Shown in pieces: positions 1-64,000 of a stretch of DNA of 64,000 bases (positions are counted from its first letter, which is position 1; each line of letters starts with the position of its first letter). The translations under genes were made by a program, and so were the position numbers. Under the pieces are notes generated by a model. The model did not search any database and had not been told where the DNA came from. It saw only the letters and a list, made by a program, of their open reading frames with translations. This stretch comes from a virus. The DNA lies in the IMG/VR virus record IMGVR_UViG_3300050821_009835, positions 62,001 through 126,000 of that record. One strand, 5' to 3'.

Positions 1-447
1 CCTCAAGATATCCAACCCGCTGATTTTTGGGAGGGACTTCTCTATCGCTTTCATCCGGATGTTATTCATCGTAAGTTAACGGATGTTTTGCGCTATCGAG
101 ATGGCATTGCTAAACCAGGCCCGTACTTCATCACTTCCATTAGTTCGCAAGGGAAGGAAGTTCAAAAATTGCTACAATTGTCTCCACTATTTTCTTATGA
201 AGAAATTGAAGAGCCTGTTAGTGAAGGAATCAAGCGGCGACTAAGGCGTAGCATGGCTCAAAAAACCATCTTAAACAAAATCACACGCCAACGTAAGAAT
301 TTAGGCAAGCCTCCACTGCCTGCCGAAGATATCTTGGCAGAGATTAAGTCACTCTATCGTGACGGTAAGGGCATCACTATTAAACACCAGATCTGTTTGG
401 TGGGTCCTGTTGCTTATGACTTCGTTGCCGCTAAGGTTGCAGTGTAG
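1..447 (+). CDS. Hypothetical protein, 5' end outside the window
   Basis: The reading frame is open from the first base of the window (it starts P-Q-D-I-Q-P) to a TAG at 445-447, so the gene begins upstream; a TTG at 88 is unlikely to be the real start. The visible 148 residues are basic in the middle (an R/K-rich stretch around GIKRRLRRSMAQK) and end in a hydrophobic VAYDFVAAKVAV tail. I do not recognise the family. The next gene starts two bases after the stop, which suggests one transcript running into the HAD phosphatase gene. Confidence 0.7.
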   Translation, partial: PQDIQPADFWEGLLYRFHPDVIHRKLTDVLRYRDGIAKPGPYFITSISSQGKEVQKLLQLSPLFSYEEIEEPVSEGIKRRLRRSMAQKTILNKITRQRKNLGKPPLPAEDILAEIKSLYRDGKGITIKHQICLVGPVAYDFVAAKVAV

Positions 448-448
448 T

Positions 449-1378
449 ATGGCTCTATTTATTGAGAAACCTGTTGCTTGCGTGTTTGACTGGGATAAGA
501 CATTAAGCCCAACCTATCAACAACGTCCCCTCTTCAAGGAATACGGCGTTGATGAAAAGACGTTTTGGGAGCTAACGCATACTCGCACTCGCGCTCACCA
601 ACATTATACTCAGAATCGCTGCTTCGTTGAGCATGAATATCTAAATACCATCCTCGATTACACCCGACGCGGCGTCTTCAAAGGATTGAATAACGCCAAG
701 TTAGAAGAGCTGGGTAAGACCATAGAGGTCTACCCTGGCGTAGAAGACTTTTTTCGTAAGTTGAAGGAAGAAGGTGCCGAACTTTATGTTGTTAGTGGCG
801 GGATTCGCTCCATGCTCAAGGGCATTCCATTTGTCAAAGAAACTGTAACCGAGATTTACGCAGCTGACTTCGCTGACTATGAATTGGACGATTTGGGAAA
901 GAAGATTCCGAAAGAGACAATTCAGTCTATTGTCGTCTCTGTTATTCCCACTGATAAGACTCGCATCATGAACGAGATTTCTAAAGGCTGCGCCCACGGA
1001 AATTTCGATACCAATGCTACTCTTGTTCAAGAGCGACGTCGCATTCCATTTAAACGCATGATCTACATTGGCGACGGAGTATCAGATATCCATGCATTTG
1101 AAACCGTTCGGCGCGACGGGGGATTTGCTGTTGCTGTGTATAATCCTAATGAACCGCAATTTGATCAAGCAGAAATGCTTCGTAGCAATGGTTGGGTAGA
1201 CCTGATTGCTACTGCCGACTTTCGGCCTGGTGCCAGTGCTCACGATTGGGTGCTTCAAAAGGTTCGTCGTATCCGGGATGGTATCAAGAAAGAAGAAATC
1301 GCGGTTAGAGAAGCTGAATTGGAACAGGTTCGGAAAGTCGCGCCGAAATACATTCACGCCTGGTCTAAAGAAGATTAA
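449..1378 (+). CDS. HAD-superfamily phosphatase
   Basis: This 309-aa protein has the haloacid dehalogenase motifs in order: motif I FDWDKTLSP (nucleophile D14, acid D16), motif II VVSGG, and motif IV IGDGVSD, where the acidic pair binds Mg2+. Known members hydrolyse phosphomonoesters such as phosphoserine or nucleotides; the substrate here cannot be read from the sequence. I chose the ATG at 449 because the longer frame from 359 overlaps the preceding gene by about 90 bases and adds 30 residues unrelated to a HAD fold. The helical region between motifs I and II is long enough to be a C1-type cap. It stands at the head of a nucleotide-metabolism cluster, so a nucleotide or sugar phosphate substrate is a guess. 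Confidence 0.85.
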   Translation: MALFIEKPVACVFDWDKTLSPTYQQRPLFKEYGVDEKTFWELTHTRTRAHQHYTQNRCFVEHEYLNTILDYTRRGVFKGLNNAKLEELGKTIEVYPGVEDFFRKLKEEGAELYVVSGGIRSMLKGIPFVKETVTEIYAADFADYELDDLGKKIPKETIQSIVVSVIPTDKTRIMNEISKGCAHGNFDTNATLVQERRRIPFKRMIYIGDGVSDIHAFETVRRDGGFAVAVYNPNEPQFDQAEMLRSNGWVDLIATADFRPGASAHDWVLQKVRRIRDGIKKEEIAVREAELEQVRKVAPKYIHAWSKED

Positions 1379-1380
1379 TT

Positions 1381-1389
1381 GGAGGGAAC
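1381..1389 (+). promoter_or_regulatory. GGAGGGAAC extended ribosome binding site
   Basis: A strong Shine-Dalgarno core with a GAAC extension lies directly before the GTG start of the oxygenase gene. The same 9-mer precedes four other genes in the window. The spacing here (three bases from GGAGGG to GTG) is shorter than usual. Confidence 0.55.
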
Positions 1390-2193
1390 GTGTCGCTATA
1401 TCGTTTGATTAAAGGATTTGTACCGCCTCAAGATTTGGAAGAGGTTATTGCTGAGACCTTTGTATTCAAGAAGGTATACTACACCCCAGAAAATCTTGAG
1501 CACCATATTGCCTATCTTTCGGACGACAAACCCCACCGCACTTCGCATGCTTACGCCGTCTCCTCTCATGTACCAGGACGTTATTTAAGTGCAGAACTTC
1601 CCTATATCAATTTACGCGATAGAGATGATTGGGAAAAATGGCACTTAACTCAACTTTATCGCAATGTTCGAAACGAAATGGGGCTCTGCGAAGACAATCG
1701 CATGCTCTTCAACGTGCAAGAGTATTACGGCGGGTCCGAACATGTACCAATGCATTGTGACGGTGAACTGTTAGAGTTTGATGTCCGCGAAAACGGGTCC
1801 TTGGATATCAAGCGTAGCATCCGACCGGATCTCGTGGCTGTGCTCACGCTGGTCAACGATACGGAGGCCGGGGGGACTCGCGTGCACCCGGTTGACGCGA
1901 TCGACAACTCTATCGTTATTCGCGCTGAAGCTGGAGACCTTCTGATCTTCGACAACGTGAACGCTTTCCACAGCGTCGACGCCTTGACCGGAACCGTGAA
2001 GCGCGACGATGGACTGCTCCGCATGACCATCGGTTGGCGCTCGTTGGGGGACCGCTGCCACTATATGGAGTACGATCGCGTGACCCCAATCAGTAAGGCA
2101 CAAGCTGAGTTGATGACCGAGAAGTGGTATGTGACCGAATGGCCCAAGCAGTGGGAGAAAATCCAAGCGGCAACGCAGAAAGCAGCATTCTAA
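1390..2193 (+). CDS. 2-oxoglutarate/Fe(II)-dependent oxygenase
   Basis: This 267-aa protein has the double-stranded beta-helix signature of Fe(II)/2OG dioxygenases: MHCDG supplies H122 and D124, FHSV supplies the distal H194, and the R in LLRMTIGW (about 211) would bind the 2OG carboxylate. The region before FHSV (AGDLLIFDN) is typical of the prolyl-hydroxylase-like group. Substrates in this family include proteins and nucleobases; with a pyrimidine-modifying enzyme and dUTPase nearby, DNA or nucleotide modification is possible but unproven. The start is GTG at 1390 behind GGAGGGAAC. Its TAA overlaps the next ATG by one base, so translation is probably coupled. From about position 1800 to 2480 the sequence is visibly more GC-rich at third codon positions than its surroundings. 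Confidence 0.85.
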   Translation: MSLYRLIKGFVPPQDLEEVIAETFVFKKVYYTPENLEHHIAYLSDDKPHRTSHAYAVSSHVPGRYLSAELPYINLRDRDDWEKWHLTQLYRNVRNEMGLCEDNRMLFNVQEYYGGSEHVPMHCDGELLEFDVRENGSLDIKRSIRPDLVAVLTLVNDTEAGGTRVHPVDAIDNSIVIRAEAGDLLIFDNVNAFHSVDALTGTVKRDDGLLRMTIGWRSLGDRCHYMEYDRVTPISKAQAELMTEKWYVTEWPKQWEKIQAATQKAAF

Positions 2194-2486
2194 TGAGGAA
2201 GATTACCTTCATCATCGCGCCAACCATCCCGAACTCCGAGCGCGAAGCACTTGAGAAGCACATTCTGGAGGCCGGGAACGATCCTGATTACACCGTCGTG
2301 ACCAACTACGAAGTCAAGGCCGTGGAACTTGGGGAGGATGAATTCCTTCTCGCGGCGGCGGACGGAATTCCTCTTGCTGAGGTCATGCTCCTGCGCAGCA
2401 AATTCGACGCAATCAAAGCGGGCGGCGTCCCTCCCGTCATCGTCGTGAATTACGAGATCGATCCTCTGATCATCGCCAGAGCCTAA
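2193..2486 (+). CDS. Hypothetical protein, 97 aa
   Basis: It starts MRKITFIIAP at an ATG overlapping the upstream stop (TAATG). The longer frame from 2124 would lie within the oxygenase gene. The protein is acidic and alternates short hydrophobic strands (KITFIIAP, VIVVNYEID) with helical stretches, suggesting a small alpha/beta fold. I do not recognise a family. It is packed between the oxygenase gene and another small gene with no gap on either side, so it is almost certainly part of the same operon. Confidence 0.7.
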   Translation: MRKITFIIAPTIPNSEREALEKHILEAGNDPDYTVVTNYEVKAVELGEDEFLLAAADGIPLAEVMLLRSKFDAIKAGGVPPVIVVNYEIDPLIIARA

Positions 2487-2741
2487 ATGGCAAAGTGGAT
2501 TGAATTCGAATTTGCCCCAACACCTCCCGGTCAAAAGACGCAGCGGTTCCTCGTCAAGACCAAGGATGGCGGCGAAATATTGGGCGAAGTAAAGTGGTTC
2601 GGTCGCTGGCGGAAGTATTGCTTCTTCCCGGCACCCGGTACTATCTTTGAAGAGGATTGCCTAGAAGACATTTCTGGATTCCTCAAACAAGTATCCTTTG
2701 AATACAAGCACAGATCGAAAATGAAAGCAGTAACTGCATGA
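2487..2741 (+). CDS. Hypothetical protein, 84 aa
   Basis: The ATG follows the preceding TAA directly and the TGA overlaps the ATG of the thymidylate synthase-family gene (ATGA), so this gene is coupled on both sides. The protein has an aromatic, basic centre (GEVKWFGRWRKYCFFPAP) seen in small phage proteins of unknown function, followed by an acidic helix. I cannot assign a function. Its fixed place before the pyrimidine enzyme may reflect a shared operon rather than a shared job. Confidence 0.7.
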   Translation: MAKWIEFEFAPTPPGQKTQRFLVKTKDGGEILGEVKWFGRWRKYCFFPAPGTIFEEDCLEDISGFLKQVSFEYKHRSKMKAVTA

Positions 2742-3577
2742 ATTACAATGAACGTGACCTCTGGCGTCAAATCTTTATTGATGTCAAAAAGGACGGTAAG
2801 ATTGTCGCTCCGCGTGATAGAGAGATTATAGAGGTTGAAAACTATCACTACGAGCTTCCGCCGTTTGTTCGTTTCTGCACCCTGGTCCCACGTGATTTGA
2901 AATTCGACTATATCCGCGCTGAAACCAACTGGATGCTCCGGGGCGACCCCTATGATCTCAGTATTGGGCAGGCGAGCAACATCTGGCGTAACATCGTTGT
3001 TGACGGCAAACTGAACAGCAATTACGGATATGCTTGGTACACCAAATTTGGTTTCGATTTTGTCGTTGAGCAATTGATTCAAGACAAGGATTCCAGGCGG
3101 GCTAGTACGGTAATTGTGGAACGGGAGCATCTGGACTTACGCCAGAAAGATGTACCTTGCACTGCTTACATCAACTTCCGCATCCGGGAAGACAAACTGA
3201 ACATGAGCGTTCATATGCGCTCTCAGGATGCAGTTTACGGGATGGGGAATGACGCTCCAGCCTTTAGTTTTCTACAAGAGATGGTATTTGTTCTGCTTCG
3301 TGATAAATATTATCCCGATCTCCAAATGGGGACCTATCATCACACATCTGACAGTTTCCACATCTACACTCGTCATTATGAAATGCTGGATCAACTTGTT
3401 GCAGAGGATGTAGCATTCACGTCCACGCCATTCCCTCGCATCCAAGATTCTCAAGAAGTCGATTATCTGCTTTCCAAGAATATCGGACGGCAAACGCTTA
3501 CGGGTACCCCTCCTCTTATTCAGTCAAATTTTAAGTTTGCTAAGTGGTTGGAAACAGGAGAGATAGGGATTTTGTAA
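2738..3577 (+). CDS. Thymidylate synthase-family enzyme, possibly a dCMP hydroxymethylase
   Basis: This 279-aa protein carries the family's landmarks: NSNYGYAW (93-100), the phosphate-binding DSRRA (118-122), the nucleophile cysteine in DVPCTAY (C141), RSQD (161-164) and HTSDSFHIY (202-210). Members transfer a one-carbon unit from methylene-tetrahydrofolate to C5 of dUMP or dCMP. In ungapped alignment of RSxDxxLGxPFN with the query RSQDAVYGMGND, the Asn that selects dUMP is replaced by Asp (D172). T4 dCMP hydroxymethylase also has Asp there and prefers dCMP. The reaction could therefore be hydroxymethylation of dCMP, but the alignment was done by eye. The neighbouring oxygenase and dUTPase fit nucleotide modification. 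The ATG overlaps the upstream stop. Confidence 0.85.
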   Translation: MNYNERDLWRQIFIDVKKDGKIVAPRDREIIEVENYHYELPPFVRFCTLVPRDLKFDYIRAETNWMLRGDPYDLSIGQASNIWRNIVVDGKLNSNYGYAWYTKFGFDFVVEQLIQDKDSRRASTVIVEREHLDLRQKDVPCTAYINFRIREDKLNMSVHMRSQDAVYGMGNDAPAFSFLQEMVFVLLRDKYYPDLQMGTYHHTSDSFHIYTRHYEMLDQLVAEDVAFTSTPFPRIQDSQEVDYLLSKNIGRQTLTGTPPLIQSNFKFAKWLETGEIGIL

Positions 3578-3621
3578 GGGTTTTTATTCCTTAAAATACT
3601 ACGACAACGGTATTGTTTCTT

Positions 3622-4092
3622 ATGAGGAAACTACTAGCGGTCGCAGTGTTTACTATCGTGTTTCTTTTAGGAACCATCGTCTCCGCTCAGGAAGTGGACG
3701 TAGGTAATCTTCACAAGCTTGCCTTAGCAATTTCTAAAGCAGAAGGGTTCGGGGTAAAAAACACAATCCCTACCCGCTATCACAATCCTGGTGATATTCG
3801 TACATGCCGTCCAGGTCTTCACTATCCTGGTCAAGTGGGGATCAGCCACCACTGCTATGTTATTTTTTGTAGCGACGCTGCTGGATTTTCTGCTTTGGAA
3901 TCCAACCTGCGTAAGATTGCAACTGGTAAATCTGTTTACTATGCACCAGACATAACCATCAATAAGATGGCGCGACTGTATGCCACTAATTGGCACACCT
4001 GGGCTAAAAACGTGGCCAAGAATCTCGACGTTCCTACCGATACTCGATTAGCGGATTTGTTACTAGTTTTCCCAGTGGATCTCGAAAAATAA
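3622..4092 (+). CDS. Exported lysozyme/transglycosylase-like protein
   Basis: The first 21 residues form a signal peptide: MRK, a long hydrophobic core, then VSA before Q-E. The mature part has the pattern ISKAEGFG, YHNPGDIRTC, then AGFSALESNL, which resembles phage muralytic or virion-associated proteins where an Asn-Pro-Gly-Asp loop follows a catalytic Glu. E in SKAEGF is the likely acid. A role in peptidoglycan cleavage after export is inferred, not shown. I chose the ATG at 3622 over the TTG at 3613 because it opens the signal peptide directly. The four cysteines would favour an oxidising compartment. Confidence 0.6.
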   Translation: MRKLLAVAVFTIVFLLGTIVSAQEVDVGNLHKLALAISKAEGFGVKNTIPTRYHNPGDIRTCRPGLHYPGQVGISHHCYVIFCSDAAGFSALESNLRKIATGKSVYYAPDITINKMARLYATNWHTWAKNVAKNLDVPTDTRLADLLLVFPVDLEK

Positions 4093-4126
4093 TGCCCATT
4101 TTTGCGACATTAGAGTATTGAAACTC

Positions 4127-5143
4127 ATGAGCACAATAACAAAGCCCTTCCGTGTTAGTTACTATAACCCATCCCATGTTGTTGACGGGCGAGCACTTCT
4201 TCTGTCCACTGTTGTGGACGCTACCAATGGCGATGAAGCCAAGAAGATTGTAGAAAGCGGCAATACTGCCAAAGCGGTTAAAGCATACCCGTTCTATCGG
4301 ACCTTGAAGCAACCAACACGTAAAACATGGTATATTGTGTCCGGCCCGGACTCACAAGCAACCAAAGATGTCCTTAAGGATCTTACGGGTCAAATAAGCC
4401 ATGACAAACACGACCAATTGATGGATACCTTCACACCCAAGGAAACCACTGCCAGTTCACTTCAGCCTTTAAAGAGCGGCGTGAGATTTCCAGCTTCGTC
4501 TGTGAAGACCAGTGTCTCCCAAGCCAGTAGTCAGATTCCTGGCACTTACCGTTGGCATGGGTCAAAATATCTTGTCGATGGGCGTTGTACAAAACTGGAT
4601 CCTGACGGGCCACAATTGACTATTCAAGAACCCCAGGCTGTTGCTCAGGCTGATGGATATGCAGATCCAGGTTGCACAGTCCAGCCTTCGGTCAAACCTC
4701 CGATTCCTCTCTTTATTATTCAACAGTCGACGTTTCCGGAAACAGTAAACTTCGCAATCGATACGGCCCTTCGCTTAAATCGATCGGTGACGTTCCATTT
4801 TGAAAATCGTGAATTGATCGCATTTCCGGACGGAACTTACATAACTGTTGGGGATACTAGGTCGTATACTGTCACTCCAGAAGTGCCCTCAGAAAAAGCC
4901 TCTAACGAGCTTCAATCAGAAGAAAAGTGTAAGGATGAGGATTGTTGTCTTTGTTATCCTGAAAATGCAGAGAAAGCTAAAACTATTGAGCAGCCCACTG
5001 TTGATGAATCAGTTCCTTTGAAAAGTTTGTTCTCCACAGAGCCCCCGAAGGCGATTGGTTTTTGGTCGACTTGGGGATTAGCAATCGGCTTCGTTGGAAC
5101 TGTCTTCCTCATCCGATATCTGGTTCATCTACTTTCTCACTAG
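4127..5143 (+). CDS. Hypothetical protein with C-terminal membrane anchor
   Basis: This 338-aa protein starts MSTITKPFRV; the TTG at 4118 adds only three residues. The body is soluble and Ser/Thr/Pro-rich, with a Cys cluster near residue 270 (KCKDEDCCLCYPE) that could bind metal or form disulphides. The last 25 residues (WGLAIGFVGTVFLIRYLVHLL) form a single transmembrane helix with a short tail, so the protein is probably tail-anchored or C-terminally anchored. I do not recognise the family. It follows the exported lysozyme-like gene, so an envelope role is possible. Confidence 0.6.
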   Translation: MSTITKPFRVSYYNPSHVVDGRALLLSTVVDATNGDEAKKIVESGNTAKAVKAYPFYRTLKQPTRKTWYIVSGPDSQATKDVLKDLTGQISHDKHDQLMDTFTPKETTASSLQPLKSGVRFPASSVKTSVSQASSQIPGTYRWHGSKYLVDGRCTKLDPDGPQLTIQEPQAVAQADGYADPGCTVQPSVKPPIPLFIIQQSTFPETVNFAIDTALRLNRSVTFHFENRELIAFPDGTYITVGDTRSYTVTPEVPSEKASNELQSEEKCKDEDCCLCYPENAEKAKTIEQPTVDESVPLKSLFSTEPPKAIGFWSTWGLAIGFVGTVFLIRYLVHLLSH

Positions 5144-5214
5144 ATTAAATTCTCACATTCTGGAAACGGGTTCACGTTACAGTAATAAGCTGAGTCGCTA
5201 AAAAAGTTCTCATT

Positions 5215-5223
5215 GGAGGGAAC
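5215..5223 (+). promoter_or_regulatory. GGAGGGAAC extended ribosome binding site
   Basis: It lies eight bases (from the GGAGGG core) before the GTG start of the dUTPase gene. The 13-mer ATTGGAGGGAACG here is identical to the one before the oxygenase gene at 1378-1390. Confidence 0.6.
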
Positions 5224-5228
5224 GCTCA

Positions 5229-5726
5229 GTGGATAATCTTGTCAAATTCAAGCTCTTACACCCCAGTGCAACACTCCCTAAACGTGGTACAGATGGCTCC
5301 GGCGGGTTCGACTTCTTTGTCCCTGAAGATGGCGAATTAGCGCCCGGTGAAAAGAAACTTATATCCTCCGGGGTTGCTCACGATCTCCCACCTTCGATAT
5401 ATCTTCAGAGTTTGATTCCCGATGAATTCGGCAATTCCAGAAAAACTCATATTGAGGTTCGTATACAAGGTATTCTATTCGATCGCTCAGGGCTAGGATC
5501 AAAGAAGGGCATCCGACTTTCCTTCACAGGCCTAATCGACAACGACTATCGTGGAGAGATCAAGTTAAGTATGGAGAATGTCGGTAAAGAGCCCTTCTCT
5601 TGGAAATCCGGGGAGCGGCTTTGCCAAATTGGCTATGCGCTATTATACGCTGGTGATGCTGTGCATACTGACGCACTTGTAGAAACAGCACGTGGTGCAG
5701 GCGGATTCGGTAGTACAGGGAGATGA
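5229..5726 (+). CDS. dut: dUTP pyrophosphatase
   Basis: This 165-aa protein has all five trimeric dUTPase motifs: I (GSGGFDFF), II (DRSGLGSKKG), III (TGLIDNDYRGEIK), IV (GERLCQIGY) and the glycine-rich V (ARGAGGFGSTGR) at the C terminus. The enzyme hydrolyses dUTP to dUMP and PPi, keeping uracil out of phage DNA and feeding dUMP to pyrimidine synthesis. A roughly 20-residue insertion (PDEFGNSRKTHIEV) between the first strands and motif II is longer than in most bacterial enzymes. The GTG start at 5229 is set by the GGAGGGAAC site. The motif III aspartate and the motif V arginine are present, so it should be active. Confidence 0.93.
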   Translation: MDNLVKFKLLHPSATLPKRGTDGSGGFDFFVPEDGELAPGEKKLISSGVAHDLPPSIYLQSLIPDEFGNSRKTHIEVRIQGILFDRSGLGSKKGIRLSFTGLIDNDYRGEIKLSMENVGKEPFSWKSGERLCQIGYALLYAGDAVHTDALVETARGAGGFGSTGR

Positions 5727-5730
5727 CAAA

Positions 5731-6006
5731 ATGACGAGGTTACAAACTTTCATCCGTTGGTTGGATGGGTCATCCCCCAACAAAGATTTAGCACCAGAAA
5801 TAAATAAATCGCAGCGAGTTGCGAAAATCCAACTCACAAAATCACACCTCGAGATGCTTGTGAAAAAGAAGACTATTACTCTCAATTTACCCGACGTTCA
5901 GATCCAACTGACCCTATCTAAAGATAAGTCCCCCTCGTTTGATGATTTCAACCTGGATGATTTTAGTGATCTCAAATACATGTTCAGAGATTTCTTTAAG
6001 CGATGA
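5731..6006 (+). CDS. Hypothetical acidic protein, 91 aa
   Basis: It starts MTRLQTFIRW four bases after the dUTPase stop, with GGGAGA seven bases upstream; the longer frame from 5692 lies inside dut. The N-terminal half is amphipathic helix and the C terminus is very acidic and aromatic (FDDFNLDDFSDLKYMFRDFF). No family is recognised. Acidic aromatic tails of this kind are often protein interaction segments, for instance in DNA mimics or SSB-type proteins, but nothing here proves that. Confidence 0.65.
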   Translation: MTRLQTFIRWLDGSSPNKDLAPEINKSQRVAKIQLTKSHLEMLVKKKTITLNLPDVQIQLTLSKDKSPSFDDFNLDDFSDLKYMFRDFFKR

Positions 6007-6038
6007 ACTTCCAAATCCCTTTATAGCGAGGGACTTGC

Positions 6039-6629
6039 ATGCAATTCGTAGACATTCGTCCAGATGATCTGCTAAAATTACGGGATGGTTTGGATATTCT
6101 GGATAGAATCAGAGAAGATCCAGATGAACAGCGCAACATATTTTTATACGGCATTAGCACCGACACAGTGCTGTTAGATGCCGCTCGTGAAGCTGTTGCA
6201 AATGATGCTGATGATCCAGCAATTATGGAGGACAATATCACGTTAGGCGAAATTGCTGTGGCTATCCCTCTATCTGGAGATGTGATTTATGCTTTAACAG
6301 GTTCGGGAATGAAACTGGATCGAAGAGGTGAATTTGCTTATCGTAGTGGAGAAGGTGAAGGCGTCCGAACTCTATCTTTTCAATGGTCGAATGTTAAGCC
6401 TGTGGTGACTCTAAAAGACTTTAGTCAGACGGCTTTGGCAAATGACAGTGTTTGGCTTGATCGTTATCTAGCTCAACGAGGGACAAATGCTACTGTCGCA
6501 GTACAGAAAGAAGTTCAAAGAGCCACCCCGGCAACACCACCGCCCGGTGCAGTTGCACCAGCTGTAGCCCCACAGAAGAAACAAACATCTTTGCACATCA
6601 AGAGTATCGTGGAGGATTGGTTAGGGTGA
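6039..6629 (+). CDS. Hypothetical protein, 196 aa
   Basis: The ATG at 6039 is preceded by GCGAGGGA. The protein has an acidic first half, then a Pro/Ala-rich linker (PATPPPGAVAPAVAP) around residue 165, and a short C-terminal helix ending SIVEDWLG. That architecture, a domain plus flexible linker plus short terminal motif, is common in phage adaptor proteins. The family is not recognised. Its TGA overlaps the next GTG (GTGA). Confidence 0.65.
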   Translation: MQFVDIRPDDLLKLRDGLDILDRIREDPDEQRNIFLYGISTDTVLLDAAREAVANDADDPAIMEDNITLGEIAVAIPLSGDVIYALTGSGMKLDRRGEFAYRSGEGEGVRTLSFQWSNVKPVVTLKDFSQTALANDSVWLDRYLAQRGTNATVAVQKEVQRATPATPPPGAVAPAVAPQKKQTSLHIKSIVEDWLG

Positions 6630-6970
6630 ATAGCACAACCAAACCTCTCGGGCAACGAATTGCTCCTCCGTTGGATGCACCTCCATGTATTTCTACTAAA
6701 CCAGGTTACATGAAAGTCCGACTCTTCTTTCTAACCTCGGAGCCCAAACATATACGAAGTCAGATGCTTAAAAGCGGTTGTGGTGCCAAACCGCCTTTTA
6801 TTGAAGATGTTTGTATTTTGATGCAACGCATGAAAGTATTTCCAAATCTTGAATATTACAGCAATCCGCTATTCCGGCTTCAACTAGCCGGGGTTGTTTC
6901 CTCCACTGCTAAACTCACGGGGTATACCATCCTCGATGGGGATGATGATACCCTTTCCTATGTTGTCTAG
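6626..6970 (+). CDS. Hypothetical protein, 114 aa
   Basis: I place the start at the GTG at 6626, which overlaps the upstream TGA, giving MNSTTKPLGQ; a TTG at 6617 is the only longer choice. The protein has a mixed alpha/beta appearance with no motif I can name. The 160 bases after it (6971-7132) contain no convincing gene; they are AT-rich and may hold a promoter for the next gene. Confidence 0.55.
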   Translation: MNSTTKPLGQRIAPPLDAPPCISTKPGYMKVRLFFLTSEPKHIRSQMLKSGCGAKPPFIEDVCILMQRMKVFPNLEYYSNPLFRLQLAGVVSSTAKLTGYTILDGDDDTLSYVV

Positions 6971-7132
6971 CTGATTTTCCTTAGACCCCGTAGACTCTAG
7001 ACATAAGAGGTTACGGCACCTATTGCTTTGACGCAAAAAGCATGTTGTTCGAGAGAACGACAATGACCTCCAATTTTCTATGAATCAGTCTTGTTTGCAC
7101 AAACTAATTAACAGCGGCATGGGAAGAAATAA

Positions 7133-7567
7133 GTGAACACAAAACAAGCTGTTGACGCCCTCCTCGCTCAAGTCACCAAACGATTCCCGCATGATCGATT
7201 TGTCCCTGGTGTCTTAATTGCTCAGCTCCCTGCACACCGCAATGACAAAAATCGTCGTGTAATGGACGGCACTAACAAGAAATACAAAATCCCAGCGGGG
7301 CGGCCCTGCGTCTATGGCTGTATTAAACGATTTCACGGTGCTGCGGAAGAGATTGTCCTATCCTACAAGGGTCACTCGGTTTATCAAGTAGCAATGGGCT
7401 TGAGCAAGGAATTGAAGACATTGAAGCTCAAGGAAGAAGTGGCCTCCGAAGCCAACAACTGGAATCCGGCTGGAACTAGTGCGACCTATTGTAAATTCTG
7501 TGGACGTGATACAAACTTCTGTAAACAATATCCTTGCTGGTCATCAGGACGCCCTCGGCCTAAATGA
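7133..7567 (+). CDS. Hypothetical protein with C-terminal cysteine knuckle
   Basis: This 144-aa basic protein starts at GTG 7133 behind GGGAAGAA. The C terminus holds CKFCG...CKQYPC, four cysteines spaced like a small zinc site. The middle is rich in Lys and has a GRPCVYGCIKR segment with two more cysteines. A nucleic-acid-binding role is plausible from charge and zinc knuckle, but the family is not recognised. The TGA overlaps the ATG of a 32-residue membrane miniprotein. Confidence 0.65.
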   Translation: MNTKQAVDALLAQVTKRFPHDRFVPGVLIAQLPAHRNDKNRRVMDGTNKKYKIPAGRPCVYGCIKRFHGAAEEIVLSYKGHSVYQVAMGLSKELKTLKLKEEVASEANNWNPAGTSATYCKFCGRDTNFCKQYPCWSSGRPRPK

Positions 7568-7662
7568 CAAACACACAATTTATCGAAGTACTGCTTTGGT
7601 TGTTTGTGATTGGCAATACTACTATGGTTCTTGGGTTTGTACTTCGAGGCTTCGATGTTTAA
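7564..7662 (+). CDS. 32-aa membrane miniprotein
   Basis: The ATG at 7564 overlaps the upstream TGA (ATGA) and the frame runs MTNTQFIEVLLWLFVI... to a TAA at 7660-7662. Residues 6-28 form one hydrophobic helix. The next gene's ATG (7655) lies inside its last codons, so three genes are chained by overlaps. Such chaining, together with the hydrophobic composition, supports a real gene despite its size. Function unknown. Confidence 0.5.
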   Translation: MTNTQFIEVLLWLFVIGNTTMVLGFVLRGFDV

Positions 7663-8068
7663 TCTTATTTTGTTGCTATTCCCTACATTACTGATTGCTA
7701 CGACGGCGATGTTCATTTTTCGAGGCAAAATCACCATTCTCGAATTTATTAAAGAAGCGAACCCAAATTTATCGCCAGATCTGGCCAAAAAAGTCATGGA
7801 ACAGGTTGAAACGTTCCACTCTACTTTTAGTGCTTCACAAACTCAAATGATCGCTAAGAAACAGGCATATGGGCGATTTCTTAAGACTAACACTGATTCG
7901 CGTATCTACAATGCACTTGGTGCAGTCTTAGGAGCATCCTATCCTCGTATCCATTGCGGCATCCCCGATGGGTCAACAGACGATTACCAAATCCTGACGT
8001 CAGATAAAACTGAAACAGATTTTGCTAAGCATAAAGCTGATGTGTTGCAAATTCATCCGCTAAAATAA
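7655..8068 (+). CDS. N-terminally anchored membrane protein
   Basis: This 137-aa protein starts MFNLILLLFP at the ATG overlapping the miniprotein's end. The first 20 residues form a transmembrane helix, followed by helices (EFIKEANPNLSPDLAKKVMEQVETF) and a cytoplasmic or periplasmic domain of unknown type. A TTG at 7610 would lengthen it by 15 residues but overlaps the miniprotein. It lies just upstream of the ABC/OmpA cassette and may belong to it. Confidence 0.6.
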   Translation: MFNLILLLFPTLLIATTAMFIFRGKITILEFIKEANPNLSPDLAKKVMEQVETFHSTFSASQTQMIAKKQAYGRFLKTNTDSRIYNALGAVLGASYPRIHCGIPDGSTDDYQILTSDKTETDFAKHKADVLQIHPLK

Positions 8069-8091
8069 TCACAGTCTTATTGGGAAAACAC

Positions 8092-8098
8092 GTATTAC
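8092..8098 (+). promoter_or_regulatory. GTATTAC element before the envelope cassette
   Basis: The 7-mer lies in the 48-bp gap after the previous gene, 19 bases before the ATG at 8117. The same 7-mer is found in three other intergenic gaps on this strand. It is a candidate phage promoter element only. Confidence 0.3.
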
Positions 8099-8116
8099 AT
8101 ACAAGGAGGAGCTACA

Positions 8117-8704
8117 ATGAAATTATCGGAGCTGGGCAGTAAAATGATTCATGCCGTTTGTGAAGAAACTCCTGACAAAGTGGCGCCAACTCCCTCTTTT
8201 CAACCTTTAGTGGCTACTCTTCAACCTCTGTCTTATCAGTCAACTCCGGTACAACTTGGGACGGGAGTAGAGGCCGATCTTTATGATATGCTCAAAAAGA
8301 ACACCAGTCTTGAGCCATCATCTGCTATTCAGAAAGTCTTAAGCCTACAGTCGTCCCTTGAAAAGATCATCCTTGATCCGACTACTCGACTTAAGGCTGC
8401 TTTTGCTACGGCTGAGGCGCAGGGTATTAAAATGACCGATGTAAGTCACGACCTTGATCGTTTGTCTAGCTTAGTGACAGCAGAGTCAACTAAGTTTCAA
8501 ACAAGCATGCAGCATGAAAAAGAAGGAATTGCCGACGACGAGCAACACGCATCGATGTTAGAACAAGACCTACACAGGCTGCGTTCACAGATTTCAGACA
8601 GAAAGTCAAAATTGGACAGAGCTGAAATTGGATTTTCTTCTGCTTTGTCTCGCCGAACTAACGAAGTAGAACAACTGAAGAGCCAGTTTTCAACAATTCA
8701 ATAG
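8117..8704 (+). CDS. Coiled-coil protein at the head of the envelope cassette
   Basis: The ATG follows a near-perfect AAGGAGGAG site. The 195-aa product has a Pro/Thr-rich linker (residues 20-50), then long helices; the last 80 residues (DDEQHASMLEQDLHRL...) have heptad-like spacing and end in a charged coiled coil. There is no signal peptide or transmembrane segment, so it is probably cytoplasmic. The stop is 12 bases before the next gene, whose product is also a coiled-coil protein, and the two may pair. Family not recognised; such proteins resemble helical partners in tellurite-resistance (TelA) or PspA-like systems only in overall form. Confidence 0.65.
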   Translation: MKLSELGSKMIHAVCEETPDKVAPTPSFQPLVATLQPLSYQSTPVQLGTGVEADLYDMLKKNTSLEPSSAIQKVLSLQSSLEKIILDPTTRLKAAFATAEAQGIKMTDVSHDLDRLSSLVTAESTKFQTSMQHEKEGIADDEQHASMLEQDLHRLRSQISDRKSKLDRAEIGFSSALSRRTNEVEQLKSQFSTIQ

Positions 8705-8716
8705 GAGGAATTAGAG

Positions 8717-9748
8717 ATGGACACATCAACACCCGGTTTAAAGACCTTTTGGCAAAAGCCAGAAGGCAGAGCAGGAGCAGTAGTTTTATTGGCTGCTAGT
8801 GCAGCAGGGATATACGGGTTCGGCCTGGCTCTCCCATTTCTCACTGCCATGCTCGCCGATACCCTCCATATGGCGTACTTGGCCGGGACTTTGTTTGCGA
8901 TCTTTGCGGTCATTTCTAACAACGATTTTCGTTCGGCTGTAAAAAATGGTTTTCAACTTATCATGCGTTGGAGTTTGGGTCGATTGATTGAACTTGATCC
9001 TATCGGTATTGAAAAGAATTACCGAGACGATATGACTCAGGAAAAAGTAAAGTTGGACAAAGGCGTGGAAGGCTGCGCCGGGGCTAAAGAGGGGCTTGAG
9101 CGCAATATTGCCAACAATAACGACGCTATTCAGCATGCCAAGTCTGAAATTTTTCAAACGGATCGCATGATTGCTTCAGAAAGGAACCCGGTTAAACTGA
9201 ACGGTCTGAATCTTAGCAAGCAACGATTTCTTGAAATCATTGCTAGAAAAATGGCCACCAACCAAAACCTGCAGAAGACACTAGACATGACTAACGGTCT
9301 GTATGAACGTTCTCAACGGATGCAGCAGTTGGCTGAATATAACATCGAAAATCTGAATGCCCAGATCGAGAATGACGAGCAAGAGAGAAACGCTATTCTG
9401 GAAGCCTACAAATCTCTCGGTCCTATGCAGAAGTTGATTCGCGGGGAACCCGAAGCACTAAAGACGTTCAATGCTGCCAGAGAATTCGCGGCACGCGACA
9501 ATTCACGGATGCTCGGGGCTATGAAAGATTTCTCAGCCTACTCTGAAAAGTATTTAACGGGTATGGATATCGAGCAAGGTGCCGCTACTGCTGATGCTGA
9601 AAAAATGATTAGTAACATTGAAAAAACAATGCAACTAACCAGTGGGGGTGGTGATACTGTACCCATGGGCATTGTTAGGGCTGACGCTGTTACGGTTCCT
9701 AACTCATCAAAAGCAGTAAGTGGTGATTACCTCGCTTCACTTAAGTAA
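8717..9748 (+). CDS. Membrane protein with two N-terminal helices and long coiled coil
   Basis: The 343-aa protein is preceded by AGGAGG. Residues 20-75 form two hydrophobic helices (AGAVVLLAASAAGIYGF and AYLAGTLFAIFAVI) and the rest is almost entirely alpha-helical and charged, with repeated heptads from about residue 100 to 290. This is the layout of a membrane-anchored scaffold. The helical body recalls PspA/TelA-type proteins but lacks a motif that would assign it. It lies between the coiled-coil gene and the binding protein-OmpA gene, all on one strand with short gaps, so it probably belongs to the same complex. Confidence 0.7.
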   Translation: MDTSTPGLKTFWQKPEGRAGAVVLLAASAAGIYGFGLALPFLTAMLADTLHMAYLAGTLFAIFAVISNNDFRSAVKNGFQLIMRWSLGRLIELDPIGIEKNYRDDMTQEKVKLDKGVEGCAGAKEGLERNIANNNDAIQHAKSEIFQTDRMIASERNPVKLNGLNLSKQRFLEIIARKMATNQNLQKTLDMTNGLYERSQRMQQLAEYNIENLNAQIENDEQERNAILEAYKSLGPMQKLIRGEPEALKTFNAAREFAARDNSRMLGAMKDFSAYSEKYLTGMDIEQGAATADAEKMISNIEKTMQLTSGGGDTVPMGIVRADAVTVPNSSKAVSGDYLASLK

Positions 9749-9791
9749 AATTCAAACAAAAGTAAAAATTCAAATAAAAACGGAGATTAAA

Positions 9792-11624
9792 ATGTCAGAG
9801 ATTCACGTGAAGAAATCAGTAAAACTCTGGGTTGGCGGTTTGATTATCGCAGGATTGTTTTTCGGGATACATTACGGGATTATCCCAGTTCCTGCTATCG
9901 GTATTTTGAAGGCAGTTGTTCCACAGAAGGCGAATTTGCCAGACATTTCCGATGCTAAGATTGCTGATGTAAAACCTGAAGTCTTCCCATCCTCAATCCC
10001 TAACGGGTGCCAAGATCCTATCCGCGCTGAAAACTGGGCGTGGAATGCTAATATGGGTTGGAATTACTCCAATGGTGGAATCGATACCACCAAAGGCAGC
10101 ATTGCCGAAAAATACGGCGTCTGTGAACACATTGGACGGCAAGACGACAATGCTCAGATGCAGAATGATCTTCTTGCCTGTGCTAAGGACCTCAAAGAAC
10201 CACATTCAACCGAATGCTCTAACGGGGTTCAATTCATCACCATTATGGGCGATGGGGCAGGAGCATTTCTTGCAACTTTGAACGCTCAGGCTAAAAAGCT
10301 CTGTGCTGACTGTACGGCTGAAATTGTGGGAACTACGGGCTTCAGCAGAGGCGAAGATAAACTAATGGGGCCGCCCTCATGGAAGAATCCGCATTCAATG
10401 GTCGGCGACGGCTTAATTGCCGGGGTTCTTCGTGACGGTGATTGGAACACGGCTCAAAAGTATATTGGAGACAATGGACTTAAGAACAACCCGGATGAGA
10501 AAACATTTGATCCTGACGCGGTTAACTGGGTTAACGCTGGGGATTACGTCAAAGCAGCTGAGATGTATGTTGCCGGATATTGTGAAGACAGAAAAGTCAT
10601 CAAAAACGGCAAACTTACGGGCGAAACTGTCAATGTTTGTGTGAAAGGCGTAGTTACTTGGACGCCAGCCGATGTAACTGCTGCTGAAAAGGGCGGTGGT
10701 CTTCAAAATATCGTTAGCACCGAACAATACCGTTCACAAATGCCGAGTGCTTTAATCGGTATCAAGAAGTGGAATAAAACTCACTCGGACAAACTCGCTG
10801 CTCTACTCGCTGCTGCGCTTGAAGCAGGCGATCAAATTAGAGCTTATCCGAAGGCGCTCACGATCGCGGCTGATATTTCAGCTAAGATTTATGGGGAGCA
10901 AAATGGAGCTTACTGGGAGAAATATTACACCGGGACCACTGAACAAGTCTGCAGCAAACATTTAGAGGACGGCGCTTGCAGAGCAAGCAAGATGGCAGTA
11001 AAACTTGGTGGTAGCTATGCAGATAACATGCATGACGCCCTAGCTGAGTTTGGTGTCGATCCTGGAATGCCTTCTAACAATAACTTCAAGGCTACATACA
11101 CCATCTTCGCAAAGATTGTGGACCAGCAGTACCACCCTCTATTTGAGAAAACTCCTATCCCAGAATTCAAGGATATAGCAACGGCGGCTTATTTGTTACA
11201 AGCCAAGAGTCTTATGGATGATCCTGGCTCCGCCGCCGTCAAACCTCAATATTCGGCTGACGAGCAACCTACGGAGCAATTCGGTGATGTCAACAAAAAC
11301 ATCGAATTTAACACCGGATCAGCCGTACTTACTCCACAAGGGCTAGCAACTGTGGCTGGTATGAAGGATGATCTCGCCATCACTAAAGGCTATATCACTT
11401 TAGACGGCAATACCGATAACACGGGAAACGCTGATACCAACACAAAGCTATCCCTGGCTAGAGCAGAAGCTGTGAAGCTGGCAATCCAAAAAATGGCTCC
11501 TGGCGATTTCCCTTCGGAGCGATTCAGGGTTAATGGCTATGGGCCATCGAAGCCTGTTGCAGATAATTCAACCAACGAAGGACGGGCCAAGAATCGCAGA
11601 GTAGAAGTAATTCTGGCTAACTAA
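9792..11624 (+). CDS. Membrane-anchored periplasmic binding protein fused to OmpA domain
   Basis: The ATG at 9792 follows GGAGA; the frame from 9720 overlaps the upstream gene. Of 610 residues, 13-31 form an uncleaved signal anchor (LWVGGLIIAGLFFGIHYGI). Residues about 60-430 look like a NitT/TauT-type substrate-binding fold (FITIMGDGAGAF, TTGFSRGEDKLMG). Residues about 500-610 are an OmpA-like peptidoglycan-binding domain with IEFNTGSAVL, the D in LDGNTDNTG, LSLARAEAV and the final GRAKNRRVEV. The protein would sit in the periplasm, tied to the inner membrane and to peptidoglycan, and deliver a ligand to the permease encoded next. Bacterial proteins with this fusion are known; the cargo is unknown. 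Multiple cysteines (C-x-D-C-T) suggest disulphides. Confidence 0.85.
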   Translation: MSEIHVKKSVKLWVGGLIIAGLFFGIHYGIIPVPAIGILKAVVPQKANLPDISDAKIADVKPEVFPSSIPNGCQDPIRAENWAWNANMGWNYSNGGIDTTKGSIAEKYGVCEHIGRQDDNAQMQNDLLACAKDLKEPHSTECSNGVQFITIMGDGAGAFLATLNAQAKKLCADCTAEIVGTTGFSRGEDKLMGPPSWKNPHSMVGDGLIAGVLRDGDWNTAQKYIGDNGLKNNPDEKTFDPDAVNWVNAGDYVKAAEMYVAGYCEDRKVIKNGKLTGETVNVCVKGVVTWTPADVTAAEKGGGLQNIVSTEQYRSQMPSALIGIKKWNKTHSDKLAALLAAALEAGDQIRAYPKALTIAADISAKIYGEQNGAYWEKYYTGTTEQVCSKHLEDGACRASKMAVKLGGSYADNMHDALAEFGVDPGMPSNNNFKATYTIFAKIVDQQYHPLFEKTPIPEFKDIATAAYLLQAKSLMDDPGSAAVKPQYSADEQPTEQFGDVNKNIEFNTGSAVLTPQGLATVAGMKDDLAITKGYITLDGNTDNTGNADTNTKLSLARAEAVKLAIQKMAPGDFPSERFRVNGYGPSKPVADNSTNEGRAKNRRVEVILAN

Positions 11625-11628
11625 GACC

Positions 11629-12414
11629 ATGAATGAAGCTTTAGCAATTCTGTCACCTAACCAAGCAGTTTCGAAGCGGGTGTTAAGAACACTGGTGATT
11701 GGACAAATAGTAATCTTTGTCCTTTACTGGGCGTTCTTAACACCCGCCGTAATACCAAAACCCGCTGAAGTACTCGAGTCATTAAAAGAACTTTGGGGTA
11801 ATGGGCTGGTTATGGAGTTGATAACAAGCCTTTCATTGTATGCCGAAGCATTGTTATGCGCAACTGTTTTTTCAATGCTTCTAGCTTACGCTTCAACCAT
11901 AGCATTCTTTAAGCCTGTAGCCAACTTTTGGGCAAAGCTACGCTTTCTCGGGTTAGTGGGGCTGCCTTTTCTTTTCACTCTCTATGTACAAGGAGCGCAC
12001 AACTTAAAACTAGCACTTCTAACATTCTCAATCTCGGTGTTCATGATCACGTCCATGCTTGATGTGGTGGACCTTATTCCGAAGGAAAAATATGACTTGG
12101 CTAGGACACTGAGAATGAACGAATGGCAGGTGCTTTGGGAAGTAGTAATCCTGGGTAGGATTGATGTCTGCTTTGACGTTATCAGGCAAAACGCAGCCAT
12201 CGGATGGATGATGCTCCCTATGATCGAAGGATTGTTCAGATCTGAGGGTGGTATTGGGGTGCTCCTAGATACCCAAAGTAAATATTTCAAACTATCAGAG
12301 GTAGCCGCTCTTCAAATTGCGATATTAATGCTCGGGCTAGGGCAGGATTACTTGATTGGGGTTATAAAGGGCTGGACTTGTCCTTACGCCAATCTGCTTC
12401 TGGAAAGAAGATAA
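11629..12414 (+). CDS. ABC transporter permease, NitT/TauT type
   Basis: The 261-aa protein has about six hydrophobic helices and the cytoplasmic EAA-type loop of ABC importers (KYDLARTLRMNEWQVLWEVV). In this family the loop docks onto the ATPase. The start ATG lies five bases after the binding protein stop. Nitrate, sulfonate and taurine importers share this fold. The C terminus WTCPYANLLLERR is consistent with the family end. It should work with the ATPase at 13250 and the binding protein at 9792. A complete ABC importer in a phage is unusual. Confidence 0.85.
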   Translation: MNEALAILSPNQAVSKRVLRTLVIGQIVIFVLYWAFLTPAVIPKPAEVLESLKELWGNGLVMELITSLSLYAEALLCATVFSMLLAYASTIAFFKPVANFWAKLRFLGLVGLPFLFTLYVQGAHNLKLALLTFSISVFMITSMLDVVDLIPKEKYDLARTLRMNEWQVLWEVVILGRIDVCFDVIRQNAAIGWMMLPMIEGLFRSEGGIGVLLDTQSKYFKLSEVAALQIAILMLGLGQDYLIGVIKGWTCPYANLLLERR

Positions 12415-12416
12415 CA

Positions 12417-13076
12417 GTGACAGCAAAACTATTGATGATTCTAACTCTCTTTGTTGGCCTTAGCTACGGCCAAGAAGTCATTATGAATCAACCCTCTGCC
12501 GATGTACCAAATCAAGGTGGGGTATTCTTGAGATTTGACTCTTTTTACACGCAGCACCCCGCCTATTTTTCCGGGATATTCAATACGGCGGTGGGATTAG
12601 GTTTTAACGCCGAAACGTCGTTCAACATCGCCGATGCCACTCACGAATCAAGGGTCTTTGTCCCAGGATTTAAATGGCAAGTGTGGAAGAAAAATAACCT
12701 GATAGCTTATGTTGGTGACCAAATCATCGTACCCAACAAAGGTAATGCAGGTAATAATTCGTATGAGGCTGTAGCTTGGTCAACGGGCAATCTAAGATTT
12801 ACGGGTGGTTCGTTTCAGTCTCATAACAGTGTCCAGATGGGCAACAGAGCAGGGGCATTTGCCGGGGTTGAATGGACCACAAGGACATTTAGAAATGGGT
12901 GGACTTTGATGCCAGGCATTGACTGGGCCTCGGGAGCAGGTTCTAACGGGTATTATAGTCCAGGTCTGTCTTTCATGCACAAATCCTTTTTCGTATGTCC
13001 GGGCTACATGATTGGTAACCCTGGAAATAAATTTGGAGCACATCAATCCTTTGTAATGATAGGAGTAACACTATGA
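12417..13076 (+). CDS. Exported outer-membrane-like beta protein
   Basis: I set the start at GTG 12417, giving MTAKLLMILTLFVGLSYGQE, a classic signal peptide cleaved before Q-E; the ATG at 12378 lies inside the permease gene. The mature 200 residues are rich in Gly and aromatics with alternating strands (VFLRFDSFYT, WQVWKKNNLIAYVGD, WTLMPGIDWASG, FVMIGVTL) and finish in a hydrophobic strand, as in small outer membrane barrels. The final residue is Leu rather than the usual aromatic. It may carry cargo across or contact the outer membrane for the ABC system. Not recognised as a named family. Confidence 0.65.
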   Translation: MTAKLLMILTLFVGLSYGQEVIMNQPSADVPNQGGVFLRFDSFYTQHPAYFSGIFNTAVGLGFNAETSFNIADATHESRVFVPGFKWQVWKKNNLIAYVGDQIIVPNKGNAGNNSYEAVAWSTGNLRFTGGSFQSHNSVQMGNRAGAFAGVEWTTRTFRNGWTLMPGIDWASGAGSNGYYSPGLSFMHKSFFVCPGYMIGNPGNKFGAHQSFVMIGVTL

Positions 13077-13249
13077 AAGCAAATCTGTTAATCTGCACTT
13101 GCGGGGATTGTCTACACTGGGAACTTCTCCAGCAATCAATCGTCTGCAAATCCTGTGGCATAGAATTTCCCATCCCGGGACTCGGCAAATTCATTCAGGA
13201 ACACGTTGACAAACACGATGCTTTGGCCTGGAAAGAACACGAGAGATAA
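13073..13249 (+). CDS. 58-aa zinc-ribbon miniprotein
   Basis: The ATG at 13073 overlaps the upstream TGA and the TAA at 13247-13249 abuts the ATPase ATG. The product starts MKANLLICTCGDCLHW and has CTCGDC and CKSCG, two cysteine pairs spaced like a zinc ribbon. Coupling on both sides in an operon makes it credible. It could be a regulator or assembly factor of the transporter; the adjacent ATPase also begins with a cysteine cluster. Confidence 0.6.
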   Translation: MKANLLICTCGDCLHWELLQQSIVCKSCGIEFPIPGLGKFIQEHVDKHDALAWKEHER

Positions 13250-14086
13250 ATGCAGCATTGCCCTTACAATACGGATTGTTCAGGGTGCGTCTCATTTGAA
13301 GACACTCTGCTTGACGTTTCCCATGTTGGCCTTTCCTACGGCGACAAAGTAATTCTTCGCGATGTGGACGTCAAAGTCCAAAAGGTTAAAAGACGTTGCC
13401 ATATTCAAGGGCAGGTTGTAGGTTTCCTTGGCCCGTCGGGTATCGGCAAAACTCAACTTTTCAGAATCATGGCGGGTTTGAACAAACCGACCTCTGGTGC
13501 TGTTTTTGTGAACTCCCATCACGACCCTGTTCACGCCGGAATGGTGGGTGTTGTCTCTCAAAACTACACACTATTCGAGCATCGTACAATTTACGGCAAT
13601 TTGATGCTCGCCGCCGACAAAAAGTACAAGGATGATCATGAGAGGAAAGAAAAAGTAGATAACTATCTCAACATGTTTGAGCTGTACGACAAGAAACTAC
13701 TGTATCCGGCTCACCTCTCAGGAGGTCAACGCCAGCGAATCGCAATTGTCCAACAGCTACTTTCTAGCGACCATTTCATTTTAATGGATGAACCATTTTC
13801 TGGCCTTGATCTCGTAATGCTAGAAAAAGTTTGCAAGTTGATCGTGGATGTTTCGTGCTTAGATGAGCTTAATACTATCATTGTGGTTACCCACGACATC
13901 ACAGCGGCAGCGAGTGTTTCCGATCATTTATGGCTGATGGGTCGTGACGCAGGCTTACCGGGAGCTAGGATTCAAGAAAATTACAACATGGTCGACTTGG
14001 GATTGTGTTGGCAAGAAAATATCACCACACGTCCTGATTTCATCGATTTTGTGCGGACTGTAAAAGAGAGGTTCCGAACGCTATGA
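13250..14086 (+). CDS. ABC transporter ATP-binding protein
   Basis: This 278-aa protein has a complete nucleotide-binding domain: Walker A GPSGIGKT, Q-loop VSQNYTLF, signature LSGGQRQR, Walker B FILMDEP, D-loop SGLD and switch histidine VTHD. The catalytic Glu after Walker B is present, so it should hydrolyse ATP. It is similar in length to NitT/TauT-type ATPases. The N terminus carries an extra cysteine cluster (CPYNTDCSGC) not typical of the family, which may bind metal or pair with the zinc-ribbon protein encoded upstream. It presumably energises the permease at 11629. The TGA overlaps the ATG of a small membrane protein gene. Confidence 0.92.
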   Translation: MQHCPYNTDCSGCVSFEDTLLDVSHVGLSYGDKVILRDVDVKVQKVKRRCHIQGQVVGFLGPSGIGKTQLFRIMAGLNKPTSGAVFVNSHHDPVHAGMVGVVSQNYTLFEHRTIYGNLMLAADKKYKDDHERKEKVDNYLNMFELYDKKLLYPAHLSGGQRQRIAIVQQLLSSDHFILMDEPFSGLDLVMLEKVCKLIVDVSCLDELNTIIVVTHDITAAASVSDHLWLMGRDAGLPGARIQENYNMVDLGLCWQENITTRPDFIDFVRTVKERFRTL

Positions 14087-14229
14087 AAAGAATGATTATT
14101 CTGTCGGTTTTGATCTTAATGGCCCTCTTCGTAATCGTCAATTCATTTTTCGTCGTTAAAACTGGATTGGCTTTGTTTGTCCTGGGTTGTATCGGTGTTG
14201 CAGTATACGTAAGTAGCGGACGAAAGTGA
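14083..14229 (+). CDS. 48-aa membrane miniprotein
   Basis: The ATG overlaps the ATPase stop (ATGA). The product is MKRMIILSVLILMALFV... with two hydrophobic segments (residues 4-19 and 26-43) and a basic tail SSGRK. Phage membrane miniproteins are often transporter accessory subunits or holin-like, but no assignment is possible. It closes the transporter cassette. Confidence 0.55.
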   Translation: MKRMIILSVLILMALFVIVNSFFVVKTGLALFVLGCIGVAVYVSSGRK

Positions 14230-14231
14230 TA

Positions 14232-14584
14232 ATGGACATCACGCTCAAGACCGATATTCCCGGCTTCGTGCTAAATCTTCATACAGAAAATGGCAAAGGT
14301 GTCTTATCCTGGATGAAGGATAGAGAAGCACTGATTCGCATGTTTCTCCAATCCAGAAGCTGTTGAGATTCTAGAAAGAGAATTTCGGGCAGATTTAATA
14401 ACGCAATGACAAGAAAATTTGGGGAACCACCGAAGTCCCAGATCTCACTGAGATTGTCTGTATATTTCATGGTAAGCAAGGTAAAAACGCCTTAACCCTA
14501 TTTGTCCCTGGTGAAATCTGTATACATGGAGCAATGATTCCCTACTGTTGCGATATTATGGCAACTTGTACTTGCAAATCATGA
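14232..14584 (+). pseudogene. Small gene broken by two frameshifts
   Basis: The ATG at 14232 opens MDITLKTDIPGFVLNL... and stops after 44 codons at 14364. Reading continues sensibly in a second frame (FSNPEAVEILEREF...LITQ, to about 14409), then in a third frame (DKKIWGTTEVPDLTE..., 14408-14584). Removing one base at GTTTC near 14342 and one at CAAT near 14406 would restore a single protein of about 116 residues. The restored stop (14582-14584) overlaps the ATG of the next small gene in the ATGA form typical of this region, which supports the reconstruction. Both changes are single extra bases in short homopolymers, so they could be assembly errors or a real decayed gene. Product unrecognised. 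Confidence 0.55.
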
Positions 14585-14685
14585 AAAACGACCTTGATCC
14601 CTTCCATAGAATCTATGGAACATCAGGTGTCCGTCCAATCCCCTTCGAGGAAGAGTCTAAGATTGTGGAATCTTCAAAAAGTTGA
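14581..14685 (+). CDS. 34-aa hypothetical miniprotein
   Basis: It starts MKNDLDPFHRIYG at an ATG overlapping the restored stop of the frameshifted gene and ends at TGA 14683-14685. It is charged with no membrane segment. The overlap with the reconstructed frame is the main support. Confidence 0.35.
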   Translation: MKNDLDPFHRIYGTSGVRPIPFEEESKIVESSKS

Positions 14686-14713
14686 CTCCGCAACCCAAAT
14701 AGAGGGCTGCTAA

Positions 14714-15421
14714 ATGAATTCACGAATCGCCAAGAAATCACCTGAAGAATCCAGATTCACTCAAATGATGACCGCTCAAGGATGGATGCTTACGGGTGGC
14801 AATAATGTGTGGTTGATCTTCAAGAAAAAGGGCGTGCCTGGCGAGATAGTTGTCACTCGTGGAACTAAAGAATGGGCTTATGATCGTTCTGAAGATGTAG
14901 ACGCTGATCCAGCAGCACAGGGTAAAGGTTTTCAATCTCTGCAAAAGGCTCTACCCACAATTCAGAAAGCCAAAGCTATACACGCTGATTTGGAAGATGA
15001 GGAGACCAATCCTCTTCCTGCTCCTTTTAGGCGAGAAGGACCTAACGTGCAACGCATTACGGGGACAGATCACCAAGGACATGCACAGTTGGGCGATGCT
15101 CAAAATGTTTTAAACTTCCTCCAAGCTAATGGCCCAAAACTCCCACAGCAAGTAGCCGAAGCATTCGGATGGTCGTATGAACAAGCCTATGGGATGCTAG
15201 AACACCTGCGTGCTGAGGGTAAGATAGGCATTAAGCAGATGCGCTATTACGTCAAGCAGGCCAGTCGGTTCCGTTTTAAAAGCAAGATCCTTTACCGCAA
15301 AACCAAGCCAGTCAGCATATTCCAGAGTGAGAACAAAACGATAAAAGAGGGCGGTCCGCAAGGCGACGACATCTCTCGCAAATCTGACGGCGATTACCCT
15401 AAAATGCGTCGCTCACGGTAG
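14714..15421 (+). CDS. Hypothetical protein with winged-helix-like domain
   Basis: The ATG follows an AGAGGG site. In the 235-aa product, residues about 130-180 (NVLNFLQANG, then QQVAEAFGWSYEQAYGMLEHLRAEGKI) read as a winged helix, where a short helix-turn-helix is followed by a basic wing (GIKQMRYYVK). The N-terminal 100 residues (QGWMLTGGNNVWLIFKKKG) form a separate small alpha/beta domain. The C-terminal 45 residues are basic and probably disordered. A DNA-binding regulator is the most likely role; targets are unknown. Confidence 0.6.
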   Translation: MNSRIAKKSPEESRFTQMMTAQGWMLTGGNNVWLIFKKKGVPGEIVVTRGTKEWAYDRSEDVDADPAAQGKGFQSLQKALPTIQKAKAIHADLEDEETNPLPAPFRREGPNVQRITGTDHQGHAQLGDAQNVLNFLQANGPKLPQQVAEAFGWSYEQAYGMLEHLRAEGKIGIKQMRYYVKQASRFRFKSKILYRKTKPVSIFQSENKTIKEGGPQGDDISRKSDGDYPKMRRSR

Positions 15422-15424
15422 TAT
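15418..15424 (+). promoter_or_regulatory. GTAGTAT element before HD hydrolase gene
   Basis: GTAGTAT lies 16 bases before the ATG at 15434. Similar elements (GTAGTTT at 16351, GTAGTATTAC at 18556, GTAGTAT at 20335) lie 12-18 bases before the next plus-strand starts. Candidate promoter or leader signal. Confidence 0.3.
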
Positions 15425-15433
15425 CTAGGCAAC

Positions 15434-15937
15434 ATGAATGTTCAAACAACCTCTGTGCTGCGTCTTGAGAACGCACTCCTCTTAGCAACTAAAGCCCATT
15501 ACGGCCAACTCGATAAAGCCGGGCAGCCCTATATCCTGCATCCAATTGCGGTGATGGAAATGATCCGAAAAGAGTTTGCCGAACACCCCAAAAAGATTCC
15601 AGCGGGTGTGACACTAGACGATCTGCTGATCGCCGCACTACTCCACGACACAGTCGAAGACACTGAAGTTACACTTGACCAAATCGATCAAGAGTTCGGC
15701 CCGGTTGTTCGCGAAATTGTGGATGGTGTGACACGACGTCGTGACTCTTGGAAAGATCATATTGGCGACGAGAATTACATAGATTTCATTTACCGCGCCA
15801 AACGACAGCCCGGCTCGCGGATCGTCAAAACTGCCGATCTTCACCACAACATGAGTCGTATTCATAACTTGCCGCCATCAGAACAAGGCATCTTGAATCG
15901 GTATCTCCGAGCGGAAAGGATTCTGAACGATGAGTAG
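15434..15937 (+). CDS. HD-domain alarmone hydrolase (MESH1/SpoT-type)
   Basis: This 167-aa protein has the RelA/SpoT hydrolase pattern: H36 in YILHP, H71-D72 with E75-D76 in LLHDTVEDT, and D135/N139 in KTADLHHNM. Stand-alone members (small alarmone hydrolases, MESH1) remove the 3'-pyrophosphate of (p)ppGpp; some act as antitoxins to toxic small alarmone synthetases. The canonical KLADRxHN is KTADLHHN here, leaving the metal- and nucleotide-binding residues intact. The same window encodes a RelA/SpoT synthetase-like domain at 51871. The stop overlaps the next gene by eight bases. Other HD-type nucleotide hydrolysis cannot be excluded. Confidence 0.85.
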   Translation: MNVQTTSVLRLENALLLATKAHYGQLDKAGQPYILHPIAVMEMIRKEFAEHPKKIPAGVTLDDLLIAALLHDTVEDTEVTLDQIDQEFGPVVREIVDGVTRRRDSWKDHIGDENYIDFIYRAKRQPGSRIVKTADLHHNMSRIHNLPPSEQGILNRYLRAERILNDE

Positions 15938-16118
15938 ATTCCTCGTAAGCTACGACCGCACCAAGAAGATCGTAGAAGATACTGAACTCAATGCGGCCTA
16001 TCTTGAGTCTATCATCAAGAAGGATCAAACTCGTTTGGAGATCGCGCTAAAACGACTCTTTCCCAAAGCAGATACCGTCTTTATTCGTCCCGCGCTTACA
16101 GGAGATGGGGATGCCTAA
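15930..16118 (+). CDS. Hypothetical protein, 62 aa
   Basis: It starts MSRFLVSYDRTKK within the last codons of the HD gene and overlaps the next small gene by eight bases. The sequence is a charged alpha/beta mix. No family recognised. Tight overlaps on both sides argue for a real gene. Confidence 0.55.
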   Translation: MSRFLVSYDRTKKIVEDTELNAAYLESIIKKDQTRLEIALKRLFPKADTVFIRPALTGDGDA

Positions 16119-16341
16119 ACTCTTTAGTATTGAATCCCACGATCGTTTTGATAAATTCTTCAATATCATAGGACCGGAAGGGTTCACTCTTCGAGTCGAC
16201 CAAGATGATTTTCCCTCCAAATTAGCTAATAACTATGCTAGGAAAGTTGTTGCAATCCTCAATGAGAATTGGGAAGGTCTGGAGTGTGATAATGCGGGCA
16301 TTCTCTTTCTAGGTAAAAAGACAACAGTACCTGAAAGATAG
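16111..16341 (+). CDS. Hypothetical protein, 76 aa
   Basis: I prefer the ATG at 16111 (MPKLFSIESHDRF) to that at 16105 because AGGAG at 16100-16104 then has a seven-base spacing. It is a small acidic protein with the composition of a phage accessory factor. Not recognised. The 21 bases after it lead into the ligase gene. Confidence 0.55.
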   Translation: MPKLFSIESHDRFDKFFNIIGPEGFTLRVDQDDFPSKLANNYARKVVAILNENWEGLECDNAGILFLGKKTTVPER

Positions 16342-16350
16342 GTATTTCCC

Positions 16351-16357
16351 GTAGTTT
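16351..16357 (+). promoter_or_regulatory. GTAGTTT element before ligase N-terminal gene
   Basis: CCCGTAGTTTAAACC lies 12 bases upstream of the ATG at 16363 and resembles the GTAGTAT elements before neighbouring genes. No Shine-Dalgarno site is visible. Candidate promoter or leader signal. Confidence 0.25.
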
Positions 16358-16362
16358 AAACC

Positions 16363-17568
16363 ATGAGCACAATGACTACCCCTGTAGACCAGCGCATTGT
16401 CAACCTGAATCAGCAGCTCATTGAAGCCGCCGACGCTTATTACAAAAAAGCCTCTCCCATTATGTCTGACGTGGCATTCGACGCCAGTGAAAAAGAATTA
16501 AAACAGCTGGTTGCAGCCTACCCTCTGTATGCTTCACTTGCCACCTATCTACAGAAAGTCGGCTCTGACCTGAAGGCCGTTTCTGGTCGCACTCCTCACC
16601 GTATCCCGATGCTGAGCATCGAAAACATGTACACTGAAGAAGATTTCCTCGCTCAGTATGATCGTTTTGGTGGCGTCCCGGTTGTGATTGAACCGAAATT
16701 TGATGGCGTAAGTATTTCCATGACCTACGTGGACGGTGAACTGACCAAGGCGCTGACTCGCGGGGATGGTACCAGTGGCGAGGACATGACCGCGCAGGTT
16801 CGCTGCACCGAAATCCCCACCTCTCTGGGCAAGGTTCTTTCGAGGAGCAACGGCGAGCCCGTGAAGGTCCCCGCGCTGGTTGAAATTCGCGGCGAACTGG
16901 TCATGCACGAAACGACCTTGAAGGCTCTGAACGCCAAGTATGCCGCATCCGGCCAGAAGACCTACGCCAACACGCGCAACCTGACCGCTGGCACGATGAA
17001 GTTGAACCCGGCCAAGTATGCGGACACGATCCGCGAGCGCAAGATCACCATTCGCCCTTGGGACGTTATTGCTGACCAAGTTCCTGACAGCCGCATCGAG
17101 CGTCTCCGCATGATTAAAAATGCGGGGTTCAGCGAACCAGAAGGTATCTTGCTCACCGACCGTAGCCAAGTGATTCCGGCGCTGCGCAAGATGCTGGAAC
17201 TGAATAAAACTGCCGATATCTACCGCGACGGCGTAGTGATGAAGGTCGACAGCGTGAAAACAAGTCGCTCATTAGGACTGGCCTCCAAGTACACAAACTA
17301 TCAGACATGCTTCAAACCGCAAGGTGACAAGGGAGTTACTTATCTACGTGAAGTCGTGTGGCAAGTGGGAAGAACAGGTCGCATTTCTCCAGTGGGAATT
17401 GTAGATCCTATAGTCTTGGCTGGGGCTACTATTACTCGAGTCAATCTCAACAACATTACTTGGATTCGAGCTATGCGGATAAAGCTAGGAAGTCGGATTT
17501 CTTTGCTTCGCAGTGGGTCGGTAATTCCTGTAGTAGAACGAGTCTTGGATGACGATCCCTCAAAATGA
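16363..17568 (+). CDS. ligA: NAD-dependent DNA ligase, N-terminal part (adenylation and OB domains)
   Basis: The 401 residues cover the Ia region, adenylation domain and OB fold of bacterial-type LigA. The nucleophile lysine lies in EPKFDGVS (K112); YANTRNLTAGTMK, YRDGVVMKVDS and QVGRTGRISPVG mark later nucleotidyltransferase motifs and the OB start. It ends IPVVERVLDDDPSK then TGA, exactly where LigA normally goes on into the zinc finger. The rest (zinc finger, HhH, BRCT) is a separate gene at 18568, with an endonuclease gene in reverse between them. The two chains may associate into a working ligase. From about 16680 to 17230 codon third positions are more GC-rich than in the neighbouring genes. 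Confidence 0.9.
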   Translation: MSTMTTPVDQRIVNLNQQLIEAADAYYKKASPIMSDVAFDASEKELKQLVAAYPLYASLATYLQKVGSDLKAVSGRTPHRIPMLSIENMYTEEDFLAQYDRFGGVPVVIEPKFDGVSISMTYVDGELTKALTRGDGTSGEDMTAQVRCTEIPTSLGKVLSRSNGEPVKVPALVEIRGELVMHETTLKALNAKYAASGQKTYANTRNLTAGTMKLNPAKYADTIRERKITIRPWDVIADQVPDSRIERLRMIKNAGFSEPEGILLTDRSQVIPALRKMLELNKTADIYRDGVVMKVDSVKTSRSLGLASKYTNYQTCFKPQGDKGVTYLREVVWQVGRTGRISPVGIVDPIVLAGATITRVNLNNITWIRAMRIKLGSRISLLRSGSVIPVVERVLDDDPSK

Positions 17569-18499
17569 AATTCATTCGATGGCCCAGTTCTTTGCAGCGG
17601 TAATACTTCGCCAAATTCTGGGCTTTTTCTAACTGAAATATGTATTCACTCTTTACCTCAAAAATCCAGTTAAGGCGAGGCACGTAGAAATCTGGATAGT
17701 AACGTCGTTCTGTCCCATCCACATCAGTGTAAAAGATAGGTAACAACGAAGTCATTTCAAAATCAAAATCTTCTTCTCGAAATCCCTGTTGTAACAATTG
17801 CTCCAGAACTCCCGATTCATACCCAGCTAGAACGAGTACCCGACCCGATGGCAACCGAAATTTTTTGTGCTGATTCTTAGCCGCTGTAGACATGACCTTT
17901 CTGGCAATTTCATGGTTTTGCATTGGATGCCTTACTCCATAATTTTCAATAAAAGTCGCCACCGATTTTGCCTGTACAGCCTTTGTTTTCAAAGGATGCC
18001 CGCCAAATCTAGAAAGCCAAGTGGCTTGAGTCTTCGCGAGGATCTCTGGCACCTTTGAGGGGTGGTCCATTCCATACTTCTCTACCATAGATTGGTGAAT
18101 AGCATCTTGAACGATTTTGACAGAAAAGGGATTCTCAAAACCGTATCTTTCCAAACAAGTTTGCTTTCCTCTAGCCCGGATCCTTGGATTCTGGAAACCA
18201 ACGTCGTGAGTCTCTCTCATCGTCTTCTGTTTCTCGGCGTCTTTCATCCAGAGATTTCTATCTTTAAGCAACGCGGGGCAGTTTGCGAGGTTGTCCACGC
18301 AACATAATAATTGATTTTTGAATTGGAATCTTGCGATTCCACCACAACCGTAGGCACAAAAACCGGACCCTACATAGAGTTGTGGCTTACTCTTAGTCCA
18401 TGTTTTTCCTTTCAATTTGTCGATCGGACAATGAGCACGATGGGCATTGTGACTTTGGCTATTCTTGAATTCTCTGCCACATTCTGAACAAACTAGCAT
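17471..18499 (-). CDS. PD-(D/E)XK homing-type endonuclease inserted in the ligase gene
   Basis: This 342-aa protein opens with a C2H2-like finger (CSECGREFKNSQSHNAHRAHC without going further), then a second cysteine site (CAYGCGG..CC..NC). Next come three or four repeats of the form ERYGFENPF, EKYGMDHPS, SRFGGHPL and ENYGVRHP, typical of modular DNA-binding units of homing endonucleases. The C-terminal nuclease has YYPDFYVP followed by IFEVKSEY, the PD...EVK core. Its last 32 codons overlap the 3' end of the ligase part on the opposite strand. The paralogue at 19493 ends at the matching NF(I/V)(L/I)R position, so the extra tail (DRHPRLVL... to the stop) is read-through into ligase antisense. 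It probably spreads by cutting uninterrupted ligase genes. Confidence 0.85.
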   Translation of the reverse strand: MLVCSECGREFKNSQSHNAHRAHCPIDKLKGKTWTKSKPQLYVGSGFCAYGCGGIARFQFKNQLLCCVDNLANCPALLKDRNLWMKDAEKQKTMRETHDVGFQNPRIRARGKQTCLERYGFENPFSVKIVQDAIHQSMVEKYGMDHPSKVPEILAKTQATWLSRFGGHPLKTKAVQAKSVATFIENYGVRHPMQNHEIARKVMSTAAKNQHKKFRLPSGRVLVLAGYESGVLEQLLQQGFREEDFDFEMTSLLPIFYTDVDGTERRYYPDFYVPRLNWIFEVKSEYIFQLEKAQNLAKYYRCKELGHRMNFILRDRHPRLVLLQELPTHCEAKKSDFLALSA

Positions 18500-18555
18500 A
18501 CTAATTCCTTTGTTACAAATGGATTAGAAAGCTACCCGATTTTTGAGCATTAGTG

Positions 18556-18565
18556 GTAGTATTAC
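18556..18565 (+). promoter_or_regulatory. GTAGTATTAC element before ligase C-terminal gene
   Basis: The element ends two bases before the ATG at 18568, with no Shine-Dalgarno site. It resembles elements before other plus-strand genes and would let the detached ligase half be expressed on its own. Confidence 0.35.
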
Positions 18566-18567
18566 GA

Positions 18568-19500
18568 ATGATGACCACTACTGAAATTATCCCTCCTAAA
18601 AACTGCCCTGAATGTGGCCAAAAGTTAGATGTCTTTGAAGACAGCACAGAAGATGCAACCGAACACATTTATTGCACCAACACAGATTGCAAAGGTCGTG
18701 TGGTTGGGCATTTTTGCTTCGTGGGCGATCGCGAGGTTTTAGAGATTGACGGCCTTGGGCCGGAACTCTCAGCCAAACTAGTCACGGATGACTATGCACG
18801 AAACGTGGCTGAACTGGTAGAGTTTGCTGACGAAATTAACGATGCCATCACTAAGAATGGTGAAGGGCCAGTTACTAAATCACTCCAGAAAGAGGGTTTC
18901 ACCAGCGCCGTCGTAAAGATGGCGAAGTCGGTTCAACTGGCGAAGCATGCTTCTTGGGAGCGTTGGATTGCTGCACTGGGCATACCGATGGTTTCGGACA
19001 CGCTGGGTAAGATCATCGCAAAGGAGATGAAACTGACCGCTGATGATATGGTGAATCTAGTCAGCAAGTTCCGAGACTTTCTAAATTTGACCATCGCTGG
19101 CGTAGGACCAAGTAAGAAAGCTGCTCTACAGGATTGGCTCAAGACACCAGCTAATATCGACATCATCCAGTCTCTGGCGAAATCTGGTGTCAAGCCGACT
19201 CCGCTGGCTGCACCAAAAAACGTGAATGGACCGCTCAGGGATGTCGTTTTTTGTATCACAGGCGGGTTTCCTAACTTTGGGGAACGTACCGATATTGAAT
19301 CAAAATTATCCTCTCTCGGAGCTACCGCAAAAAGCGGAGTATCTAAAAAAACAAATCTCCTCCTTGTCGGGGAAGATGCTGGCGGCACCAAATTGAATGC
19401 CGCTAAGAAACTAGGTGTACAGCAAGTCGGAGAAGACTGGCTCCAGAGAGTCTATACTGAGCATGGTCTCCAAACTTGTGGTAATAAGTTTCCTATCTAA
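18568..19500 (+). CDS. ligA: NAD-dependent DNA ligase, C-terminal part (zinc finger, HhH, BRCT)
   Basis: The 310 residues start MMTTTEIIPPKNCPECG. The four-cysteine finger (CPECG...YCTNTDCKG) is followed by helix-hairpin-helix DNA-binding segments (EIDGLGPELSAKL, TIAGVGPSKKAAL) and a BRCT domain (DVVFCITGGFPNFGERTDIE ... GVSKKTNLLLVG ... KLGVQQVGEDWL). These are the domains missing from the gene at 16363, so the two are halves of one ligase. No catalytic residues lie here; on its own it would only bind DNA. I chose the tandem ATGs at 18568/18571 over the GTG at 18553. The stop overlaps the end of a second, convergent endonuclease gene by eight bases. Confidence 0.9.
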   Translation: MMTTTEIIPPKNCPECGQKLDVFEDSTEDATEHIYCTNTDCKGRVVGHFCFVGDREVLEIDGLGPELSAKLVTDDYARNVAELVEFADEINDAITKNGEGPVTKSLQKEGFTSAVVKMAKSVQLAKHASWERWIAALGIPMVSDTLGKIIAKEMKLTADDMVNLVSKFRDFLNLTIAGVGPSKKAALQDWLKTPANIDIIQSLAKSGVKPTPLAAPKNVNGPLRDVVFCITGGFPNFGERTDIESKLSSLGATAKSGVSKKTNLLLVGEDAGGTKLNAAKKLGVQQVGEDWLQRVYTEHGLQTCGNKFPI

Positions 19501-20278
19501 TCACAAAATTGAATTTGAATCCGGCCTTCAAACAGGCTTCGCGCTTCCTCAGATTATCTTCTTTCTGAACCATGAACGTCCACATTGATTTAACTTCAAT
19601 GAGCCAATTCTGTTCTGGGATGAAAATGTCTGGATAATACCGCGCCTTCTTACCATTACTTCTAGTGTACCAAATTGCCGGCATCTTTGTCGGATCAGTT
19701 TCTATTGAACAAACGGCTACCCCGCTCTTCAGAAGTTCCTTTAATACTTTACCTTCTGCTCCTTGAAACACAAAAGTTTTGCCCTGCAACTCTACGGTTT
19801 TCTTGCTCAATCGACCTTTCTGGAGAATCCGAAACATCATTGGATTCTGGAAGTGATGAGGGAAGCCGTAGTGTTTCATAAATGTTGCCACCTTCTTGGC
19901 TTGTATATCAGAGTTTTGGCTGGGGTTTTCCACACCATAGTTGGCTTTTAAGGTGGCGCGTATTTTCTTTTGAACTGTCTTTGAAGCAAAGGGATTCTTC
20001 ACTCCATATCTTTCTAAATTAGTGGCGGCAACCCTGTCTTGAAGTTCCTTAGTCTTATAAGGGTGATCAACCCCGTACCTCTCAATATTATGCTTTTTAC
20101 GCTGTGCCTGAACGTCAGGATTTTGATTAGGGTGGGGCACACCAAATCGTTCGGTGCAGGTCTTAATGGTTTTCTTTTGTATACCGGGGCAAGCGTTAGG
20201 AGATGGAGCACAGTAAATAGCCCCATTCTTCATTTGAAACAATCCAGTCCTGCCACAACCTTTACAATTATGCATCAT
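19493..20278 (-). CDS. PD-(D/E)XK homing-type endonuclease, paralogue
   Basis: The 261-aa protein is a paralogue of the one at 17471: a four-cysteine N-terminal finger (CKGCGRTGLF...CAPSPNACPG), at least four YG-type repeats (ERFGVPHPN, ERYGVDHPY, ERYGVKNPF, ANYGVENPS, KHYGFPHHF) and the nuclease core YYPDIFIP with LIEVKSMW. I start it at the ATG pair at 20278/20275 behind GAGGACT; the longer frame to 20371 crosses the plus-strand gene at 20353. It ends within the last codons of the ligase C-terminal gene. It probably cuts near the ligase 3' end in phages that lack it. Confidence 0.85.
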   Translation of the reverse strand: MMHNCKGCGRTGLFQMKNGAIYCAPSPNACPGIQKKTIKTCTERFGVPHPNQNPDVQAQRKKHNIERYGVDHPYKTKELQDRVAATNLERYGVKNPFASKTVQKKIRATLKANYGVENPSQNSDIQAKKVATFMKHYGFPHHFQNPMMFRILQKGRLSKKTVELQGKTFVFQGAEGKVLKELLKSGVAVCSIETDPTKMPAIWYTRSNGKKARYYPDIFIPEQNWLIEVKSMWTFMVQKEDNLRKREACLKAGFKFNFVIR

Positions 20279-20334
20279 AGGAGTCCTCACTAGATATGCA
20301 GAAAGTTGAATTACCTCTTTCGACGGTAAACACC

Positions 20335-20341
20335 GTAGTAT
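20335..20341 (+). promoter_or_regulatory. GTAGTAT element before 103-aa gene
   Basis: CACCGTAGTATAAG lies 18 bases before the ATG at 20353, in the gap left between the divergent endonuclease and this gene. It matches the elements at 15418 and 18556. Confidence 0.3.
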
Positions 20342-20352
20342 AAGACAAGGCA

Positions 20353-20664
20353 ATGTACGGTATCTGCCCAACTATCGAAGGATTTCACAGCCGTGAGCCG
20401 CACGAACAATTTGATGGGTGCAGCGGCTGGACGCCTGTGCCGCCGAACCCAGATCAGTCTCTGCGTGAACGTTTTCACCATGTGACGGTACTGGCTGGAT
20501 ATCAGAATGAAGGTCCCAGCCGAATTGTCGCTCAGTGGTACGATTTCCTGATGAATCAGGGGCGTGAAAGCTTTATTAAGATGCTTGAACGTTATGAACG
20601 AAGCAATGGTAACCCCATGGATGATCCTGAACCGGAAGCAAGCCTAAGCAAGCCTATGCTGTGA
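20353..20664 (+). CDS. Hypothetical protein, 103 aa
   Basis: It starts MYGICPTIEGFHSREP behind a weak AAGG site. The protein is acidic at the C terminus (NPMDDPEPEASL) and has a central helix (QWYDFLMNQGRESFIKMLERYE). Not recognised. It lies downstream of the endonuclease, so it marks the phage backbone resuming after the mobile insertion. Confidence 0.6.
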   Translation: MYGICPTIEGFHSREPHEQFDGCSGWTPVPPNPDQSLRERFHHVTVLAGYQNEGPSRIVAQWYDFLMNQGRESFIKMLERYERSNGNPMDDPEPEASLSKPML

Positions 20665-20726
20665 ATTTCACAACACGCAAACGGTTAAAAATCAATTTGG
20701 ATTGAGGTAAATTCAGGAGGAATAAA

Positions 20727-21098
20727 ATGTGTTTATCAGTTGTAAAACAAATCATCAAAAAACCTTCTTCTAAGGTTGTCACGGGGTATAAGTCTTTTGG
20801 CTTAAGTGAGGGCGTACGGGGTGCGAAGGCTCTGGAATTTCTTTTTATGGGAGGATTTGTACAAACTGACACTTGGCTAAAAGCGTCAGGAAGAGCTATA
20901 GGCAAACGCAATAAGAAATATCCAGCAGGTTTTCATGTCTATGCTTCCAAAGTCGGGGTCGAAAGAGAACAGGAAAGTATGGCGATTAAAGTAAAAATTA
21001 GAAAAATTGTTGCCCATGGTCATCAAGAAAAAGGAAGCAGACTAAAATGCTACGTGGCGAAAGAGATGTTTGTGAGCTCGGATGACGCTAATTGGTAA
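20727..21098 (+). CDS. Hypothetical protein, 123 aa (phage MCLS-type)
   Basis: The ATG is preceded by CAGGAGGAATAAA, an ideal ribosome site. The protein begins MCLSVVKQ and contains GYKSFGLSEG, KYPAGFHVYASK and a C-terminal strand set KVKIRKIVAHG. Small phage proteins with a similar YK-F ... P-x-GFH pattern are common and have no known role. Probably a small beta-rich cytoplasmic protein. Confidence 0.65.
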   Translation: MCLSVVKQIIKKPSSKVVTGYKSFGLSEGVRGAKALEFLFMGGFVQTDTWLKASGRAIGKRNKKYPAGFHVYASKVGVEREQESMAIKVKIRKIVAHGHQEKGSRLKCYVAKEMFVSSDDANW

Positions 21099-21131
21099 GG
21101 AGAGCAACTGTTTAGTGGTAAAAGGAGACTT

Positions 21132-21482
21132 ATGACCGACGGCACGACGGCAGCTTTGGGAATTAGCGCGATTGTTGTAGCCTGGCTGACTTGGGGAATA
21201 TGGGATCATTTCGCACACCGCCAACAAAAGAGAGATCAGCTCATTCAACCTCCCTTGACTCCTAAAGAAGAGCTTCAAGCAATCTTGAGCGGCGAAGATG
21301 AGGAAACCGACATTGGAGACATCATCTTCGATGAGGATGGCCAAGTTATGCCGGAATACGTTCAGCCACTTAAAGAGTTGGGAATTAAGATCAGAATAAC
21401 GAACACTTCTGACGGGCACGTAAGTACTGGTGACGACGGAATCTGTAGAACTGGTCCTGGTGCCACATTCTGGTATGATTAG
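21132..21482 (+). CDS. Membrane-anchored acidic protein, 116 aa
   Basis: The ATG follows AAAAGGAGACTT. Residues 7-27 (AALGISAIVVAWLTWGIWDHF) form one transmembrane helix, then a basic stop-transfer (HRQQKRDQ) and an acidic domain with several Asp/Glu runs. The order predicts an N-out, C-in or single-span anchor with a cytoplasmic acidic tail. Family unknown. Confidence 0.6.
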   Translation: MTDGTTAALGISAIVVAWLTWGIWDHFAHRQQKRDQLIQPPLTPKEELQAILSGEDEETDIGDIIFDEDGQVMPEYVQPLKELGIKIRITNTSDGHVSTGDDGICRTGPGATFWYD

Positions 21483-21512
21483 CATGAAACACGAGCATAG
21501 GAGGAGAAAACA

Positions 21513-21692
21513 ATGTTAACAGCTGAAGACAAGGCGTGGCTATCCGATTTGGGAGCACTCATGGTAGCCGCTGTTGTGCAGTCTATGATTGGCACTTTCA
21601 CTTCGCAAATTCAAAGCGACAGATGCAAAGACATACGTCAGTTTGGCCGAACCGGGAAATCCGAATACCAATCTGTTGCTCCAAGAACTTAG
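21513..21692 (+). CDS. 59-aa hypothetical protein
   Basis: A strong site GGAGGAGAAAACA precedes the ATG. The product is MLTAEDKAWLSDLGAL... with a hydrophobic centre (LMVAAVVQSMIGTF) and a basic end. Its stop overlaps the end of the convergent tail gene at 21689 by four bases. The ribosome site is the main support; a frame change near 21620 would give another plausible tail, so the C terminus is uncertain. Confidence 0.45.
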   Translation: MLTAEDKAWLSDLGALMVAAVVQSMIGTFTSQIQSDRCKDIRQFGRTGKSEYQSVAPRT

Positions 21693-22321
21693 CACTTCTT
21701 TTCACCATCTCCCGGTGGGACGTCGAAACCGTTAGCTGTTAGTGCAGCCGCGCCTTGCTTCGCTGGCCCTCCACCATAAGCAATTTGATAGTTACCACCG
21801 CCCTCTGGCTGGAACAGTGGGAATCCGAGGAAGAAGTTACCCTGAAACTCCAACCAGAATTGATGCAAAGGATGGTACCCGGCCCCAATCAAAGTCAGTT
21901 TTGCTTCTGCCACAGGCCGCTCTATGTTCGGGGTTGAAGTTGGTTGCATAGCCATGGTAACAAGGTGCGGCCAGATAGGAATATCTACAAGTTCGGACCA
22001 AGTCTTCTGTTTATTAACAAACTGATCCATGAATTTCTCCCAACCCGTGACGTTGTCAAAGATACTCACATCGTTGTGGAGCATGTAAAGAGAATGGCCG
22101 TAAATGAGTGTAGTTTGTACCTTGGGAACAATGAAATTGACTCTGAGAACCGGGGCTAGGCCATACCATTTAATAGACGAACCAGTTCCAGCTAAACCAC
22201 CTTCAGCATCCCATTCAAATCGTTCTCCTTCAGGCATCAATTTGACGCCGAGAATCTTACCTCTGCTCTTTGGGTAAAGAACCTTGGTGTGACGTTCGGT
22301 AGATGCTGGATTGCGGGCCAT
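21689..22321 (-). CDS. Putative tail or baseplate protein, 210 aa
   Basis: It starts MARNPASTERHTKVLY at an ATG overlapping the stop of the endonuclease remnant (TAATG). The sequence is beta-rich with aromatic strands (WLEFQGNFFLGFPLFQPEGG) and a Gly/Pro-rich end (YGGGPAKQGAAAL, FDVPPGDG). It is the last gene of a long minus-strand tail block, so a structural role is likely by position. No family recognised. Confidence 0.5.
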   Translation of the reverse strand: MARNPASTERHTKVLYPKSRGKILGVKLMPEGERFEWDAEGGLAGTGSSIKWYGLAPVLRVNFIVPKVQTTLIYGHSLYMLHNDVSIFDNVTGWEKFMDQFVNKQKTWSELVDIPIWPHLVTMAMQPTSTPNIERPVAEAKLTLIGAGYHPLHQFWLEFQGNFFLGFPLFQPEGGGNYQIAYGGGPAKQGAAALTANGFDVPPGDGEKKC

Positions 22322-22518
22322 TAGGATGCTCCTTTAGCAAAGCTGTCGTATGGTTTGTTTAGCACACCAAAAGGTAGAAATTCAAAAACTTCACCATCGT
22401 TTGAAACTGCCACCAAGAATTCCCATCCAGAATCAAGGCATGCTGCTCCCTTACAGAAAAGAACACCGTAATCCCGGTTGAAGAAATATCGAGATTTCAC
22501 TTCGATGATTCTGCGCAA
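22321..22518 (-). pseudogene. Remnant of a PD-(D/E)XK homing endonuclease
   Basis: The 65-aa frame from TTG 22518 begins RRIIEVKSRYFFNRDYGV and goes on ...AACLDSGWEFLVAV. This lines up with the C terminus of the two full endonucleases (LIEVKSMWTF...REACLKAGFKFNFVI). The zinc finger, YG repeats and the PD half of the active site are gone. The remnant sits between two tail genes and shares a TAATG junction with the downstream one, so it has been kept in the operon as an in-frame fragment. Probably inactive. Confidence 0.6.
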
Positions 22519-22530
22519 TTTCGGCTGAAA

Positions 22531-23301
22531 TCAAAATTGCAGTATCCATTCTATAATTATGTTGATTCCCGCCGGAAGTATAATCGGGGGTGTGGTAATA
22601 TAATTCACCAAAACCACAGAATTCAGATTCGGAACCGGGACACCCTGCGAATTCGGTGGAACAAAATAGGGAGCGGTTAGCATGTTAGTGCCTGTGAAGC
22701 TTCCTGCCGTGTACTGACCACCACCGATAAGCCCCATCTCGCGAATACCCACCCCAATTAAATTATCAGTGGTTGCATTTAAGATGGTTTGGAAACTAAC
22801 CTGCAGAGAAAAATTGGGCAGCGGGTTAAAATTCGAATCCACGAATTGAATCGAAGACAAACCCTTGCGTAGCACTTGAGAGATTAAAGCTGTCTGCTGA
22901 GGGGTTTGAGTAGGCTGCGTTTGTGGTGCCCATGTAGGAGATCCAGTACCGAGTGCAAGCCCCCAGATACCGAAGAGTGGGCCAGTATGATTTGGTTGCG
23001 GGTTTGCTGAGTTAGCGGGTGTCTGTCCAAATTGATAGGGGTTCTGGGGAGTGAATGCTTCACCTGGTGCGTAATTCGAAGCCCAGAAGGCGAAGAGATA
23101 TTTTGTCGTATTTACAATGATGTTATTATCCTGAAAGATAACCTCACCGTTATCCTCACGACGAGCGATGACACGTCCGTGACCTATGGGATTGGAAATT
23201 TGTTCCGCTAAGTTATTACGTTGCGCTTGTTGAGCAGCCCGTGCTGTGTTACCTTCAGAGCCAATTAAATATTTCTGATTATCATCCATTACAGAATTCA
23301 T
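22531..23301 (-). CDS. Tail fibre or tail-associated structural protein
   Basis: In the 256-aa product the N terminus is helical (NTARAAQQAQRNNLAEQ), then Asn/Pro/Thr-rich strands and a hydrophobic C terminus (PPIILPAGINIIIEWILQF). The segment SLQVSFQTILNA...LIGVGIREMGLIGGG resembles the conserved strand-turn-strand seen in tail fibre or collar proteins whose motif ends LREAGL. The ATG overlaps the stop of the 53-aa gene upstream. A structural part of the virion is likely. Confidence 0.55.
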   Translation of the reverse strand: MNSVMDDNQKYLIGSEGNTARAAQQAQRNNLAEQISNPIGHGRVIARREDNGEVIFQDNNIIVNTTKYLFAFWASNYAPGEAFTPQNPYQFGQTPANSANPQPNHTGPLFGIWGLALGTGSPTWAPQTQPTQTPQQTALISQVLRKGLSSIQFVDSNFNPLPNFSLQVSFQTILNATTDNLIGVGIREMGLIGGGQYTAGSFTGTNMLTAPYFVPPNSQGVPVPNLNSVVLVNYITTPPIILPAGINIIIEWILQF

Positions 23302-23459
23302 GGTCTATACCTTTCCCGTAGTACCACAAGGAAATCCCAAACAAAATGGAACACCCTAGTGCCATATATGTTGCAACGATCCATAGTAAACCAGATTAGT
23401 AACAAAATGAAGATGTGCAGATCGATCACATCTCCTCGTGTCCATGGACCCATATCCAT
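23298..23459 (-). CDS. 53-aa membrane miniprotein
   Basis: The frame runs from ATG 23459 (MDMGPWTRGDVIDLH...) to a TGA that overlaps the ATG of the tail gene (ATGA). Residues 11-26 (VIDLHIFILLLIWFTM) form a transmembrane helix and the C terminus is basic (VLRERYRP). GAGGAC lies about ten bases upstream. It fills an otherwise empty 180-base gap. A holin-like or lysis accessory role is possible but unsupported. Confidence 0.5.
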   Translation of the reverse strand: MDMGPWTRGDVIDLHIFILLLIWFTMDRCNIYGTRVFHFVWDFLVVLRERYRP

Positions 23460-23483
23460 TAAAGAATAGTCCTCATTCGTGCT

Positions 23484-25616
23484 TTAAGATTCGAAATCGC
23501 TTTGCACGCCCGTAACTTCATTACTCAAAGGTTCATCTCCATTACGAATAAAATTCCAACGAGTGTAACGATCCGGGACTGGATAATTCTTAGCACGTAA
23601 TGCTTGAAGCGAAGGTCGATCCGTAAACCTCACCATACGTCCGTCAGAAAACTTAACCATCCAGGTTTTGGTTTTCTCTTTGGATTGACAGAGATAGATA
23701 GCCATATCAGCTCCAACGAATCCTTCAGGGAAGTACATATCTGTACCGACTGAGATACTCTTAGGAATCCCGTCGGCAACCTCATAACGCAGATCGTTGT
23801 CAGTCTCCACTGCTACGGCATCGGTAAACTCCGGGGTTTCTGCACTAGAACCCTTCATCATCTGAAACAGCTTATTACGAAAATTATTCCCCAACGATAA
23901 TGTTCCTGAGGGTTTACCACGTTGGTCGTAAACCACCACATACAATGGCTTCGGTTGTGTCTTCAGGGAACGCGACTTGTACTGACGGATAACGCGAGCC
24001 ACATCTCCCAAATCGTTCTTATCGGGCTTCTTAGTGAGAAGTTCCAAATGACGATAGGCGGGTGCCCGCTGGATGAGTTTGCCGGAGCCAGCATATTTGC
24101 GAGTCACCACATGAGCCTGAGGATATTCCCGTTCAAAAGCTGAAACAACTTGAGACAAAAACTCTTCATCTCCAGTCCACCACTGACCTTCAGAACTTTC
24201 ACCAATTGTAATTAAACCGGAAGGAGATATTCTAGCATCTCCTCGAGGAATGCTATCAAACATCCCACCAGAAGTGGGCAAACCCAGTTTTGAGAACCAC
24301 GCTACGTGGCCGAATCGCTTATTCAAATCTGCATTTTTAAAAATCTCAACCTGGCCATTGACAATTGCCCATAGATCGTACCGATTCAATGCTCCCGTGA
24401 CCACTCGCTTTTGTGTCTCGTCGATAAAACTGATGGGCATCTTGAAGGTGCCCTCATAAGTCTTGATCGTCGGATCTCGGCTGACATCGGAAAACTGAGA
24501 CTGAGTGTCCGACTCATTGGTCATGTCTTTGTAGCACTGGAGCACAGCTGCATACAGTTTCACGATCACGTCTTGTTCATACTCCATAGACAACATGAAG
24601 CTGGAAACCTCGTCTAGTAATGCTCGAATTCCCTCGGTGACCATCTCCTGCATGCCCTGAGGATTGTCCTCAACACAGGGGAACTTCAGAGTAAACACTG
24701 TGAAATTGGGGATACCAAGATCCAACTGGAGAGTAACTTCCGGTCGTTCAGCTCGAACGATTGTGATGTTTAGTTCTCCGTTCATCGAGGATAGATAAGC
24801 TGTTTTTGAAGCTACTTTAGTTAATGGAATCTCAGTTGCCCAATTTTCCACTGCACCACCTACTTGTACGGCTTTCACTTTGTCAATCTTCCATGCCTTA
24901 ACAGGATGAACAGCTCCTCTGTGGGCAAGATGAGCGCCGTTTTCTAACAGCCACTTAGACAAATTCTTTGATAGATATTTTTGAAGCTTCTTGCCCACTT
25001 GAGATTGTACAGCAGCTTCTTCTAAACGACGACGCTGTCCTTCTGTCATTTTGTTAGCTAGATAGTCCAATTCCCACTTGATATCATCCGGTGTTTCTGG
25101 TCTATTGACAGGTTGGGCATTTACAATTTGGTCTTTACGTCCATCCAAAAGATATTGCCAAGACTTACGCTGTGCTTCTGTTCCAAGTCCTTTTTTAAGC
25201 TTCTCTTCAAGTTCTTGCTTCTGACGTATATCATCAGTGTATTTTATACGCCAGTACAGCGCCTCGCCTATACTATCCTCATCTGGCACTACATCTCCTA
25301 AAAGATCAGAGCCATTTATAGCAAAAATATAGCCAAATGGATCCTTACCTTCTATGAACTTTGTAGATTTAGATCCAAACATCGAACCGCCCAATGCATA
25401 AATCGCTGCATAACCAAAATTATCTGTCATGTACACCCTGTCCGGCACAGGTGCTTGCATGGCTCGACTCTTTGCTTTCTCAGGCATAGTGATTTCACGA
25501 GGTTGAATACCCTCTGCCATAATTTTTTGCGCTAGATCTTCACGGTCGGTCCCATGATAATATACACGAGCCTTCGCTTCATCGTGGATGGGTGCAGCAT
25601 GTTTTTCCATATGCAT
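23484..25616 (-). CDS. Polyvalent protein with ADP-ribosyltransferase-like N terminus
   Basis: The 710-aa protein starts at ATG 25616, overlapping the upstream TGA. Residues 19-75 read as the start of an ADP-ribosyltransferase-like fold: YYHGT, a loop of about 40 residues, then RVYMTDNFGYAAIYAL. The C-terminal part of that domain (HPVKAWKIDKVKAVQV) ends near 250. A K-T-A tripeptide in VASKTAYLSS (about 271) separates it from a second region of 440 residues that I do not recognise. That region has mixed strands and a few signatures such as ISPSGLITIGESSEGQWWTG. ART domains in phage virion proteins are thought to modify host targets after ejection. It lies within the tail block, which fits packaging in the particle. 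Confidence 0.7.
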   Translation of the reverse strand: MHMEKHAAPIHDEAKARVYYHGTDREDLAQKIMAEGIQPREITMPEKAKSRAMQAPVPDRVYMTDNFGYAAIYALGGSMFGSKSTKFIEGKDPFGYIFAINGSDLLGDVVPDEDSIGEALYWRIKYTDDIRQKQELEEKLKKGLGTEAQRKSWQYLLDGRKDQIVNAQPVNRPETPDDIKWELDYLANKMTEGQRRRLEEAAVQSQVGKKLQKYLSKNLSKWLLENGAHLAHRGAVHPVKAWKIDKVKAVQVGGAVENWATEIPLTKVASKTAYLSSMNGELNITIVRAERPEVTLQLDLGIPNFTVFTLKFPCVEDNPQGMQEMVTEGIRALLDEVSSFMLSMEYEQDVIVKLYAAVLQCYKDMTNESDTQSQFSDVSRDPTIKTYEGTFKMPISFIDETQKRVVTGALNRYDLWAIVNGQVEIFKNADLNKRFGHVAWFSKLGLPTSGGMFDSIPRGDARISPSGLITIGESSEGQWWTGDEEFLSQVVSAFEREYPQAHVVTRKYAGSGKLIQRAPAYRHLELLTKKPDKNDLGDVARVIRQYKSRSLKTQPKPLYVVVYDQRGKPSGTLSLGNNFRNKLFQMMKGSSAETPEFTDAVAVETDNDLRYEVADGIPKSISVGTDMYFPEGFVGADMAIYLCQSKEKTKTWMVKFSDGRMVRFTDRPSLQALRAKNYPVPDRYTRWNFIRNGDEPLSNEVTGVQSDFES

Positions 25617-27550
25617 CAATTCATTTCTAGACCCTGAAATACATCTGAAGAAATCTCCCAGGCAAGACGTAAACGTGGGGCAACCAGCCCGTTCGGATGA
25701 TTGATATCCCAGTTACTTACTTCTCCCGTTGGAGGCAGCGGCTCCGTAATACTTGGTGTACCCGGCTGAAGCAGCATAATCCATCTATACGAAGGAATAT
25801 AGGCTTGACCAATACCAACCATCCGCCAAGTCAACGTTCCATCTGTAGTCGTGCCATTGACATTGATAGCCCAAGCTGAGACTGAAGCACTGCCGGGGTC
25901 AACTTCAAATTCCCCGTCTACATTGTTCAGCGTAATTGATTCATCAGTAGAAGCCAAACAGGAAAAGACGCCGTTGTTACCAGGATTTGTGAAACCTGTA
26001 ATCGTGAATGTTCTCCCCAGATAGGCATTGTCGCCCCCGCCTGTGATATTACCTAAATAAGTTGTGCTGCCGTTAAACTCCACTTGGCCCTGAGATGATG
26101 TCAATGTGAAATTAAGCGTAGGTGGATTCGGGGTGGAACCAGTCATACCATAGTACCCGCTGGTTCCAAACAACGATGGCGGACTATTCGAGCCTGTGCC
26201 AACGACCATCTGAGTGTTCCCATTTGAATCCATGATGATCTGGCTTTCAAAGAAATTTGTGTCAGGTGCCCAATTTGCTATTCCGAGAACATAGTCTCCG
26301 TTCAAGCCAGGTACATAGGCTGATTGTAGTGTTGGAGTTACAAGCCCAGATCCGGCTTCTGCCGCAGAAGGAACGGGAGCGGGCAATTGCACAACCATCT
26401 TAAATGTTCCCGAGTACGGCGGGTTGCCCACAGAAGGAGGATTACCTGTTCGGATCGTAGTCGTATCGCTGATCTTACCTGTGATATCGAATATGTTCCC
26501 ACCATTTACGCAGCCTGTAATAGTGACTTGCATGCCATCATGGATTGCATAATTAGCATTTGTGTACGTAAAAGTTGCTAAAGTTTCAGTTGCAACCGTG
26601 TTAACAATATTGAACGTGATTTCCGGCAAAGTTACCCATTGGGATTCTGGTATACTCATAAGCGGACCAGAGAATTGGCGTCCGTGAGCGGCAACTGTTG
26701 TTTGAGGATTCACGGGGTTCAAAATAGGAGCTACAATCAACATCGGGTTGAATGGTGGTTCTTCAACAATCCTAAAGATAATCGATAAATTGTCTGCAAT
26801 TCCTGGCTCAGTGGGAGACCACATATCCTGCGGAAAGTAACTAATGTCTTCCGTGTAGGCATCAATGTTATCGTTTTCGCCGAATACTACAATGAATTCA
26901 AGCCCCACATGGGCGGGTTTAGTCAAATCAATGGCTGTATACAATGAACTAACAACCAGCTGAAGCTGATTGAGAGACTCTATGTCTTCCAGCGGATTGC
27001 TTCCGCCCACATTGATAGAAACTTGTATTGCATTACGATCAGACTGATCGTACGGGCTGGGGGGCGGTAATAGAGTTGAGGCATCAGAAGGGATAAATTT
27101 GTAAAGCTCTTGCACAACCACTACAAGGCCAGTGTATGCAAAGATGACATCTTGAATCGCCTTGACCGTAGCACCTTCTTTGTAGGCTTGAAGTAGGGCG
27201 ACAAGCATGTTACGATAGGATAAATCAGATTGTCCGTCCGGGAGATCGAAGACCCCAGTTGAAGGATAAGCACTACTGATAAACAGCGGGTCAGCCCAGC
27301 GACGTTTAATGTCAGATGGAGTTAAATACTGAGGATTTTTAGCGATTAGATCGTAAGCATAGAAATACTCGCATCTAGCAATTTCTTGCGCTACAGCACG
27401 AAGAGCCACGCCCCATATAGATTGATCGTTCCTAGTGGCATAAAAATTGGCCGTGTTGTTGAAGAGGCGTCGAGTACTAGCATCTTCATACAATAAAAGA
27501 TCAGTTCTGTTCGGGGTGTATAAGACATCAGGTTGAACGTATTTAGTCAT
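25616..27550 (-). CDS. Large tail/baseplate structural protein
   Basis: The 644-aa product starts MTKYVQPDVLYTPNRTDLL at the ATG overlapping the GIY-YIG gene stop (TAATG). The N-terminal 230 residues (ARCEYFYAYDLI, LTPSDIKRRWADPLF, EGATVKAIQDVIFAYTG) look like the helical region of baseplate wedge-type proteins adjoining protein J. The rest is beta-rich, with Gly/Asn/Thr repeats and FTITGFTNPGNNGVFS-type strands found in tail appendages. The neighbouring J-like gene supports a baseplate or tail-fibre-connector role. A diverged copy of its first 16 codons sits upstream of the GIY-YIG gene. Confidence 0.6.
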   Translation of the reverse strand: MTKYVQPDVLYTPNRTDLLLYEDASTRRLFNNTANFYATRNDQSIWGVALRAVAQEIARCEYFYAYDLIAKNPQYLTPSDIKRRWADPLFISSAYPSTGVFDLPDGQSDLSYRNMLVALLQAYKEGATVKAIQDVIFAYTGLVVVVQELYKFIPSDASTLLPPPSPYDQSDRNAIQVSINVGGSNPLEDIESLNQLQLVVSSLYTAIDLTKPAHVGLEFIVVFGENDNIDAYTEDISYFPQDMWSPTEPGIADNLSIIFRIVEEPPFNPMLIVAPILNPVNPQTTVAAHGRQFSGPLMSIPESQWVTLPEITFNIVNTVATETLATFTYTNANYAIHDGMQVTITGCVNGGNIFDITGKISDTTTIRTGNPPSVGNPPYSGTFKMVVQLPAPVPSAAEAGSGLVTPTLQSAYVPGLNGDYVLGIANWAPDTNFFESQIIMDSNGNTQMVVGTGSNSPPSLFGTSGYYGMTGSTPNPPTLNFTLTSSQGQVEFNGSTTYLGNITGGGDNAYLGRTFTITGFTNPGNNGVFSCLASTDESITLNNVDGEFEVDPGSASVSAWAINVNGTTTDGTLTWRMVGIGQAYIPSYRWIMLLQPGTPSITEPLPPTGEVSNWDINHPNGLVAPRLRLAWEISSDVFQGLEMN

Positions 27551-28191
27551 TAGGATCTCCCCATGACCCAACCATCTGCACTGTGGCTTTCTATGTCCCC
27601 CGGTTTTATCAATAGACTGAAAATGCCATTATTGACCCATTTTCTTCCAAGAATAGGGTTTTTTCGACGACTGTTACCAAGACCGATTTTTCGTCCGTGT
27701 TCAGCAGTTTTGGGAATTCCTTTGAATCTTTTCTTGGCTATAGCAGCCCGCTCTTTTCGAAGATGAGGATTTTTAGCCCACCATTTTGTTTGTCCCTCTC
27801 TTATTTTTTGACAGAATTCTTCTGATCTTGGAATATCAGTTAAGGCAGTACGAATTTTCTGCTTGGATAATTCAGTATGGGAACGCCCCGCAAAACTGGG
27901 GATATCCTCACCTCCCATTGTTATGTTGTATCCAATCTCTCTGTCATACGACTGATGAAGAACGATAAAAAAGGTTTCCATCGCGCAGAGCTCTTTAAAA
28001 CTACCCGCTTTGTGTAATGTTTCTGTTCTAAACCCTTCTGGCCCATAAAATCGCAAGGCTTGATAAAAATAACCAGGAGTGCCAATTCGTGCGCAACATT
28101 GGTGCTCTTTCCAACGAGTCTCTTCAGATTTAGTTGTCCTGCCAATATACACCTTGCCGTTAATCACGTTTGTTATCTTATATATTAGCAT
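27550..28191 (-). CDS. GIY-YIG homing endonuclease
   Basis: The 213-aa protein opens with a GIY-YIG nuclease domain: IYKITNVINGKVYIGRTTKS, with the catalytic Arg in RWKEH, F/Y at ALRFYG and the Glu in CAMETFF (position about 74). The rest carries helical DNA-binding modules (HTELSKQKIRTALTD, EFCQKIREGQTKWW, TAEHGRKIGLGN) of the kind seen in Seg and Tev-type enzymes. AGGGGG six to seven bases before the ATG acts as ribosome site. It lies between the J-like gene and the next tail gene and probably entered as a free-standing mobile gene. Confidence 0.9.
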   Translation of the reverse strand: MLIYKITNVINGKVYIGRTTKSEETRWKEHQCCARIGTPGYFYQALRFYGPEGFRTETLHKAGSFKELCAMETFFIVLHQSYDREIGYNITMGGEDIPSFAGRSHTELSKQKIRTALTDIPRSEEFCQKIREGQTKWWAKNPHLRKERAAIAKKRFKGIPKTAEHGRKIGLGNSRRKNPILGRKWVNNGIFSLLIKPGDIESHSADGWVMGRS

Positions 28192-28249
28192 AATTCAACC
28201 CCCTGCTAGGAGTGTATAGAATATCGGGTTGTACATACTGTTGAGTCAT
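28178..28249 (-). pseudogene. Duplicated 5' stub of the downstream tail gene
   Basis: Directly after the J-like gene a 23-codon frame reads MTQQYVQPDILYTPSRGLNYANI then stops. The downstream tail gene begins MTKYVQPDVLYTPNR. The shared part YVQPDxLYTPxR is encoded with different third bases at most codons, so the copies are related but diverged. The reading frame changes to unrelated sequence just before the GIY-YIG start. It marks the point where the endonuclease entered. Confidence 0.65.
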
Positions 28250-28253
28250 TGGT

Positions 28254-31200
28254 TTACGAGGCTGTTTCGTATAAAAGTGTTAGCGAGCCCGGCACTAAAA
28301 ATTCCGTACTGCTCATCACGATATCCTTAGCTCCCCCCTGGTTAAATGTTTGGTACGTACATATGTAACTCCGCAAACCAGGATTTGGCACCGCAGGCTC
28401 CGTAATCAAAATGCGCAGTGCATAGCTAGGAATAGGCGTTGTAGCGTTAATTTGATCATTCAAGCCAATGATATAGAATGAAGGAACAGTGGAATTTGCT
28501 AGAAAATCCTGAACACTAACAGCACGACGATATTCTTGACCTTGATATAACAATCCAACAGCAGCACCAGGTAAACCGCCGCTAGGAATTGTATTATCTG
28601 GCAAAACTGGTCCGGCTGTAATAAAAGCGTTCAATGGAACTTGTTGATTTACGAATTCTGGATCTTTGGAAAGCGGGAGCCAGGTTGTATCTGTTGGGAT
28701 AATTATCCCAATGTCGTATGCTCCATTAGCTTTAGCCAGCGTTATAAGCGGCACTTGGACATTTTGAACACCTGTAACCGATTGAATTGCGCTCACGATA
28801 TTCGATTGATACAACGCTCCTACAGCGTTATCCATCGCAATATCGATAGCTGTACGAATGTTAGGATCTACTGTAGCAGCATCGGCGCTGGTCTGTAATT
28901 CAACCGTTGCCGTGACGTTCACCTGGTTAGCAACCATAGCTTTCACAAGAACAGAAGCCCCTGCAGCCTTGGGTAAAGCCAATGTGTTCGTTAAAATCTG
29001 AACGAAAGATGGGTATTCTGTGGAGACATCAAATGTTTCATTGCAGAAGTAAGAAACCTCTACCGTACCTCCATCTGGAATAGTGCCTGTCAAGATGCGT
29101 GTAAGTGTAGCCTGGCCTGATGTAGGGTCGACTGTAAGCGTAAAGTCGATGTTCTCTATTTTTACAATGTCTCCCACTCCATCATTGTAGGTAACCTTGA
29201 TGTAGCGAGAATCGTGCGGGACCTGGGCAGCAATAAGCGTGCTGTAGCCCAGGAACGTAGTTCCAGAGTAAACTGAACCCGCTATGATGGAAGCGGGCAA
29301 ATTCAAACTTTGATCCGTGTTATACACTGCACCATCTAAAGTCAATTTCGTCCCTGGAGTAACATCATCGCTGGCAAACTCATAGCTTTCGGGGAGCCAG
29401 GTATCGTATACAAAACCAAGATTGTTCAACGGGGTAGCAATGGACCCATTGAGCGTTTGTTGTTCTTGAGACACGAAGGTGAGCTGTTCCGCCAGTACAA
29501 ATTTGTTGTAGGCTACGACCACAGTCTGGCCTGTGCTTATGGTTGTATAGTTTGCCGCCCCGGAATCGGGTGCTGGCCCATATGTTCCCGCGTAGTTATA
29601 GGTTGCTGTGAACCCGGTATAGCTTGGGGCAGTACCAACCAAAGCTAGTACAGTAACTGACACACCATTGAGAAACACTGCATTCTGAATATTCGCAAAT
29701 GTAACGGTTTCTCCTGGCACCAAATTACTCACAGGGCAAGTTGCCGTAAGTATGTTGCCAGTGATACCGATTTGCGTAATATTCATCTTCTGCTGCAGAA
29801 CATTCAGCGCATACTGATGATACGGGCCAAAAGCAGTGATGCTGTAATCCACACCAAATACATAGAGTTGCGAAAGATCCGAAGAGCGAACAGAGAGTAT
29901 GTTTTGTGGGGTGCCATTGGAGTTGATGGGCACATCCATGGCTGAATCGATTAAGACTGGACTTGTAGTGTTTGCAACGATATTGGCTGTAACAGGAGCA
30001 GAGATGTTAGAATCAACCTCTACTGTGTCACCTGCGTTTTGAGACAAGCCATTCAAAAAGAAATTAGATGTATGAATTAACTGCACGTCTCCCGGAGGTA
30101 CGAGTCCAGTTGGGCCATTACCCGTAACTGAGTTTACAGACTGTATGGGCTGAATTACCGGGATGTGAATTAGCGGCGATTCTTCACGAGCGAACAAGCT
30201 AAATGAGTAGTTGCTGCCCAGCCCAGAGATTAGTGCAGTAACAGCGGTTAAGTTCGTTGCTGGTTGTCCTGCAATGAGAAGAGGGACTCGAACTTCACTG
30301 ATCGCGCTGCCATTGATCTGATAGCACAGTTCGTTAGGGTTCAAAATAATGTTGCCGTTGACATTGTCAAACTGCGCGGTTTCAACCCCCAAGTAAAATG
30401 GGCTTACTCCTGTGCGATTAACTTGTAGTTGAACCGCTGTATATGGCAAATATGCTAAGGTGCTAAATCCATTAAGACTAAATTTCAGCTGCTGGGCATT
30501 CAGCAAAGTAAGAGGACAATAAGTGGACAATGAATTGAATGTTCCTGTATTCTGATAAGTGAAGAACACTTCTTCTTCCTGGTCAGAAGTTTGCGTTCCT
30601 TCCACGTAAATGTCTACACAGCCGAAAACATGCTTCTGACGTACCGGGTCCCAATCACGCAGCATCTCTAAGTCGCCCGCTGCTACAACTAAAACATCAA
30701 CAACTCCAGGAGTTGCTCGAGCAGCCTTTTTGTACCCGTATCGTGTTCCAGAGTCAAAACCTGCTACCAATGCATCAGCAATACGAGCCGCGAAATTAGC
30801 ATTGCTCTCGTTATCCGTTCCGAAAGCAAATGAGACTTCATTGGTGACGCTCCATCCACCCGGCCCACCGCTGGCGATAACTCGAATAGTCCCCTCCCCC
30901 ACGTTAGTAGCACTGCCTGTAGAAGTGGAATTCGCTGGTATAGTAACTTCCCAACGACCTTCCTGCGGATTGTAATAGGAACTAGCTGTCGCCGGGGTAA
31001 TAGTTCCCGAACCTGTAGTCTGGAAGTTGAGCGCCGGGGTCTGAGCATCAGCTACAGATGATAGTGTAACCCCTACAGGGAACGTGGTGCTTGTGGTAGG
31101 AACTGAGTATGTGAAAAAAGTTACTGTGCCTGTGGAACCTGCTGCGGAAAGTCTCGTTAACCCGGCATCCTCCCCAAGAATGTCAAACTGTTTGCTGATT

Positions 31201-32957
31201 AAATTTTGAGTATCGGTCGCACTCAGGCCGTAAGCGCGAGCAATCTGTTGCTTAAAGGGCGATTGATTGAATGGGTCGCTGATCCCGTTACCACTTACAT
31301 TGTCTATGTAACTAATGGCAGAGATAGAAACAGAGCAGCGAGCAAACCATTCACGAACTGATTGATTAGCAAGCTCTAAAGCAATCGGATCGATCATGAG
31401 GTCTCGCGCTTCGCTACGTGGTGTCAAATCTAATGCAGGATACACCTTGTTGATGGAAGCAATGAGACGACCAGCGATATCTTCCTTCCGTTGTAGGGCA
31501 AGAAAATCTGTTGGTTGTACAAGCCTTAGATTTACAAATCCACAAGTAATTGGGCCATTCTGTTGGGATTCATAGATAGTCTGTGTGTTTGGATCCTGAA
31601 TAACCGTGCTTATCAAAGCGTAGAATTCTTGGTTAGTTAAATTGCTAAAATATGTTAACGGGATATCCACGGAAGAGTAATTCACGGTCTGTGTAGATTC
31701 AGTGGTCGTGATGACGGTCTGATTATCGTTGACCAGTGTAGAGGAATTTGAAGAAATTACAACATTCGCTTCACGAGTTTGGTTATTAACCAAGTTTCCA
31801 TATTGAATGTAAGGTGGATCGATGCCTGCTGGATCCGTGCTCACCATCAAGCGAACGCCAATGAATCCTTGGTACGTGGGAAGCTGCCACTCAATACGGC
31901 AGGAGTTTAGCCCTTTGTAAGATTGGAAAGCAGAAGGAGGGGCGATAACAAGCGCGTCACTGGTCTCATAGTATAGAAGTTGGAACTTAAAAATCGGTGT
32001 AATGGCAAGCGCACCTTCATTTTCCCATTGCACACCTGCCACTGTCGGATCGTTAGTAATGCCATCCAGAGTTTGATTCCAAGTTGGTTCCGTAGTACCT
32101 GAAGTTCCTGCCTGTACAACAACTTGCACATTTCCATTAGGATCAGCCAAACGCTGCCCAAGATTATACGTCGTACTAGCAGTCCAAGCAACTGTTGGAT
32201 CATAATTACGACCGATGATCTGGACAAATGTTAAAGGTTGAGTTGGATCCACAGGGATAGAAGCCATGAAAGTGTTCTGATTTGTCCAAGTCGCTGTACC
32301 TGAGTCAGATATATTGCTCAAGGAAGATGTTGCCACTCCTGCTGTATCGGGAACGCCTGAAGCGTTGTTAACGGTGATCATATTCCCAGCATTTGCAACA
32401 ACCGTGAAAGTGCCGTTGTTTTGGGGCTGCGGAAAATTTGAGAATTTAAATTGAAGCCCGACTAAATAGTTAGTGCCAAAGGTCTGAGGTGGACTTCCAC
32501 CCAAAGTGTATACAGTAGTTCCGTTAACAGCTGCCGCTACAGAAGCAACAATCAGATTCGTTGCTGGGAGCGTATAGCTGGCAGAGAGTGAATCAATGTT
32601 TGATTGAAGTACCGTTAACTGCTGCCCGTTTAAAAACGACTCGTCTGTACCTGCAAGCGTGACTACAGTGTTCGGTTGTGGAAATGCTGCATTAGCAGGT
32701 AAAGTGAAACCCACGGTTAAAACATTATTCACAATTTCAACAGAAGTTACAGATGCTGAAACTGGAGTTGGCACTGCACCCTGATTGATGTATGTTGTAT
32801 TGTAGATGCTAAATTCTACTTGACTGGTACTAAGATCTGTAAGGATAACATAAGGGAGAACAGTCGTATCTATGGACAATACACCTGGCGCAGGAATGCC
32901 TGTTAAAGCTGGGACGACAATGATCAACGGGGCTAAAGATGGCGCTGGTGTTGGCAC
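28254..32957 (-). CDS. Giant baseplate J-like protein
   Basis: The 1567-aa product starts at GTG 32957 behind GGAGGGAAC. Residues about 500-850 match the pattern of phage baseplate J (T4 gp6-like) proteins: RSEARDLMIDPIALEL, RLSAAGSTGTVTFF, NEVSFAFGTDNESNANFAAR, FDSGTRYGYKKAARATPGVVDVLVVAAGD. The N-terminal 450 residues are fibronectin-like strands with Thr/Asn/Gly repeats, and the C-terminal 700 residues are again beta-rich, with a late region (QSNIVSAIQSVTGVQNVQVP) typical of the wedge C terminus. It should form part of the baseplate ring, which implies a contractile tail. Standard J proteins are about 300-500 aa, so this one has large additional domains. Confidence 0.8.
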   Translation of the reverse strand: MPTPAPSLAPLIIVVPALTGIPAPGVLSIDTTVLPYVILTDLSTSQVEFSIYNTTYINQGAVPTPVSASVTSVEIVNNVLTVGFTLPANAAFPQPNTVVTLAGTDESFLNGQQLTVLQSNIDSLSASYTLPATNLIVASVAAAVNGTTVYTLGGSPPQTFGTNYLVGLQFKFSNFPQPQNNGTFTVVANAGNMITVNNASGVPDTAGVATSSLSNISDSGTATWTNQNTFMASIPVDPTQPLTFVQIIGRNYDPTVAWTASTTYNLGQRLADPNGNVQVVVQAGTSGTTEPTWNQTLDGITNDPTVAGVQWENEGALAITPIFKFQLLYYETSDALVIAPPSAFQSYKGLNSCRIEWQLPTYQGFIGVRLMVSTDPAGIDPPYIQYGNLVNNQTREANVVISSNSSTLVNDNQTVITTTESTQTVNYSSVDIPLTYFSNLTNQEFYALISTVIQDPNTQTIYESQQNGPITCGFVNLRLVQPTDFLALQRKEDIAGRLIASINKVYPALDLTPRSEARDLMIDPIALELANQSVREWFARCSVSISAISYIDNVSGNGISDPFNQSPFKQQIARAYGLSATDTQNLISKQFDILGEDAGLTRLSAAGSTGTVTFFTYSVPTTSTTFPVGVTLSSVADAQTPALNFQTTGSGTITPATASSYYNPQEGRWEVTIPANSTSTGSATNVGEGTIRVIASGGPGGWSVTNEVSFAFGTDNESNANFAARIADALVAGFDSGTRYGYKKAARATPGVVDVLVVAAGDLEMLRDWDPVRQKHVFGCVDIYVEGTQTSDQEEEVFFTYQNTGTFNSLSTYCPLTLLNAQQLKFSLNGFSTLAYLPYTAVQLQVNRTGVSPFYLGVETAQFDNVNGNIILNPNELCYQINGSAISEVRVPLLIAGQPATNLTAVTALISGLGSNYSFSLFAREESPLIHIPVIQPIQSVNSVTGNGPTGLVPPGDVQLIHTSNFFLNGLSQNAGDTVEVDSNISAPVTANIVANTTSPVLIDSAMDVPINSNGTPQNILSVRSSDLSQLYVFGVDYSITAFGPYHQYALNVLQQKMNITQIGITGNILTATCPVSNLVPGETVTFANIQNAVFLNGVSVTVLALVGTAPSYTGFTATYNYAGTYGPAPDSGAANYTTISTGQTVVVAYNKFVLAEQLTFVSQEQQTLNGSIATPLNNLGFVYDTWLPESYEFASDDVTPGTKLTLDGAVYNTDQSLNLPASIIAGSVYSGTTFLGYSTLIAAQVPHDSRYIKVTYNDGVGDIVKIENIDFTLTVDPTSGQATLTRILTGTIPDGGTVEVSYFCNETFDVSTEYPSFVQILTNTLALPKAAGASVLVKAMVANQVNVTATVELQTSADAATVDPNIRTAIDIAMDNAVGALYQSNIVSAIQSVTGVQNVQVPLITLAKANGAYDIGIIIPTDTTWLPLSKDPEFVNQQVPLNAFITAGPVLPDNTIPSGGLPGAAVGLLYQGQEYRRAVSVQDFLANSTVPSFYIIGLNDQINATTPIPSYALRILITEPAVPNPGLRSYICTYQTFNQGGAKDIVMSSTEFLVPGSLTLLYETAS

Positions 32958-33779
32958 TTAATTGTTCCCTCCTGGTGTATAATATTGTAAGCTCTTTGTT
33001 GTAGACAATTGAAAACCCAACGGCTGTGTCGTATTTGTTCCATACGAGGACACTGCAAGCGATACATCTACTTGCGTTGGATTGACCGAGTCCAATACCG
33101 CTACCACATTGGTGATGTCCTTCAACATCTCAAAAGGATCCATGTTCTGACCTACGAGTGTTCGTTGAGCCGATTGAATCTGTTGAATGTATCCTAGCGA
33201 TGTTGTGATGGCGTTTGCAATGTCAGCATCCGTTATAGAAACACCGAACTTCTGCCCAATATAACTCTTGATAGGACAAGTATACTGAGGATAAAACGGG
33301 CAAGTAGATGTCAGAATGAATCTTAAGCATTCCTGGACAAGTTTATTTGTTCCCCAGATATGAAGCAACGAACCATTAGAAGCAACAGCATAGTCATTTA
33401 ATTGCCCGTTCCCATTGCATTTGATACAAAAAGGTTGAAATGTGAAATAATCAACCTCGATCAATGGGACAATCAATCGTATTTGCTTGTTAAATAGAAT
33501 CTTCTTGAAAACAAATTGATTACCAGATTCGATTCGATTGGGATCCAACAGAAGTGTGTACCCATAGATTGGATCATCTGGATCCACTAATTCTCCACTG
33601 ATGAAAAGCTGAAGAGCATTGGAAGAATTCACAGGTGCTCTCATATTTATGGTGGTATTCGAAGCCAGATGCAGAGTTCGGAAGTCGTTCTGATCCACGA
33701 TGTAACGTTCTCTAGACTGAGAATGATCGCAGGGTGCAAGGGCAGTATTTAGATCGTAGGACAAATGACCCCCGCGCAT
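32958..33779 (-). CDS. Baseplate-associated protein, 273 aa
   Basis: Starts MRGGHLSYDLNTALAPC at ATG 33779 with no clear ribosome site. It is beta-rich in the middle (LVDPDDPIYGYTLLLDPNR, QIRLIVPLIEVDYFTF) with a four-cysteine segment (CIKCNGNG ... CPFYPQYTCP). The C terminus (DPFEMLKDITNVVAVLDSV, QPLGFQLST) recalls small baseplate wedge proteins that carry a beta sheet next to J, such as the gp25/GpW group, but the match is weak. Its final codons GGNN contain the GGAGGGAAC site of the J-like gene, so the two are co-translated. Confidence 0.5.
   Translation of the reverse strand: MRGGHLSYDLNTALAPCDHSQSRERYIVDQNDFRTLHLASNTTINMRAPVNSSNALQLFISGELVDPDDPIYGYTLLLDPNRIESGNQFVFKKILFNKQIRLIVPLIEVDYFTFQPFCIKCNGNGQLNDYAVASNGSLLHIWGTNKLVQECLRFILTSTCPFYPQYTCPIKSYIGQKFGVSITDADIANAITTSLGYIQQIQSAQRTLVGQNMDPFEMLKDITNVVAVLDSVNPTQVDVSLAVSSYGTNTTQPLGFQLSTTKSLQYYTPGGNN
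32964..32972 (-). promoter_or_regulatory. GGAGGGAAC ribosome site of the J-like gene
   Basis: On the minus strand the site reads GGAGGGAACAATTAAGTG. It overlaps the last codons of the upstream gene and lies before a GTG start. It is the same 9-mer as at 1381, 5215, 53643 and 61667. Confidence 0.55.
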
Positions 33780-33837
33780 GTTGTATCAGTGATTTTCATT
33801 TCGTTAATGTAATCAACAGCTCGTTTTCACGATTTCG

Positions 33838-34560
33838 TTATGTGTTGACTGTGGCTGGTTCCTTGATTAAAATGGGTGTCTGTGGTGTAGAATGATTCAT
33901 TCTCTCAAGTTCCCATTCTGTCGGAGCATCAAACTGATGAACACGGAATCGCGGCCCGTTTGCAGCCCCTTGCCCATATGTATCAGTTTGATCATTAACG
34001 AGAACGGCCTGATACTGATTTTGAGCAAAATAATTGCTGATGCTATTCAGCAAAGCTGTAATCGTAGGCATCTGAAAACTGCTAGTCGTTGGAGTTGACG
34101 AGGTTACAGCATCGTTGGCAAACTGAGCATTATCCTCATTCTTTTCAATCATAGTTCGAACATGATTCATCCAGAACCAAAGTTCGTCATCTCGTTGAAA
34201 TTGAGGCTTCAAGTATTGTTTTAGATATGTCATGACGGTCATTGGAATATGGTCATCACGATAAGCGTAATTGAAGTGCCCGTATGGACCTGGTTTCCAT
34301 GCTTCTTTCTGGAAAGCTGTGGTCAATTTTTGATCATTGAGCGTGGCTGCATACTGTTCTAGAACACCTGCCATCTTACGAAGTTGTTGGGCGCGAATCT
34401 GATAGTGTAACTGGATTCCCGCCTGGCCATTGTTTTGAATAGGAGGAAATTTTCCAGCCCGAGCGTTCACCCAAGACTGGAGATTCCCAAATTGAGTTTG
34501 AGACATATGCCCCAAAAAATTGAATGGTGGGCCAGGAAGGGCATAAACGAACTTAGTCAT
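33838..34560 (-). CDS. Tail-region protein, 240 aa
   Basis: I start it at ATG 34560 (MTKFVYALPGPPFNFLGH) behind TGGAGA; the longer frame to 34644 overlaps the giant tail gene. It is mostly helical with many Trp/Tyr (DDELWFWMNHVRTMIEKNED, HFNYAYRDDHIP) and ends in a proline-rich tail. The MTKFVYALPG opening resembles MTKYVQPDVL of the other tail gene in style but not in length. Not recognised; structural by position. Confidence 0.5.
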   Translation of the reverse strand: MTKFVYALPGPPFNFLGHMSQTQFGNLQSWVNARAGKFPPIQNNGQAGIQLHYQIRAQQLRKMAGVLEQYAATLNDQKLTTAFQKEAWKPGPYGHFNYAYRDDHIPMTVMTYLKQYLKPQFQRDDELWFWMNHVRTMIEKNEDNAQFANDAVTSSTPTTSSFQMPTITALLNSISNYFAQNQYQAVLVNDQTDTYGQGAANGPRFRVHQFDAPTEWELERMNHSTPQTPILIKEPATVNT

Positions 34561-34577
34561 AAAATCTCCAGAAACGA

Positions 34578-37500
34578 TTAGACTTGGTTTAAGCCAGGGG
34601 TCCAATAGACAGGGTTCATTTGTAACCCGTTTTGATCCACACAAGTGAAGCCTAAATAAGCATTAAATGCAGAAAAAGTCAAATACTCCCCTGAATACAC
34701 CTTAAAAAACACTGTTTCGCCGTTCACTTGCCCAGTATAGGAATTAATCAATACTCCGCCACCCGTTGAATATTGTGTTCCACCCGGCTTACGAGCTAAA
34801 AAGCCCACAGTGTTGCTAACATTTGTAAAATTATAGACTGTCGCTGTGAGTGTTCCACCCCAAGTATCAGGACCGTTCTGAGTTTGATCATAAACAAAAC
34901 TATAAAATTGAGGAGGAATCAAATTATCACCAGTTAAAGTGATCGTAGCAATAGTAGCATTATTAACATAAAGGAAATTGTTCCTTACAAAAGTGTTTAC
35001 TCCACTTAGCCGAGTTAGATCGCCTTGAATCGTGGCAATCATGCTCGCGTTAGTCGTAGTTCCAGAAAGCGGCAGAGTTGCATTTACAGTCCAACCTATT
35101 AAAAACCCAGCCCCATTCTCTACTGGGGTGATGCTGTTTGTCGTAATTCCCCCACTCCAAGTAACGGTGATACCGATTGTGTTGTTGGTACCCGAACCTG
35201 TACCCTGTTGCTGAGGTGATAAAGGTTTAGTGAGAGTAATCGAAAAATTGATAGTAGAGCCATCAGCCACGTGAGTAGTCGGAGAAACACCTGCAACGAA
35301 TGGTGACGGGTTAGCCAAGTAGTCTACTACCACCCCGAGCGATAGTCCTCCTTGACCCACAGGAAATACGTCGTAGGATTTATTGGAACTGTCAAACCAA
35401 GCTACATCTTTAGCAGAAATAGTGAGGTTGGTGGAGGCTATACCAGAAACAATCGCACCGCCGTTGTACCCGAAAACAAACGTAGGTTCATTACTATTTC
35501 CCGCTGGAGCAGAAACCGATAAGAGACCTGAATAAGCCGTGTTATTGCCGGAAAGGCTGAGAGAAGCTGTGGCTGCAGTTGGGTCATCGACCACTTGGGG
35601 GAAAATAAATCCCTGGAGCTCCAGTGAACCCGATGTACGTTCCAAAATAGGGATATATGGCGCCCCGTTCTCAGTAGGAAGAGCAGGAAATAGGGTTAGC
35701 GCGGAGCCATGATTGTACACAGTCCATTTAAAGGTCTGTGAAACAATGATTTGACCTTCTGTCAATGTAAGAACAAAACTGTAGTTACCTGGAGCTTGAT
35801 TAAAACCAGTTCCAGATAAAATAATGGCAGCTGCTCCAGGCACTGAAACACCATTGATGGTTCCCGGCGTTTGTGGTGTTGCTGTGACATTAGGATAATT
35901 TACAGAAGCCTGCAAACCGGATGATGACTTGGTTGTAACCCCTGTTGCTACAACAACAAAGGACTGATTAGGGCGAGTTGTAATGCTACCCACTGCACCG
36001 TTGTCAACATAACCCAAGAAGAAATTAGAAGTACCGTCTTCAAAGTCAATCCCGGACAATAGAGCGAGAGGTGCGGATACAGTGAATGTAAAAGTACCAT
36101 CGGTGTATGCACCAATATTATCTGTTACACGAATAGTGACAGGCTTACTGTAACCTGTGTCATTAGTGGTGCCTGAAACTAGTCCTGTTGTGGAACTATT
36201 TGCTAAAATGGTCAATCCAGTGGGTAATTGATTTTCAGATAGCGGGGAAATACCCCAAGTATACGGGGTGTTTGGATCACCTGCCGCAGCGAATGTCATA
36301 GAGTACGCCTGCCCTGACAATGGTTCATTGGCATTCAACTGAGCCTGCGTTGTTGTAATGGTCAACCCTGCTGCTTGAGCCGTTAAAGATAATGGAGTTG
36401 GAACAGAAGTATTCGCCGGGGACAAACTGTCAGATGCAACAAAGTAGATTGTGTTTGTCCAAACGATATTCGTAACACCCGAAATCACACCCGAACTAGA
36501 AAGAGTAAGACCTGTAGCAATTCCACCAGAAGTCGGGATAGTGGACGGATTAATGTACCCTGGAGTCATCGGGCTAATGACCCAAGTGTACGGTGTTACT
36601 CCACCTGTAGCTGTTAGCTGGAAACCTGTATTCTGATACGAAACTGTATCAATTGCGTTAGGGAGACTGGTTGTGGTGATAGTCACACTGTTAGGATTTG
36701 TGCTCAGCATCAAAACAGCCTCTGCTGTATTGCCAATAACATCAACTGCGACAACTCGTACCGGATAACTAGTCAGGAAAGCTCCTGTATAGTTTCCTGA
36801 TATCGTAGCTGTGCCGCCCGTCCCATTTACCTGCAGTGTTAACCCAGTAGGAAGCAAATTTGGATAAGTAGAAGATGGAGCAATTTCCCATTGAACAGGG
36901 GTTACAAATGTTCCCTCCGCAATCAGTGTTCCTTGATATGCGATACCACGCGATATCTGATTTACCCCACTGGAGTTAATCGTGAATGTCCATACTCCTG
37001 TACGAATGGTGAAACTCTCATTGACTGGGCCATCAGCATGGCTGTCGTTCAACGTAATAATAACAGGCGTCGGGCTATAGGAAGTCCCGGGCCATGTCCC
37101 ATAAAACCATCCTCCACCAGGAGGAGTAGTCGTTTCAGTAGCCGGGGGATTTGGAGCCGTTGCCGTAAATGTGATGCCACTAGGCAATGCTATATTGTTC
37201 ATCTGCCAAGTGTAAGGCGGGACGCCTCCTGCTCCCTGAACCTTAAAAGAATACCCAGTTGGATCATTCGTAACTGTAGCAATTTGATCTGTAACAATTC
37301 GCAGATTGTTGTTGTAAGTTAAGTCGAGTGCAGCTGTAGTTGTTGCTCCTCGTGAATCTGTCAATATAAAAGTGATGTTTCCCAAGTCTGTGGGGCTTGC
37401 ACCTGGGGGCGAGGCGAGGGTTCCAGTCAATTTTCCAGTTGAAATATTCAAGGTCAAACCAACAAAATTACCCACTGTCGGGGCTGCAATACCCCCACTT

Positions 37501-40481
37501 ACAGCCCAAGAGCCATTAACCATATCGCTGGCACCCCAAGTGTAAGGTGGAACGCCGCCAAATGCAGCAAGGAAAGTAGTATAGAGTTGTGCACTAATCG
37601 TAGGCAATGATTGAGTTAGAATAACCAACGGCACAACAAAATCCACTGAGACACGGTAGTAAGCATAGGCTGTCCCATTATTCGCTGAAGTTGCCGCAAA
37701 CCACACGTCAAAATAGCCCGCTTCTACTGGAGTTCCAGTTACAATAACGTTAGTCCCATCTGTTGAAACTGACAAACCTAGCGGCAATGCATTAAGCAGG
37801 TTATAAGCATTGAAAGTTGAAACACTCGTGATTTCAATGTTTGGGGATGTAAAAACCTCGATACCAGTTGGGGGACTTCCTGCTCCATAAGTCGTTCCGA
37901 AAACCAAGTCATCTAACCCGCCGTTGTTGATTAGTGAGAATGCACTAGCCACCGTAGACCAATTGATTGTAATTGTGCCATGTATTAAACCAGAGGAATC
38001 TACATAATTTATAACACTTGGCCCGGAGGCTACCCCAAGCAGATAGCCATAAATTAAGCCTGTGTTTGAATCTAAAGATAGTCCCTCTGGTAAAGAAGAA
38101 CTCGCTTCTACTTCTGCAGTCAATGGGATAGAAACAGGAGGACTACCAAGAGCCACAAATGGAGTGAAGGACGAGATTACATCCGGTGTAGGAGAATTCA
38201 GATTAGGCTTACGTGGATTTAAGCCTACAAAATCCCCAACGACATAAGGGTGAGTATAAGTCGTTATGCTCCCAACATCGTCCGAGGCAAATGGTGAAGA
38301 ATTATTATGGGCCAGCAAAGTATATGGGCGAGAAATCTGAGCAATTTGCTGCAAACCCTGCAGCATCTGTAGCGGGAAACGTAATTCGGTGTTCTGGTAA
38401 AGTGCTGGAGGGCCATTAACGGTAGCAACACCATCATTTAGGACAGTGGGGCTACTAGCAGGAATAATAGAACCGTCCAACCCATTGGAAAGAGAAAGTG
38501 CAACTGGGTTTAGAGTAAAACCTTGTAAATCGCCCACAATGATGATATCTGCTGTGCTAACGTCATTAAAACCCCAATAATAATTGAAGAATGCCTCGGC
38601 CATGCGTAAGTCGCTAATTTGTTGACCAACCACATAGCTTAGACCTGTCAACGGGGAGTTGTTTCCCTCACTATCTACGATAGCCCCCGCTGCGAATGCA
38701 ATATTATGGACCCCCACTGCTGTTACTGGAATGGGATTAGGCGGTGAATCATTGACATTACCCGCACGAAATTCCACTCGGCCATCACTAAAGAATTTTT
38801 GTCCTGGGTCTACGTATGTATCTCCCGGTAAGAAACTGGAAGGATGGAACGTATACGGAGAGAAACCTCCAAATACCGCAACTGCCATAACAAAGTCTTG
38901 CTGTGGAAAAATGCGTTCTTGATCAATCACCGGGGCAAATTGGAGGGGTGCCGGGGACAACGTAATCGTGTATGTTTTAGTTGCTACCGCACCAATAGCA
39001 TCCGTAACTTGAACTGTCGCTGTAAAATTGATAGAATAGTCCGTTGTAGAATTATAAGTACATGGAGTTCCATTTAGCAGCCCTAATGAATTGATGCTCA
39101 AACCAATAGGCAAAGCTCCAGCCGCAATAGACCAGGTGTACGGTGCCAAGCCGCCAGTAAAAGCAATTTGTTGACTATATGGAGTAAGCACTTGTGCATT
39201 TGGAATGGTGGTCGTAGTAATAATGAGATCCGTCGCAATGGTCATAGGCAACGTAGTCTCGGCAATAAATGGCGGTGTTCCAGAATCCATGGCCGCAAAA
39301 TTAACTTGGAATGTCCCTAATTCCACGGCTGTACCAGAAATGGTACCATCGATACTCATCTGTAAACCCGGAGGTAAAGTACCATCATTAAACCAGCTGT
39401 ACGATGGAAGACCCCCTATGGCTTGCATTTTAAACTGAGGCATAGGTTTACCCACAATTACTGAAGGCAATGTTGTAGTAGTGACGGTGGCTGGGCTTGC
39501 AGTAGTGGTTGGAGTAACTTGCAGAATCTCTTCTGGGACAATAAGTTCCTTTGCGTGGGGACGTCCTTCAAGCGGGAACACATCTCCAGCCATAGAACCC
39601 AATTCTGAACTTGCATTAGAAAATCGAGAAACAAATGGAGCTAACTTCAACTCGTTGGTTACTGTATCGCGAACTAAAGTGCGGGCAATAACAGCATAAG
39701 GTTCTGGTTGTACAACCCCACCCGTACCAACAATTTCAAATTCTGTCTGACCCCCAAATCCCAATGTTCCTGTAAGTGAGCCCTGTGACGCCTGTTGGGG
39801 ATTGAACTGCACATCAACCACGAGAATGGGCAAAGATAACGAGCGGAGCAATTTTACAGGTGGAATGAATGAAGAATAGTCATTCCAGGTCTGCACAATA
39901 ATATTGAACGATCCAGCTGTGGTAAAAGATTTTGCTGCAGAACGACTGGAAAGAGGAAGCGGCCCAGTGGATGTATTATCTGGCCAAAGAATTTGCCAAA
40001 AATTAGCTCCTGCTCCTGTTTCTGGATAGTCTGGTCCTAAAGTTACGGTAACTGTCTGGCCCAGCTCTAATGTTGTGTTGTTAAGTGTAACATCTGTAGC
40101 TTGAAGTGATGTTGGAAAAAGCAAAAGAGCAGGGGAGCCATTCGGGTTTAACGTGGAAACATTCCACAACGGGCTGTTTGTATAGTCAGAGTTGGCATTC
40201 TCTGCCTGCATGTTCATGCCATAATCGCCCGCAGACAATTGTGTTTGATAAATGCGAGCTGATGGTTCAGAACCAGGGAATTCTAATCCAGTTGGTTTAT
40301 GTCCATTGACTAATTGGAGCACACCAGGTGGAGTGAATGGCGGCCCTTCTACCCAAATATTCCAGTTGAGGTAATCATTGTATCCTTGAGGAATAGCAGG
40401 GGGATTCCAATTAACAACCAGGAAGAAATCCTGGTCAATAGTAGCGATTGCCGGGGAAACTGGAAGTTGTGGGGTTGCCAT
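34578..40481 (-). CDS. Giant tail protein with Ig-like (He_PIG-type) repeats
   Basis: The 1967-aa protein is a string of beta domains. At least seven carry the motif GG-x-x-P-Y-T/S-W followed by LPxGLxLxxxGxIxGTP-like, for example GGLPSYSWFNDGTLPPGL, GGLAPYTWSIAAG, GGVPPYTWG, GGVPPYTWQM and GGVTPYTWVI. This is the He_PIG family of bacterial Ig-like domains. Such domains in phage tails bind host surface sugars or stiffen fibres. There is no signal peptide or membrane segment. It follows the beta-helix fibre gene by seven bases and precedes the baseplate genes, so it is probably a long tail fibre or tape-adjacent appendage. Confidence 0.75.
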   Translation of the reverse strand: MATPQLPVSPAIATIDQDFFLVVNWNPPAIPQGYNDYLNWNIWVEGPPFTPPGVLQLVNGHKPTGLEFPGSEPSARIYQTQLSAGDYGMNMQAENANSDYTNSPLWNVSTLNPNGSPALLLFPTSLQATDVTLNNTTLELGQTVTVTLGPDYPETGAGANFWQILWPDNTSTGPLPLSSRSAAKSFTTAGSFNIIVQTWNDYSSFIPPVKLLRSLSLPILVVDVQFNPQQASQGSLTGTLGFGGQTEFEIVGTGGVVQPEPYAVIARTLVRDTVTNELKLAPFVSRFSNASSELGSMAGDVFPLEGRPHAKELIVPEEILQVTPTTTASPATVTTTTLPSVIVGKPMPQFKMQAIGGLPSYSWFNDGTLPPGLQMSIDGTISGTAVELGTFQVNFAAMDSGTPPFIAETTLPMTIATDLIITTTTIPNAQVLTPYSQQIAFTGGLAPYTWSIAAGALPIGLSINSLGLLNGTPCTYNSTTDYSINFTATVQVTDAIGAVATKTYTITLSPAPLQFAPVIDQERIFPQQDFVMAVAVFGGFSPYTFHPSSFLPGDTYVDPGQKFFSDGRVEFRAGNVNDSPPNPIPVTAVGVHNIAFAAGAIVDSEGNNSPLTGLSYVVGQQISDLRMAEAFFNYYWGFNDVSTADIIIVGDLQGFTLNPVALSLSNGLDGSIIPASSPTVLNDGVATVNGPPALYQNTELRFPLQMLQGLQQIAQISRPYTLLAHNNSSPFASDDVGSITTYTHPYVVGDFVGLNPRKPNLNSPTPDVISSFTPFVALGSPPVSIPLTAEVEASSSLPEGLSLDSNTGLIYGYLLGVASGPSVINYVDSSGLIHGTITINWSTVASAFSLINNGGLDDLVFGTTYGAGSPPTGIEVFTSPNIEITSVSTFNAYNLLNALPLGLSVSTDGTNVIVTGTPVEAGYFDVWFAATSANNGTAYAYYRVSVDFVVPLVILTQSLPTISAQLYTTFLAAFGGVPPYTWGASDMVNGSWAVSGGIAAPTVGNFVGLTLNISTGKLTGTLASPPGASPTDLGNITFILTDSRGATTTAALDLTYNNNLRIVTDQIATVTNDPTGYSFKVQGAGGVPPYTWQMNNIALPSGITFTATAPNPPATETTTPPGGGWFYGTWPGTSYSPTPVIITLNDSHADGPVNESFTIRTGVWTFTINSSGVNQISRGIAYQGTLIAEGTFVTPVQWEIAPSSTYPNLLPTGLTLQVNGTGGTATISGNYTGAFLTSYPVRVVAVDVIGNTAEAVLMLSTNPNSVTITTTSLPNAIDTVSYQNTGFQLTATGGVTPYTWVISPMTPGYINPSTIPTSGGIATGLTLSSSGVISGVTNIVWTNTIYFVASDSLSPANTSVPTPLSLTAQAAGLTITTTQAQLNANEPLSGQAYSMTFAAAGDPNTPYTWGISPLSENQLPTGLTILANSSTTGLVSGTTNDTGYSKPVTIRVTDNIGAYTDGTFTFTVSAPLALLSGIDFEDGTSNFFLGYVDNGAVGSITTRPNQSFVVVATGVTTKSSSGLQASVNYPNVTATPQTPGTINGVSVPGAAAIILSGTGFNQAPGNYSFVLTLTEGQIIVSQTFKWTVYNHGSALTLFPALPTENGAPYIPILERTSGSLELQGFIFPQVVDDPTAATASLSLSGNNTAYSGLLSVSAPAGNSNEPTFVFGYNGGAIVSGIASTNLTISAKDVAWFDSSNKSYDVFPVGQGGLSLGVVVDYLANPSPFVAGVSPTTHVADGSTINFSITLTKPLSPQQQGTGSGTNNTIGITVTWSGGITTNSITPVENGAGFLIGWTVNATLPLSGTTTNASMIATIQGDLTRLSGVNTFVRNNFLYVNNATIATITLTGDNLIPPQFYSFVYDQTQNGPDTWGGTLTATVYNFTNVSNTVGFLARKPGGTQYSTGGGVLINSYTGQVNGETVFFKVYSGEYLTFSAFNAYLGFTCVDQNGLQMNPVYWTPGLNQV

Positions 40482-40487
40482 CTATTT

Positions 40488-43400
40488 TCACACGCCTGTC
40501 ACAATACTTGAGGAATCATCAGTTGTAATTCCTCCCAAGAATGGATTAGTGAGCACTGTACGTTGTAGCGCAGAGTTTACTTGAACTACAGCAGATCCAT
40601 TCGACTGCCAATCTGAGTTACATACAATACTAGAACTAATCTCTGCTTCTGCTATCACTATGGAATTAGAAACGCCATTTTCATTAGCCGTTCCGTGTGT
40701 CTGTAACGTCATATTAGACTGTCGTTCGGCTACAAAGAATGTACCAGGTGACGATGCACCTGAAGTTACTATCAATTCTGGGTTAGAAACTGTTAATTCT
40801 GATCCTGTAACGATAAAGCCTGTGGCACTATCGCCTAGACTTATCGAACAGGCTGTCAGAATTATTCCACAGCCCTGCTCAAAACCACCCGCCTGTACAT
40901 TATTCTGCCAAGTGCAATTTACGAATTCAATATCAGAATTTATTCCGTAAACTGCAGGGTTTGTGAATCCCTGAAATTGAAGATTATTAAAGATAACGCG
41001 AGTTGAATCCACAAAAAATGCGGAGGTGGGGCCGTTGCCAAATCCCGTAAAGGCCGAGGCATCAATAACAACTGGTTGAACCGAATTAGGCGCTGTAGAA
41101 ATTACAAAACGCCCTGAACCTTGAACTGTGAAGGCTATGTTAGCCAAAGCATACCAATTGGTTTGAACAATAGTCCCATCCCCCAAGGGAATTTGAGTTA
41201 AAAACGAAGAATTGTTAGGGGTAATTGCGTAGGGAATTCCTGTATAGATCAATTGAATTGAGCACGGGTCACGTAGTACAGGGGGGAAGAGTGCCATGGC
41301 AGCACCAATAGTTTGCAAAGCAGCAGCTTCGGTTAAACCATTGTTGCTATCGTTGCCATTGGCATTATTAACATAGATGATAATCGGGGCAGACGTTGTC
41401 TGCAAATTTTGACCTAATACAGTTTTAGGCGTTGGAGGCTGGATAGCAAAACCAAAATGCGGGATTGCCGTTGCCCAACCACGTTTACCAGCCGTCAAAA
41501 ATTGAATTTCCTTGCGAATATCATGATTCACTGGGACGATAAAGTCATTAGAGTGCAGAGGAGCCAGGAATGTGTCTTCGACGTTGGCTGCTCGCATGGT
41601 ACTGAAATTATCGTCAAAAATCGTTTCTAACGGGATGTTCTGCAGATCACCGTCATTCCAAGAAATCTGAGATGGGAGAGTTGTAATAATCGGCAATTCA
41701 CGATTATACGGGTAGACATCCTCCAAACCCACTACAGGTGCAGCACCTGTTCCATTCGTGGTAATTAAGGCATCGTTTTCATTGTACAAAATTTCGTAAT
41801 TGCGATTAGCAACACCCTCGCCTTGGTATGGAACATACTGAGATTCTACGATCAAAGTGGAATTTGGGTCGAAAGCTGGGAGTAAAGATGCTACAAAGAA
41901 AAACTGCTGAGTCAACAGATTTACGCTAGCTGGACAGACTACAGTAACCACACCGTCATTGAAACTAGCACTGCTGCATTGAAGTGCAGTGAAACCCGTG
42001 ACAGGAGAATCCAAAACCCAAATGAATGCAACAGTTTCGTTCCCGCTAATGCCTCTTAAGATGGCATTGTTGGAAGCCAAAACCACTGTGTTAGTGTTTG
42101 TGTTTATCGGATCATACGCAATAGAAGCTACCGACACTCGGTTGTCCATAGGAAAACCTGCAATGCCAGTAACGTTACCAACTAAGACTGTTTCTTCAAT
42201 TGTAAGAGCACCCTTTACTGGTGCATTGTAGGCTAATTGACAGGTGTTTTCCCCAATAAACGAGAACACTATCGTAGAAGTTGTGATATTGATTCCCGAA
42301 ATCGGGGAAATGCTAACCACCAATTCATCGGGTCCTGTAGCTGATATTGTTAAATTTGTGATATTATAGAAAGTTCCAGTAGTAAGATCCCAACATTGCG
42401 TGCAATACCACCCGCCTACCTGATCACTAATGGTATCACGAGGGATCACAAATGTTGCAATAGTTGAACCCCCGACAGTAAAGAGTGTAGCCTGAGACCC
42501 TGGTATTTGAAGCCAGATGCGCGTCCCAAATACAACATTGCTATATTCTGGGTTGATGGCCAGAAAATTAGAACATACAATACCCGCCGCAGCCGCAGCA
42601 GAACCTGGCAACGGGGGTAGAATAGGCTGAGGGTTTTGAATCTCATAAGCAGAAATACCATATACCGGGAGTGTTTCACCCGCTACCGCATCTATCAATT
42701 CCCCACCATTTACAGCAAACGGCACAACACGTAGGTCAATTCCGGAAGAAGCAGGATATTGAACACTGAGTGTGACGTACAGTGGGTTAGAAGCTGGGTC
42801 AAATGGAGTCCCGGTTAATGATTTGACAAAAGAAACTGTCACGGCCTTAGAACTCAAACCCGAGAAGCCCAGTTGTCCTTGCAATAAATTGACTGGGATG
42901 AAAGTTCCGTTAATACCGTTTGTAAGCGCAGTCACGGCGACGTCTGTAATGGTGGCATTGGATGTCGCTGGTAATGTGATTGTAAAGGAATCCCCCAGGA
43001 TCCACGGACCGGAAGGATTGCCTGTACCCGTGCTTTTTGAGCTGATAGGAAAAGCCTGCGTAGTCATGAAAGTACGCTGATCTGTACTAAAGCCGTTGGA
43101 GAATCCGTCAAATTGACCCACGGTATCAGCATTGGTAACAGCCGTAGGAGAAACAGCCATTGTATAGGAGAGAGTTGATCCCAATGCTTGCGGAGAATTT
43201 CCCGGCGCAACACCACGAGAAATGGCATAGCGTGAAGCACCTGTAATGATATCGGTGAAACCTTCTGCCATAATCTTGCGAAGATCCCAACCTTCCACAT
43301 TGACTGTGCTGCGTGTATCCACGCAATCATCAGGAAAAATTTGATCAGCTAGTTTACCATCGAAACGACCTGAAACACCATATGCTAGTAGACCTGAACT

Positions 43401-44333
43401 TGAATTACCCGGCACAGCACAACCAAAGGGGTTGGTGGATAGGGAGAATGGCCCAGAATTACGCTGAAAGACAACTGCAACAGGCATGGCGTAGCTATAA
43501 CCATCCATAGTTCCTAATGCATTATTGACGTTGCCATCACCTGCACGCCAAAGTCCCGTGTCGCCGTTAATTGCAGCCACATTGGGAGTAGAACCACCCA
43601 TATTAGCATAGGTGTAAATAGAGATTGGTTGAGAATTACTTGTCTGTGGGAAAACTGACAACGGAACATTATAAACAGATGTATCAACCGTATCTGCGTC
43701 CAACCCGAACTGATATGTAGAAAAATTGTAAGCCAGAGAAACAGGCTGAACATTCAAGCGCCATTGAATTTGCGCTCTTTCTGTTGTGAAAATACCTTGA
43801 AATGGATCCAGCGTATCGTCTGGGAGCGACTCAGCTTGACTAGGGTCAGGTGAGACATTCCCGTAAGGAAAGAAGTAGTTTTGCCCTGTGATAGGATCCG
43901 TGTAATAGCCTTGCCCTGTTTCAGGGTCTAACGCTTGATACCAAAGTTCCAAAAATACAACATAGATACTGGCAGGTTCAGCCAATGTACCGGCAGTCCA
44001 ATATTGTGGAGCGGGTAAAATCACACGATTCGTAGTTGGGTCAGCCGACTGAAACCCGGTAATGGTGACAACTTCATTATTGAAAAGAACGTCAAACGAT
44101 GGGATCAAGAATATACTGCTCGAGAATGGCTGAAATTGCATCGGGGAGTAGAGGATCGCCCCAGAAGTTGTTTGATCTGCCAGAAGACGCGTGCGTTTAG
44201 AATCCGCAAGGTCTTGCATAAGATTTAAATCAGCATCAGAAATCTCATTATCATGGAGGGCAACCACTGTTATAAGTGATTTGCCGGTTGGGTCCAATGT
44301 TCGTGAAACGTTAGATGGATAAAGGATTTGCAT
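40488..44333 (-). CDS. Tail fibre/spike with C-terminal beta-helix
   Basis: I start at ATG 44333 (MQILYPSNVSRTLDP) behind CCGGAG; the longer frame crosses the divergent gene at 44390. Of 1281 aa, the N-terminal 600 residues are virion-attachment-like (a helical start with ISDADLNLMQDLADSKR, then beta domains). From about residue 1000 the sequence YVNNANGNDSNNGLTEAAAL, followed by turn-rich strands (FNNLQFQGFTNPAVYG, FVNCTWQNN), is typical of a right-handed parallel beta-helix of tailspikes. Those spikes bind or degrade host polysaccharide; no catalytic residues could be assigned. Confidence 0.7.
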   Translation of the reverse strand: MQILYPSNVSRTLDPTGKSLITVVALHDNEISDADLNLMQDLADSKRTRLLADQTTSGAILYSPMQFQPFSSSIFLIPSFDVLFNNEVVTITGFQSADPTTNRVILPAPQYWTAGTLAEPASIYVVFLELWYQALDPETGQGYYTDPITGQNYFFPYGNVSPDPSQAESLPDDTLDPFQGIFTTERAQIQWRLNVQPVSLAYNFSTYQFGLDADTVDTSVYNVPLSVFPQTSNSQPISIYTYANMGGSTPNVAAINGDTGLWRAGDGNVNNALGTMDGYSYAMPVAVVFQRNSGPFSLSTNPFGCAVPGNSSSGLLAYGVSGRFDGKLADQIFPDDCVDTRSTVNVEGWDLRKIMAEGFTDIITGASRYAISRGVAPGNSPQALGSTLSYTMAVSPTAVTNADTVGQFDGFSNGFSTDQRTFMTTQAFPISSKSTGTGNPSGPWILGDSFTITLPATSNATITDVAVTALTNGINGTFIPVNLLQGQLGFSGLSSKAVTVSFVKSLTGTPFDPASNPLYVTLSVQYPASSGIDLRVVPFAVNGGELIDAVAGETLPVYGISAYEIQNPQPILPPLPGSAAAAAGIVCSNFLAINPEYSNVVFGTRIWLQIPGSQATLFTVGGSTIATFVIPRDTISDQVGGWYCTQCWDLTTGTFYNITNLTISATGPDELVVSISPISGINITTSTIVFSFIGENTCQLAYNAPVKGALTIEETVLVGNVTGIAGFPMDNRVSVASIAYDPINTNTNTVVLASNNAILRGISGNETVAFIWVLDSPVTGFTALQCSSASFNDGVVTVVCPASVNLLTQQFFFVASLLPAFDPNSTLIVESQYVPYQGEGVANRNYEILYNENDALITTNGTGAAPVVGLEDVYPYNRELPIITTLPSQISWNDGDLQNIPLETIFDDNFSTMRAANVEDTFLAPLHSNDFIVPVNHDIRKEIQFLTAGKRGWATAIPHFGFAIQPPTPKTVLGQNLQTTSAPIIIYVNNANGNDSNNGLTEAAALQTIGAAMALFPPVLRDPCSIQLIYTGIPYAITPNNSSFLTQIPLGDGTIVQTNWYALANIAFTVQGSGRFVISTAPNSVQPVVIDASAFTGFGNGPTSAFFVDSTRVIFNNLQFQGFTNPAVYGINSDIEFVNCTWQNNVQAGGFEQGCGIILTACSISLGDSATGFIVTGSELTVSNPELIVTSGASSPGTFFVAERQSNMTLQTHGTANENGVSNSIVIAEAEISSSIVCNSDWQSNGSAVVQVNSALQRTVLTNPFLGGITTDDSSSIVTGV

Positions 44334-44389
44334 TACAATGTAAACTCCGGAAGCGATTTTTCTTTCACTAAGTAGGGAGAAGTCATTCG

Positions 44390-45049
44390 ATGTCCACAAT
44401 TCCTATTCCACAACCCGTGCCTTCCAGTTCCTACGATTATATTCACCAAGATATCGTAGCAACAGCTCTTATTCTTCCCACAGAGAATGACAGTTTCTAT
44501 AATCCAGTAGCAAATCTACACACAGGGTTTGCTTTTGATGGGAGGCTCTATAGAGCAGGAGTTCCTATTGCTTCAGGAAGCCCACCTACATACACTCATG
44601 CAACATGGTGGACTGAGTACACTTCTCTTCCAAACCCTTATCGGGGAGATCAAGCCAATTTCCCGGCAACCGGGTTACTCCTGCTATCACCCGTTTCCCT
44701 TACGATTCTCGATCAGAGCAACCAGGCACTCCCAATGTGGATGCAATTTCTACTATGCGATTCCTTTATGTTTGCTAATGATTTTTCCACTGGGAACTCA
44801 AATTACCCCAATCCTTTATTGAATGGATGGAACCCAAGCGGTGTAACTTACGCTGACGGAATAGTTTCTGTTATCTATACTCCTGACATTGGAGCGTATT
44901 CCGTGGATGCTGAGGCTGCGGGGTCGCCACCATCTTTAGTTGGACCATTCACGATACAACCTGGTGCCGTTGGAAGCGGCCCCAATATGGTTCTTTCCAT
45001 TGATTTTTCTCACGACTGGGCATACTTGGATGTCCCTGTTGCCAGTTAA
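44390..45049 (+). CDS. Hypothetical beta-rich protein, 219 aa
   Basis: The only plus-strand gene in this block, with GTAGGGAG before the ATG. The protein MSTIPIPQPVPSSSYD... is Pro/Ser/Tyr-rich, beta-stranded and lacks a signal peptide. It is divergent to the fibre gene and is followed by a terminator. Composition is like that of fibre tips or decoration proteins. Not recognised. Confidence 0.55.
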   Translation: MSTIPIPQPVPSSSYDYIHQDIVATALILPTENDSFYNPVANLHTGFAFDGRLYRAGVPIASGSPPTYTHATWWTEYTSLPNPYRGDQANFPATGLLLLSPVSLTILDQSNQALPMWMQFLLCDSFMFANDFSTGNSNYPNPLLNGWNPSGVTYADGIVSVIYTPDIGAYSVDAEAAGSPPSLVGPFTIQPGAVGSGPNMVLSIDFSHDWAYLDVPVAS

Positions 45050-45051
45050 TC

Positions 45052-45075
45052 CGGTAACTTTTACCGTATTCTTTT
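45052..45075 (+). terminator. Rho-independent terminator
   Basis: CGGTAA-CTT-TTACCG (45052-45066) is a perfect six-base stem with a three-base loop, followed by a T-rich stretch TATTCTTTT. It lies just after the plus-strand gene and before the convergent minus gene. Confidence 0.6.
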
Positions 45076-45118
45076 CGCTGTTTTGTTGAGATTTCTGACC
45101 TAATCGACGCGCATTTAG

Positions 45119-45143
45119 CGGCGAATAGAAACTCTATTCGCCG
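45119..45143. terminator. Eleven-base perfect hairpin at the convergence point
   Basis: CGGCGAATAGA, loop AAC, TCTATTCGCCG. It overlaps the stop codon of the minus-strand gene. There is no T-run on either side, so it may block read-through only partly. Confidence 0.45.
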
Positions 45144-45499
45144 TAATCATCAGTAAAACCTTCTGGGATTGGAGGCATAGGAATCGTTTGATCCTTCATT
45201 GAATGAGTACAATCTCCCTGATAAGCAATCATACCATTGGTCACAATGTAATGACAGGTGAACGGGATTGTGTGGCCAGCAGCATCACGTTCCCACTCTC
45301 CAGTCCAAACCCCATCTTTCCATTGACGTTTAAAACCAGACTGGCGAAAACTAGGAGTAAATGTGGGATTTTCTAGGTCTCCATTGAACTTCCAACTATC
45401 AGGGAGAGGATGCATTTCTCCACAGGCAGGACACCAATGAAAATAACCTTCTGAACAACAGCCTGCTGCGCGTCGAAGTTTGCTACTGACCTGCCCCAC
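45134..45499 (-). CDS. Small zinc-binding phage protein (DUF6527-like)
   Basis: The 121-aa protein starts at GTG 45499 overlapping the upstream stop (TAGTG). Pattern: HWCPACGEMHPL, SWKFNGDLENPTFTPSF, FTCHYIVTNGMIAYQGDCTHSMKDQT. Phage proteins with this C-P-x-C-G ... N-G-D ... P-T-F-x-P-S ... D-C-x-H order are common and often listed as DUF6527 or misleadingly as ammonia monooxygenase. They probably bind a metal. It ends the minus-strand effector block. Confidence 0.6.
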   Translation of the reverse strand: MGQVSSKLRRAAGCCSEGYFHWCPACGEMHPLPDSWKFNGDLENPTFTPSFRQSGFKRQWKDGVWTGEWERDAAGHTIPFTCHYIVTNGMIAYQGDCTHSMKDQTIPMPPIPEGFTDDYGE

Positions 45500-45915
45500 T
45501 AGCGACCCCCGTTTCCCACAACACGTTTTACAGCCATCTTTCCATGACGAGCTAGAGCGGTGTTTAAAGCCGGGGTCTCTCCTTTATTAAATCCTCCAGC
45601 TCCATCCCCAAGAGTACGACCTGAGGATGGCTGATATATAGAAGGCCCGCGTAAGCCACTGCCACCACCTGCGGAACCAAACTCAAATTCTTCGCTTGCA
45701 CCTGAAATTTCTCCCAGCGGGCCTACTGAGCCATACTGAAATTTCGGGGTGTCGGCACGTTTGATGCGGGTAGCCCCGACGCCCCCAGATGTCTCCAGCC
45801 CAACCTCGAGAGCAGCTTCCACTTCATCTGCAGTGGCAATTTCCTCTGCTTGGATGGCAACTGTATCCGCCCAATTGATTGCTTTACGGCCTGCGAGAGA
45901 AGAATGTTTGCGCAT
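45499..45915 (-). CDS. Hypothetical glycine-rich protein, 138 aa
   Basis: Starts MRKHSSLAGRKAIN eight bases after the polyvalent gene stop. A helical N-terminal 50 residues (TVAIQAEEIATADEVEAAL) is followed by a low-complexity Gly/Ser-rich half (FEFGSAGGGSGLRGPS, TLGDGAGGFNKG) and a basic end. The order resembles phage head or connector decoration proteins, but that is only a guess. Confidence 0.5.
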   Translation of the reverse strand: MRKHSSLAGRKAINWADTVAIQAEEIATADEVEAALEVGLETSGGVGATRIKRADTPKFQYGSVGPLGEISGASEEFEFGSAGGGSGLRGPSIYQPSSGRTLGDGAGGFNKGETPALNTALARHGKMAVKRVVGNGGR

Positions 45916-45923
45916 ACTAGAGG

Positions 45924-48900
45924 TTAGAAATTAAGGAGATCAGCCTGCTTCAGTGCTTTCAGAATCGCATCAGCATTCGGCGGTAGAGTAACAATTAAAG
46001 TGCCTTCGTCGTTTCCAGTCATATAGACTTTTCCATCTTTCTCTCTAAGGCGTGGGTCAAAGATGTGATAATCGTCAGCAGCATCTATCCCTTTACCTGT
46101 GCTCGGGAAGAACACATACTTGAATGTATCTACAGTAATGAAAGCCCAAGGGGATAAAGTGTCTTTCTGCCCAGTAGAGGGAATACTAATCGTTGCAACC
46201 TGCTTGGCCAAGCTGACCGGGAGATAAACTCTACCCGACTTAGACATGAAATAGAGAAACTCCTGGTCCGGATGCTCTTTCAAATAAGTACCCACCTGCT
46301 GAGCCTCTTGTTCTGCTCCCTTGCTATACCGTTTTTGAGCTTTTTCTTTTCCCACAGCAGGTAGTATCTCCATACCCGCCTGTTCAATTTCAGACAATGG
46401 CACAACTATACCGCCCGAGCTTTGATATTGGAGAGTATAGCTACCTGCAGGAAGTGTCACTACTTGAGCAGAGTAAGTTCGGCGAGTGATGCTAGACCCT
46501 GTTTGTAGAAGAACTGGAACAGGCTGAGTAATCTTTATCTTGGTGCGAGGAAGAGCGGCGTCTGGCACCTGATTTAATCTTTTTCCAATTTCATCTGTGT
46601 ATGAGACAAACGTGCTCTTCTCTTTCGAGATAGTTGGTAGAGGGAGTCCCGCATATTGTTCAGCCGTTATCTGTTCAATGTTTGGAGACCACATTAAACC
46701 GGAACCAGCCTTGTATTTGTATGGTTTCAGATCTACCCCCAATGCAGAAGCCTGTTTTTCAAATTCAGCCATCCAAGAAGGATTAGGTAACCCATAGAGT
46801 TGTAAACCCGCTAGCATACTAGATCTACGGATTTGTTGCTCATCCACAGCTGCTTTGTAGAACGAGAATGAAGCTGTTTTTCCGACCTCCTTGAACAGTT
46901 TCGGGTCCCAGAACACTTTGTGCTGATCTTTGTATTTTCCAGTGTTCACGCATTCCGTCTTACCTGGGCCTTCCGTATGGGATACAACTGTTTCTGCAAC
47001 GGGAGTACCATCAAAAGTAAAAACGAGCTTCTCCCCTGGCAAGCAGACGATGGGATGACGGAACGCCCAGAATTCTAGATTACCTTCAGGCGGTTCTTCC
47101 CAAAAATGTTCACGAGACGCCTTGGGAACTTCGATCTTGAAAGAGCGTTTCGTCATCCGCCCTGCCTTTTTAGAAGACTCCTTCGCGAGTTCCGCAGGAT
47201 CTAGATCCAACTTAAAAATCTCCACATGATCCGGCGTGAAGACTACACCCGGGATCTTCTTCCAGCTGTAACCGCCCCCGGTTTCATAGACGTTATGCGG
47301 AATGTCCACAGCATAAACTTCTTTACCGAACTCATTGTCCATGTAGACTATGACATAAGCATGATCATCACCCGGTTGTCCGCCTTCGGTCACGCTGCAC
47401 TCAATCGGGACCCGATCATAGACGACCCCGGTTATGGCCTGAGCGATCTCGTCACAGATTCCACCTGTTCCGTTCTCAGGATCCTCACCTGCTTCATTCT
47501 GGTCCCAAGCATCATAGATCTTCTGCGCTTCCGCTGCCATCTCCAGTGTAGCTTCTTGCAAGTAGTGAAGAAGCACAGTCCGGTTACGGGTGGCGGTATG
47601 CTCAAGGCATCCTCCGGACAGGCAAGCGACGCAGACCTTCGCAGCGATCCGAGAAGATGCGGCAGTCTTATGAGACAGAAACTTCTGCCACTCCACGCCA
47701 AATTCCTGAAGTGGGAGATTATCCGGCAGCTCTGTTAGCCAAAGATACAGAGCAACCGGGTCGACGTCCTTGGGCTTGATCACGTCATAGTGGTTGTCCA
47801 TGACACGAATGAGGCCGTTCTTGAGAGAAAGTCCGACGACGTTACCGAAAGTCACGCGCTGAAGTTCTCTATCAATGTCCGCGTTTGCAGTTTTGGAAGC
47901 ACTAAATTTTACAAATGCCTTATCCTGAATCTGCCTACCGTAAGCAATATCGTCCAGTATAGCACCGTCGTAACCTTGTTTCTGGAGTACCCGAACCAAC
48001 TGACTCACTTCCGTGCCGTGAAGATTGCTATCGAAAATCGAGGCAGGCGTATTCATCTCATTGTTAATGCCCAATTTAGAAGCTTCCGCTACGATGACAT
48101 CCCAAGGTGCAGGATTACTAATGGATATTTCTCCCTCGTTTAATTGCCCGCCCGTTCCGAAACGATCATTGTACATCTCAACATAGGACTCTGCCATTTC
48201 CTTGTTAGGAGTCCAATAAGTCACGGCCCCGCCTGGTTTGCTGTTGCCTCCGTTATACATCTTTGAAGCAATTTTGGACGCCAAGGTTAAGCTGTAATCC
48301 TTCTGCCCATGCGTTGCGCTGGGTGTCTCTTCAACTGGATGAGTCTTTTTCAAATCCTCCCAAATCTTTCCAGATTCTCCAATGCGATAGTTGGCTGGAC
48401 TCTCTACTTTCTTGACACCGTGTTCTTTGAGAAAGTCAAACCCCATCCTATAGAGGTAGGAGCCATATCCCTGCCGACGAAAATCGTATTCAACCCAAAC
48501 ATTATGGACAGCTGCGACAGTCCCTGGAGAATACACAATAAATTGAATCTTGCCAATGTAGACGCCCTGGAGATTTTTAGCCTCGAATGTATGGATTATT
48601 GCCCCAGACTTGACTCCAGCCTCTTTCTCAGTATGCTCAATCTGAATTTCTGAAGGATTTGCCGGCGCGGTTGCAGTTTTTCTGGTTCCAATGTATGCTT
48701 GGATGGTTTTATCACCGCGCATCTTAGCCGCATCCCGACGATGATAGCCGTCAACGACGTATTTATTGCTGCCAATAACGATTGGGGGTAGCGCGGTCTT
48801 GCGTTGCGAGTATCCCCAAGCCACTGGAGGATGTTTACCCTGCCCCCAATGGATGCTGGGATCATTAATATCTATGGTCTGAAGAACGTACTCATCTGCT

Positions 48901-51374
48901 TCAGCTATCCATTCTGGATCTTCAAATGGTTTTCGTTCCCACCCCTTTTTATGGAGAGAGTTAACATACTCGAGCATTCCATCGGGGGTTAATAAACTTG
49001 GATATCGTTCATCGTTCTCCTTAGCTCGTTTGTTTTCTTTGCGCCCCCAAATTTCGATCGGCAGATTCCTTCCGATTATCAAAGCCGCTATAGCACGATG
49101 TTGTCCATTCAAAATAACCAAACGACCATCCTTTAACCGAGAAACAGGCACAGGCGGAGGGATGCTTCCCGCTTTCCACATATCCGCGTATTCTTGAGCT
49201 TTTTGTTTACTTCCCTCTGGGTTGTTTAATTCTTCTTGCGTATAAAGTTGACTTGGGTCCATTGAAGTCGTTTCTAGAAGTGTCAAACGACCGGCCTCAA
49301 ACTCCAACAAATCGTTGAAAGATTCATCTGTCGGCTCCATGTATTTTAAAGAATCATGACCCGAATGGAAAGCTGCTTGTTTATGACTTCCAAACGGAAC
49401 CCCATTACGCGCTCCATTGGCTCGAGAGAGCACGAGAGAGCCGCAGGAGAAGGAGATACCCTGCGCCCAATCTGACCCCTCGTACTTGTGAGCAACCTCT
49501 GGCTTCACGTAAGCGATAGTTACATGGGGTTTATAGGGAAAATCATCTTTACGATTTCCTATAGCAGAATCGACCAATTCATGGAGGACATGTAAATCTG
49601 CAGCATGAGCTTCGGCAACAATAGGAACTCCTCCGGCTTCAGATGCTGTAAAAGCATGCATTTTACCCAATACGACAGAAAAATTGTGCTGCTCACCTAC
49701 AGCCCAGGCCAGTTTTTCTAGATTCTCTTCCACACCAAACTTTACCGTAATGTGAGGATCATCTTCAATCCCCTTCACATCTAGATCCTCGGCAGGTATA
49801 CGGCGGGCTACAGCGAAGACATCGTCTCGTGCTGGACCAGATAATCCGATAATCACAAGAGGCTTCTTATCCTTGCCCAAATACTTAGCCATTCTGAGGT
49901 CGTAGCCCATCCTGCTGTTGCTGAAAGCAATTCTGACATCAGGGTATTTTTCGCGCAGACGCTCAAGAACTGGACGTATCTTAGTCTCCCCTTCAGAAGA
50001 GAAGGTGGAGATTTTCAATTCATGACGACCAGAATCTTGTACAAACTTTACAGCAGCTTCGAGTAACTGGCGAGCATACCCTCGTCCTTCATAACCTTTA
50101 CGAGTCGTGATATGCATTAACCAAAACTGATCTGGATTGTTTGGGTTAGGGTAGAGTTCACAATCTGCTACAATCTTGCCATCGTCAAGGATATCAAAAT
50201 GGGGTTCCTGACGAAGATCAGAATGACGAAGATACATTGTCTCTTCCATCAAACGGTTGTCTTCTTGCTGGAATTTGCGAATCTGTTCACCCTTCATGAA
50301 AACAGGTGGAGAGGCTGCGGTTTTAGCTGCGGTTACAGTCTTTAATTTATCGGGAGGATTTTGCCAAGCACCCCCATTTTCTTTCCACCCGATAATCGAG
50401 ACTGTAGTACCCTCTATTAAACGAATTTCTGCTTCTTCAGGGGCAGCTAGATTGCAATAAGCTGTTGCCAACCAGTCAACCTGACCTGGGACAACTGTTC
50501 CTTTAAAAACTAAAGCTGCACCCCCCATAGCATTGTAAGGCTGGGCTGCATTTTCTTCCCAAGACCAAAACTTACCGAAATTATCTGGATTTATCTGATT
50601 TATGGAAGCAGAAATAGCTCGATAAACGGGTAACCGATTTGTCCTGGCGAGCTCCTTAAGATGCTCTTCAACAGGGGCATAGGAAAGTTCTAGAAACTGC
50701 TCTGCTGCAACCTCGAGTTGCTCTTCGGGTAAGTTTTGATTGATATTATTTTCCCGAAGATACTGATGAAATTCTCCAGAAGGAATTGTATCCCAAAAAC
50801 CGCCGTAATTTAAGACTTGATCAAAGCTGGGAACACCCGAGGCTGCTTTAGATTCAATCCCAAACTCCTCGGGCATCATCAATTCAAGAGGGATAAATGA
50901 TTGAGTCCCTTTCTGCTTCTCAGGCTGATTGACATATCCGTTAGTCTCTTCTACGAAAGTTTCGTCTCGTCCGGGAGTCTGTTTGTGGGTTGCGGTCTTC
51001 CTAGATTCCCGAATAGGACTTCCCATTTCCGTTTGATAGATGTTAATCCGTTTTATCAATTCTTTAGGAATTTTCTTACCGGGGTAAACCCAAGTTACAT
51101 TATCCTCTAAAAGGACTATTCCCTCCTCCAACTTAGAAGGGTCTACAACAACGATAGCAATTTCATCAACCTCAGCATATCTGGATCCCCAATGAGCAGC
51201 ATAATCTAAATCCTCAGCGAAGTAGATCCCTCCGTTTGGGACATAAAGACCGTCGCGCTTGATTTTTTCCACATTTTCCACCGGGGTGCCATGGAAAATT
51301 TCTGGGGGGAAATACTTAGCGACGACGCCTTTTGGCGCGACACTTAGCCCCGGCTTTTGCAACAAAGGATTCAT
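45924..51374 (-). CDS. Giant multi-enzyme polyvalent protein
   Basis: The 1816-aa protein (start ATG 51374, MNPLLQKPGLS) reads as a string of enzymatic modules. In order: ADP-ribosyltransferase-like (FHGTPVENV ... GGIYFAEDLDYAAHW, 27-60); a second ART-like (VYRAIS ... PEEAEIRL, 250-320); GNAT (GYEGRGYARQLL, about 430); 2H phosphoesterase-like with HITV (541) and HVTI (617); two ParB-like segments (VILNGQHRAIAAL about 755; VVDGYHRRDAAK about 875); a second GNAT (DFRRQGYGSYLY, about 965); a third ART-like (AVTYWTPNKEMAESY ... GYDGAILDD, 1050-1142); a Cys-His-Asp hydrolase-like region (GICDEIAQ C1307, DDHAYV H1338, YAVDIP D1357); then unassigned C-terminal domains. K-T-A tripeptides occur near module borders at 126, 351, 859, 899, 1161, 1236 and 1499. 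Phage polyvalent proteins of this kind are thought to enter the host with DNA. The start overlaps the JAB gene by 59 bases. Confidence 0.8.
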   Translation of the reverse strand: MNPLLQKPGLSVAPKGVVAKYFPPEIFHGTPVENVEKIKRDGLYVPNGGIYFAEDLDYAAHWGSRYAEVDEIAIVVVDPSKLEEGIVLLEDNVTWVYPGKKIPKELIKRINIYQTEMGSPIRESRKTATHKQTPGRDETFVEETNGYVNQPEKQKGTQSFIPLELMMPEEFGIESKAASGVPSFDQVLNYGGFWDTIPSGEFHQYLRENNINQNLPEEQLEVAAEQFLELSYAPVEEHLKELARTNRLPVYRAISASINQINPDNFGKFWSWEENAAQPYNAMGGAALVFKGTVVPGQVDWLATAYCNLAAPEEAEIRLIEGTTVSIIGWKENGGAWQNPPDKLKTVTAAKTAASPPVFMKGEQIRKFQQEDNRLMEETMYLRHSDLRQEPHFDILDDGKIVADCELYPNPNNPDQFWLMHITTRKGYEGRGYARQLLEAAVKFVQDSGRHELKISTFSSEGETKIRPVLERLREKYPDVRIAFSNSRMGYDLRMAKYLGKDKKPLVIIGLSGPARDDVFAVARRIPAEDLDVKGIEDDPHITVKFGVEENLEKLAWAVGEQHNFSVVLGKMHAFTASEAGGVPIVAEAHAADLHVLHELVDSAIGNRKDDFPYKPHVTIAYVKPEVAHKYEGSDWAQGISFSCGSLVLSRANGARNGVPFGSHKQAAFHSGHDSLKYMEPTDESFNDLLEFEAGRLTLLETTSMDPSQLYTQEELNNPEGSKQKAQEYADMWKAGSIPPPVPVSRLKDGRLVILNGQHRAIAALIIGRNLPIEIWGRKENKRAKENDERYPSLLTPDGMLEYVNSLHKKGWERKPFEDPEWIAEADEYVLQTIDINDPSIHWGQGKHPPVAWGYSQRKTALPPIVIGSNKYVVDGYHRRDAAKMRGDKTIQAYIGTRKTATAPANPSEIQIEHTEKEAGVKSGAIIHTFEAKNLQGVYIGKIQFIVYSPGTVAAVHNVWVEYDFRRQGYGSYLYRMGFDFLKEHGVKKVESPANYRIGESGKIWEDLKKTHPVEETPSATHGQKDYSLTLASKIASKMYNGGNSKPGGAVTYWTPNKEMAESYVEMYNDRFGTGGQLNEGEISISNPAPWDVIVAEASKLGINNEMNTPASIFDSNLHGTEVSQLVRVLQKQGYDGAILDDIAYGRQIQDKAFVKFSASKTANADIDRELQRVTFGNVVGLSLKNGLIRVMDNHYDVIKPKDVDPVALYLWLTELPDNLPLQEFGVEWQKFLSHKTAASSRIAAKVCVACLSGGCLEHTATRNRTVLLHYLQEATLEMAAEAQKIYDAWDQNEAGEDPENGTGGICDEIAQAITGVVYDRVPIECSVTEGGQPGDDHAYVIVYMDNEFGKEVYAVDIPHNVYETGGGYSWKKIPGVVFTPDHVEIFKLDLDPAELAKESSKKAGRMTKRSFKIEVPKASREHFWEEPPEGNLEFWAFRHPIVCLPGEKLVFTFDGTPVAETVVSHTEGPGKTECVNTGKYKDQHKVFWDPKLFKEVGKTASFSFYKAAVDEQQIRRSSMLAGLQLYGLPNPSWMAEFEKQASALGVDLKPYKYKAGSGLMWSPNIEQITAEQYAGLPLPTISKEKSTFVSYTDEIGKRLNQVPDAALPRTKIKITQPVPVLLQTGSSITRRTYSAQVVTLPAGSYTLQYQSSGGIVVPLSEIEQAGMEILPAVGKEKAQKRYSKGAEQEAQQVGTYLKEHPDQEFLYFMSKSGRVYLPVSLAKQVATISIPSTGQKDTLSPWAFITVDTFKYVFFPSTGKGIDAADDYHIFDPRLREKDGKVYMTGNDEGTLIVTLPPNADAILKALKQADLLNF

Positions 51375-51861
51375 AGTTCTTCTTTCGTTCAACTGCTAAT
51401 GGACGAAGGCACGGCCAATAGCTCACAACCGTCTTCCGCCTACTACCATCTTTTGGAATTTGAATAGCACAAACAGCCAAAATCGATTCTTGCGTGTTCA
51501 AACTGTCCCGGATATCGTGTTCGCTTAAAACCGCGTCGTCGCAATCGGGGTGAGTATGAATCGTCCCCAAGAACTCGAGTTTGATTCTTCGACCAGATAC
51601 AGAGTCATAGATCTCCGTGTCCTTGGCATCATCCTCATGCCGATCTAGTTCTAGGTCTTCATCAATGCAGACTACTTTACGAGTGTTGGTTTCCTTTTTA
51701 TTGATGTCGCATTTAATGAAGGCACAAATGTACACTGTGTCTCCACGGACATAACCCCATAAAGCCGAAATGGTTTCTTTGGGGGCATAACGCAACGCTC
51801 GCCGACGAAAGCGCCCTTCTTCCCTGCCGTCAACAACGACTTTCAAGAAAGGTGCGATCAT
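51316..51861 (-). CDS. JAB/MPN-type metalloprotease
   Basis: The 181-aa protein contains FLGTIHTHPDCDDAVLSEHD, a JAMM-like zinc motif with H-x-H-P, then Ser and the terminal Asp; the spacing is one residue longer than the canonical pattern. An N-terminal Glu in APKETISALWG (about 30) can supply the catalytic acid. JAB proteases remove ubiquitin-like tags or act in phage tail assembly. The C terminus is very basic (AKCRAKRRRR) and its last 59 bases overlap the polyvalent gene. Lying between the alarmone-synthetase-like gene and the polyvalent gene, it may process or accompany the injected effectors. Confidence 0.75.
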   Translation of the reverse strand: MIAPFLKVVVDGREEGRFRRRALRYAPKETISALWGYVRGDTVYICAFIKCDINKKETNTRKVVCIDEDLELDRHEDDAKDTEIYDSVSGRRIKLEFLGTIHTHPDCDDAVLSEHDIRDSLNTQESILAVCAIQIPKDGSRRKTVVSYWPCLRPLAVERKKNYESFVAKAGAKCRAKRRRR

Positions 51862-51870
51862 CTTAGTTCC

Positions 51871-53448
51871 TTAGTTTAAAATACTATTCACCATGGTCGT
51901 TACTCGACCTTCTGTTTCGCCCCGGCGCTCACATAACTTCTGCAAGCGAGTTTTCTTTGCTTTCTTGACTTTAATCTCAAAATCCTCGCTCGCTGTAAGA
52001 TGATACCGCGCTGCAGCAAGCCTACGTTTTAAATGAGCCACTACCCCTGTTTGTAACGGGCAGCCCGTGCGACGCTCAATCTCTCCTTGCAGTTCGTCAA
52101 TGCTTGATTCGCCCGCACCAACCAATGCTCCCAGCATTTCCAGAATCTGAACTTCAGCCTCAGACAACTGGCCCATGCTCGGCTTATAGCCCAAGTCATG
52201 GTTCACCTCTTGCAAAGCATGCATCAGAATGGAAGCAGCCTGAATTTCTACAACCGTGCCCTCATACCAAACAGTATAGTGGAGTGCTCGATAAATCTGA
52301 CCGTCTTCTGGATCAGCATCGCGTGGAAATTCCTTTACGGGTCTGGCCTGTTCAAAATTTGATTCAATGATCGCTCGAACCTTTTCTTGATCATGAGGGA
52401 AATACAATGCTACACGTACCCCAGCCAGGTCCTTAATGTCTTGCTGAATTGCTGCCAAATCCTCATACTGATTTTTGTTGTTACGATTCATTAGCTTATC
52501 ACGCAAACTTCTCGTACGTTTGGCACGGCTGGTGACCAGCGCCTTAATCTTGTCTGCTTGGAATATATCCTCAAGAAACTCTTGCACCTCCAAAGCCACG
52601 TGTTCGTAAAACTCGAAATCGTAACTATCGAGGAACCGCATAATGAGCTTGGGAACACTGGCAGAAGTCTTCAAAACAGTTCCTATGGAATCTGATCCTC
52701 CATCATGCTTTAACGCTTGTCTTATTCGAGAATCAAAATTAATCGGGTATTCGGTGAGTTCGTATAATTTCTGTACCATAGCGGTTAAAACTCCCGCATG
52801 TTGTAGATCTTTTGCTACTTCATATCGACCCAATCGCGTTCTTCCAGAAATAATTGTATAGGGTAACTGTCCGGCTGTTCTCCCTTCCAACAGTGCAGTC
52901 AATACTCCCGAGGTCTTGTATTCTTCTTCTGAAATGATGTAATTCGAAAAATGCAATTTACTGATAAGTTCAGGATTATAGACACCCTTCAGATGCTGAT
53001 CTGCACCCGTCTTATTCACCTGATTTTGATTCTCTGCGACAGCGTCAAAGAGATACTTGAGAGGAATCTCGTCAATGTCCCCAAGATTCTTGTCTCCCCA
53101 CATATCGGTGTAGCATTTCTCTGCGCTCAAGAGATCCGGGAAGCCAAGGAACACTTTGTATTCGTCAAATTCACCTTTATCGTCAAGTTGTTCAACAGCA
53201 TAGGCATATTCAGCCGATTCATCTTCTCCGACATACACATCCACTGGTTCTTGATCCCCGGATCCAGAAGTGGCGGGAATATATCCATAATCTGCCAACA
53301 TTTCTTTCTCCCAATGAGTTCCATCGGGTAAATCTCCCTCTCGAATTCCTCCCTTTGGGGTTTCGATGATTATCGGCAGCCCCTGGTAAGAAGACGGTCG
53401 ATTAACGTCTCCGCTTGCTCTCTTAAGGAATGTAGCAGTCAAACTCAT
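51871..53448 (-). CDS. InPase-like domain fused to RelA/SpoT-type synthetase
   Basis: In this 525-aa protein, residues 18-135 have the phage InPase-like pattern (IIIETPKGG, ADYGYIPAT, EPVDVYVGE, YKVFLGFPDLLSAEKCY) known from polyvalent proteins. Residues 300-425 match RelA/SpoT nucleotidyltransferases: basic KRTRSLRDKLM, DLAGVRVALY (D340 for Mg), YRALHYTVW, VEIQAAS (E401), MHALQEVNHDLGYK (H410, H417, Y421, K422). Such domains make (p)ppGpp or, in toxic small alarmone synthetases, (p)ppApp or pyrophosphorylated tRNA. The key residues are present, so activity is likely, but the product is open. A K-T-S-A tetrapeptide at about 260 separates the halves. A separate HD hydrolase at 15434 could neutralise it. 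Confidence 0.82.
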   Translation of the reverse strand: MSLTATFLKRASGDVNRPSSYQGLPIIIETPKGGIREGDLPDGTHWEKEMLADYGYIPATSGSGDQEPVDVYVGEDESAEYAYAVEQLDDKGEFDEYKVFLGFPDLLSAEKCYTDMWGDKNLGDIDEIPLKYLFDAVAENQNQVNKTGADQHLKGVYNPELISKLHFSNYIISEEEYKTSGVLTALLEGRTAGQLPYTIISGRTRLGRYEVAKDLQHAGVLTAMVQKLYELTEYPINFDSRIRQALKHDGGSDSIGTVLKTSASVPKLIMRFLDSYDFEFYEHVALEVQEFLEDIFQADKIKALVTSRAKRTRSLRDKLMNRNNKNQYEDLAAIQQDIKDLAGVRVALYFPHDQEKVRAIIESNFEQARPVKEFPRDADPEDGQIYRALHYTVWYEGTVVEIQAASILMHALQEVNHDLGYKPSMGQLSEAEVQILEMLGALVGAGESSIDELQGEIERRTGCPLQTGVVAHLKRRLAAARYHLTASEDFEIKVKKAKKTRLQKLCERRGETEGRVTTMVNSILN

Positions 53449-53657
53449 TGGAATCCCAATCTTACAGTAAAAATTATGAGGGGGTTTAGAAAATCCTCTC
53501 TAATTGAGTGTGCCGTATATGTTGGATCTCCGACAGAAGCGGTATTACATTCACGTCGCGAGTTTTAGAAACGATCCCGTTAGTTCGAAAATCATGGGAC
53601 TTCTAAACTAAATAGAAGCACATTTCACTCAACATGAAATGCGGAGGGAACGCTATT
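53449..53657. promoter_or_regulatory. Divergent intergenic region
   Basis: The 209 bases separate the minus-strand synthetase gene from the plus-strand A1-like gene and should contain promoters in both directions. Visible elements are GTATTAC at 53542-53548 and an inverted repeat CTTCTA-AACTAAA-TAGAAG at 53600-53618. No ORF of note. Confidence 0.4.
53643..53651 (+). promoter_or_regulatory. GGAGGGAAC site deciding the A1-like gene start
   Basis: It lies nine bases (from GGAGGG) before a TTG at 53658, while the upstream ATG at 53634 has no ribosome site. It argues for the TTG start. Confidence 0.5.
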
Positions 53658-55286
53658 TTGAGCAAAAAAGGTACGTTATCCCCAGAAATTCTTCAACCCA
53701 TTCTTGACGCCTATAACGCAAACGGCGGGAACATATCAGCAACGGCCAGAATGTGTGGTGTCAGTCGTAAAAAAGTTTATACAGCCCTCCGTCAAACGGG
53801 TGGTATCAAACGAAGTGGGCATCGTCCGACATTAGCTGCAGGAACTGTCTCTGGCGTCACTCTCGTTGTTAATCCCCTCCCGTCCAAAGACCAGATTAAG
53901 CGATACATCCTTACATCAGCCCAGAATAACACTTATGTCCATGATGATGTTTGGAAAAATATCCTTGCACTTGCAGAATACTACAACGCCGAATTGTACG
54001 TAGGCAGTTTTTCCTACGACAAAAATGCATATGGGCCTCTGGCTGTAAAAGCAGATACCTACGATGCGGGCGATCAAAAAGAACTATGGTTTGATCCGAA
54101 AATCGAAAAGCATCGCAAGGATAAACGCATTGAACTAGGCAATGGATTATGGTGGTGCGGCGAGATGAATGTTCTTCCAACTGCTAATGACCCGCTGGAA
54201 GGCTTGGAAGTCTACTCCGGGCGCAAGTCAGCAATCTTCCCCCATGCTAAAATGGCGATGCGTTCCATTGCTACAATGAAGGGTGAAGGCACCAAATTCA
54301 ATTACACCACGGGAACCGTCACCAAGAAAAATTATATTCAGAAGAAAGCCGGGCTCAAAGCCGAATTCCACCATGTTTACGGCGCTTTACTAGTCGAGGT
54401 TAACAGCAACGGCAATTGGTGGGTGCGACAATTGGAGGCCGATGGGAACGCTCGCATCCAAGATTTAGCTGTACTCGCGAATAATGGCCAGGTCACCGAG
54501 GGACATCGTATTGAAGCAATAACTTGGGGGGATATCCATGCTACGATCATTGAACCTTCAGTGATGAAACAAAGCATGGATATGCTCCGCATTCTAAGAC
54601 CAAAATACCAGTTCCTTCATGACATCATGGAAGGTGCCTCAGTTAATCACCATAATGAGAAAGATCCCTTTGAACGGCACAAAGCATACATTCGTGGGTT
54701 GGATAACATAACAACTGAAGTAACACGCACTCGAGCAGTTCTTGAAGAGTATGTTAAGAACGGCGGCCCCGATATTCAGACTCTCGTCGTCGATTCTAAT
54801 CACGATAATTGGTTCTATCGCTGGTTAAAGTCCAATGATCCCCGTAAGGGAAATCCCTGTAATGCTATCCTTTACCACGCAGGCAGTTTAGCTGCGCTGT
54901 ATGCCATTGAAAAAGAAGATAAAAAATTCAACATGACAGAATGGCTGTTTCGACGTTTCGGCGTGCCAAAACAAATCCGCTTTCTTGCTACAGATGAATC
55001 CTTCACTATCTGCAACAAGAAGATTGAGTGTGGTATGCACGGGCACCTTGGGCCTAATGGCGCAAGAGGAACTCCTCAAAATCTGTCTAAAGTGGGTCGG
55101 AAATCTATAACTGCACACACCCACAGTGCAGGTATATACGATGGAAATTATGTAGCCGGAACTAGCACTCAACTCGACATGGGCTATAATCATGGCCCTT
55201 CTAACTGGTCACACTCAGACGTACTGACTTACCCATCTGGCAAACGCTGCATTGTTACGAAATACGCTGGTAATTGGAGAGCGTAA
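53658..55286 (+). CDS. T5 A1-like metallophosphoesterase with HTH
   Basis: With the TTG start at 53658 the product is 542 aa (550 from ATG 53634). Residues 20-50 form a helix-turn-helix (NISATARMCGVSRKKVYTALR). The C-terminal half has calcineurin-type phosphoesterase motifs: TWGDIHA (about 290), DSNHDNW (about 380), MHGHLGPNGARGT (about 460) and AHTHSAG (about 487). This architecture and length match phage T5 A1, a pre-early protein needed for host DNA degradation and second-step transfer. Metal-dependent nuclease or phosphodiesterase activity on host DNA is likely. The HTH would bind DNA. Confidence 0.75.
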   Translation: MSKKGTLSPEILQPILDAYNANGGNISATARMCGVSRKKVYTALRQTGGIKRSGHRPTLAAGTVSGVTLVVNPLPSKDQIKRYILTSAQNNTYVHDDVWKNILALAEYYNAELYVGSFSYDKNAYGPLAVKADTYDAGDQKELWFDPKIEKHRKDKRIELGNGLWWCGEMNVLPTANDPLEGLEVYSGRKSAIFPHAKMAMRSIATMKGEGTKFNYTTGTVTKKNYIQKKAGLKAEFHHVYGALLVEVNSNGNWWVRQLEADGNARIQDLAVLANNGQVTEGHRIEAITWGDIHATIIEPSVMKQSMDMLRILRPKYQFLHDIMEGASVNHHNEKDPFERHKAYIRGLDNITTEVTRTRAVLEEYVKNGGPDIQTLVVDSNHDNWFYRWLKSNDPRKGNPCNAILYHAGSLAALYAIEKEDKKFNMTEWLFRRFGVPKQIRFLATDESFTICNKKIECGMHGHLGPNGARGTPQNLSKVGRKSITAHTHSAGIYDGNYVAGTSTQLDMGYNHGPSNWSHSDVLTYPSGKRCIVTKYAGNWRA

Positions 55287-55293
55287 GTATTAC
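55283..55293 (+). promoter_or_regulatory. GTAAGTATTAC element before GNAT gene
   Basis: GTAAGTATTAC overlaps the stop of the A1-like gene and ends six bases before the ATG at 55299. It resembles GTAGTATTAC at 18556. There is no Shine-Dalgarno site. Confidence 0.3.
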
Positions 55294-55298
55294 TAGGC

Positions 55299-56018
55299 AT
55301 GAGCACTTTTCAGATTATTAGATACGGTGCTGATCCCAGCGAAAACCCCACACCTAGTGAAAATCCCAGCCTAGACATTCCCAGCCTAGATTTAAACCAT
55401 TGGCTCCGACGCTATGAAACTGATAGCGTAGAGGGTAAACGTTCTGTACAAGAATGGGCGGCGGAATACAAGAAGTTTCCAGCGGATCGTAAAGACTCAA
55501 TAAACAAGGAAGTTCTTAAACAATGGGGGACTCTACCATTCTATGGCGATCACTGTTTTGGTCTCATCGTAGATGGCGAAACCGTTAGTTATTTTACTGC
55601 TCGATTCAGTTCAAAGAAATCCAAAAACGCTTGGGGGCGGTATATCGTTTGGCATTTCGCGTACACTCCTGAGGTATATCGTCGTCGAGGATATGCTTCG
55701 CAATTAGGGATAAATATCCAAAATCTAGCTCACGCCTGGGGATACAAACGGGTTAAATCGATTTGCCAAACTTACCTTGGGTTCCGTTTGCATTTGTCGT
55801 TGGGCCAGGATTTCTGGGGGATGGATAAAAAGAATGGAACTTTAGTTGTAGATGCAGCTTTGAGTCCAAAAGACGAATTCCCAGACGGCATCCCTATAGA
55901 AGCCCGTGCAGCAATAGGAGCACACAAACTTAACAATCAAGAGTTAACCAATATCCTGCTTGCGCACCCCTATTCAATATCGCCTCAAGAACTGGCAACT
56001 GTTCCTTGGCAAACTTAA
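55299..56018 (+). CDS. GNAT-like acetyltransferase
   Basis: The 239-aa product has an N-terminal Pro/Ser-rich linker with a repeated SENPxxxP and SLDIPSLDL, then a GNAT fold: VSYFTARFSS, YIVWHFAYTPEVYRRRGYASQLG, where R/Q-x-x-G-Y/x-A is the acetyl-CoA pyrophosphate loop. Targets are unknown. The last 60 residues (PIEARAAIGAHKLNNQEL) may form an interaction tail. It follows the A1-like gene by 12 bases, so the two are probably expressed together early in infection. Confidence 0.7.
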   Translation: MSTFQIIRYGADPSENPTPSENPSLDIPSLDLNHWLRRYETDSVEGKRSVQEWAAEYKKFPADRKDSINKEVLKQWGTLPFYGDHCFGLIVDGETVSYFTARFSSKKSKNAWGRYIVWHFAYTPEVYRRRGYASQLGINIQNLAHAWGYKRVKSICQTYLGFRLHLSLGQDFWGMDKKNGTLVVDAALSPKDEFPDGIPIEARAAIGAHKLNNQELTNILLAHPYSISPQELATVPWQT

Positions 56019-56031
56019 TTAGAAAATCATC

Positions 56032-56256
56032 ATGGAATTAGAAATTCTACATCCAGATCTTCGGAAGATTAATTTCGGAATCTATGAATTATGTCAGGAC
56101 ATGCGCATTCTTGGGAGGCACGTCGTGCGCCCCGTCATCATCCAAAAAGATGGAATAATCTCATACCCGGAAGACTGGAAAGACTACCCACTCGGGGGTC
56201 AATGCCCCGGTTGGAGATGTCAAGCAAGCGAATCTCTTATCTGTTACAAATTATAG
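56032..56256 (+). CDS. Hypothetical protein, 74 aa
   Basis: Starts MELEILHPDLRKINF 13 bases after the GNAT gene. The sequence has an IVRPVIIQKDG-like strand and a cysteine pair at the end (GQCPGWRCQ). The 3' end overlaps the convergent minus gene by 13 bases. Not recognised. A 238-aa frame in another plus phase (56091-56807) is antisense to the real minus gene. Confidence 0.5.
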   Translation: MELEILHPDLRKINFGIYELCQDMRILGRHVVRPVIIQKDGIISYPEDWKDYPLGGQCPGWRCQASESLICYKL

Positions 56257-56960
56257 AACCCAAGTTTTCTAACTTCTGCCTCTGCTCTAATGGCGTGAAC
56301 GCACTTCCCGTCAAACCCACAGACCACGCAACGTTTTCCGAAAGGGATGTCATTAGCATTCGCCAGCCCGTTATTGCGAAGTTCCTTTTTGGAAAGCTGA
56401 CGCTTGGTGCTGATGTTCTCAGTCCATCTCACTTTGATGAACTCTACCCCGTTGATTTCCATGCGATCCAAAGATCGTTCGACAAGCCAAGGGTCGGCTT
56501 TTCCAACCTCCGACCAACCCTCGTGTTTAATGCTGTAATTCTCTTGGAAATACCAGATACCATCAATCTTGTCGAAAGATCTGCCATCCTTGAGATCATA
56601 GTGCGTTACGGGTTTCTCAGACTTATCGCGAGGAACGGGATAGGCGTAACAAAGTATTCCGGTCCAAGGATGAACATAGTGCTCATCGGACAGTGCAGTC
56701 ACACAGCCACGATGATCGGAATAGACAGTTCCTGTTTCAGCCCCAATCCAACAATGCTGATAGACGTGCCAGTCAAGATTATCACGGAATCTATAGCCAG
56801 CAAATGAACGGGAATCGAACTCAGAACAGAGTTCGGAATAGACATCGTCCCAGAGTCGCCCCAAGCGGGACGTTAAAAGACGATCGAACGGATAGGGGGA
56901 ATGTCCACGCCCGTGACGGCGAGACCCCTTAAGATAGTCCTTACGGACACCATTACGCAT
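56244..56960 (-). CDS. Hypothetical protein with C-terminal zinc knuckle
   Basis: The ATG at 56960 follows GAGGAGGCA. The 238-aa product has a basic start (MRNGVRKDYLKGSRRHGRGHSPYP), an aromatic centre (DWHVYQHCWIGAETG, HPWTGILCYAYPVPR) and a C-terminal knuckle CVVCGFDGKCVH. The composition suggests RNA or DNA binding. I do not recognise the family. Its stop overlaps the end of the 74-aa gene. Confidence 0.6.
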   Translation of the reverse strand: MRNGVRKDYLKGSRRHGRGHSPYPFDRLLTSRLGRLWDDVYSELCSEFDSRSFAGYRFRDNLDWHVYQHCWIGAETGTVYSDHRGCVTALSDEHYVHPWTGILCYAYPVPRDKSEKPVTHYDLKDGRSFDKIDGIWYFQENYSIKHEGWSEVGKADPWLVERSLDRMEINGVEFIKVRWTENISTKRQLSKKELRNNGLANANDIPFGKRCVVCGFDGKCVHAIRAEAEVRKLGFYNL

Positions 56961-57293
56961 AGATTTGTGCCTCCTCGCACTTAGTGCTTATCTATAAACG
57001 TCATGATGTCCTCCTTGTTAAAGAAATTGGGGGAGTTACCGCCCTTTGTCACTGAATCCCACTCGACTAGAGCGGTAGTTGCTCCCATGGTAATTATACT
57101 GACAGCTACAATATTTCGGCTAATTTCTCACCTTCAAAATTATTTTCAACACCTTGCCTCTAAACCATCCAAGGCAGCTATGAATTACGAGCAGTAGTCT
57201 CAACAACAACTCCCGTGTGCGTCCCATCTCATGCAGTCTCCTTGGGGGGCATAATTTCTTCCCTCACTAATAGGACGTGAGCTAAAGAACACT
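56961..57293. other. 333-base gap with only minute ORFs
   Basis: No gene of usual size is convincing. On the minus strand, AAGGAGGACATC precedes a seven-codon ORF MTFIDKH (57003-56980), which also ends a 35-codon frame MGATTALVEWDS... (ATG 57087). Two other tiny coupled ORFs (MPPKETA and MRWDAHGSCC) lie near 57258-57211 with good ribosome sites. They could be leader peptides of the gene at 56960. A 64-aa plus-strand frame at 57003 has one hydrophobic segment but no ribosome site. Confidence 0.35.
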
Positions 57294-57794
57294 TTAAAGA
57301 GTTTTTGTCATGATCACAGCAGACTTGCCTTTATCGTACCAGTCTTTTTCAAAACCAGTGATACGATAGCCTAGTTTGAAATACATCAACTGCGCAGGAT
57401 TTTCTGTGTAGACTTCGAGTCGAAGCGTTTTAATCCCGCGCATTTCATAATATTGCTCACAAGCAGTGATTAAACGGGTTGCATATCCTCGACCCCGGTA
57501 ATTTTCTGGGACTTCAACAGTGAGGATACAAGCTTTACCACGAAAAACCTTGGCAATAAGGAAACCCACGATGCGGTTTAAACGCTGGGTAGTTTGGATA
57601 GAACCAAAACTACGAGGCGTGATTATATTTTCAACAAACTCATCTTCTATAATCCAAACGTTGTTTCTGTTTAATTGTGAAGTGAATTCAGTTTTGCTCC
57701 AACGAAACGGCGGCTTGAAACATTCTTTCTCCATTTCATAGAGAAGAGGAATTTCCTGTTGACAAAATTCGTTTTTAATGCGAGGATTGTCCAT
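57294..57794 (-). CDS. GNAT acetyltransferase (RimI-like)
   Basis: The 166-aa product has GNAT motifs: IVGFLIAKVF, CILTVEVPENYRGRGYATRLI (acetyl-CoA loop R-G-x-G-Y/A), LRLEVYTENPAQLMYFKLGYRITG. This is the order of RimI-type N-acetyltransferases that modify protein N termini or small molecules. The PPFRWSKTEF segment near residue 30 is also typical. It ends the minus-strand helicase operon. The substrate cannot be predicted. Confidence 0.85.
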   Translation of the reverse strand: MDNPRIKNEFCQQEIPLLYEMEKECFKPPFRWSKTEFTSQLNRNNVWIIEDEFVENIITPRSFGSIQTTQRLNRIVGFLIAKVFRGKACILTVEVPENYRGRGYATRLITACEQYYEMRGIKTLRLEVYTENPAQLMYFKLGYRITGFEKDWYDKGKSAVIMTKTL

Positions 57795-57798
57795 AATC

Positions 57799-58254
57799 TT
57801 ACTTGAGTTCTGCGTGAGTGTGTTTCAAATCCTTAGGCAACGTACAATTAGAGTCAGCGCATTCTGGCGCAACAGCAGGAACCGGGAGAACGGTGTCAGA
57901 ATCAGCCTCTTTTAGTTCATAGCTAAAGACGTAGCGATCAGCTTCTTCGAATTTAGTGGTACCGTCTGGCGTTTCGATCTTAATAAGAAGTTTTTTGTTT
58001 TTAAAAGATTCGATCTTTTCTTTAGTGACTTCGGGCTTTCCACCCAATTGATCGATCAACCCGGCGCAAAGTGCAGACAAACGATTGTTTTGAAGCACTA
58101 CAGCATTATAGCGATTGAGGAACGGCGCGATGACACCGTTGGGATCTTCCTTCATCTGCCTGTTCTCTTCTACAAGACGAAGGTAGTCGGTGTAAAGAGC
58201 TTTGTTGTACTGGTGTTTGAGTAACTTCTTTTGTTTTAGAATTCCTCTTCCCAT
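57799..58254 (-). CDS. Hypothetical protein, 151 aa
   Basis: Starts MGRGILKQKKLLKHQ at the ATG overlapping the upstream stop (TAATG). The N-terminal 90 residues are basic helices (YLRLVEENRQMKEDPNG, RYNAVVLQNNRLSAL) that could form a coiled coil. A middle strand set (LLIKIETPDGTTKFEEADRYVFSYEL) and two cysteines near the end (ECADSNC) follow. Function unknown. Coupling to genes on both sides puts it in the SNF2 helicase operon. Confidence 0.6.
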   Translation of the reverse strand: MGRGILKQKKLLKHQYNKALYTDYLRLVEENRQMKEDPNGVIAPFLNRYNAVVLQNNRLSALCAGLIDQLGGKPEVTKEKIESFKNKKLLIKIETPDGTTKFEEADRYVFSYELKEADSDTVLPVPAVAPECADSNCTLPKDLKHTHAELK

Positions 58255-58595
58255 TATTTCACCCTACCGCGTATTTGACCGGGTCGGAGAGCTGACCCTG
58301 TCTCTTTAGGCGTAACCTGCCCAACGCGCACTGGCGATCCTTTGAGTGGTGGAAGTCCTGCTTGAACAGCAGCATCGGTGGATTCCAATTCAGGATCCTT
58401 AGTTACTTTTACAGCGTTGTTAACCGCACCCTTTGGTTGAACACCAATTTGACGATCTAAAATTGGGCCAGCGTTGTACTCACCCATGGTTGGATTGTCA
58501 AGGCTACGGTAAGTCAATTCACCGGACTTAACATACCGTTCTCCCAGTGCTTCAAACTGTTCTCCGACTTTCATATCTGCGAATTTCTTTGCCAT
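58254..58595 (-). CDS. Hypothetical protein, 113 aa
   Basis: Starts MAKKFADMKVGEQF behind GAGGG. It has a folded N-terminal third (EQFEALGERYVKSGELTYRSL) and a Pro/Gly-rich, probably disordered rest (LPPLKGSPVRVGQVTPKETGSALRPGQIRGRVK). Not recognised. It belongs to the helicase operon. Confidence 0.55.
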   Translation of the reverse strand: MAKKFADMKVGEQFEALGERYVKSGELTYRSLDNPTMGEYNAGPILDRQIGVQPKGAVNNAVKVTKDPELESTDAAVQAGLPPLKGSPVRVGQVTPKETGSALRPGQIRGRVK

Positions 58596-58607
58596 GATTA
58601 ACCCTCT

Positions 58608-58898
58608 TCAAACGATACTGTTTCTCTCACGAAAGATGGGAATATCAGCCATCATCTTTAACACCATTTCGCGGACATTGATCGGGAAATCTTCATCATC
58701 CATAAACAGGACTGCAATCTCTAACCCGCAATCAACAAGATCGATGCCCACCTTCCGTAGTAAACGCAATTCCTCCTCTGTTGTGTTGGTATCTTTAACG
58801 GCTGCGTCGTATCTATCCGACCACTCCCGTGTTAGCTGTTGAAGCTGAAGCGCCTTCTTCATCTGCTCCCGAACTTCCGGGTTGTCCTCGTCGATCAT
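58608..58898 (-). CDS. Hypothetical helical protein, 96 aa
   Basis: Starts MIDEDNPEVREQMKKAL four bases after the helicase stop. It is acidic and helical, with a leucine-rich C-terminal half (LLRKVGIDLVDCGLEIAVLF). Not recognised. Its place directly after the helicase may indicate a partner subunit. Confidence 0.55.
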   Translation of the reverse strand: MIDEDNPEVREQMKKALQLQQLTREWSDRYDAAVKDTNTTEEELRLLRKVGIDLVDCGLEIAVLFMDDEDFPINVREMVLKMMADIPIFRERNSIV

Positions 58899-58902
58899 TA
58901 GC

Positions 58903-60645
58903 TTAGCCTCCCACCGATGCTGCTGGCGTCATTCCACGATCCGCTAAGAACTTTGCAGCTAACTTTTTGATAAAACCAGATTCCACTGAAAGTTTTGTCA
59001 CGAGATCCTGATTTGGATCCCGAATACCTTCCGCTTGTTGCTTTTTAACACCTAAGATGTCGCTCATAAACGGGTCAGATCCTAATGTAGAAATCAGATA
59101 GTAAGCAGTCATCGGATCTAGTTGCCCATCCCGAGCAAACCTACCAATATTCTGCTCGTGTACCCCAGGTGACCAATCCAATTCGCCGAAGACACCTATA
59201 TGACTGACCGCTTGAAGACCGTCCAACCCAGCCCCGGCGCGGAGGGAAATGACGAAAACTTTTGATTCGCCCCGTAGGAATTTTTGTTTGCTGATTTCTT
59301 TTTCTTTCGCGTCCTCTGAACCTGTAAACAACACAGGATTGAGATTGCGGATATTCCGACTCTTGTCTCCTTTGAGCTTCTCCATCCAGATGTCATAAAC
59401 AGCTCGATGCCATCCGAAAAGAATTACAGGCTCATCATCTTGTTCTACGAGGAAACGAACAAATTCAGCTACGAAGGGAGCTTTGGCAATTCCTGTAGCT
59501 TGTCGCATCCTCATATCAAACTCACCAGATGCTTGCATGCGTTGGCCCTTGTATGCATCATGCTGTTGAAGAATGATTTTCGCCAGATTGATGGCATCGC
59601 TTTCCATCTTCATAATAACTTCTGGTGCAGCGTCAATGTAATGGGGTACAACGGTTACAGGGGGCAATTCACGACCAACTTCTTTACGAGTGCGGCGGAG
59701 CATAAGACCAGCATCGCGGGCATAAATGCCAAACGCTTTAGTATCCTTGATCTTGGGCTTCTGATCATCATATTCGCACCACTCACGTTGAAATTCAGCC
59801 CAATCTCCTAGGGAGTCGGGCAGCAATGCGTCAATAACAGAGAAGATCTCGCCCCCGTAATTGTAGATTGGCGTTGCACTGAGGCCCAGGCGAAAATTCA
59901 TCTTATTGGCTATATAAGATGCGGCGATGTATTTCTTGGTGCCGCGATGCCTCAATTCTTGACATTCATCGAAAATGACGGACTTGCAGATAGCCCCCAA
60001 TGTCTCCTGCCAGCCGTTCAATTTGTGATAATTTGTAATAACGACGTCTGGCATACGTCCGGTTATCTTGTTACATAGATCATAGGGAGTGGATTTCTTC
60101 AAAATGTGACATTCAAGATCTGTGAATTTGGCAACCTCGTCCCGCCATTGAAATGGCAGGTGGGTCAGCGTCACAACCAACGCAGGACGTGTTCGAGGGT
60201 CCGTCATACCCGCGACCCCAACAGCCGATTTTCCAAGGCCAACGTCGTCTGCGAGGAGGAGCCCCCCAGCAGCCAGCCACATTGCCGTGGCTTGCGCCTG
60301 ATATTCACGCGGCGGGAGCTTCATAGGGAACTCCTGCTCCACGCACCCCATATGGAGTATCTTTTCAACTAGCGATTCGCGCTCTGACCATTTAATCGCA
60401 CGACCGAGGAGTTCGGTCTCCGTTGTAGTATTTTCAAACTCCAAAGGATATCGTTGAATAAACCATTTCAAATCAAAAGCATTCTCAGGAGTTGCGGACA
60501 AAGTCAGGGTACTATTGCCACGAAGACCGCTGTGAGTGTGAATTTTGGCAAAGACCCGCTTTAAACGGATTGCGACATGTGGCTGGCAATCGATCTCGAA
60601 GTGTTTCTTCTTGGGATGAAAATGTATGGAGCCATAAGTCTTCAT
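58903..60645 (-). CDS. SNF2-type (SF2) helicase
   Basis: I start at ATG 60645, whose ATGA overlaps the upstream stop; a longer frame begins at 60666. The 580-aa protein has SF2 motifs: Q-like PREYQAQA, Walker A DDVGLGKS (about 137), motif Ia VVTLTHLPFQW, motif II FDECQE (DECQ instead of DEAH/DEXH), motif III GLSATPIYNYGG, then the second RecA lobe with VILFGWH, SLRAGAGLDGLQAV and motif VI NIGRFARDGQ. The first 100 residues are a separate beta-rich domain. SNF2 family proteins remodel DNA-protein complexes or translocate on duplex DNA. In phages they aid replication, recombination or takeover of host DNA. Confidence 0.88.
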   Translation of the reverse strand: MKTYGSIHFHPKKKHFEIDCQPHVAIRLKRVFAKIHTHSGLRGNSTLTLSATPENAFDLKWFIQRYPLEFENTTTETELLGRAIKWSERESLVEKILHMGCVEQEFPMKLPPREYQAQATAMWLAAGGLLLADDVGLGKSAVGVAGMTDPRTRPALVVTLTHLPFQWRDEVAKFTDLECHILKKSTPYDLCNKITGRMPDVVITNYHKLNGWQETLGAICKSVIFDECQELRHRGTKKYIAASYIANKMNFRLGLSATPIYNYGGEIFSVIDALLPDSLGDWAEFQREWCEYDDQKPKIKDTKAFGIYARDAGLMLRRTRKEVGRELPPVTVVPHYIDAAPEVIMKMESDAINLAKIILQQHDAYKGQRMQASGEFDMRMRQATGIAKAPFVAEFVRFLVEQDDEPVILFGWHRAVYDIWMEKLKGDKSRNIRNLNPVLFTGSEDAKEKEISKQKFLRGESKVFVISLRAGAGLDGLQAVSHIGVFGELDWSPGVHEQNIGRFARDGQLDPMTAYYLISTLGSDPFMSDILGVKKQQAEGIRDPNQDLVTKLSVESGFIKKLAAKFLADRGMTPAASVGG

Positions 60646-61049
60646 GGACGTCGGTAGAATCCCCATTTAGCGGCTAAATCGTTAGCTGCTTTTTCTTGTG
60701 GACGATCTTCCCAGGGTATATCTGTATCGTACTCTTTATCCTGTTTCCTAGTATGATGACCCAAGTACCCATGAGCAAATTCATGAGCAATAGTAAATTC
60801 GATTTCTTCCTGAGTTTCTAACTCTAAATCTTTAAGATTTAAGAGAATGATATCCTTATAACCACGACACGCAAAAGAAACACCATAGCAATCCGTCGCC
60901 ACCACAAGAACATTGCCATGCTTGTAACAAACCTTTCGAGGAATGCGTTTAATCACATTGACTAAGCCCTTTAAAACTTTAGGGTAGCGATCTCTATCAA
61001 AATCAGCAAGATGGTGACATTCAAACTCTTTCCAACTCATGACCTTCAT
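60642..61049 (-). CDS. ImmA/IrrE-like zinc metallopeptidase (M78)
   Basis: The 135-aa protein has the gluzincin helix FTIAHEFAHGYLGHH (H-E-x-x-H) and a downstream helix EKAANDLAAKWGF in place of the usual E-x-x-A-N-x-F-A, whose Glu is the third zinc ligand. ImmA-type peptidases cleave or inactivate repressors or other regulators; IrrE controls a stress response. A phage gene could target host repressors or its own. The start (ATG 61049) lies 13 bases after GAGGAG; an ATG nine bases later is possible. The TGA overlaps the helicase ATG. Confidence 0.75.
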   Translation of the reverse strand: MKVMSWKEFECHHLADFDRDRYPKVLKGLVNVIKRIPRKVCYKHGNVLVVATDCYGVSFACRGYKDIILLNLKDLELETQEEIEFTIAHEFAHGYLGHHTRKQDKEYDTDIPWEDRPQEKAANDLAAKWGFYRRP

Positions 61050-61079
61050 ATCAGATGGAATACTCCTCAGTCTGGGGAA

Positions 61080-61265
61080 TTAAATGAATGATTTCCATTC
61101 TGCATTCTTCGCAAACGAATGCAACTGCGGCCCACTGCCCATTCCTGGGGATTCATAGAGCCACTTAGCAGGCATACTGTGCGCTGGTTCATCGGTGCGG
61201 TAAGAGCAGGACGGACGCATAGAAGAACTAATGGAAATCTTTTCAGGGATAAAGTCTTCAGTCAT
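61080..61265 (-). CDS. Hypothetical protein, 61 aa
   Basis: Starts MTEDFIPEKISISS at an ATG overlapping the nuclease stop (ATGA) and ends 31 bases before the metallopeptidase gene. Ser/Pro/Met-rich, with no hydrophobic segment and one cysteine. Not recognised; the coupling supports it as a real gene. Confidence 0.5.
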   Translation of the reverse strand: MTEDFIPEKISISSSMRPSCSYRTDEPAHSMPAKWLYESPGMGSGPQLHSFAKNAEWKSFI

Positions 61266-61621
61266 AAATTCAGAAGATAGACTACACGCAAAAGTTTACC
61301 CTTCATCCCTAAGGGCAAGTTTTGGTGAACGTGTCTGGTTGTTACCAGGATAACCGCTTCAATCTGATCCGAGTCCATGTAATGCCAAAGCTGCCGCGTT
61401 ACCGTCCCGAGCGCACCATCTATCTTAACTTCAATACCGATTTTCTCTTCGGGAAGGAGGAAATCAATGCGCTGTTTCGGGCCGAGTTTGACTTCTTTCT
61501 TGAACTCCAAACCCGTTTCGGTCAGCACCTTAGCAATTCCGGCCTGAAGCTCCCATTCGTTGTTGTAGGAGAATTGGTGCTGTTCTAGAGCTTCAACAAT
61601 GAGCTTAACAGTAGATTCCAT
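61262..61621 (-). CDS. PD-(D/E)XK nuclease
   Basis: The 119-aa protein has the core of a restriction-like nuclease: an N-terminal helix with Glu (NEWELQAGIAKVL), KQRIDFLLPEE (catalytic Asp), GIEVKID (E-x-K) and a C-terminal QLWHYMDSDQI helix. The order E...D...E-V-K is like small phage or Holliday-junction-type nucleases. At 119 aa it has only the catalytic domain. It is coupled to the small gene at 61080 and lies in front of the metallopeptidase and helicase genes, so it may act with the helicase. No partner methylase is present. Confidence 0.75.
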   Translation of the reverse strand: MESTVKLIVEALEQHQFSYNNEWELQAGIAKVLTETGLEFKKEVKLGPKQRIDFLLPEEKIGIEVKIDGALGTVTRQLWHYMDSDQIEAVILVTTRHVHQNLPLGMKGKLLRVVYLLNL

Positions 61622-61666
61622 ATTATCCCATACCTAATTCATTGAACAACGCCGTAGAATATAAAT

Positions 61667-61675
61667 GGAGGGAAC
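61667..61675 (+). promoter_or_regulatory. GGAGGGAAC ribosome site
   Basis: It lies three bases before an ATG at 61679 (six from the GGAGGG core). It is the fifth copy of the 9-mer and the only one before an ATG start. Confidence 0.55.
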
Positions 61676-61678
61676 AAC

Positions 61679-61945
61679 ATGGAACTCGAAAGTCTATACA
61701 ACGCAGTTCGAAGCAACAAATACGAGACCAAGCTGTCCTATAAGACTGATCGTGCAGCAGCTCGAGTTGATCAAGACCTTCTGCTTTTGAAATTCATGAA
61801 TGATTTACGAGTAGCTTTGAGGGGTGAGGGCGTGCCCGATCAATATATTGCCAAGGTCGCTTCACTTGCTTGGCAAGAAGGGCATTCGTTTGGTTTTTCT
61901 GAAGTCCTTAATCATGCAAGCAATTTAACCGAAATTTTCCAGTAG
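61679..61945 (+). CDS. Hypothetical helical protein, 88 aa
   Basis: Starts MELESLYNAVRSNKYE behind GGAGGGAAC. Helical and charged, with Gly-His and Trp residues (LAWQEGHSFGFSEV) near the C terminus. It is divergent to the nuclease operon and convergent to the zinc-ribbon gene. Not recognised. The strong ribosome site suggests high translation. Confidence 0.6.
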   Translation: MELESLYNAVRSNKYETKLSYKTDRAAARVDQDLLLLKFMNDLRVALRGEGVPDQYIAKVASLAWQEGHSFGFSEVLNHASNLTEIFQ

Positions 61946-61960
61946 CGGGTTCAATCCCCG
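61945..61960 (+). other. tRNA T-arm-like sequence
   Basis: GCGGGTTCAATCCCCG has a 4-base stem (CGGG/CCCG) and a seven-base loop TTCAATC as in a tRNA T-arm. No matching D-arm, anticodon arm or acceptor strand is visible upstream, where the hypothetical gene lies. It could be a fragment of a host tRNA 3' end, as in phage attachment sites, or chance. Confidence 0.35.
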
Positions 61961-62038
61961 ACGCCTCGAGCCGACCAGCTTAAACTGGTCTCTCATCATA
62001 GGCAGTGGGCCGCAGTTGGGCGGTGCTCTGGAAGTAAG

Positions 62039-62067
62039 TGAGGGATAGGCTAATAACCTATCCCTCA
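62039..62067. terminator. Strong hairpin between convergent genes
   Basis: TGAGGGATAGG, loop CTAATAA, CCTATCCCTCA form an 11-base perfect stem, in the gap between the plus-strand gene ending at 61945 and the minus-strand gene ending at 62077. There is no pronounced T-run. A smaller hairpin GACCAG-CTTAAA-CTGGTC lies at 61973-61990. Confidence 0.55.
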
Positions 62068-62076
62068 ATTTGTTGA

Positions 62077-62961
62077 TTAAATGAGCGATAGAGCCGTTCC
62101 GCATTGAGCGCAGAACTTCTTATCGCCCTTAGATTTCTTACCACAGGTTTGACAAGTTGACCTAGTTTTGACAGTGACAGCTTTCGCTACAGGTTCTCCA
62201 CCTACCGCACCCCGCAGTTTAATCACGATGACTTCAGTTTGTTCGTGGCATGCGAAATCAGACGCATGGCAGAATTGCTGATTACTTTCGCTTCCCGGCA
62301 CCGTAATACCGCTGTCATCAACGTTATCACCCCCAGACTGAGAGGAAGCATCTGCGGAATTGAACGCCATCATGTTGGTATTGCCATTTTGCATGGCACC
62401 GATATTTCCAGAAGTCGCTGAGTAAGAAACGTTATCCGAAGATCCTACAAAGCCAGAAGTAGACTGCCCAAAGCCAAAAGACCCGCACCAGATTGGATCC
62501 CATGGATAACCCCAAGGACGCGGATAATAAGGCCTGTTCCAAGGCCAATAATAATCATAGTAATCGTGATAGTGAGTCCGTGTAATATGAACATCCTGAG
62601 TCGTAGCGACCTTTTCTGTCCTGTATTCAATACGAACCAGCCCATCGTCGGCCTTTAGCCCACGATGCTTTTCGATCTGCTTGGTACGAGGGATGAATTT
62701 GAAGCGGTTACCCGATTGCAGATTTCCGTTGCGGATGTAACGTTCCAATTCAAGAGACTGATTCGGTCCGATGATAAGCCAAGTACCTTCGGTAGCATCT
62801 TGTCCATCTACGAGAATTTTTACTTGAATGCGTTTAGAGTTGAGGTTCTTGAGTAGAATAGAATATTCTGAACCGAAGGGAATACTAACAGTGTTGTCGG
62901 TGTCACGTAAGACTTGACCGCCAACTTTAATGCATGCAACTAACTTCTGAAAATACACCAT
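62077..62961 (-). CDS. Phage protein with C-terminal zinc ribbon
   Basis: The 294-aa protein starts at ATG 62961 behind AAGGAG. The N-terminal 110 residues (VSIPFGSEYSILLKNLNSKRIQVKILVDGQDA, then NRFKFIPRTKQIEKHRG in shorter pieces) form a beta-rich domain I have seen in many large phage and some eukaryotic virus proteins of unknown role. A Tyr/Pro/Trp-rich segment (HYHDYYDYYWPWNRPYYPR) follows, then a Ser/Gly/Asn-rich linker. The last 35 residues form a double-CxxC zinc ribbon (CQTCGKKSKGDKKFCAQCG). Probably structural or RNA-associated; the function is unknown. Confidence 0.7.
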   Translation of the reverse strand: MVYFQKLVACIKVGGQVLRDTDNTVSIPFGSEYSILLKNLNSKRIQVKILVDGQDATEGTWLIIGPNQSLELERYIRNGNLQSGNRFKFIPRTKQIEKHRGLKADDGLVRIEYRTEKVATTQDVHITRTHYHDYYDYYWPWNRPYYPRPWGYPWDPIWCGSFGFGQSTSGFVGSSDNVSYSATSGNIGAMQNGNTNMMAFNSADASSQSGGDNVDDSGITVPGSESNQQFCHASDFACHEQTEVIVIKLRGAVGGEPVAKAVTVKTRSTCQTCGKKSKGDKKFCAQCGTALSLI

Positions 62962-63092
62962 GGTGTTCTCCTTGTACAGGACGCACCCACTAGGACGTCC
63001 AGATTGAAAGTGGGTTGGATTTAACAGCTTGGCGGTTTTCTCTCCGCCATTAACTAAATACTAGAAGTTGTAGATTCGGGATAAATTAGCGA

Positions 63093-64000
63093 TCAGATTA
63101 GAAACACTTGAACTTGTAAATTGTTCAAACAAATGGTTACTGCAGCTGCACCTGTATTGATTAACTGGATCGCAAAGCCAAAATTGGAATCATTGATGAA
63201 TGTGCTTGTGACAATCCCACCCCAGTTGTCAGTTGGTCCTCCAATTACTTCTTTAAGAACTTGTGAGGTCCAGGGAGTGTTCAAAACTCTACTGGCATAA
63301 GAACCATAAGGGCCGTATAATTGTACGCTCTGAGTAAAGATTGTTCTGGAATTATCGGGATAACGGCTATAAAATTTCTGAAAAGAAATCTCTATCCCAG
63401 CTACAGTTTTGTTTGTGGGAATTTCAAAGTTAAAACCAGAGACAGGGATCGTTACAGAATCATTACCCGCCAAACCTATAACAACCCAGTTTGAAGAAAC
63501 CTCATCTGTTAGAGAATTTGAGATGTTGTTAAGACCGCGAACACTGGACAATGAGACAGACTGCTTCACTGCTGTGGATTTGTTTCCTGAATTTACCAGC
63601 ACTACAGAAGAGATAACTCCCTTCAAAACAGAAATCCCAGCAACATAAGCAGAAGTTGCCCCGGATTCCGTGGTTCCTGATCCAGAACTAATACCAATTG
63701 AAGCCCCAATCAAGACCCCCTTCGCACCCAGTTTTGCCGTATGGGTAATCCGACCAACAGCACTTCCTATTAGGATTCCTGGAGAATGAAGCAGAGCAGT
63801 TTCAGTAGCAAGCCCGGTAGAATTTCCGAGTAGTGCGCCCTTAGCTTTTAAGTCACTAAGGCAAAAAACAAAGCCTGTAATAGAGCCGCGAAGCCGCCCA
63901 GTATCCTGGGTGACACCAGTTACAGTTGAGGTAGCAATTAGAAAACTCGATAATTTACCGAGTGCCTTTATAAGAGCAGTTTCACTTGCCGCTCCCACTC
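63093..64000 (-). CDS. Repeat protein, 5' end outside the window
   Basis: The frame is open to the window end, so the gene starts beyond 64000; GTG 63998 is just the first in-frame codon. The visible 301 residues start with Gly/Ala/Leu-rich repeats of about 20 residues with the core (K/T)GxLxGxSxGxATxTA, for example LGNSTGLATETA, IGSAVGRITHTA and IGASIGISSGSG. The C-terminal 150 residues (NKTVAGIEISFQKFYS, VQLYGPYGSYASRVL, FIND-like strands) look like a beta-sandwich. Tail fibre or surface protein is plausible. A GGCGG-TTTTCTCT-CCGCC hairpin lies at 63031-63048. Confidence 0.5.
   Translation of the reverse strand, partial: VGAASETALIKALGKLSSFLIATSTVTGVTQDTGRLRGSITGFVFCLSDLKAKGALLGNSTGLATETALLHSPGILIGSAVGRITHTAKLGAKGVLIGASIGISSGSGTTESGATSAYVAGISVLKGVISSVVLVNSGNKSTAVKQSVSLSSVRGLNNISNSLTDEVSSNWVVIGLAGNDSVTIPVSGFNFEIPTNKTVAGIEISFQKFYSRYPDNSRTIFTQSVQLYGPYGSYASRVLNTPWTSQVLKEVIGGPTDNWGGIVTSTFINDSNFGFAIQLINTGAAAVTICLNNLQVQVFLI

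Follow-up and report, generated by a model that had tools for sequence, protein, structure and literature searches.

The stretch of viral DNA analyzed here, hereafter the window, spans 64,000 nt (positions 62,001 to 126,000 of IMG/VR record IMGVR_UViG_3300050821_009835), and at positions 8117-14229 it contains eight genes on a single strand:

8117..8704, plus strand: cc1, 195 aa, predicted helical and cytoplasmic; core component 1
8717..9748, plus strand: cc2, 343 aa, transmembrane (TM) hairpin and predicted PspA/Vipp1 (ESCRT-III)-like cytoplasmic helical hairpin; core component 2
9792..11624, plus strand: SBP-OmpA, N-terminal TM anchor, TauA/NitT-type substrate-binding protein (SBP) and C-terminal OmpA-like peptidoglycan-binding domain; core component 3
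11629..12414, plus strand: ABC permease, NitT/TauT type (BPD_transp_1, 0.004); core component 4
12417..13076, plus strand: exported protein, 219 aa, signal-like N-terminus; accessory, lineage-specific
13073..13249, plus strand: Cys-rich Trm112-like miniprotein, 58 aa (Pfam Trm112p); accessory
13250..14086, plus strand: ABC ATPase (ABC_tran, 2.3e-24), all catalytic motifs; core component 5
14083..14229, plus strand: miniprotein, 48 aa, two hydrophobic helices, gene overlapping that of the ATPase by ATGA; accessory

The ORF coordinates bear out the first-pass annotation's description of one strand with short gaps and overlaps, with intergenic spacing ranging from 43-nt gaps down to 4-nt overlaps. 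SBP-OmpA starts at the ATG at 9792, the longer ORF from 9720 being a mechanical call, and the permease gene begins 4 nt after its end; the exported protein starts at the GTG at 12417, not at 12378. Promoter and terminator scans returned no matches above those in shuffled sequence, and an Rfam search gave no match.

The initial claim that the phage encodes a complete importer, its binding protein fused to an OmpA domain and accompanied by two helical proteins, is upheld by the ORFs, by domain matches and by the recurrence of the gene order. The window's permease is NtrB/TauC-like; its match to BPD_transp_1 falls below the Pfam cut-off and the glycine of its EAA loop is replaced, while a Flavobacterium homologue matches TauC at 5.6e-15. 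In the ATPase, the Walker A, Walker B, signature and H-loop motifs are all intact; all 45 phage homologues retain Walker A and the signature, and 43 of them Walker B. Judged by these sequence features, a permease of BPD_transp_1 fold (sub-threshold in the window) and an ATPase with all motifs would make up a NitT/TauT-type importer.

The AlphaFold2 (AF2) model of SBP-OmpA (pLDDT 89.5) places its binding domain among the TauA/SsuA/NrtA-type (class II) substrate-binding proteins, with Foldseek matches to TauA (6ssy, TM 0.75), NrtA and CmpA, and the SBP of the Bacillus phage G type matches NMT1 (6e-12). The invariant residues Asp189 and Trp290 align with Glu106 and Trp176 of TauA, in which loss of Glu106 abolishes taurine binding (PMC6906117). 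The cassette thus shares its SBP fold and its permease and ATPase type with E. coli TauABC and cyanobacterial NrtABCD-type systems, but it differs from them in that the phage SBP would be membrane-anchored and peptidoglycan-bound rather than free, in that the TauA anion-site residue Thr132 is not kept, and in its linked PspA-like proteins. An N-terminal TM anchor is present in 48/49 phage homologues, with no lipobox.

The OmpA-like domain (Pfam E 6.3e-15 in the window) is, from its sequence motif, of the peptidoglycan-binding type. Its structural matches include the peptidoglycan domains of TagL, YfiB and OprF, and T541, D542, N550, L553, S554, R557 and A558 are invariant in 42 sequences, forming an OmpA-like motif (TD...N..LS..RA) that includes two peptidoglycan-contact residues (Asp and Arg); T541/D542 and R557 align with TagL and YiaD. 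B. megaterium, the host of phage G, has no outer membrane. Since phage G carries the same five core genes and the OmpA domain is of the peptidoglycan type, the span of the system would run from the inner membrane to peptidoglycan, and not to the outer membrane as the envelope-spanning arrangement first proposed would have it.

The two proteins initially read as a coiled-coil pair are indeed both helical, and that reading had missed the TM segments and PspA/Vipp1 likeness of cc2. In cc1, a short N-terminal segment is followed by a C-terminal coiled coil, and no TM segment is predicted. Its gene adjoins cc2 in nearly all phage loci and in 62/79 bacterial loci; profile comparison gives no support for cc1 as a second PspA-like protein. 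A TelA/XpaC kinship of the coiled-coil proteins likewise found no support in domain or literature searches. In cc2, two TM segments precede a helical hairpin (95-154/158-241) modelled by AF2 with pLDDT > 95. The five best Foldseek matches of cc2 in the PDB are Vipp1 structures, all at marginal E-values (best 7.6e-3); chance matches are possible between helical hairpins, and sequence similarity over the fold match is remote (16-17%). No Pfam PspA match is found for the window's own cc2. Among phage-G-type orthologues, 15/19 match Pfam PspA_IM30 (PF04012; best 7.8e-11), and hhalign provides a profile-profile link for cc2 (94.6%, E 7e-8). On sequence profiles and modelled fold, cc2 remotely resembles a membrane-anchored PspA/Vipp1 (ESCRT-III)-like protein, sharing with PspA and Vipp1 (IM30) a long helical hairpin with additional helices after it, and differing from them in its N-terminal TM hairpin and its location in a transporter cassette.

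A search for the gene order in large phages and bacteria, as originally suggested, recovered it in phages and revealed relatives on Bacteroidota chromosomes. The five core genes occur in the same order and on the same strand in 40/40 complete phage loci, including Lak megaphages, 462- and 735-kb phages and many IMG/VR contigs. Single-sequence scans of IMG/VR yielded nothing or one locus, and it was alignment queries that recovered these loci. A full importer in a phage is therefore not rare, as had been supposed, but a module widespread in huge phages, and its recurrence in dozens of divergent phages indicates that the five-gene order is not due to chance. A permuted version is found in phage G and in some 27 contigs of large phages. 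The cultured phage G encodes the same five components (gp243-gp250), but in the order permease-ATPase-cc1-cc2-SBP/OmpA, with two SBP-OmpA copies and in a phage of a Gram-positive host. Extra genes are often inserted between core genes in phages, and the flanks of 31 divergent phage loci show only the five core genes to be broadly common. In close phage pairs all five genes have dN/dS values of about 0.01-0.17 (0.01-0.11 for the permease in relatives), and we take all five to be under purifying selection on these sequence comparisons; the permease and SBP are the most constrained in most pairs. Our literature search found no report of the spread of this cassette through huge phages.

These data also bear on whether the locus is an ordinary host operon carried as passenger DNA, or host sequence misassembled into the contig. 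Its close relatives on Bacteroidota chromosomes, 46-48% identical in the SBP domain, are what such an origin would lead one to expect. Yet the nearest relatives of the window's cassette are phages, it occurs on independent phage contigs that also encode capsid and/or terminase, phage G is a complete isolate genome, and the genes are under strong purifying selection in phages. Within the window, a baseplate J gene is present and GC is uniform. Misassembly is excluded by the shared order in independent phages, the phage genes on both sides and the even composition, leaving a host origin of either kind highly improbable. Searches of the window's own record for phrog_2, PF03237 and PF07068 gave no match, and the evidence that this record is a phage comes from baseplate J, phrog_1745 and phrog_1383.

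The closest known system is a bacterial operon predicted in 2024 (PspA/Snf7-TM - AAA+ - ABC ATPase - permease - PBPB-OmpA; mSystems, PMC11237479), with the same SBP-OmpA fusion, permease, ATPase and TM-bearing PspA/Snf7-like protein. The phage cassette departs from it in lacking a linked AAA+ ATPase, in placing cc1 beside cc2, in its inserted genes and in the permuted order of phage G relatives. In the flanks examined, a linked AAA+ ATPase occurs at 55/79 bacterial loci versus 0/51 phage loci; AAA genes elsewhere in phage genomes are generic and uninformative. Conversely, cc1/cc2 are nearly always kept in phages and missing from 17/79 bacterial loci. Trees indicate at least two phage-bacterium exchanges, and the distribution is patchy.

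ESCRT-like remodelling has been proposed for the bacterial operon (PMC11237479), and the absence of the AAA ATPase from phage loci, together with the Vipp1/PspA-like fold of cc2, would fit a cc1/cc2 polymer that reshapes or compartmentalizes the inner membrane, with cycles of the ABC ATPase replacing the bacterial AAA ATPase. The PspA/Vipp1 similarity is remote, though, and a conserved solute-binding pocket would be needless for this role, which we regard as unlikely.

The cassette proteins probably form one envelope complex, and our preferred reading, to which we assign a probability of roughly 0.5 on sequence and model evidence, is that of an ATP-driven NitT/TauT-type solute importer made in the infected cell, with a PspA-like scaffold, feeding or protecting that cell. 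The N-terminal helix of the SBP would act as an uncleaved anchor which, combined with the peptidoglycan-binding domain, would hold the SBP between membrane and cell wall, over the permease. There it may capture a small, probably amine-bearing solute, which the ATPase would drive into the cytoplasm in a predicted uptake reaction. Beneath the membrane, cc2 and cc1 would form a scaffold organizing the transporter and sealing the loaded membrane, and the benefit would be a steady supply and membrane integrity through a long huge-phage infection. In some Bacteroidota the importer occurs with cc1/cc2 missing, and a scaffold would thus be dispensable in certain cases. The window's cassette neighbours thymidylate synthase, dUTPase, HD phosphohydrolase and DNA ligase genes, and that of phage G adjoins ligase, RNA ligase and gyrase genes; these neighbours suggest that the cassette acts inside the infected cell rather than in the virion. 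The original description, nutrient import or envelope remodelling, still fits, while the accompanying suggestion that the complex blocks other phages gained neither support nor contradiction.

The near-universal retention of cc1/cc2 in phages, set against their absence at 17 bacterial loci, is also compatible with a guard function, in which the SBP-ABC part senses an envelope signal and drives or regulates the scaffold, mainly protecting the membrane of the infected cell, either from leakage in the course of a long infection, as the PSP system does, or from rival-phage injection. The PspA-like cc2, the anchoring to the cell wall and the patchy distribution with repeated exchange point the same way, and huge-phage membrane proteins have been suggested to affect infection by other phages (PMC7162821). 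Against this, PADLOC has no model that fits cc1, cc2 or the permease, and the constraint on permease and SBP and the conserved pocket point to transport; we consider a guard function possible but doubtful. PADLOC matched ZorB through the OmpA domain only, with no defence-specific match, and Zorya or another catalogued defence system was rejected, nothing being found beyond that shared domain. Equally possible but doubtful is that huge phages across several lineages couple a dedicated ESCRT-III-like machine to a wall-anchored ABC transporter for solute-responsive reshaping or sealing of the inner membrane (or rival exclusion), with the ABC ATPase taking over from the AAA ATPase that phages lack.

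Transport genes in phages are usually found singly. In this case, strong selection maintains all five parts of a machine in giant phages that infect Gram-negative or Gram-positive hosts, with exchange to and from Bacteroidota, and many giant bacterial viruses seem to carry their own machine for working on the host inner membrane. This provides a candidate host-envelope function for huge phages and brings PspA/ESCRT-III-like proteins into phage biology. Because phage G is cultured and carries the cassette, functional tests become feasible for the phage version and for the uncharacterized bacterial operon alike.

The barrel-like protein and miniproteins, initially counted as part of the system, are local extras outside the conserved five genes. 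The exported 219-aa protein has no family and no relative in phages or IMG/VR, and was rejected as a core part for want of relatives; its possible reading as a barrel draws solely on the signal-like N-terminus. Of the two or three miniproteins first listed, a third at 14226-14366 is without support, while the 48-aa and 58-aa ones stand. The former has no relatives among the phage loci compared; the latter scores 21.6 bits against Pfam Trm112p (cut-off 22) and is found at one other phage locus, L017.

Judged from its sequence, the cassette is a real, widespread and functional five-gene module of huge phages, and this phage module is a variant of an operon that in bacteria has only been predicted. 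In the window (62001-126000 of the 264,912-bp IMG/VR record), all eight cassette ORFs are open and lie on the plus strand, several starts are preceded by Shine-Dalgarno-like stretches, and two starts were corrected:

8117-14229, plus strand: cassette (helical/coiled-coil proteins cc1 and cc2, SBP-OmpA, permease, exported protein, 58-aa miniprotein, ATPase, 48-aa miniprotein)
9792, plus strand: corrected SBP-OmpA start
12417, plus strand: corrected exported protein start (GTG)

Pfam places the OmpA domain at residues 506-602 of the SBP protein and matches the ATPase to ABC_tran and the permease, weakly, to BPD_transp_1. Also encoded in the window are a baseplate J protein, a phage helicase and a protein matching phrog_1745 (2.5e-167). 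A phrog_1383 virion-protein match lies immediately upstream of the cassette, which neighbors thymidylate synthase, dUTPase, HD phosphohydrolase and NAD+ DNA ligase genes; GC content shows no shift at the cassette borders.

The first-pass annotation had regarded a full importer with an envelope-spanning set as rare in phages, but the cassette proves widespread. Searches of phage records with tblastn located relatives in LR756500 (a 462-kb phage), LR756501 (735 kb), Lak megaphages and Bacillus phage G, and in alignment-based IMG/VR scans the window/Lak type accounted for 38 + 5 loci and the phage-G type (permease-ATPase-cc1-cc2-SBP/OmpA) for 32. Many cassette contigs are confirmed as phage by terminase or Gp23 capsid genes, and 18 of 38 window-type contigs reach at least 100 kb (10 of 38 at least 200 kb). 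The gene-order search in large phages and bacteria proposed in that annotation bore out the arrangement: using iterated HMMs, cc1-cc2-SBP/OmpA-permease-ATPase was found on a single strand and in this order in 40/40 complete phage loci, which include a few near-duplicates; 62/79 bacterial loci have all five genes as well. The remaining 12 phage loci are mostly cut by contig ends or divergent (phage G, LR756511, MT835556). Across 31 divergent phage loci, each core gene occurs in at least 30 and the next flanking family in 10, and we therefore count five components in the system. Neither the exported protein nor the 48-aa miniprotein was found outside the window's phage, and the 58-aa miniprotein is nearly as restricted.

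For close phage pairs, dN/dS (Nei-Gojobori) is ~0.01-0.17 in all five genes, indicating that the cassette works for the phages. Inserts above 200 bp separate permease and ATPase in 16/45 phage loci versus 1/77 bacterial loci; the window's insert comprises the exported protein and the 58-aa zinc miniprotein.

The 79 bacterial loci, obtained by scanning GTDB genomes, lie nearly all on Bacteroidota chromosomes. Other bacterial loci, including those of Emticicia, Fibrella and Saprospiraceae, hold only SBP/OmpA-permease-ATPase. A linked AAA+ (SpoVK/CbbX-like) gene accompanies 55/79 bacterial but 0/51 phage loci. The operon is patchy, with SBP in 7/297 Bacteroidota genomes and cc2 in 12/198 genomes of the class, both counts including the chosen center genome. 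In SBP+permease+ATPase trees, the window groups with three phage loci (L014-L016) and then with other phages, three-gene Bacteroidota loci lying nearby, while a second phage clade is nested within the five-gene Bacteroidota clade. These separate placements show at least two exchanges between phages and Bacteroidota, which for the window's clade may have run in either direction.

The SBP-OmpA model (pLDDT 89.5) combines a TauA/NrtA/CmpA-fold SBP domain with a C-terminal TagL/YfiB/OprF-type peptidoglycan domain, and nearly all homologues carry an N-terminal TM anchor without a lipobox. Thirty-nine SBP positions, nine of them Asp, reach at least 95% conservation among window-type sequences. In profile alignments Asp189 falls on TauA Glu106 and Trp290 on TauA Trp176 (numbering from PMC6906117), whereas the TauA anion-site threonine is lost. 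That the ligand carries a positive charge is a fair guess and nothing firmer.

We regard cc2 as PspA/ESCRT-III-like, short of a proven member, on the following evidence. In its AF2 model a TM hairpin precedes a helical hairpin of 60/84 residues (pLDDT >95). Vipp1 structures take the first five places among its PDB fold matches (E 7.6e-3 to 9.5e-3), with ESCRT-III CHMP1B/IST1 lower in the list. Pfam PspA_IM30 is matched by 15/19 cc2 proteins of the G type, and the alignment of the window-type profile with the G-type profile reaches 94.6%. The most likely reading of the module (probability about 0.5) is that of an active importer equipped with a PspA-like scaffold; its main rival, a module guarding the envelope, is less likely.

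The bacterial operon paper (PMC11237479), searched for phage and virus terms, mentions no phage copies, and the huge-phage paper (PMC7162821) notes, in its main text, unspecified membrane proteins without mentioning ABC, OmpA or PspA. Other literature searches, which covered open-access journal papers, turned up no phage version, a negative result that is thus weak evidence. BFVD predicted viral structures gave no full-length SBP-OmpA match.

Several related loci show further features. The 595-kb phage LR756511 (L009) carries at 5282-13844 a more elaborate version in one run of genes (two SBP-OmpA, a VWA protein, two helical proteins, a lipoprotein-like SBP, permease and ATPase), beside aldehyde-dehydrogenase-like (3302-4807) and DnaJ-like (14216-15250) genes. 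In L006, a locus with a relative of the window's cassette, a homing-endonuclease-like (LAGLIDADG-looking) ORF (9207-9956, minus strand) separates SBP-OmpA and permease. Three IMG/VR contigs with phage-G-type cassettes (L140, L148, L158), whose numbering suggests isolate genomes, may be prophages or phage-plasmids from bacteria in culture.

Elsewhere in the window we observed:

16363-17568 and 18553-19500: NAD+ DNA ligase in two ORFs
17471-18499, opposite strand: DUF7487 ORF between them
19493-20371: second DUF7487 copy
45924-51392 and 23484-25619 (minus strand): very large proteins with 'YHGT/FHGT' ART-like N-termini

The split ligase looks like the product of a mobile insertion, since the ligase is a single ORF in L016; Rfam detected no intron family in this region. 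The 45924-51392 protein additionally has GNAT and 2'-5' RNA ligase/LigT domains and a weak Acb1 (anti-CBASS) match.

Follow-up and report, generated by a model that had tools for sequence, protein, structure and literature searches.

The window analyzed here, a stretch of 64,000 nucleotides from a virus record, carries on its minus strand one long reading frame (Table 1). ORF calling extended the uninterrupted frame from an in-frame TTG (51392-45924; 1822 aa), whereas from the ATG at 51374 it comprises 1816 aa, as the earlier note had described it (51374-45924), and it is open in this record. The ATG is the likely start, since a related ORF in a relative (L001) opens with the identical residues MNPLL. 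Residue numbers given here count from the TTG; ATG-based numbers are lower by 6. The product is a polyvalent protein of a soil jumbo phage that has Tunturiibacter phage Tunturi_5 as a relative. It joins several domains of disparate biochemical activities in one chain (GNAT, 2H and ParB, with weaker support for other modules), and its neighbors in the window are homologues of Tunturi_5 tail and baseplate proteins. In Tunturi_5 (PP885688; PMC11924767, whose main text makes no mention of mass spectrometry), for which our mechanical ORF calling gave 345 ORFs versus 350 annotated, the JAB, InPase, and polyvalent genes are likewise adjacent (gp271-gp273), with related modules and the same linker motif as described below; the module sets of gp273 and gp321 differ from that of the window protein, and the annotation there is MutT/NUDIX hydrolase.

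Table 1. Features of the polyvalent gene locus (a slash within a motif marks the presumed point of cleavage)
Feature	Coordinates	Strand	Basis or remark
Polyvalent gene (putative polyprotein)	45924..51374	-	1816 aa from ATG; in-frame TTG 18 bases upstream
JAB/JAMM metalloprotease-like gene	51316..51861	-	Directly upstream, overlaps start of polyvalent gene; Pfam PF14464 3.2e-6; HTHP...S..D
InPase + RelA/SpoT protein gene, syntenic partner	51871..53448	-	Pfam; contains no K[TSAVI]A
ART-1, KptA/PARP-like, aa 7-131	51000..51374	-	Weak profile matches
seg126, conserved ~52-aa segment, aa 132-183	50841..50999	-	KTA and KAA at its two ends
ART-2	50325..50840	-	AlphaFold model, second structural comparison, homologues
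GNAT-1	49869..50315	-	Pfam PF00583
2H phosphoesterase (HITV/HVTI)	49371..49868	-	Pfam PF13563 and alignment
ParB-like 1	49023..49370	-	phrog_1033 8.4e-12
ParB-like 2, weak	48681..49022	-	phrog_26754 0.083; 28% to Tunturi_5 gp224 segment; one KTA inside
GNAT-2	48276..48671	-	Second PF00583 stretch and profile
ART-3, ART-PolyVal-like	47895..48266	-	Homologues in L001, L181
Conserved 75-aa domain, function not assigned, aa 1170-1241	47670..47885	-	70-72% identity, L001 and L180
Cys-His-Asp, papain/transglutaminase-like module	47175..47588	-	Conserved residues, relatives
Small beta domain, aa 1410-1504	46881..47165	-	Structural comparison and homologues
C-terminal region, 307 aa	45927..46847	-	No family assigned
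Putative cut site KTA/T, ART-1 to seg126	50991..50999	-	Motif
Putative cut site KAA/S, seg126 to ART-2	50841..50849	-	Motif
Putative cut site KTA/A, ART-2 to GNAT-1	50316..50324	-	Motif
Weaker putative site KQA/A, 2H to ParB-1	49374..49382	-	KTA at same place in 6 of 8 relatives listed
Putative cut site KTA/T, ParB-2 to GNAT-2	48672..48680	-	Motif
Putative cut site KIA/S, GNAT-2 to ART-3	48267..48275	-	Motif
Putative cut site KTA/N, ART-3 to 75-aa domain	47886..47894	-	Motif
Putative cut site KTA/A, 75-aa domain to Cys module	47661..47669	-	Motif
Putative cut site KTA/S, beta domain to C terminus	46872..46880	-	Motif
Putative cut site KAA/V, C terminus	46848..46856	-	Motif

About ten enzyme-like modules are linked in the chain, with support ranging from Pfam matches down to weak similarity. 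The earlier note had listed nine, mostly as we found them, and had named the lack of an enzyme fold in most segments as grounds for rejection; several segments have enzyme support, and that objection does not apply as worded. The two GNAT modules were confirmed by a single Pfam family (PF00583, 1.4e-15) covering two stretches, and the 2H module by PF13563 (4e-6) with both HxT motifs intact, in a block that is present in 27 other distinct sequences by one count and 30 by another. The first of the two ParB-like segments was supported, while the second remained weak. The three predicted ART domains fared unevenly. ART-1 gave weak matches to an RNA 2′-phosphotransferase profile (phrog_5470, 3.7e-4) and to PF01885 (0.034). 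ART-2 had no match in profile searches including PHROG; its AlphaFold model, one of the checks proposed in the earlier note, had a pLDDT mostly of 85-96, and a second structural comparison placed ADP-ribosylating toxins in the top rows, at Z scores of 7.4 or less against a caution level of 8 (rmsd 3.1, 95 aligned). Foldseek alone returned nothing at E<=0.001 for this or the other structure model. For ART-3, the homologous stretch in L181 matched ART-PolyVal (PF18760) at 1.3e-4, below the family's cut-off, and that in L001 had no match in the Pfam search. In the Cys-His-Asp module, the C, H, and D are invariant in 4 aligned homologues and relatives occur at 31 loci, but family profile searches gave no convincing match, and in the fold comparison thiol-protease/transglutaminase rows (Z of 4.6 or less) ranked under unrelated rows at 5.0-5.5.

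The chain also holds modules beyond those nine, namely, seg126, the 75-aa domain, the small beta domain, and the C-terminal 307 aa. The beta domain gave weak structural rows including PilZ-type (Z 4.8) and ASCH-type YqfB (Z 4.1) proteins; the C-terminal region had no homologue in the relatives' fetched loci and no PHROG match. PDB sequence searches with the Cys-module alignment, the ART-2 alignment, and the whole chain returned zero matches, and a Zn-peptidase profile found no zincin-like metallopeptidase in the chain, a module that is frequent in polyvalent proteins without being obligatory. Pfam searches on 9 Tunturi_5-type proteins gave matches for gp272 only. Two mixed-fragment alignments were discarded: A8 placed ART-2 fragments on the 2H region, and the low identities in A5 suggested the same.

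Many of the joints between the modules carry a K-x-A motif, which the earlier note had overlooked. KTA occurs 7 times in the window protein versus 0.53 expected, a count reached in 0 of 5000 shuffles; six of the seven copies sit at module borders, and the other lies inside ParB-2. The broader pattern K[TSAVI]A occurs 10 times versus 3.3 expected (p 0.002). The strict motif is missing from the GNAT-1/2H and ParB-1/ParB-2 borders and is represented by KQA at the 2H/ParB-1 border and by KKA at the Cys/beta domain border.

Of the 400 X[TSAVI]Z patterns, K[TSAVI]A took first place in 31 polyvalent proteins of the family (122 versus 56.8 expected), and in 30 polyvalent proteins of other phages it ranked 31st (92 versus 79.8). 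A search for other repeated motifs in long polyvalent proteins yielded nothing clear outside the family. A border test using window-protein profiles was not relied on because it was circular, those profiles having been cut at the motif; trimmed seeds and within-flank shuffles were used instead. In 28 family proteins including the window's two, with domain seeds trimmed by 20 aa (the ParB2 seed still includes one motif) and flanks of 40 residues, we counted 53 motifs in flanks (4057 residues) and 3 in cores (6972 residues), where the InPase-RelA joints, being homologous to one another, are not fully independent. With the window polyprotein left out, the counts were 45 (3605 residues) and 2 (6241 residues). 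Shuffling within flanks, with proteins with identical starts dropped, gave a mean of 12.9 and a maximum of 24 versus the 53 observed. KTA alone was found 31 times in these flanks versus 2.2 after shuffling, and ATK, TKA, and KAT were found 0 times each. Part of the flank excess is owed to linker composition: A[TSAVI]K reached 4.44 per 1000 in flanks versus 1.29 in cores, and E[..]A and K[..]G were 2-3.5-fold higher in flanks. No motif was present in 4 of 15 inter-domain gaps. The flanks of more distant phages showed no excess (6 versus 8.0 shuffled).

The family list was made by search route and identity, yet after the motif counts had been seen, so that selection is possible; therefore, the test was run again on sets delimited solely by their rank in E-value, with cut ranks fixed afterwards at E-value drops and identical starts dropped as before. 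The top 14 rows of the first list contained 30 K[TSAVI]A versus 7.9 and 16 KTA versus 1.2 in flank shuffles, and the remaining 39 rows contained 7 versus 5.7. For the second list, the top 7 rows gave 18 versus 4.0 and the remaining 25 rows gave 4 versus 6.3. Flank counts in single sets were 7 versus 1.5 for Tunturi_5 alone (shuffle maximum 6), 8 versus 1.8 for the window's two proteins (maximum 6), 26 versus 7.7 for relatives with confirmed kinship, 11 versus 4.3 for the 31 Cys-His-Asp-relative loci together (maximum 12), and only 2 versus 0.8 for the MCP/gp329 loci, which offered 8 flanks. Across Tunturi_5, K[TSAVI]A[SA] stood at 6.6 times expectation in 11 head and polyvalent proteins, a set chosen post hoc; the remaining 334 proteins, with gp345, gp348, and gp350 among them, reached 2.2 times. 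Joints of this kind in Tunturi_5 include InPase-KTAA in gp272 and 2H-KTAN in gp321.

The motif recurred in the head proteins of the lineage. The protease matched the "head maturation protease" profile (phrog_18299, 3.8e-13). From 62 proteases, 41 tails with an anchor were obtained (36 unique, 28 dereplicated), and K[ATSIVM]AS was present in 23 of the 28 hypervariable C-terminal tails (shuffle mean 0.47, maximum 3); in the pattern counts over the protease alignment, the tails were searched with looser patterns than the core. In L114, the called protease ORF is short, at 192 aa, and is without the motif. Herpesvirus assemblin, which is distantly related to prohead proteases, appears to cut between A and S in x-A-S. 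In the portals, K-x-A borders the variable N-terminal tail in six of six family members, and in three more distant portals (37-42% identical) the site is absent or elsewhere. K[ST]A[AG]G was found in 44 of the 45 MCP N termini listed, of 57; this constitutes weak support, since the whole MCP N terminus is conserved. A Tunturi_5-type protease and a polyvalent gene shared a contig in two of the four contigs searched (L181 and L263). The MCP and protease of Tunturi_5 had no match in the window's phage record, which ends just before the place of these genes. The presumed K-x-A cleavage motif is deduced from its occurrence in the tails of proteases and in portals rather than from cuts that were measured, and its position at the linkers of the window protein is that expected of a prohead-protease substrate.

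Homologous blocks of the window protein recur recombined in relatives. For the comparison, 221 proteins were reduced to 163. BLAST-block borders fell near the motif in 79 of 260 cases versus a mean of 32.5 and a maximum of 53 in 2000 shifts; K[..]G was slightly high at the borders too (21 versus 14.6). Fifteen loci were taken as the family. A portal was present on the own contig for L181, L183, L187, and L189; L185, L186, L114, L099, L263, and L177 were grouped with contigs giving MCP or gp329 matches, L177 through L188, which has identical ORFs; and kinship is unconfirmed for L001, L180, L182, L184/L262, and L236. Of the 26 other contigs in the kinship check, a portal match was obtained for four, in each case a distant one (21-43%). 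In L114 and L099, related polyvalent genes are flanked on one side by a virion gene, a gp329 homologue, and on the other by the gene for the head-maturation protease.

Read at the level of sequence, the locus and its relatives combine many modules, a linker motif, the same motif in protease and portal tails, and recombined cassettes with ends near linkers. The recurrent K-x-A linkers suggest a chain that is cut into separate enzymes, and we consider it fairly probable that the window protein is a packaged polyprotein, which the prohead protease cleaves after K-x-A to yield individual enzymes for injection, and that cassettes are swapped at these cut sites. The chain would enter the prohead, where the protease, which would process its own chain and further head proteins after K-x-A, would cut it too, freeing roughly ten pieces: ART-1, a 50-aa piece, ART-2, a GNAT-2H-ParB block, GNAT-2, ART-3, the 75-aa domain, a Cys/beta block, and a C-terminal piece. 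Ejected together with the DNA, the pieces would then work independently of one another early in infection, with host proteins, RNA, and nucleotides as their targets. Storage in one chain would provide equal enzyme dosage and a single packaging ticket, and evolution could add or swap cassettes at an already cleavable site. The earlier note had rightly recognized a phage polyvalent protein with ART, GNAT, 2H, and ParB domains and had proposed a packaged multi-tool; packaging is indirectly backed by the gene position in L114 and L099 and by the head-protein motif, but a single working molecule is probably wrong given the K-x-A linkers.

Polyvalent proteins themselves are known. The parts of Iyer et al. 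2017 (PMC5512222) that bear on this locus describe ART, GNAT, 2H, ParB, InPase, and RelA/SpoT domains in phage chains, as here; the proteins are thought to be injected, are likened to RNA-virus polyproteins, and are proposed to be processed by embedded zincin peptidases. The window chain instead has a linker motif matching the head protease's tails. AxE is the motif at which the prohead protease gp245 of SPN3US processes head proteins and the portal during maturation and also removes its own C-terminal propeptide, with Ser favored after the cut (PMC10052503); these cuts strip propeptides, whereas the window protein has K-x-A as its motif, placed between folded modules. DarA of P1, an injected anti-restriction head protein, is trimmed by the prohead protease, but the part removed is just an N-terminal piece of about 9 kDa (PMC12810830). 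The substrates treated in the relevant sections of these two reports lose propeptides and are not split into modules. What is new here is the putative K-x-A processing by the head protease, of which the portion of the open-licence PMC literature covered by our search contained no report.

That this is an ordinary polyvalent protein which is packaged whole and injected uncut, K-x-A being a favored flexible linker or a scaffold docking motif, seems unlikely to us. In P1, the Dar proteins listed for the head include DarB, a chain of about 2000 aa (PMC12810830), some window borders are without the motif, and the composition controls show linkers to be K/A-rich in general. Yet the order of residues matters, as seen from KTA versus its permutations in the same flanks; the excess is specific to the lineage and absent from the same modules in more distant phages; and the motif is shared with the tails of the protease and the tail edges of the portal, places at which cleavage is known from another jumbo phage. 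It is also doubtful, to a greater degree, that another peptidase is the cutter, be it the upstream JAB protein, a zinc-peptidase module of relatives, or the chain's own Cys module. The JAB gene, with its HTHP...S..D, overlaps the start of the polyvalent gene, zinc-peptidase modules are present in relatives, and embedded metallopeptidases have been proposed (PMC5512222). Against this, JAB is absent from the fetched loci of L001, L181, L182, L184, L186, L187, and L189, and L182 still has a 992-aa protein with 7 motifs; the JAMM Ser is replaced by Gly in L180 and L183; a search without positive control gave no Zn-peptidase match in the window's phage record; and the motif is present in the head protease's own tails.

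That K-x-A marks recombination joints, with linker DNA identity driving cassette exchange and the peptide as a by-product, appears very improbable. Homology blocks do end near the motif, and 46 KTA sites pooled from 10 proteins used 18 distinct 9-mers versus 23.6 from codon usage (P 0.0035), but this may reflect only codon usage differing between genomes. The 7 KTA sites of the window protein are encoded by 6 different 9-mers with unlike flanks, and the motif also occurs in proteases and portals. An assembly artifact joining separate genes, which the earlier note had named as a refuting outcome (fusion by missing stops), is the reading to which we give the least weight and hardly any: L001 does spread the window protein's modules over three ORFs (558, 1164, and 352 aa), but the frame is open, and long multi-module single frames occur in L181 (2240 aa), L263 (2839 aa), and L236 (1453 aa) and in gp273 and gp321 of Tunturi_5, a phage isolated on the soil bacterium Tunturiibacter psychrotolerans X4BP1. 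On this evidence, assembly fusion, a JAB or zinc peptidase as the main cutter, and a DNA-level joint were each rejected.

Cleavage by the prohead protease would address the question of how a very long polyvalent protein exits the head and acts as separate enzymes. If true, the protease motif at module borders would be a readable code, allowing injected enzymes to be predicted from sequence with their precise termini, and tailed phages would have polyprotein processing by the general head protease. More tentatively, and at somewhat less than even confidence, we propose that this soil jumbo-phage lineage stores its injected effectors as true polyproteins; that their division after K-x-A into about a dozen independent enzymes takes place within the prohead and is the work of the head-maturation protease rather than of an embedded peptidase; that the code sets the cassette borders, allowing effectors to be gained, lost, or reordered yet remain packageable; and that the once-per-chain segment of ~52 aa is an excised packaging tag. 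This segment, seg126, was found in one copy each in 8 polyvalent proteins (the window protein counted) and also at the C terminus of Tunturi_5 gp273.

The polyprotein gene of the window lies in one open minus-strand frame without stops, which agrees with the uninterrupted frame that the earlier note had read at 45924 to 51374. From TTG, 1,822 open codons were counted; the ATG at 51374, giving 1,816 aa, is the likely start, because the related ORF of the relative L001 opens with the same MNPLL. The modules that the earlier note had proposed were supported to different degrees. Pfam hits were obtained for both GNATs and for 2H, and a PHROG hit for ParB-1, while ART-1, ART-3, and ParB-2 gave weak matches. 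ART-2 had no match in profile searches. Its predicted model (pLDDT mostly 85 to 96) gave no significant match with Foldseek alone; in a second structural comparison, ADP-ribosylating toxins headed the matches (highest Z, 7.4, with 95 residues aligned). The Cys module, with relatives in 31 loci, has C, H, and D invariant across four homologues, and its thiol-protease and transglutaminase rows (Z up to 4.6) scored lower than unrelated rows. A 75-aa domain of the window protein is also present in L001 and L180 (70 to 72% identical), and a small beta domain gave weak structural rows (PilZ type, Z 4.8; ASCH type, Z 4.1). The C-terminal region carries no assigned domain.

The polyprotein's blocks reappear in relatives in different order and neighborhood. 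In L001, the 2H (61% identical) and ART-3 (59%) blocks lie in a different ORF from the block matching window residues 126 to 194. A GNAT is inserted between InPase and RelA in L001 and L177, whereas other relatives join the two directly. The tripeptide K-x-A was repeatedly found at the starts and ends of homology blocks. KTA occurs seven times in the window protein (0.53 expected), with six copies falling on module borders. It ranks with the most enriched short patterns in this protein, as it does in L180, L236, L114, and L292. In 31 polyvalents of the lineage related to Tunturiibacter phage Tunturi_5, a jumbo phage that has been isolated, the strict form K[TSAVI]A ranked top of 400 patterns of the same form (122 versus 56.8 expected).

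To avoid circularity, domain seeds were trimmed by 20 aa and searched again; 10 of 11 trimmed seeds were motif free. K[TSAVI]A then occurred 3 times in 6,972 core residues versus 53 times in 4,057 residues of the 40-residue flanks. R[..]A and D[..]A showed no clear difference between core and flank; E[..]A, K[..]G, and A[..]K were also 2- to 3.5-fold commoner in flanks, and linker composition therefore explains a part of the excess. Shuffling within flanks (n = 300) gave a mean of 12.9 and a maximum of 24 against the 53 observed, while the reverse pattern A[TSAVI]K reached 18 versus 12.7. KTA itself occurred 31 times versus 2.2; of its scrambles, ATK, TKA, and KAT occurred 0 times each, AKT 6 times, and TAK 3 times. 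The motif lay near 79 of 260 BLAST-block ends (32.5 expected) and in 11 of 15 short interdomain gaps. Polyvalents from other phages with the same modules (n = 29) had no flank excess (6 versus 8.0 by shuffling). When scans were split by E-value rank alone, the first 14 InPase rows gave 30 versus 7.9 and the remaining 39 gave 7 versus 5.7; for 2H, the first 7 rows gave 18 versus 4.0 and the remaining 25 gave 4 versus 6.3. Confirmed kin only yielded 26 versus 7.7 (KTA, 17 versus 1.2), and 18 versus 5.8 without the window's two proteins.

The motif also recurs in head proteins. For Tunturi_5 gp331, the match was to a PHROG family annotated "head maturation protease" (3.8e-13), and for gp334 it was to a major head protein family. 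Proteases of the lineage were collected from relatives reached via gp329 and the major capsid protein. Their hypervariable C-terminal tails carry K[ATSIVM]AS in 23 of 28 dereplicated sequences (shuffle mean, 0.47; maximum, 3; n = 500). An alignment of 63 proteases, read with slightly different K-x-A patterns per region (M allowed for K in the C-tail), had the motif in the N-terminal 14 residues (58/59), at 28 to 42 (57/60), and in the C-tail (58/63); the 176-residue core contained K[TSAVI]A in 9 of 63. The SPN3US protease cuts off its own C-terminal propeptide and the long N-terminal propeptide of the portal (PMC10052503). All six family portals have K-[T/V/I]-A within about one residue of one aligned place, the boundary between variable tail and conserved portal; three more distant portals lack K-x-A at that boundary. 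Of the 45 major capsid protein N termini listed, 44 contain K[ST]A[AG]G. Across the Tunturi_5 genome, K[TSAVIQEM]A[SA] occurs 89 times (32.4 expected). Among the proteins listed, those with at least three copies (gp328, gp350, gp348, gp205, gp332, gp225, gp321, and gp345) are either polyvalents or products of genes whose annotation places them within the virion region or close to it. The 711-aa window protein resembles gp205, which is annotated as an ADP-ribosyltransferase (about 44% identity across 274 aa), and may be an additional head-protease substrate because it contains KVASKTAY.

The simplest account would be that the polyprotein is packaged and that the prohead protease cuts it at K-x-A. 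Earlier work has described polyvalent proteins, likened them to polyproteins, and proposed embedded zincin peptidases as the cutter (PMC5512222); prohead proteases are known to trim head or injected proteins (PMC10052503 and PMC12810830). Our searches of open-licence PMC literature turned up no description of prohead-protease sites lying between the enzyme modules of a polyvalent protein. If cutting strictly followed K[TSAVI]A, the chain would fall into pieces of 128, 50, 175, 508, 40, 135, 127, 75, 263, 8, and 307 aa. The predicted 508-aa piece (GNAT-1, 2H, ParB-1, and most of ParB-2) would stay joined because its internal module borders have only KQA or nothing; one KTA lies inside ParB-2. 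The neighboring 525-aa InPase-RelA/SpoT protein has no K[TSAVI]A but carries K-R-A-S near its N terminus and R-T-A-G in its linker. Given these variants and the motif-less borders, either the cut code is looser than K[TSAVI]A or some joints remain uncut.

Because portal (50% identical), sheath, baseplate, and tail genes are common to Tunturi_5 and G000 (the 264,912-base record; window, 62001 to 126000), the G000 phage is, by gene content, a distant relative of this Acidobacteriota jumbo phage; we infer an acidobacterial host for the G000 phage itself. G000 stops shortly past its gp329 homologue, about where the Tunturi_5 protease, scaffold-like, and major capsid protein genes are expected. A Tunturi_5-type protease gene and a polyvalent share a contig in two of four contigs searched (L181 and L263). 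Polyvalents directly precede the protease gene in L114 and L099, unlike in L118 and L120.

Coordinates of the features discussed
Feature	Sequence	Position	Strand	Remark
Polyprotein	Window	51392-45924	-	From TTG
JAB/JAMM-like	Window	51316-51861	-	Upstream; overlaps polyprotein start
138-aa protein	Window	45499-45915	-	Downstream of polyprotein
Look-alike of 138-aa protein	L001	13310-13897		After polyvalent ORFs
DUF6527/phrog_3362	Window	45134-45499	-	Closes same gene run
GNAT-like, single	Window	57294-57794	-	Near locus; by profile
GNAT-like, single	Window	55299-56018	+	Near locus; by eye
GIY-YIG-like	Window	27550-28191	-	By eye; among tail genes; possibly homing endonuclease
711-aa protein	Window	23484-25619	-	gp205-like
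Record end	G000	263113-264912		
Polyvalent	L114	9935-15004		1,689 aa
Polyvalent	L099	8716-13158		1,480 aa

A segment of about 52 aa (residues 132 to 183) occurs once each in eight polyvalents, the window's included, and lies at the C terminus of Tunturi_5 gp273; being constant in otherwise different chains, it is our guess for a packaging tag. The otherwise different L114 and L099 polyvalents have in common a conserved region, some 70 aa long and rich in GTGEESPAN...GTEPES, perhaps a second such tag.

The InPase-RelA/SpoT gene also lies upstream of the polyprotein gene, and Tunturi_5 gp271-gp272-gp273 (JAB, InPase, and polyvalent) stand side by side in the same way. The 138-aa protein may be a partner of the polyvalent locus, since its look-alike trails polyvalent ORFs in L001. 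A JAB/JAMM-like gene adjoins polyvalents in several relatives and in Tunturi_5 (gp271); in the JAB-like proteins of L180 and L183, the JAMM Ser is replaced by Gly.

Follow-up and report, generated by a model that had tools for sequence, protein, structure and literature searches.

What does a phage do with a protein that joins an InPase domain to a RelA/SpoT-type alarmone synthetase, and when in infection would such a protein act? One is encoded in the window, by which we mean the whole stretch of 64,000 nucleotides that was analysed; its features are listed in Table 1. The phage record from which the window is taken has 264,912 bases and encodes a protein that shares 50% identity with the portal protein of the Tunturiibacter phage Tunturi_5. 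In a Pfam-A search the fusion ORF matched InPase with 101.4 bits (cut-off 26.8, E 4.6e-29) and RelA_SpoT (PF04607) with 52 bits (cut-off 27, E 1e-13), the latter being the only RelA_SpoT match in the whole record. Among solved structures, the InPase part is related to a chain named 'gp19 Portal' (9b41, E 1.7e-12) and the synthetase part to GTP pyrophosphokinases. An earlier note on this DNA had described a RelA/SpoT-type synthetase with its hallmark motifs, fused to an InPase-like domain. Both descriptions stand, since both profiles score above their cut-offs, the motifs were located and the fusion recurs in other contigs. With InPase and RelA_SpoT in one phage polypeptide, the protein is by domain content a polyvalent protein. 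A Pfam scan with E values up to 0.1, in which InPase was listed, gave no MuF domain.

Table 1. Features of the window discussed in the text; residue numbers refer to the fusion protein
Feature	Position in window	Strand	Details
InPase–RelA/SpoT fusion protein	51871..53448	(-)	525 aa; ORF, ATG start, Pfam, model
InPase domain PF18823	53056..53391	(-)	Residues 20-131; acidic motif D65-x-E67-x-x-D70 and D95-E-Y-K98
Linker, low confidence, perhaps disordered	52660..53001	(-)	Residues 150-263; pLDDT mostly <50
RelA/SpoT synthetase (SAS-fold) domain	52069..52656	(-)	Residues 265-460; Pfam match 307-423
JAB-domain protein	51316..51861	(-)	181 aa; 39% identity to Tunturi_5 gp271
Polyvalent protein	45924..51392	(-)	1822 aa; GNAT, 2H/LigT-like and ParB-like matches
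Divergent neighbour	53634..55286	(+)	phrog_1745 ('DNA transfer protein')
HD_4 protein	15434..15937	(+)	167 aa; like small alarmone hydrolases; ~36 kb from the fusion
DNA helicase gene	58903-60666		Near the fusion

The synthetase motifs of the window protein are RAKRTRSLRDKLMNR at 308, DLAGVR at 340, YRALHY at 386, EIQ at 401 and HDLGYK at 417. When nine fused proteins, one of them from the window, were aligned, the four basic-helix residues (R, K, K and R) proved invariant, and so did Asp340, Gly343, Arg345, Tyr386, His390, Glu401, Gln403, His417, Tyr421 and Lys422 (window numbering). As judged from this alignment, the conservation of the motifs is far above chance and reflects constraint. Classical synthetases carry Arg two places after EIQ. 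Ala occupies this position in the window protein and in 12 fused and four solo relatives, while Cys, Thr or Arg is found in more distant relatives, a Vibrio phage protein having Arg. Since Ala replaces the classical Arg, the acceptor may be unusual. The syn3 motif is S-x-H in guanosine enzymes and G-x-N in the (p)ppApp synthetase Apk2 (PMC12226406; statements from this and the other papers cited here refer to the available excerpts of their text). In the window protein syn3 lies in YRALHY and reads A-x-H, which is neither of the two; the GxN signature of the Apk2 type is missing. With A-x-H in syn3 and Ala after EIQ, the acceptor is not readable from the sequence.

An AlphaFold2 model of the fusion protein, built on 29 sequences, had pLDDT >90 over most of both domains and low confidence in the linker (residues ~150-263). 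The mutual placement of the two domains is not fixed by the model, given a pTM of 0.49. The solved structure closest to the synthetase model was SAS1/RelQ (5dec; Z 17.6, 178 residues, 2.6 Å), with SAS2/RelP (6ewz) at Z 17.0, CapRel at 11.8, an exported SAS at 11.4, Tas1 at 10.5 and a FaRel complex at 7.5. The InPase model reached Z values up to 8.2 against type I pyrophosphatases, values that common arrangements may reach as well. The structure search that the earlier note had named as a possible refutation puts the modelled segment inside the RelA/SpoT SYNTH fold. Its further suggestion, a closer resemblance to toxic small alarmone synthetases, goes against the order of the scores, in which SAS1 and SAS2 (Z ~17) rank above CapRel, Tas1 and FaRel, although kinship with the toxic enzymes is compatible with this ranking. 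RelQ/SAS1 and RelP/SAS2 are the closest solved folds and have the motif set in common with the window protein. Unlike them, the window protein has Ala for Arg after EIQ, is fused to InPase and is phage-borne, and it is 19-21% identical to them.

These comparisons bear on whether the protein is a toxSAS-like effector, one that would pyrophosphorylate the CCA ends of tRNA or make (p)ppApp and so, at infection, stop host translation or drain ATP. Such a role would be in keeping with the loss of the Arg after EIQ, with the fold that the domain has in common with CapRel and Tas1 (Z 10.5-11.8), with a match of the fusion protein to the PADLOC candidate PDC-S33 (E 4.3e-7) and with the HD_4 protein of the phage, whose best solved relative is the (p)ppApp hydrolase 7smg (E 9.2e-21); in FaRel2, moreover, the acceptor-side positive patch is reported to be smaller than in alarmone synthetases (PMC11782079). 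We nevertheless consider this role rather unlikely in view of the better fit of the SAS1 and SAS2 structures, the missing GxN signature and the gene neighbourhood, in which no antitoxin or immunity domain was recognised among the neighbours scanned (they match JAB and phrog_1745).

The window's phage carries both an alarmone synthetase domain and a hydrolase-like HD_4 gene. Small alarmone hydrolases have been described as self-resistance factors against toxic synthetases (PMC9765508), and our guess is that the HD_4 protein could be a counter-enzyme of the synthetase. We rejected HD_4 as a specific partner of the fusion. HD_4 matches were present in three of 14 fused records and in three of 16 records having an InPase ORF without the synthetase, many of these records being short; in records of at least 250 kb they were present in four of five fused (the window's phage counted) versus one of two others. 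This spread shows no specific link. Elsewhere in the window, NAD-dependent DNA ligase is encoded by two (+) strand ORFs, 16363-17568 and 18553-19500, which match profile positions 7-383 and 386-653. An opposite-strand ORF lies between the two parts, either as a sign of a split gene or as an insertion. The window also has matches to homing endonuclease families, GIY-YIG among them, at 27550-28191 (-).

The InPase–synthetase fusion was found in 14 further IMG/VR contigs. These may represent ~12 phages, since L184-L186 are equal in length and scores. A scan of IMG/VR with the synthetase alignment gave 68 loci, of which the four closest carry InPase. With the InPase alignment, the best 80 of 187 relatives included eight with a synthetase, all among the best 14, and 72 in which the synthetase was absent from the same ORF. 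Of the 26 loci that a third scan yielded, 14 had the fusion. The fused protein of L079 has additional PARP/ART-like and GNAT matches. In L014 (5791-6912) the synthetase appears, from the domain matches, to be nested between InPase halves (residues 12-53 and 283-370). Of the 12 fused loci with domain positions, L014 alone was nested, and a search with L014 returned itself and one solo relative. In the L014 model the synthetase was well modelled; the InPase halves had low confidence because InPase rows had been aligned to the synthetase.

Relatives were also sought in other collections. A search of 50,697 public phage records with the synthetase part yielded four matches with E values of 1 or lower, of which the top one had E 2e-6 and 27% identity; no record matched 80% of the whole fusion protein. 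In bacteria and archaea, searched with one genome per species, InPase was present in none of the best 80 of 180 synthetase relatives. The nearest relatives outside phages are solo bacterial RelA/SpoT-domain proteins with 37-44% identity, which measure 402-479 aa in 63 of these 80. L172 (1-2370) is a Pantoea plasmid on which a RelA/SpoT-domain protein is encoded directly after a NACHT protein; the two may form a defence pair.

We built a tree of 77 synthetase domains, with no toxSAS reference sequence among them. Left out were L078 (short domain), L062, L074, L075, L076 and L019, while L183-L186 and L189 were found later. Ten fused synthetases lay on one side of a branch with support of 85/99, which is below the tool's star, and within a supported group that also holds 13 solo proteins (97/98). 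The nearest to the window synthetase was that of L079 (55% identity). As a pattern of sequence relatedness, the tree is compatible with a single acquisition event that had a solo gene as its source.

The InPase part has its own variation. In the classical InPase acidic motif the second residue is Asp. The window protein has Glu at this middle place. The middle residue in the 72 InPase ORFs without a synthetase was Asp in 40, Glu in 24 and unfitted in eight; in 12 fused InPase ORFs it was Glu in eight, Asp in one and unfitted in three. A Pfam scan of a Leptospira phage InPase protein gave no synthetase domain.

We also compared the genes around the fusion, leaving L185 and L186 out of this comparison and of the tripeptide count in fused proteins given below. 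Each of the 12 fused loci that were tested has, after the fusion and on its strand, an ORF with a match to the window's polyvalent protein; shared domains such as GNAT may account for part of this match. The JAB gene was recognised in four of the 12 (L012, L081, L183 and L184). In L012 and L014 a divergent upstream ORF is related to the window's phrog_1745 protein, in L013 and L091 to the Tunturi_5 phosphoesterase. In Tunturi_5 itself, the InPase of gp272 is 41% identical to the window's and, as in the window, its gene has a JAB gene and the gene of a long polyvalent protein beside it, the two polyvalent proteins matching weakly (E 0.001). Gene order is alike but not identical, since the JAB gene stands before the InPase gene in Tunturi_5 and after it in the window. 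The C-terminal half of gp272 is GP88, where the window protein has the synthetase. From the comparison of Tunturi_5 with the fused loci, the InPase protein would be the constant element and the second enzyme the part that changes. A better fit than enzyme coupling is InPase as a carrier whose second enzyme can be exchanged.

The tripeptide KTA was noticed in these proteins first and counted afterwards. The count used 16 sources, namely the window, Tunturi_5 and 14 others that we picked among the closest InPase loci (L080, L082 and L088 are repeats of other rows, L085 and L089 resemble L084 and L087, and L094 onward were unused). The 16 InPase proteins contained 14 KTA versus 0-3 for other letter orders (100 shuffles: mean 2.1, maximum 7). 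From the same sources, 20 other ORFs of at least 700 aa contained 53 versus 3-10 (shuffles: mean 8.6, maximum 15), and 123 other mechanical ORFs contained 16 versus 5-13 (mean 9.9). Thirteen fused proteins had 11 KTA versus 0-4 for other letter orders, a number reached by none of 500 shuffles. Solo relatives had none in 12 viral proteins and four in 80 bacterial ones versus 5.95 expected. KTA followed the InPase match within 40 residues in seven of the 16 proteins. The window fusion protein has no KTA; its linker carries KTS at 178 and 260 and RTA at 190. The window's polyvalent protein has seven KTA versus 0.89 KT[AS] expected.

Five to eight KTA in one polyvalent-type protein were observed in the window and in the downstream ORFs of L012, L083, L087 and L093. 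In three ORFs of the 16 sources (L083 at 7264, L087 at 6478 and the window at 46880 (-)) KTA is followed by F/L-S/T-Y/F-L/Y-K-A, giving KTAGFSYLKAL-like stretches, a possible tag. In Tunturi_5 we counted [KR][TV]A in 39 of 350 annotated features, which we chose ourselves. There were four in the head maturation protease gp331 (0.43 expected), six in gp332, encoded by the gene after gp331 (0.71 expected), eight in gp348 (1.5 expected) and six in the polyvalent gp273 (1.77 expected). The major head protein had none (0.44 expected), and a non-head protein, the tRNA ligase, had three (0.54 expected).

A trimming site for the head protease, of the KTA type, would explain most of this tripeptide pattern. 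In the giant phage SPN3US, head proteins are cut after A-x-E and packed proteins are ejected into the host (PMC10052503). InPase polyvalent proteins have been called likely packaged (PMC5512222). The available part of the Tunturi_5 paper contains no mass spectrometry (PMC11924767). A head protease and a capsid gene of the window's phage were not found with Pfam or Tunturi_5 queries (one of these searches had no positive control) or among the ORFs of the stretches read. A weak capsid match (E 0.008) was not seen again on re-examination.

From the neighbours, the tripeptides and the company that InPase keeps we infer packaging and cutting, and our preferred reading, with a probability of about 0.5, is that a jumbo phage uses the protein as an effector early in infection, and that this effector makes an alarmone-like product. 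The fusion protein would be packed in the phage head, cut between its domains by the head protease at KTA-like sites and delivered into the host by injection along with the DNA. There the synthetase would take pyrophosphate from ATP and attach it to the 3'-OH of an acceptor, guanosine being likelier than adenosine or tRNA, and the resulting alarmone pulse would throttle host transcription and translation. The HD_4 hydrolase of the phage could, as a guess, end the pulse. InPase would be the older carrier module, which may have a separate activity, clearing PPi or processing a nucleotide, with the synthetase reaction independent of it.

The protein might instead be made and be active inside the infected cell without packaging, the phage thereby setting how much alarmone is present as infection proceeds. 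The DNA helicase gene close by would suit this, and the signs of packaging, the KTA enrichment included, are indirect. We regard it as doubtful, given that a gene of the polyvalent kind comes next in every fused locus tested, that KTA is enriched and that InPase is present in portal and head proteins, PHROG head proteins among them.

Pyrophosphate transfer from ATP releases AMP. The pyrophosphate is moved from ATP onto a 3'-OH (PMC12226406), so that free PPi need not arise. The coupling of transfer to pyrophosphate hydrolysis that the earlier note had raised, with InPase removing PPi or processing the synthetase product, is very improbable, even though all ten then-known members of one clade are fused and the L014 synthetase lies within InPase, for the transfer releases no PPi, the 72 of 80 InPase loci (best 80 of 187) without a synthetase in the ORF lower coupling as a reason for the fusion, and GP88 takes the place of the synthetase in Tunturi_5.

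The early-infection effector that we favor has relatives among known systems. Iyer et al. (2017; PMC5512222) listed InPase and RelA/SpoT as polyvalent domains of phages, predicted packaging and injection and proposed an alarmone-like response. In their polyvalent proteins, RelA/SpoT occurs in Spirochaetes and epsilon-proteobacterial (pro)phages and with MuF, and InPase occurs with portal, NUDIX and GNAT, the two domains being treated apart; here InPase and RelA/SpoT form one protein, in one clade, in large phages. The MuF–Apk2 prophage toxins, a tested phage-linked case with a known hydrolase counter-enzyme, are like the fusion in having a head-linked N-terminal part and an alarmone-synthetase C-terminal part (PMC12226406). 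Unlike them, the window protein has an InPase carrier, A-x-H in syn3, no MuF match and no adjacent immunity gene that was recognised. A study from 2025 that deals with exported alarmone synthetases lists Sec signals and the carriers WXG/LXG, XopAD, MuF, DUF4157 and Rhs/PAAR, and the term 'inorganic pyrophosphatase' does not occur in the available part of its text (PMC12691689). InPase, missing from this list, would as a carrier add another route of delivery. In the literature searched we found no report of a recurrent InPase–synthetase family of large phages, of the GP88 counterpart or of the nested case; the KTA motif was not met there either, its name not itself having been a search term.

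In its broadest form the scheme would be a modular, capsid-packaged cassette of large phages, in which a constant InPase carrier takes exchangeable enzymes (the synthetase, GP88 or ART plus GNAT), KTA-type cutting at a common site occurs in the head, the injected, ready-made synthetase sets off a stringent-response pulse ahead of phage gene expression and the phage's own hydrolase later clears it. We hold this generalization to be unlikely as a whole. Both product and effect are what we infer for the window protein, and their consequence can be stated simply: if the protein is injected, the virus would open infection by directly making a bacterial second messenger, before any gene expression. 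The KTA motif would offer a testable handle on the proteins that these phages trim and inject.
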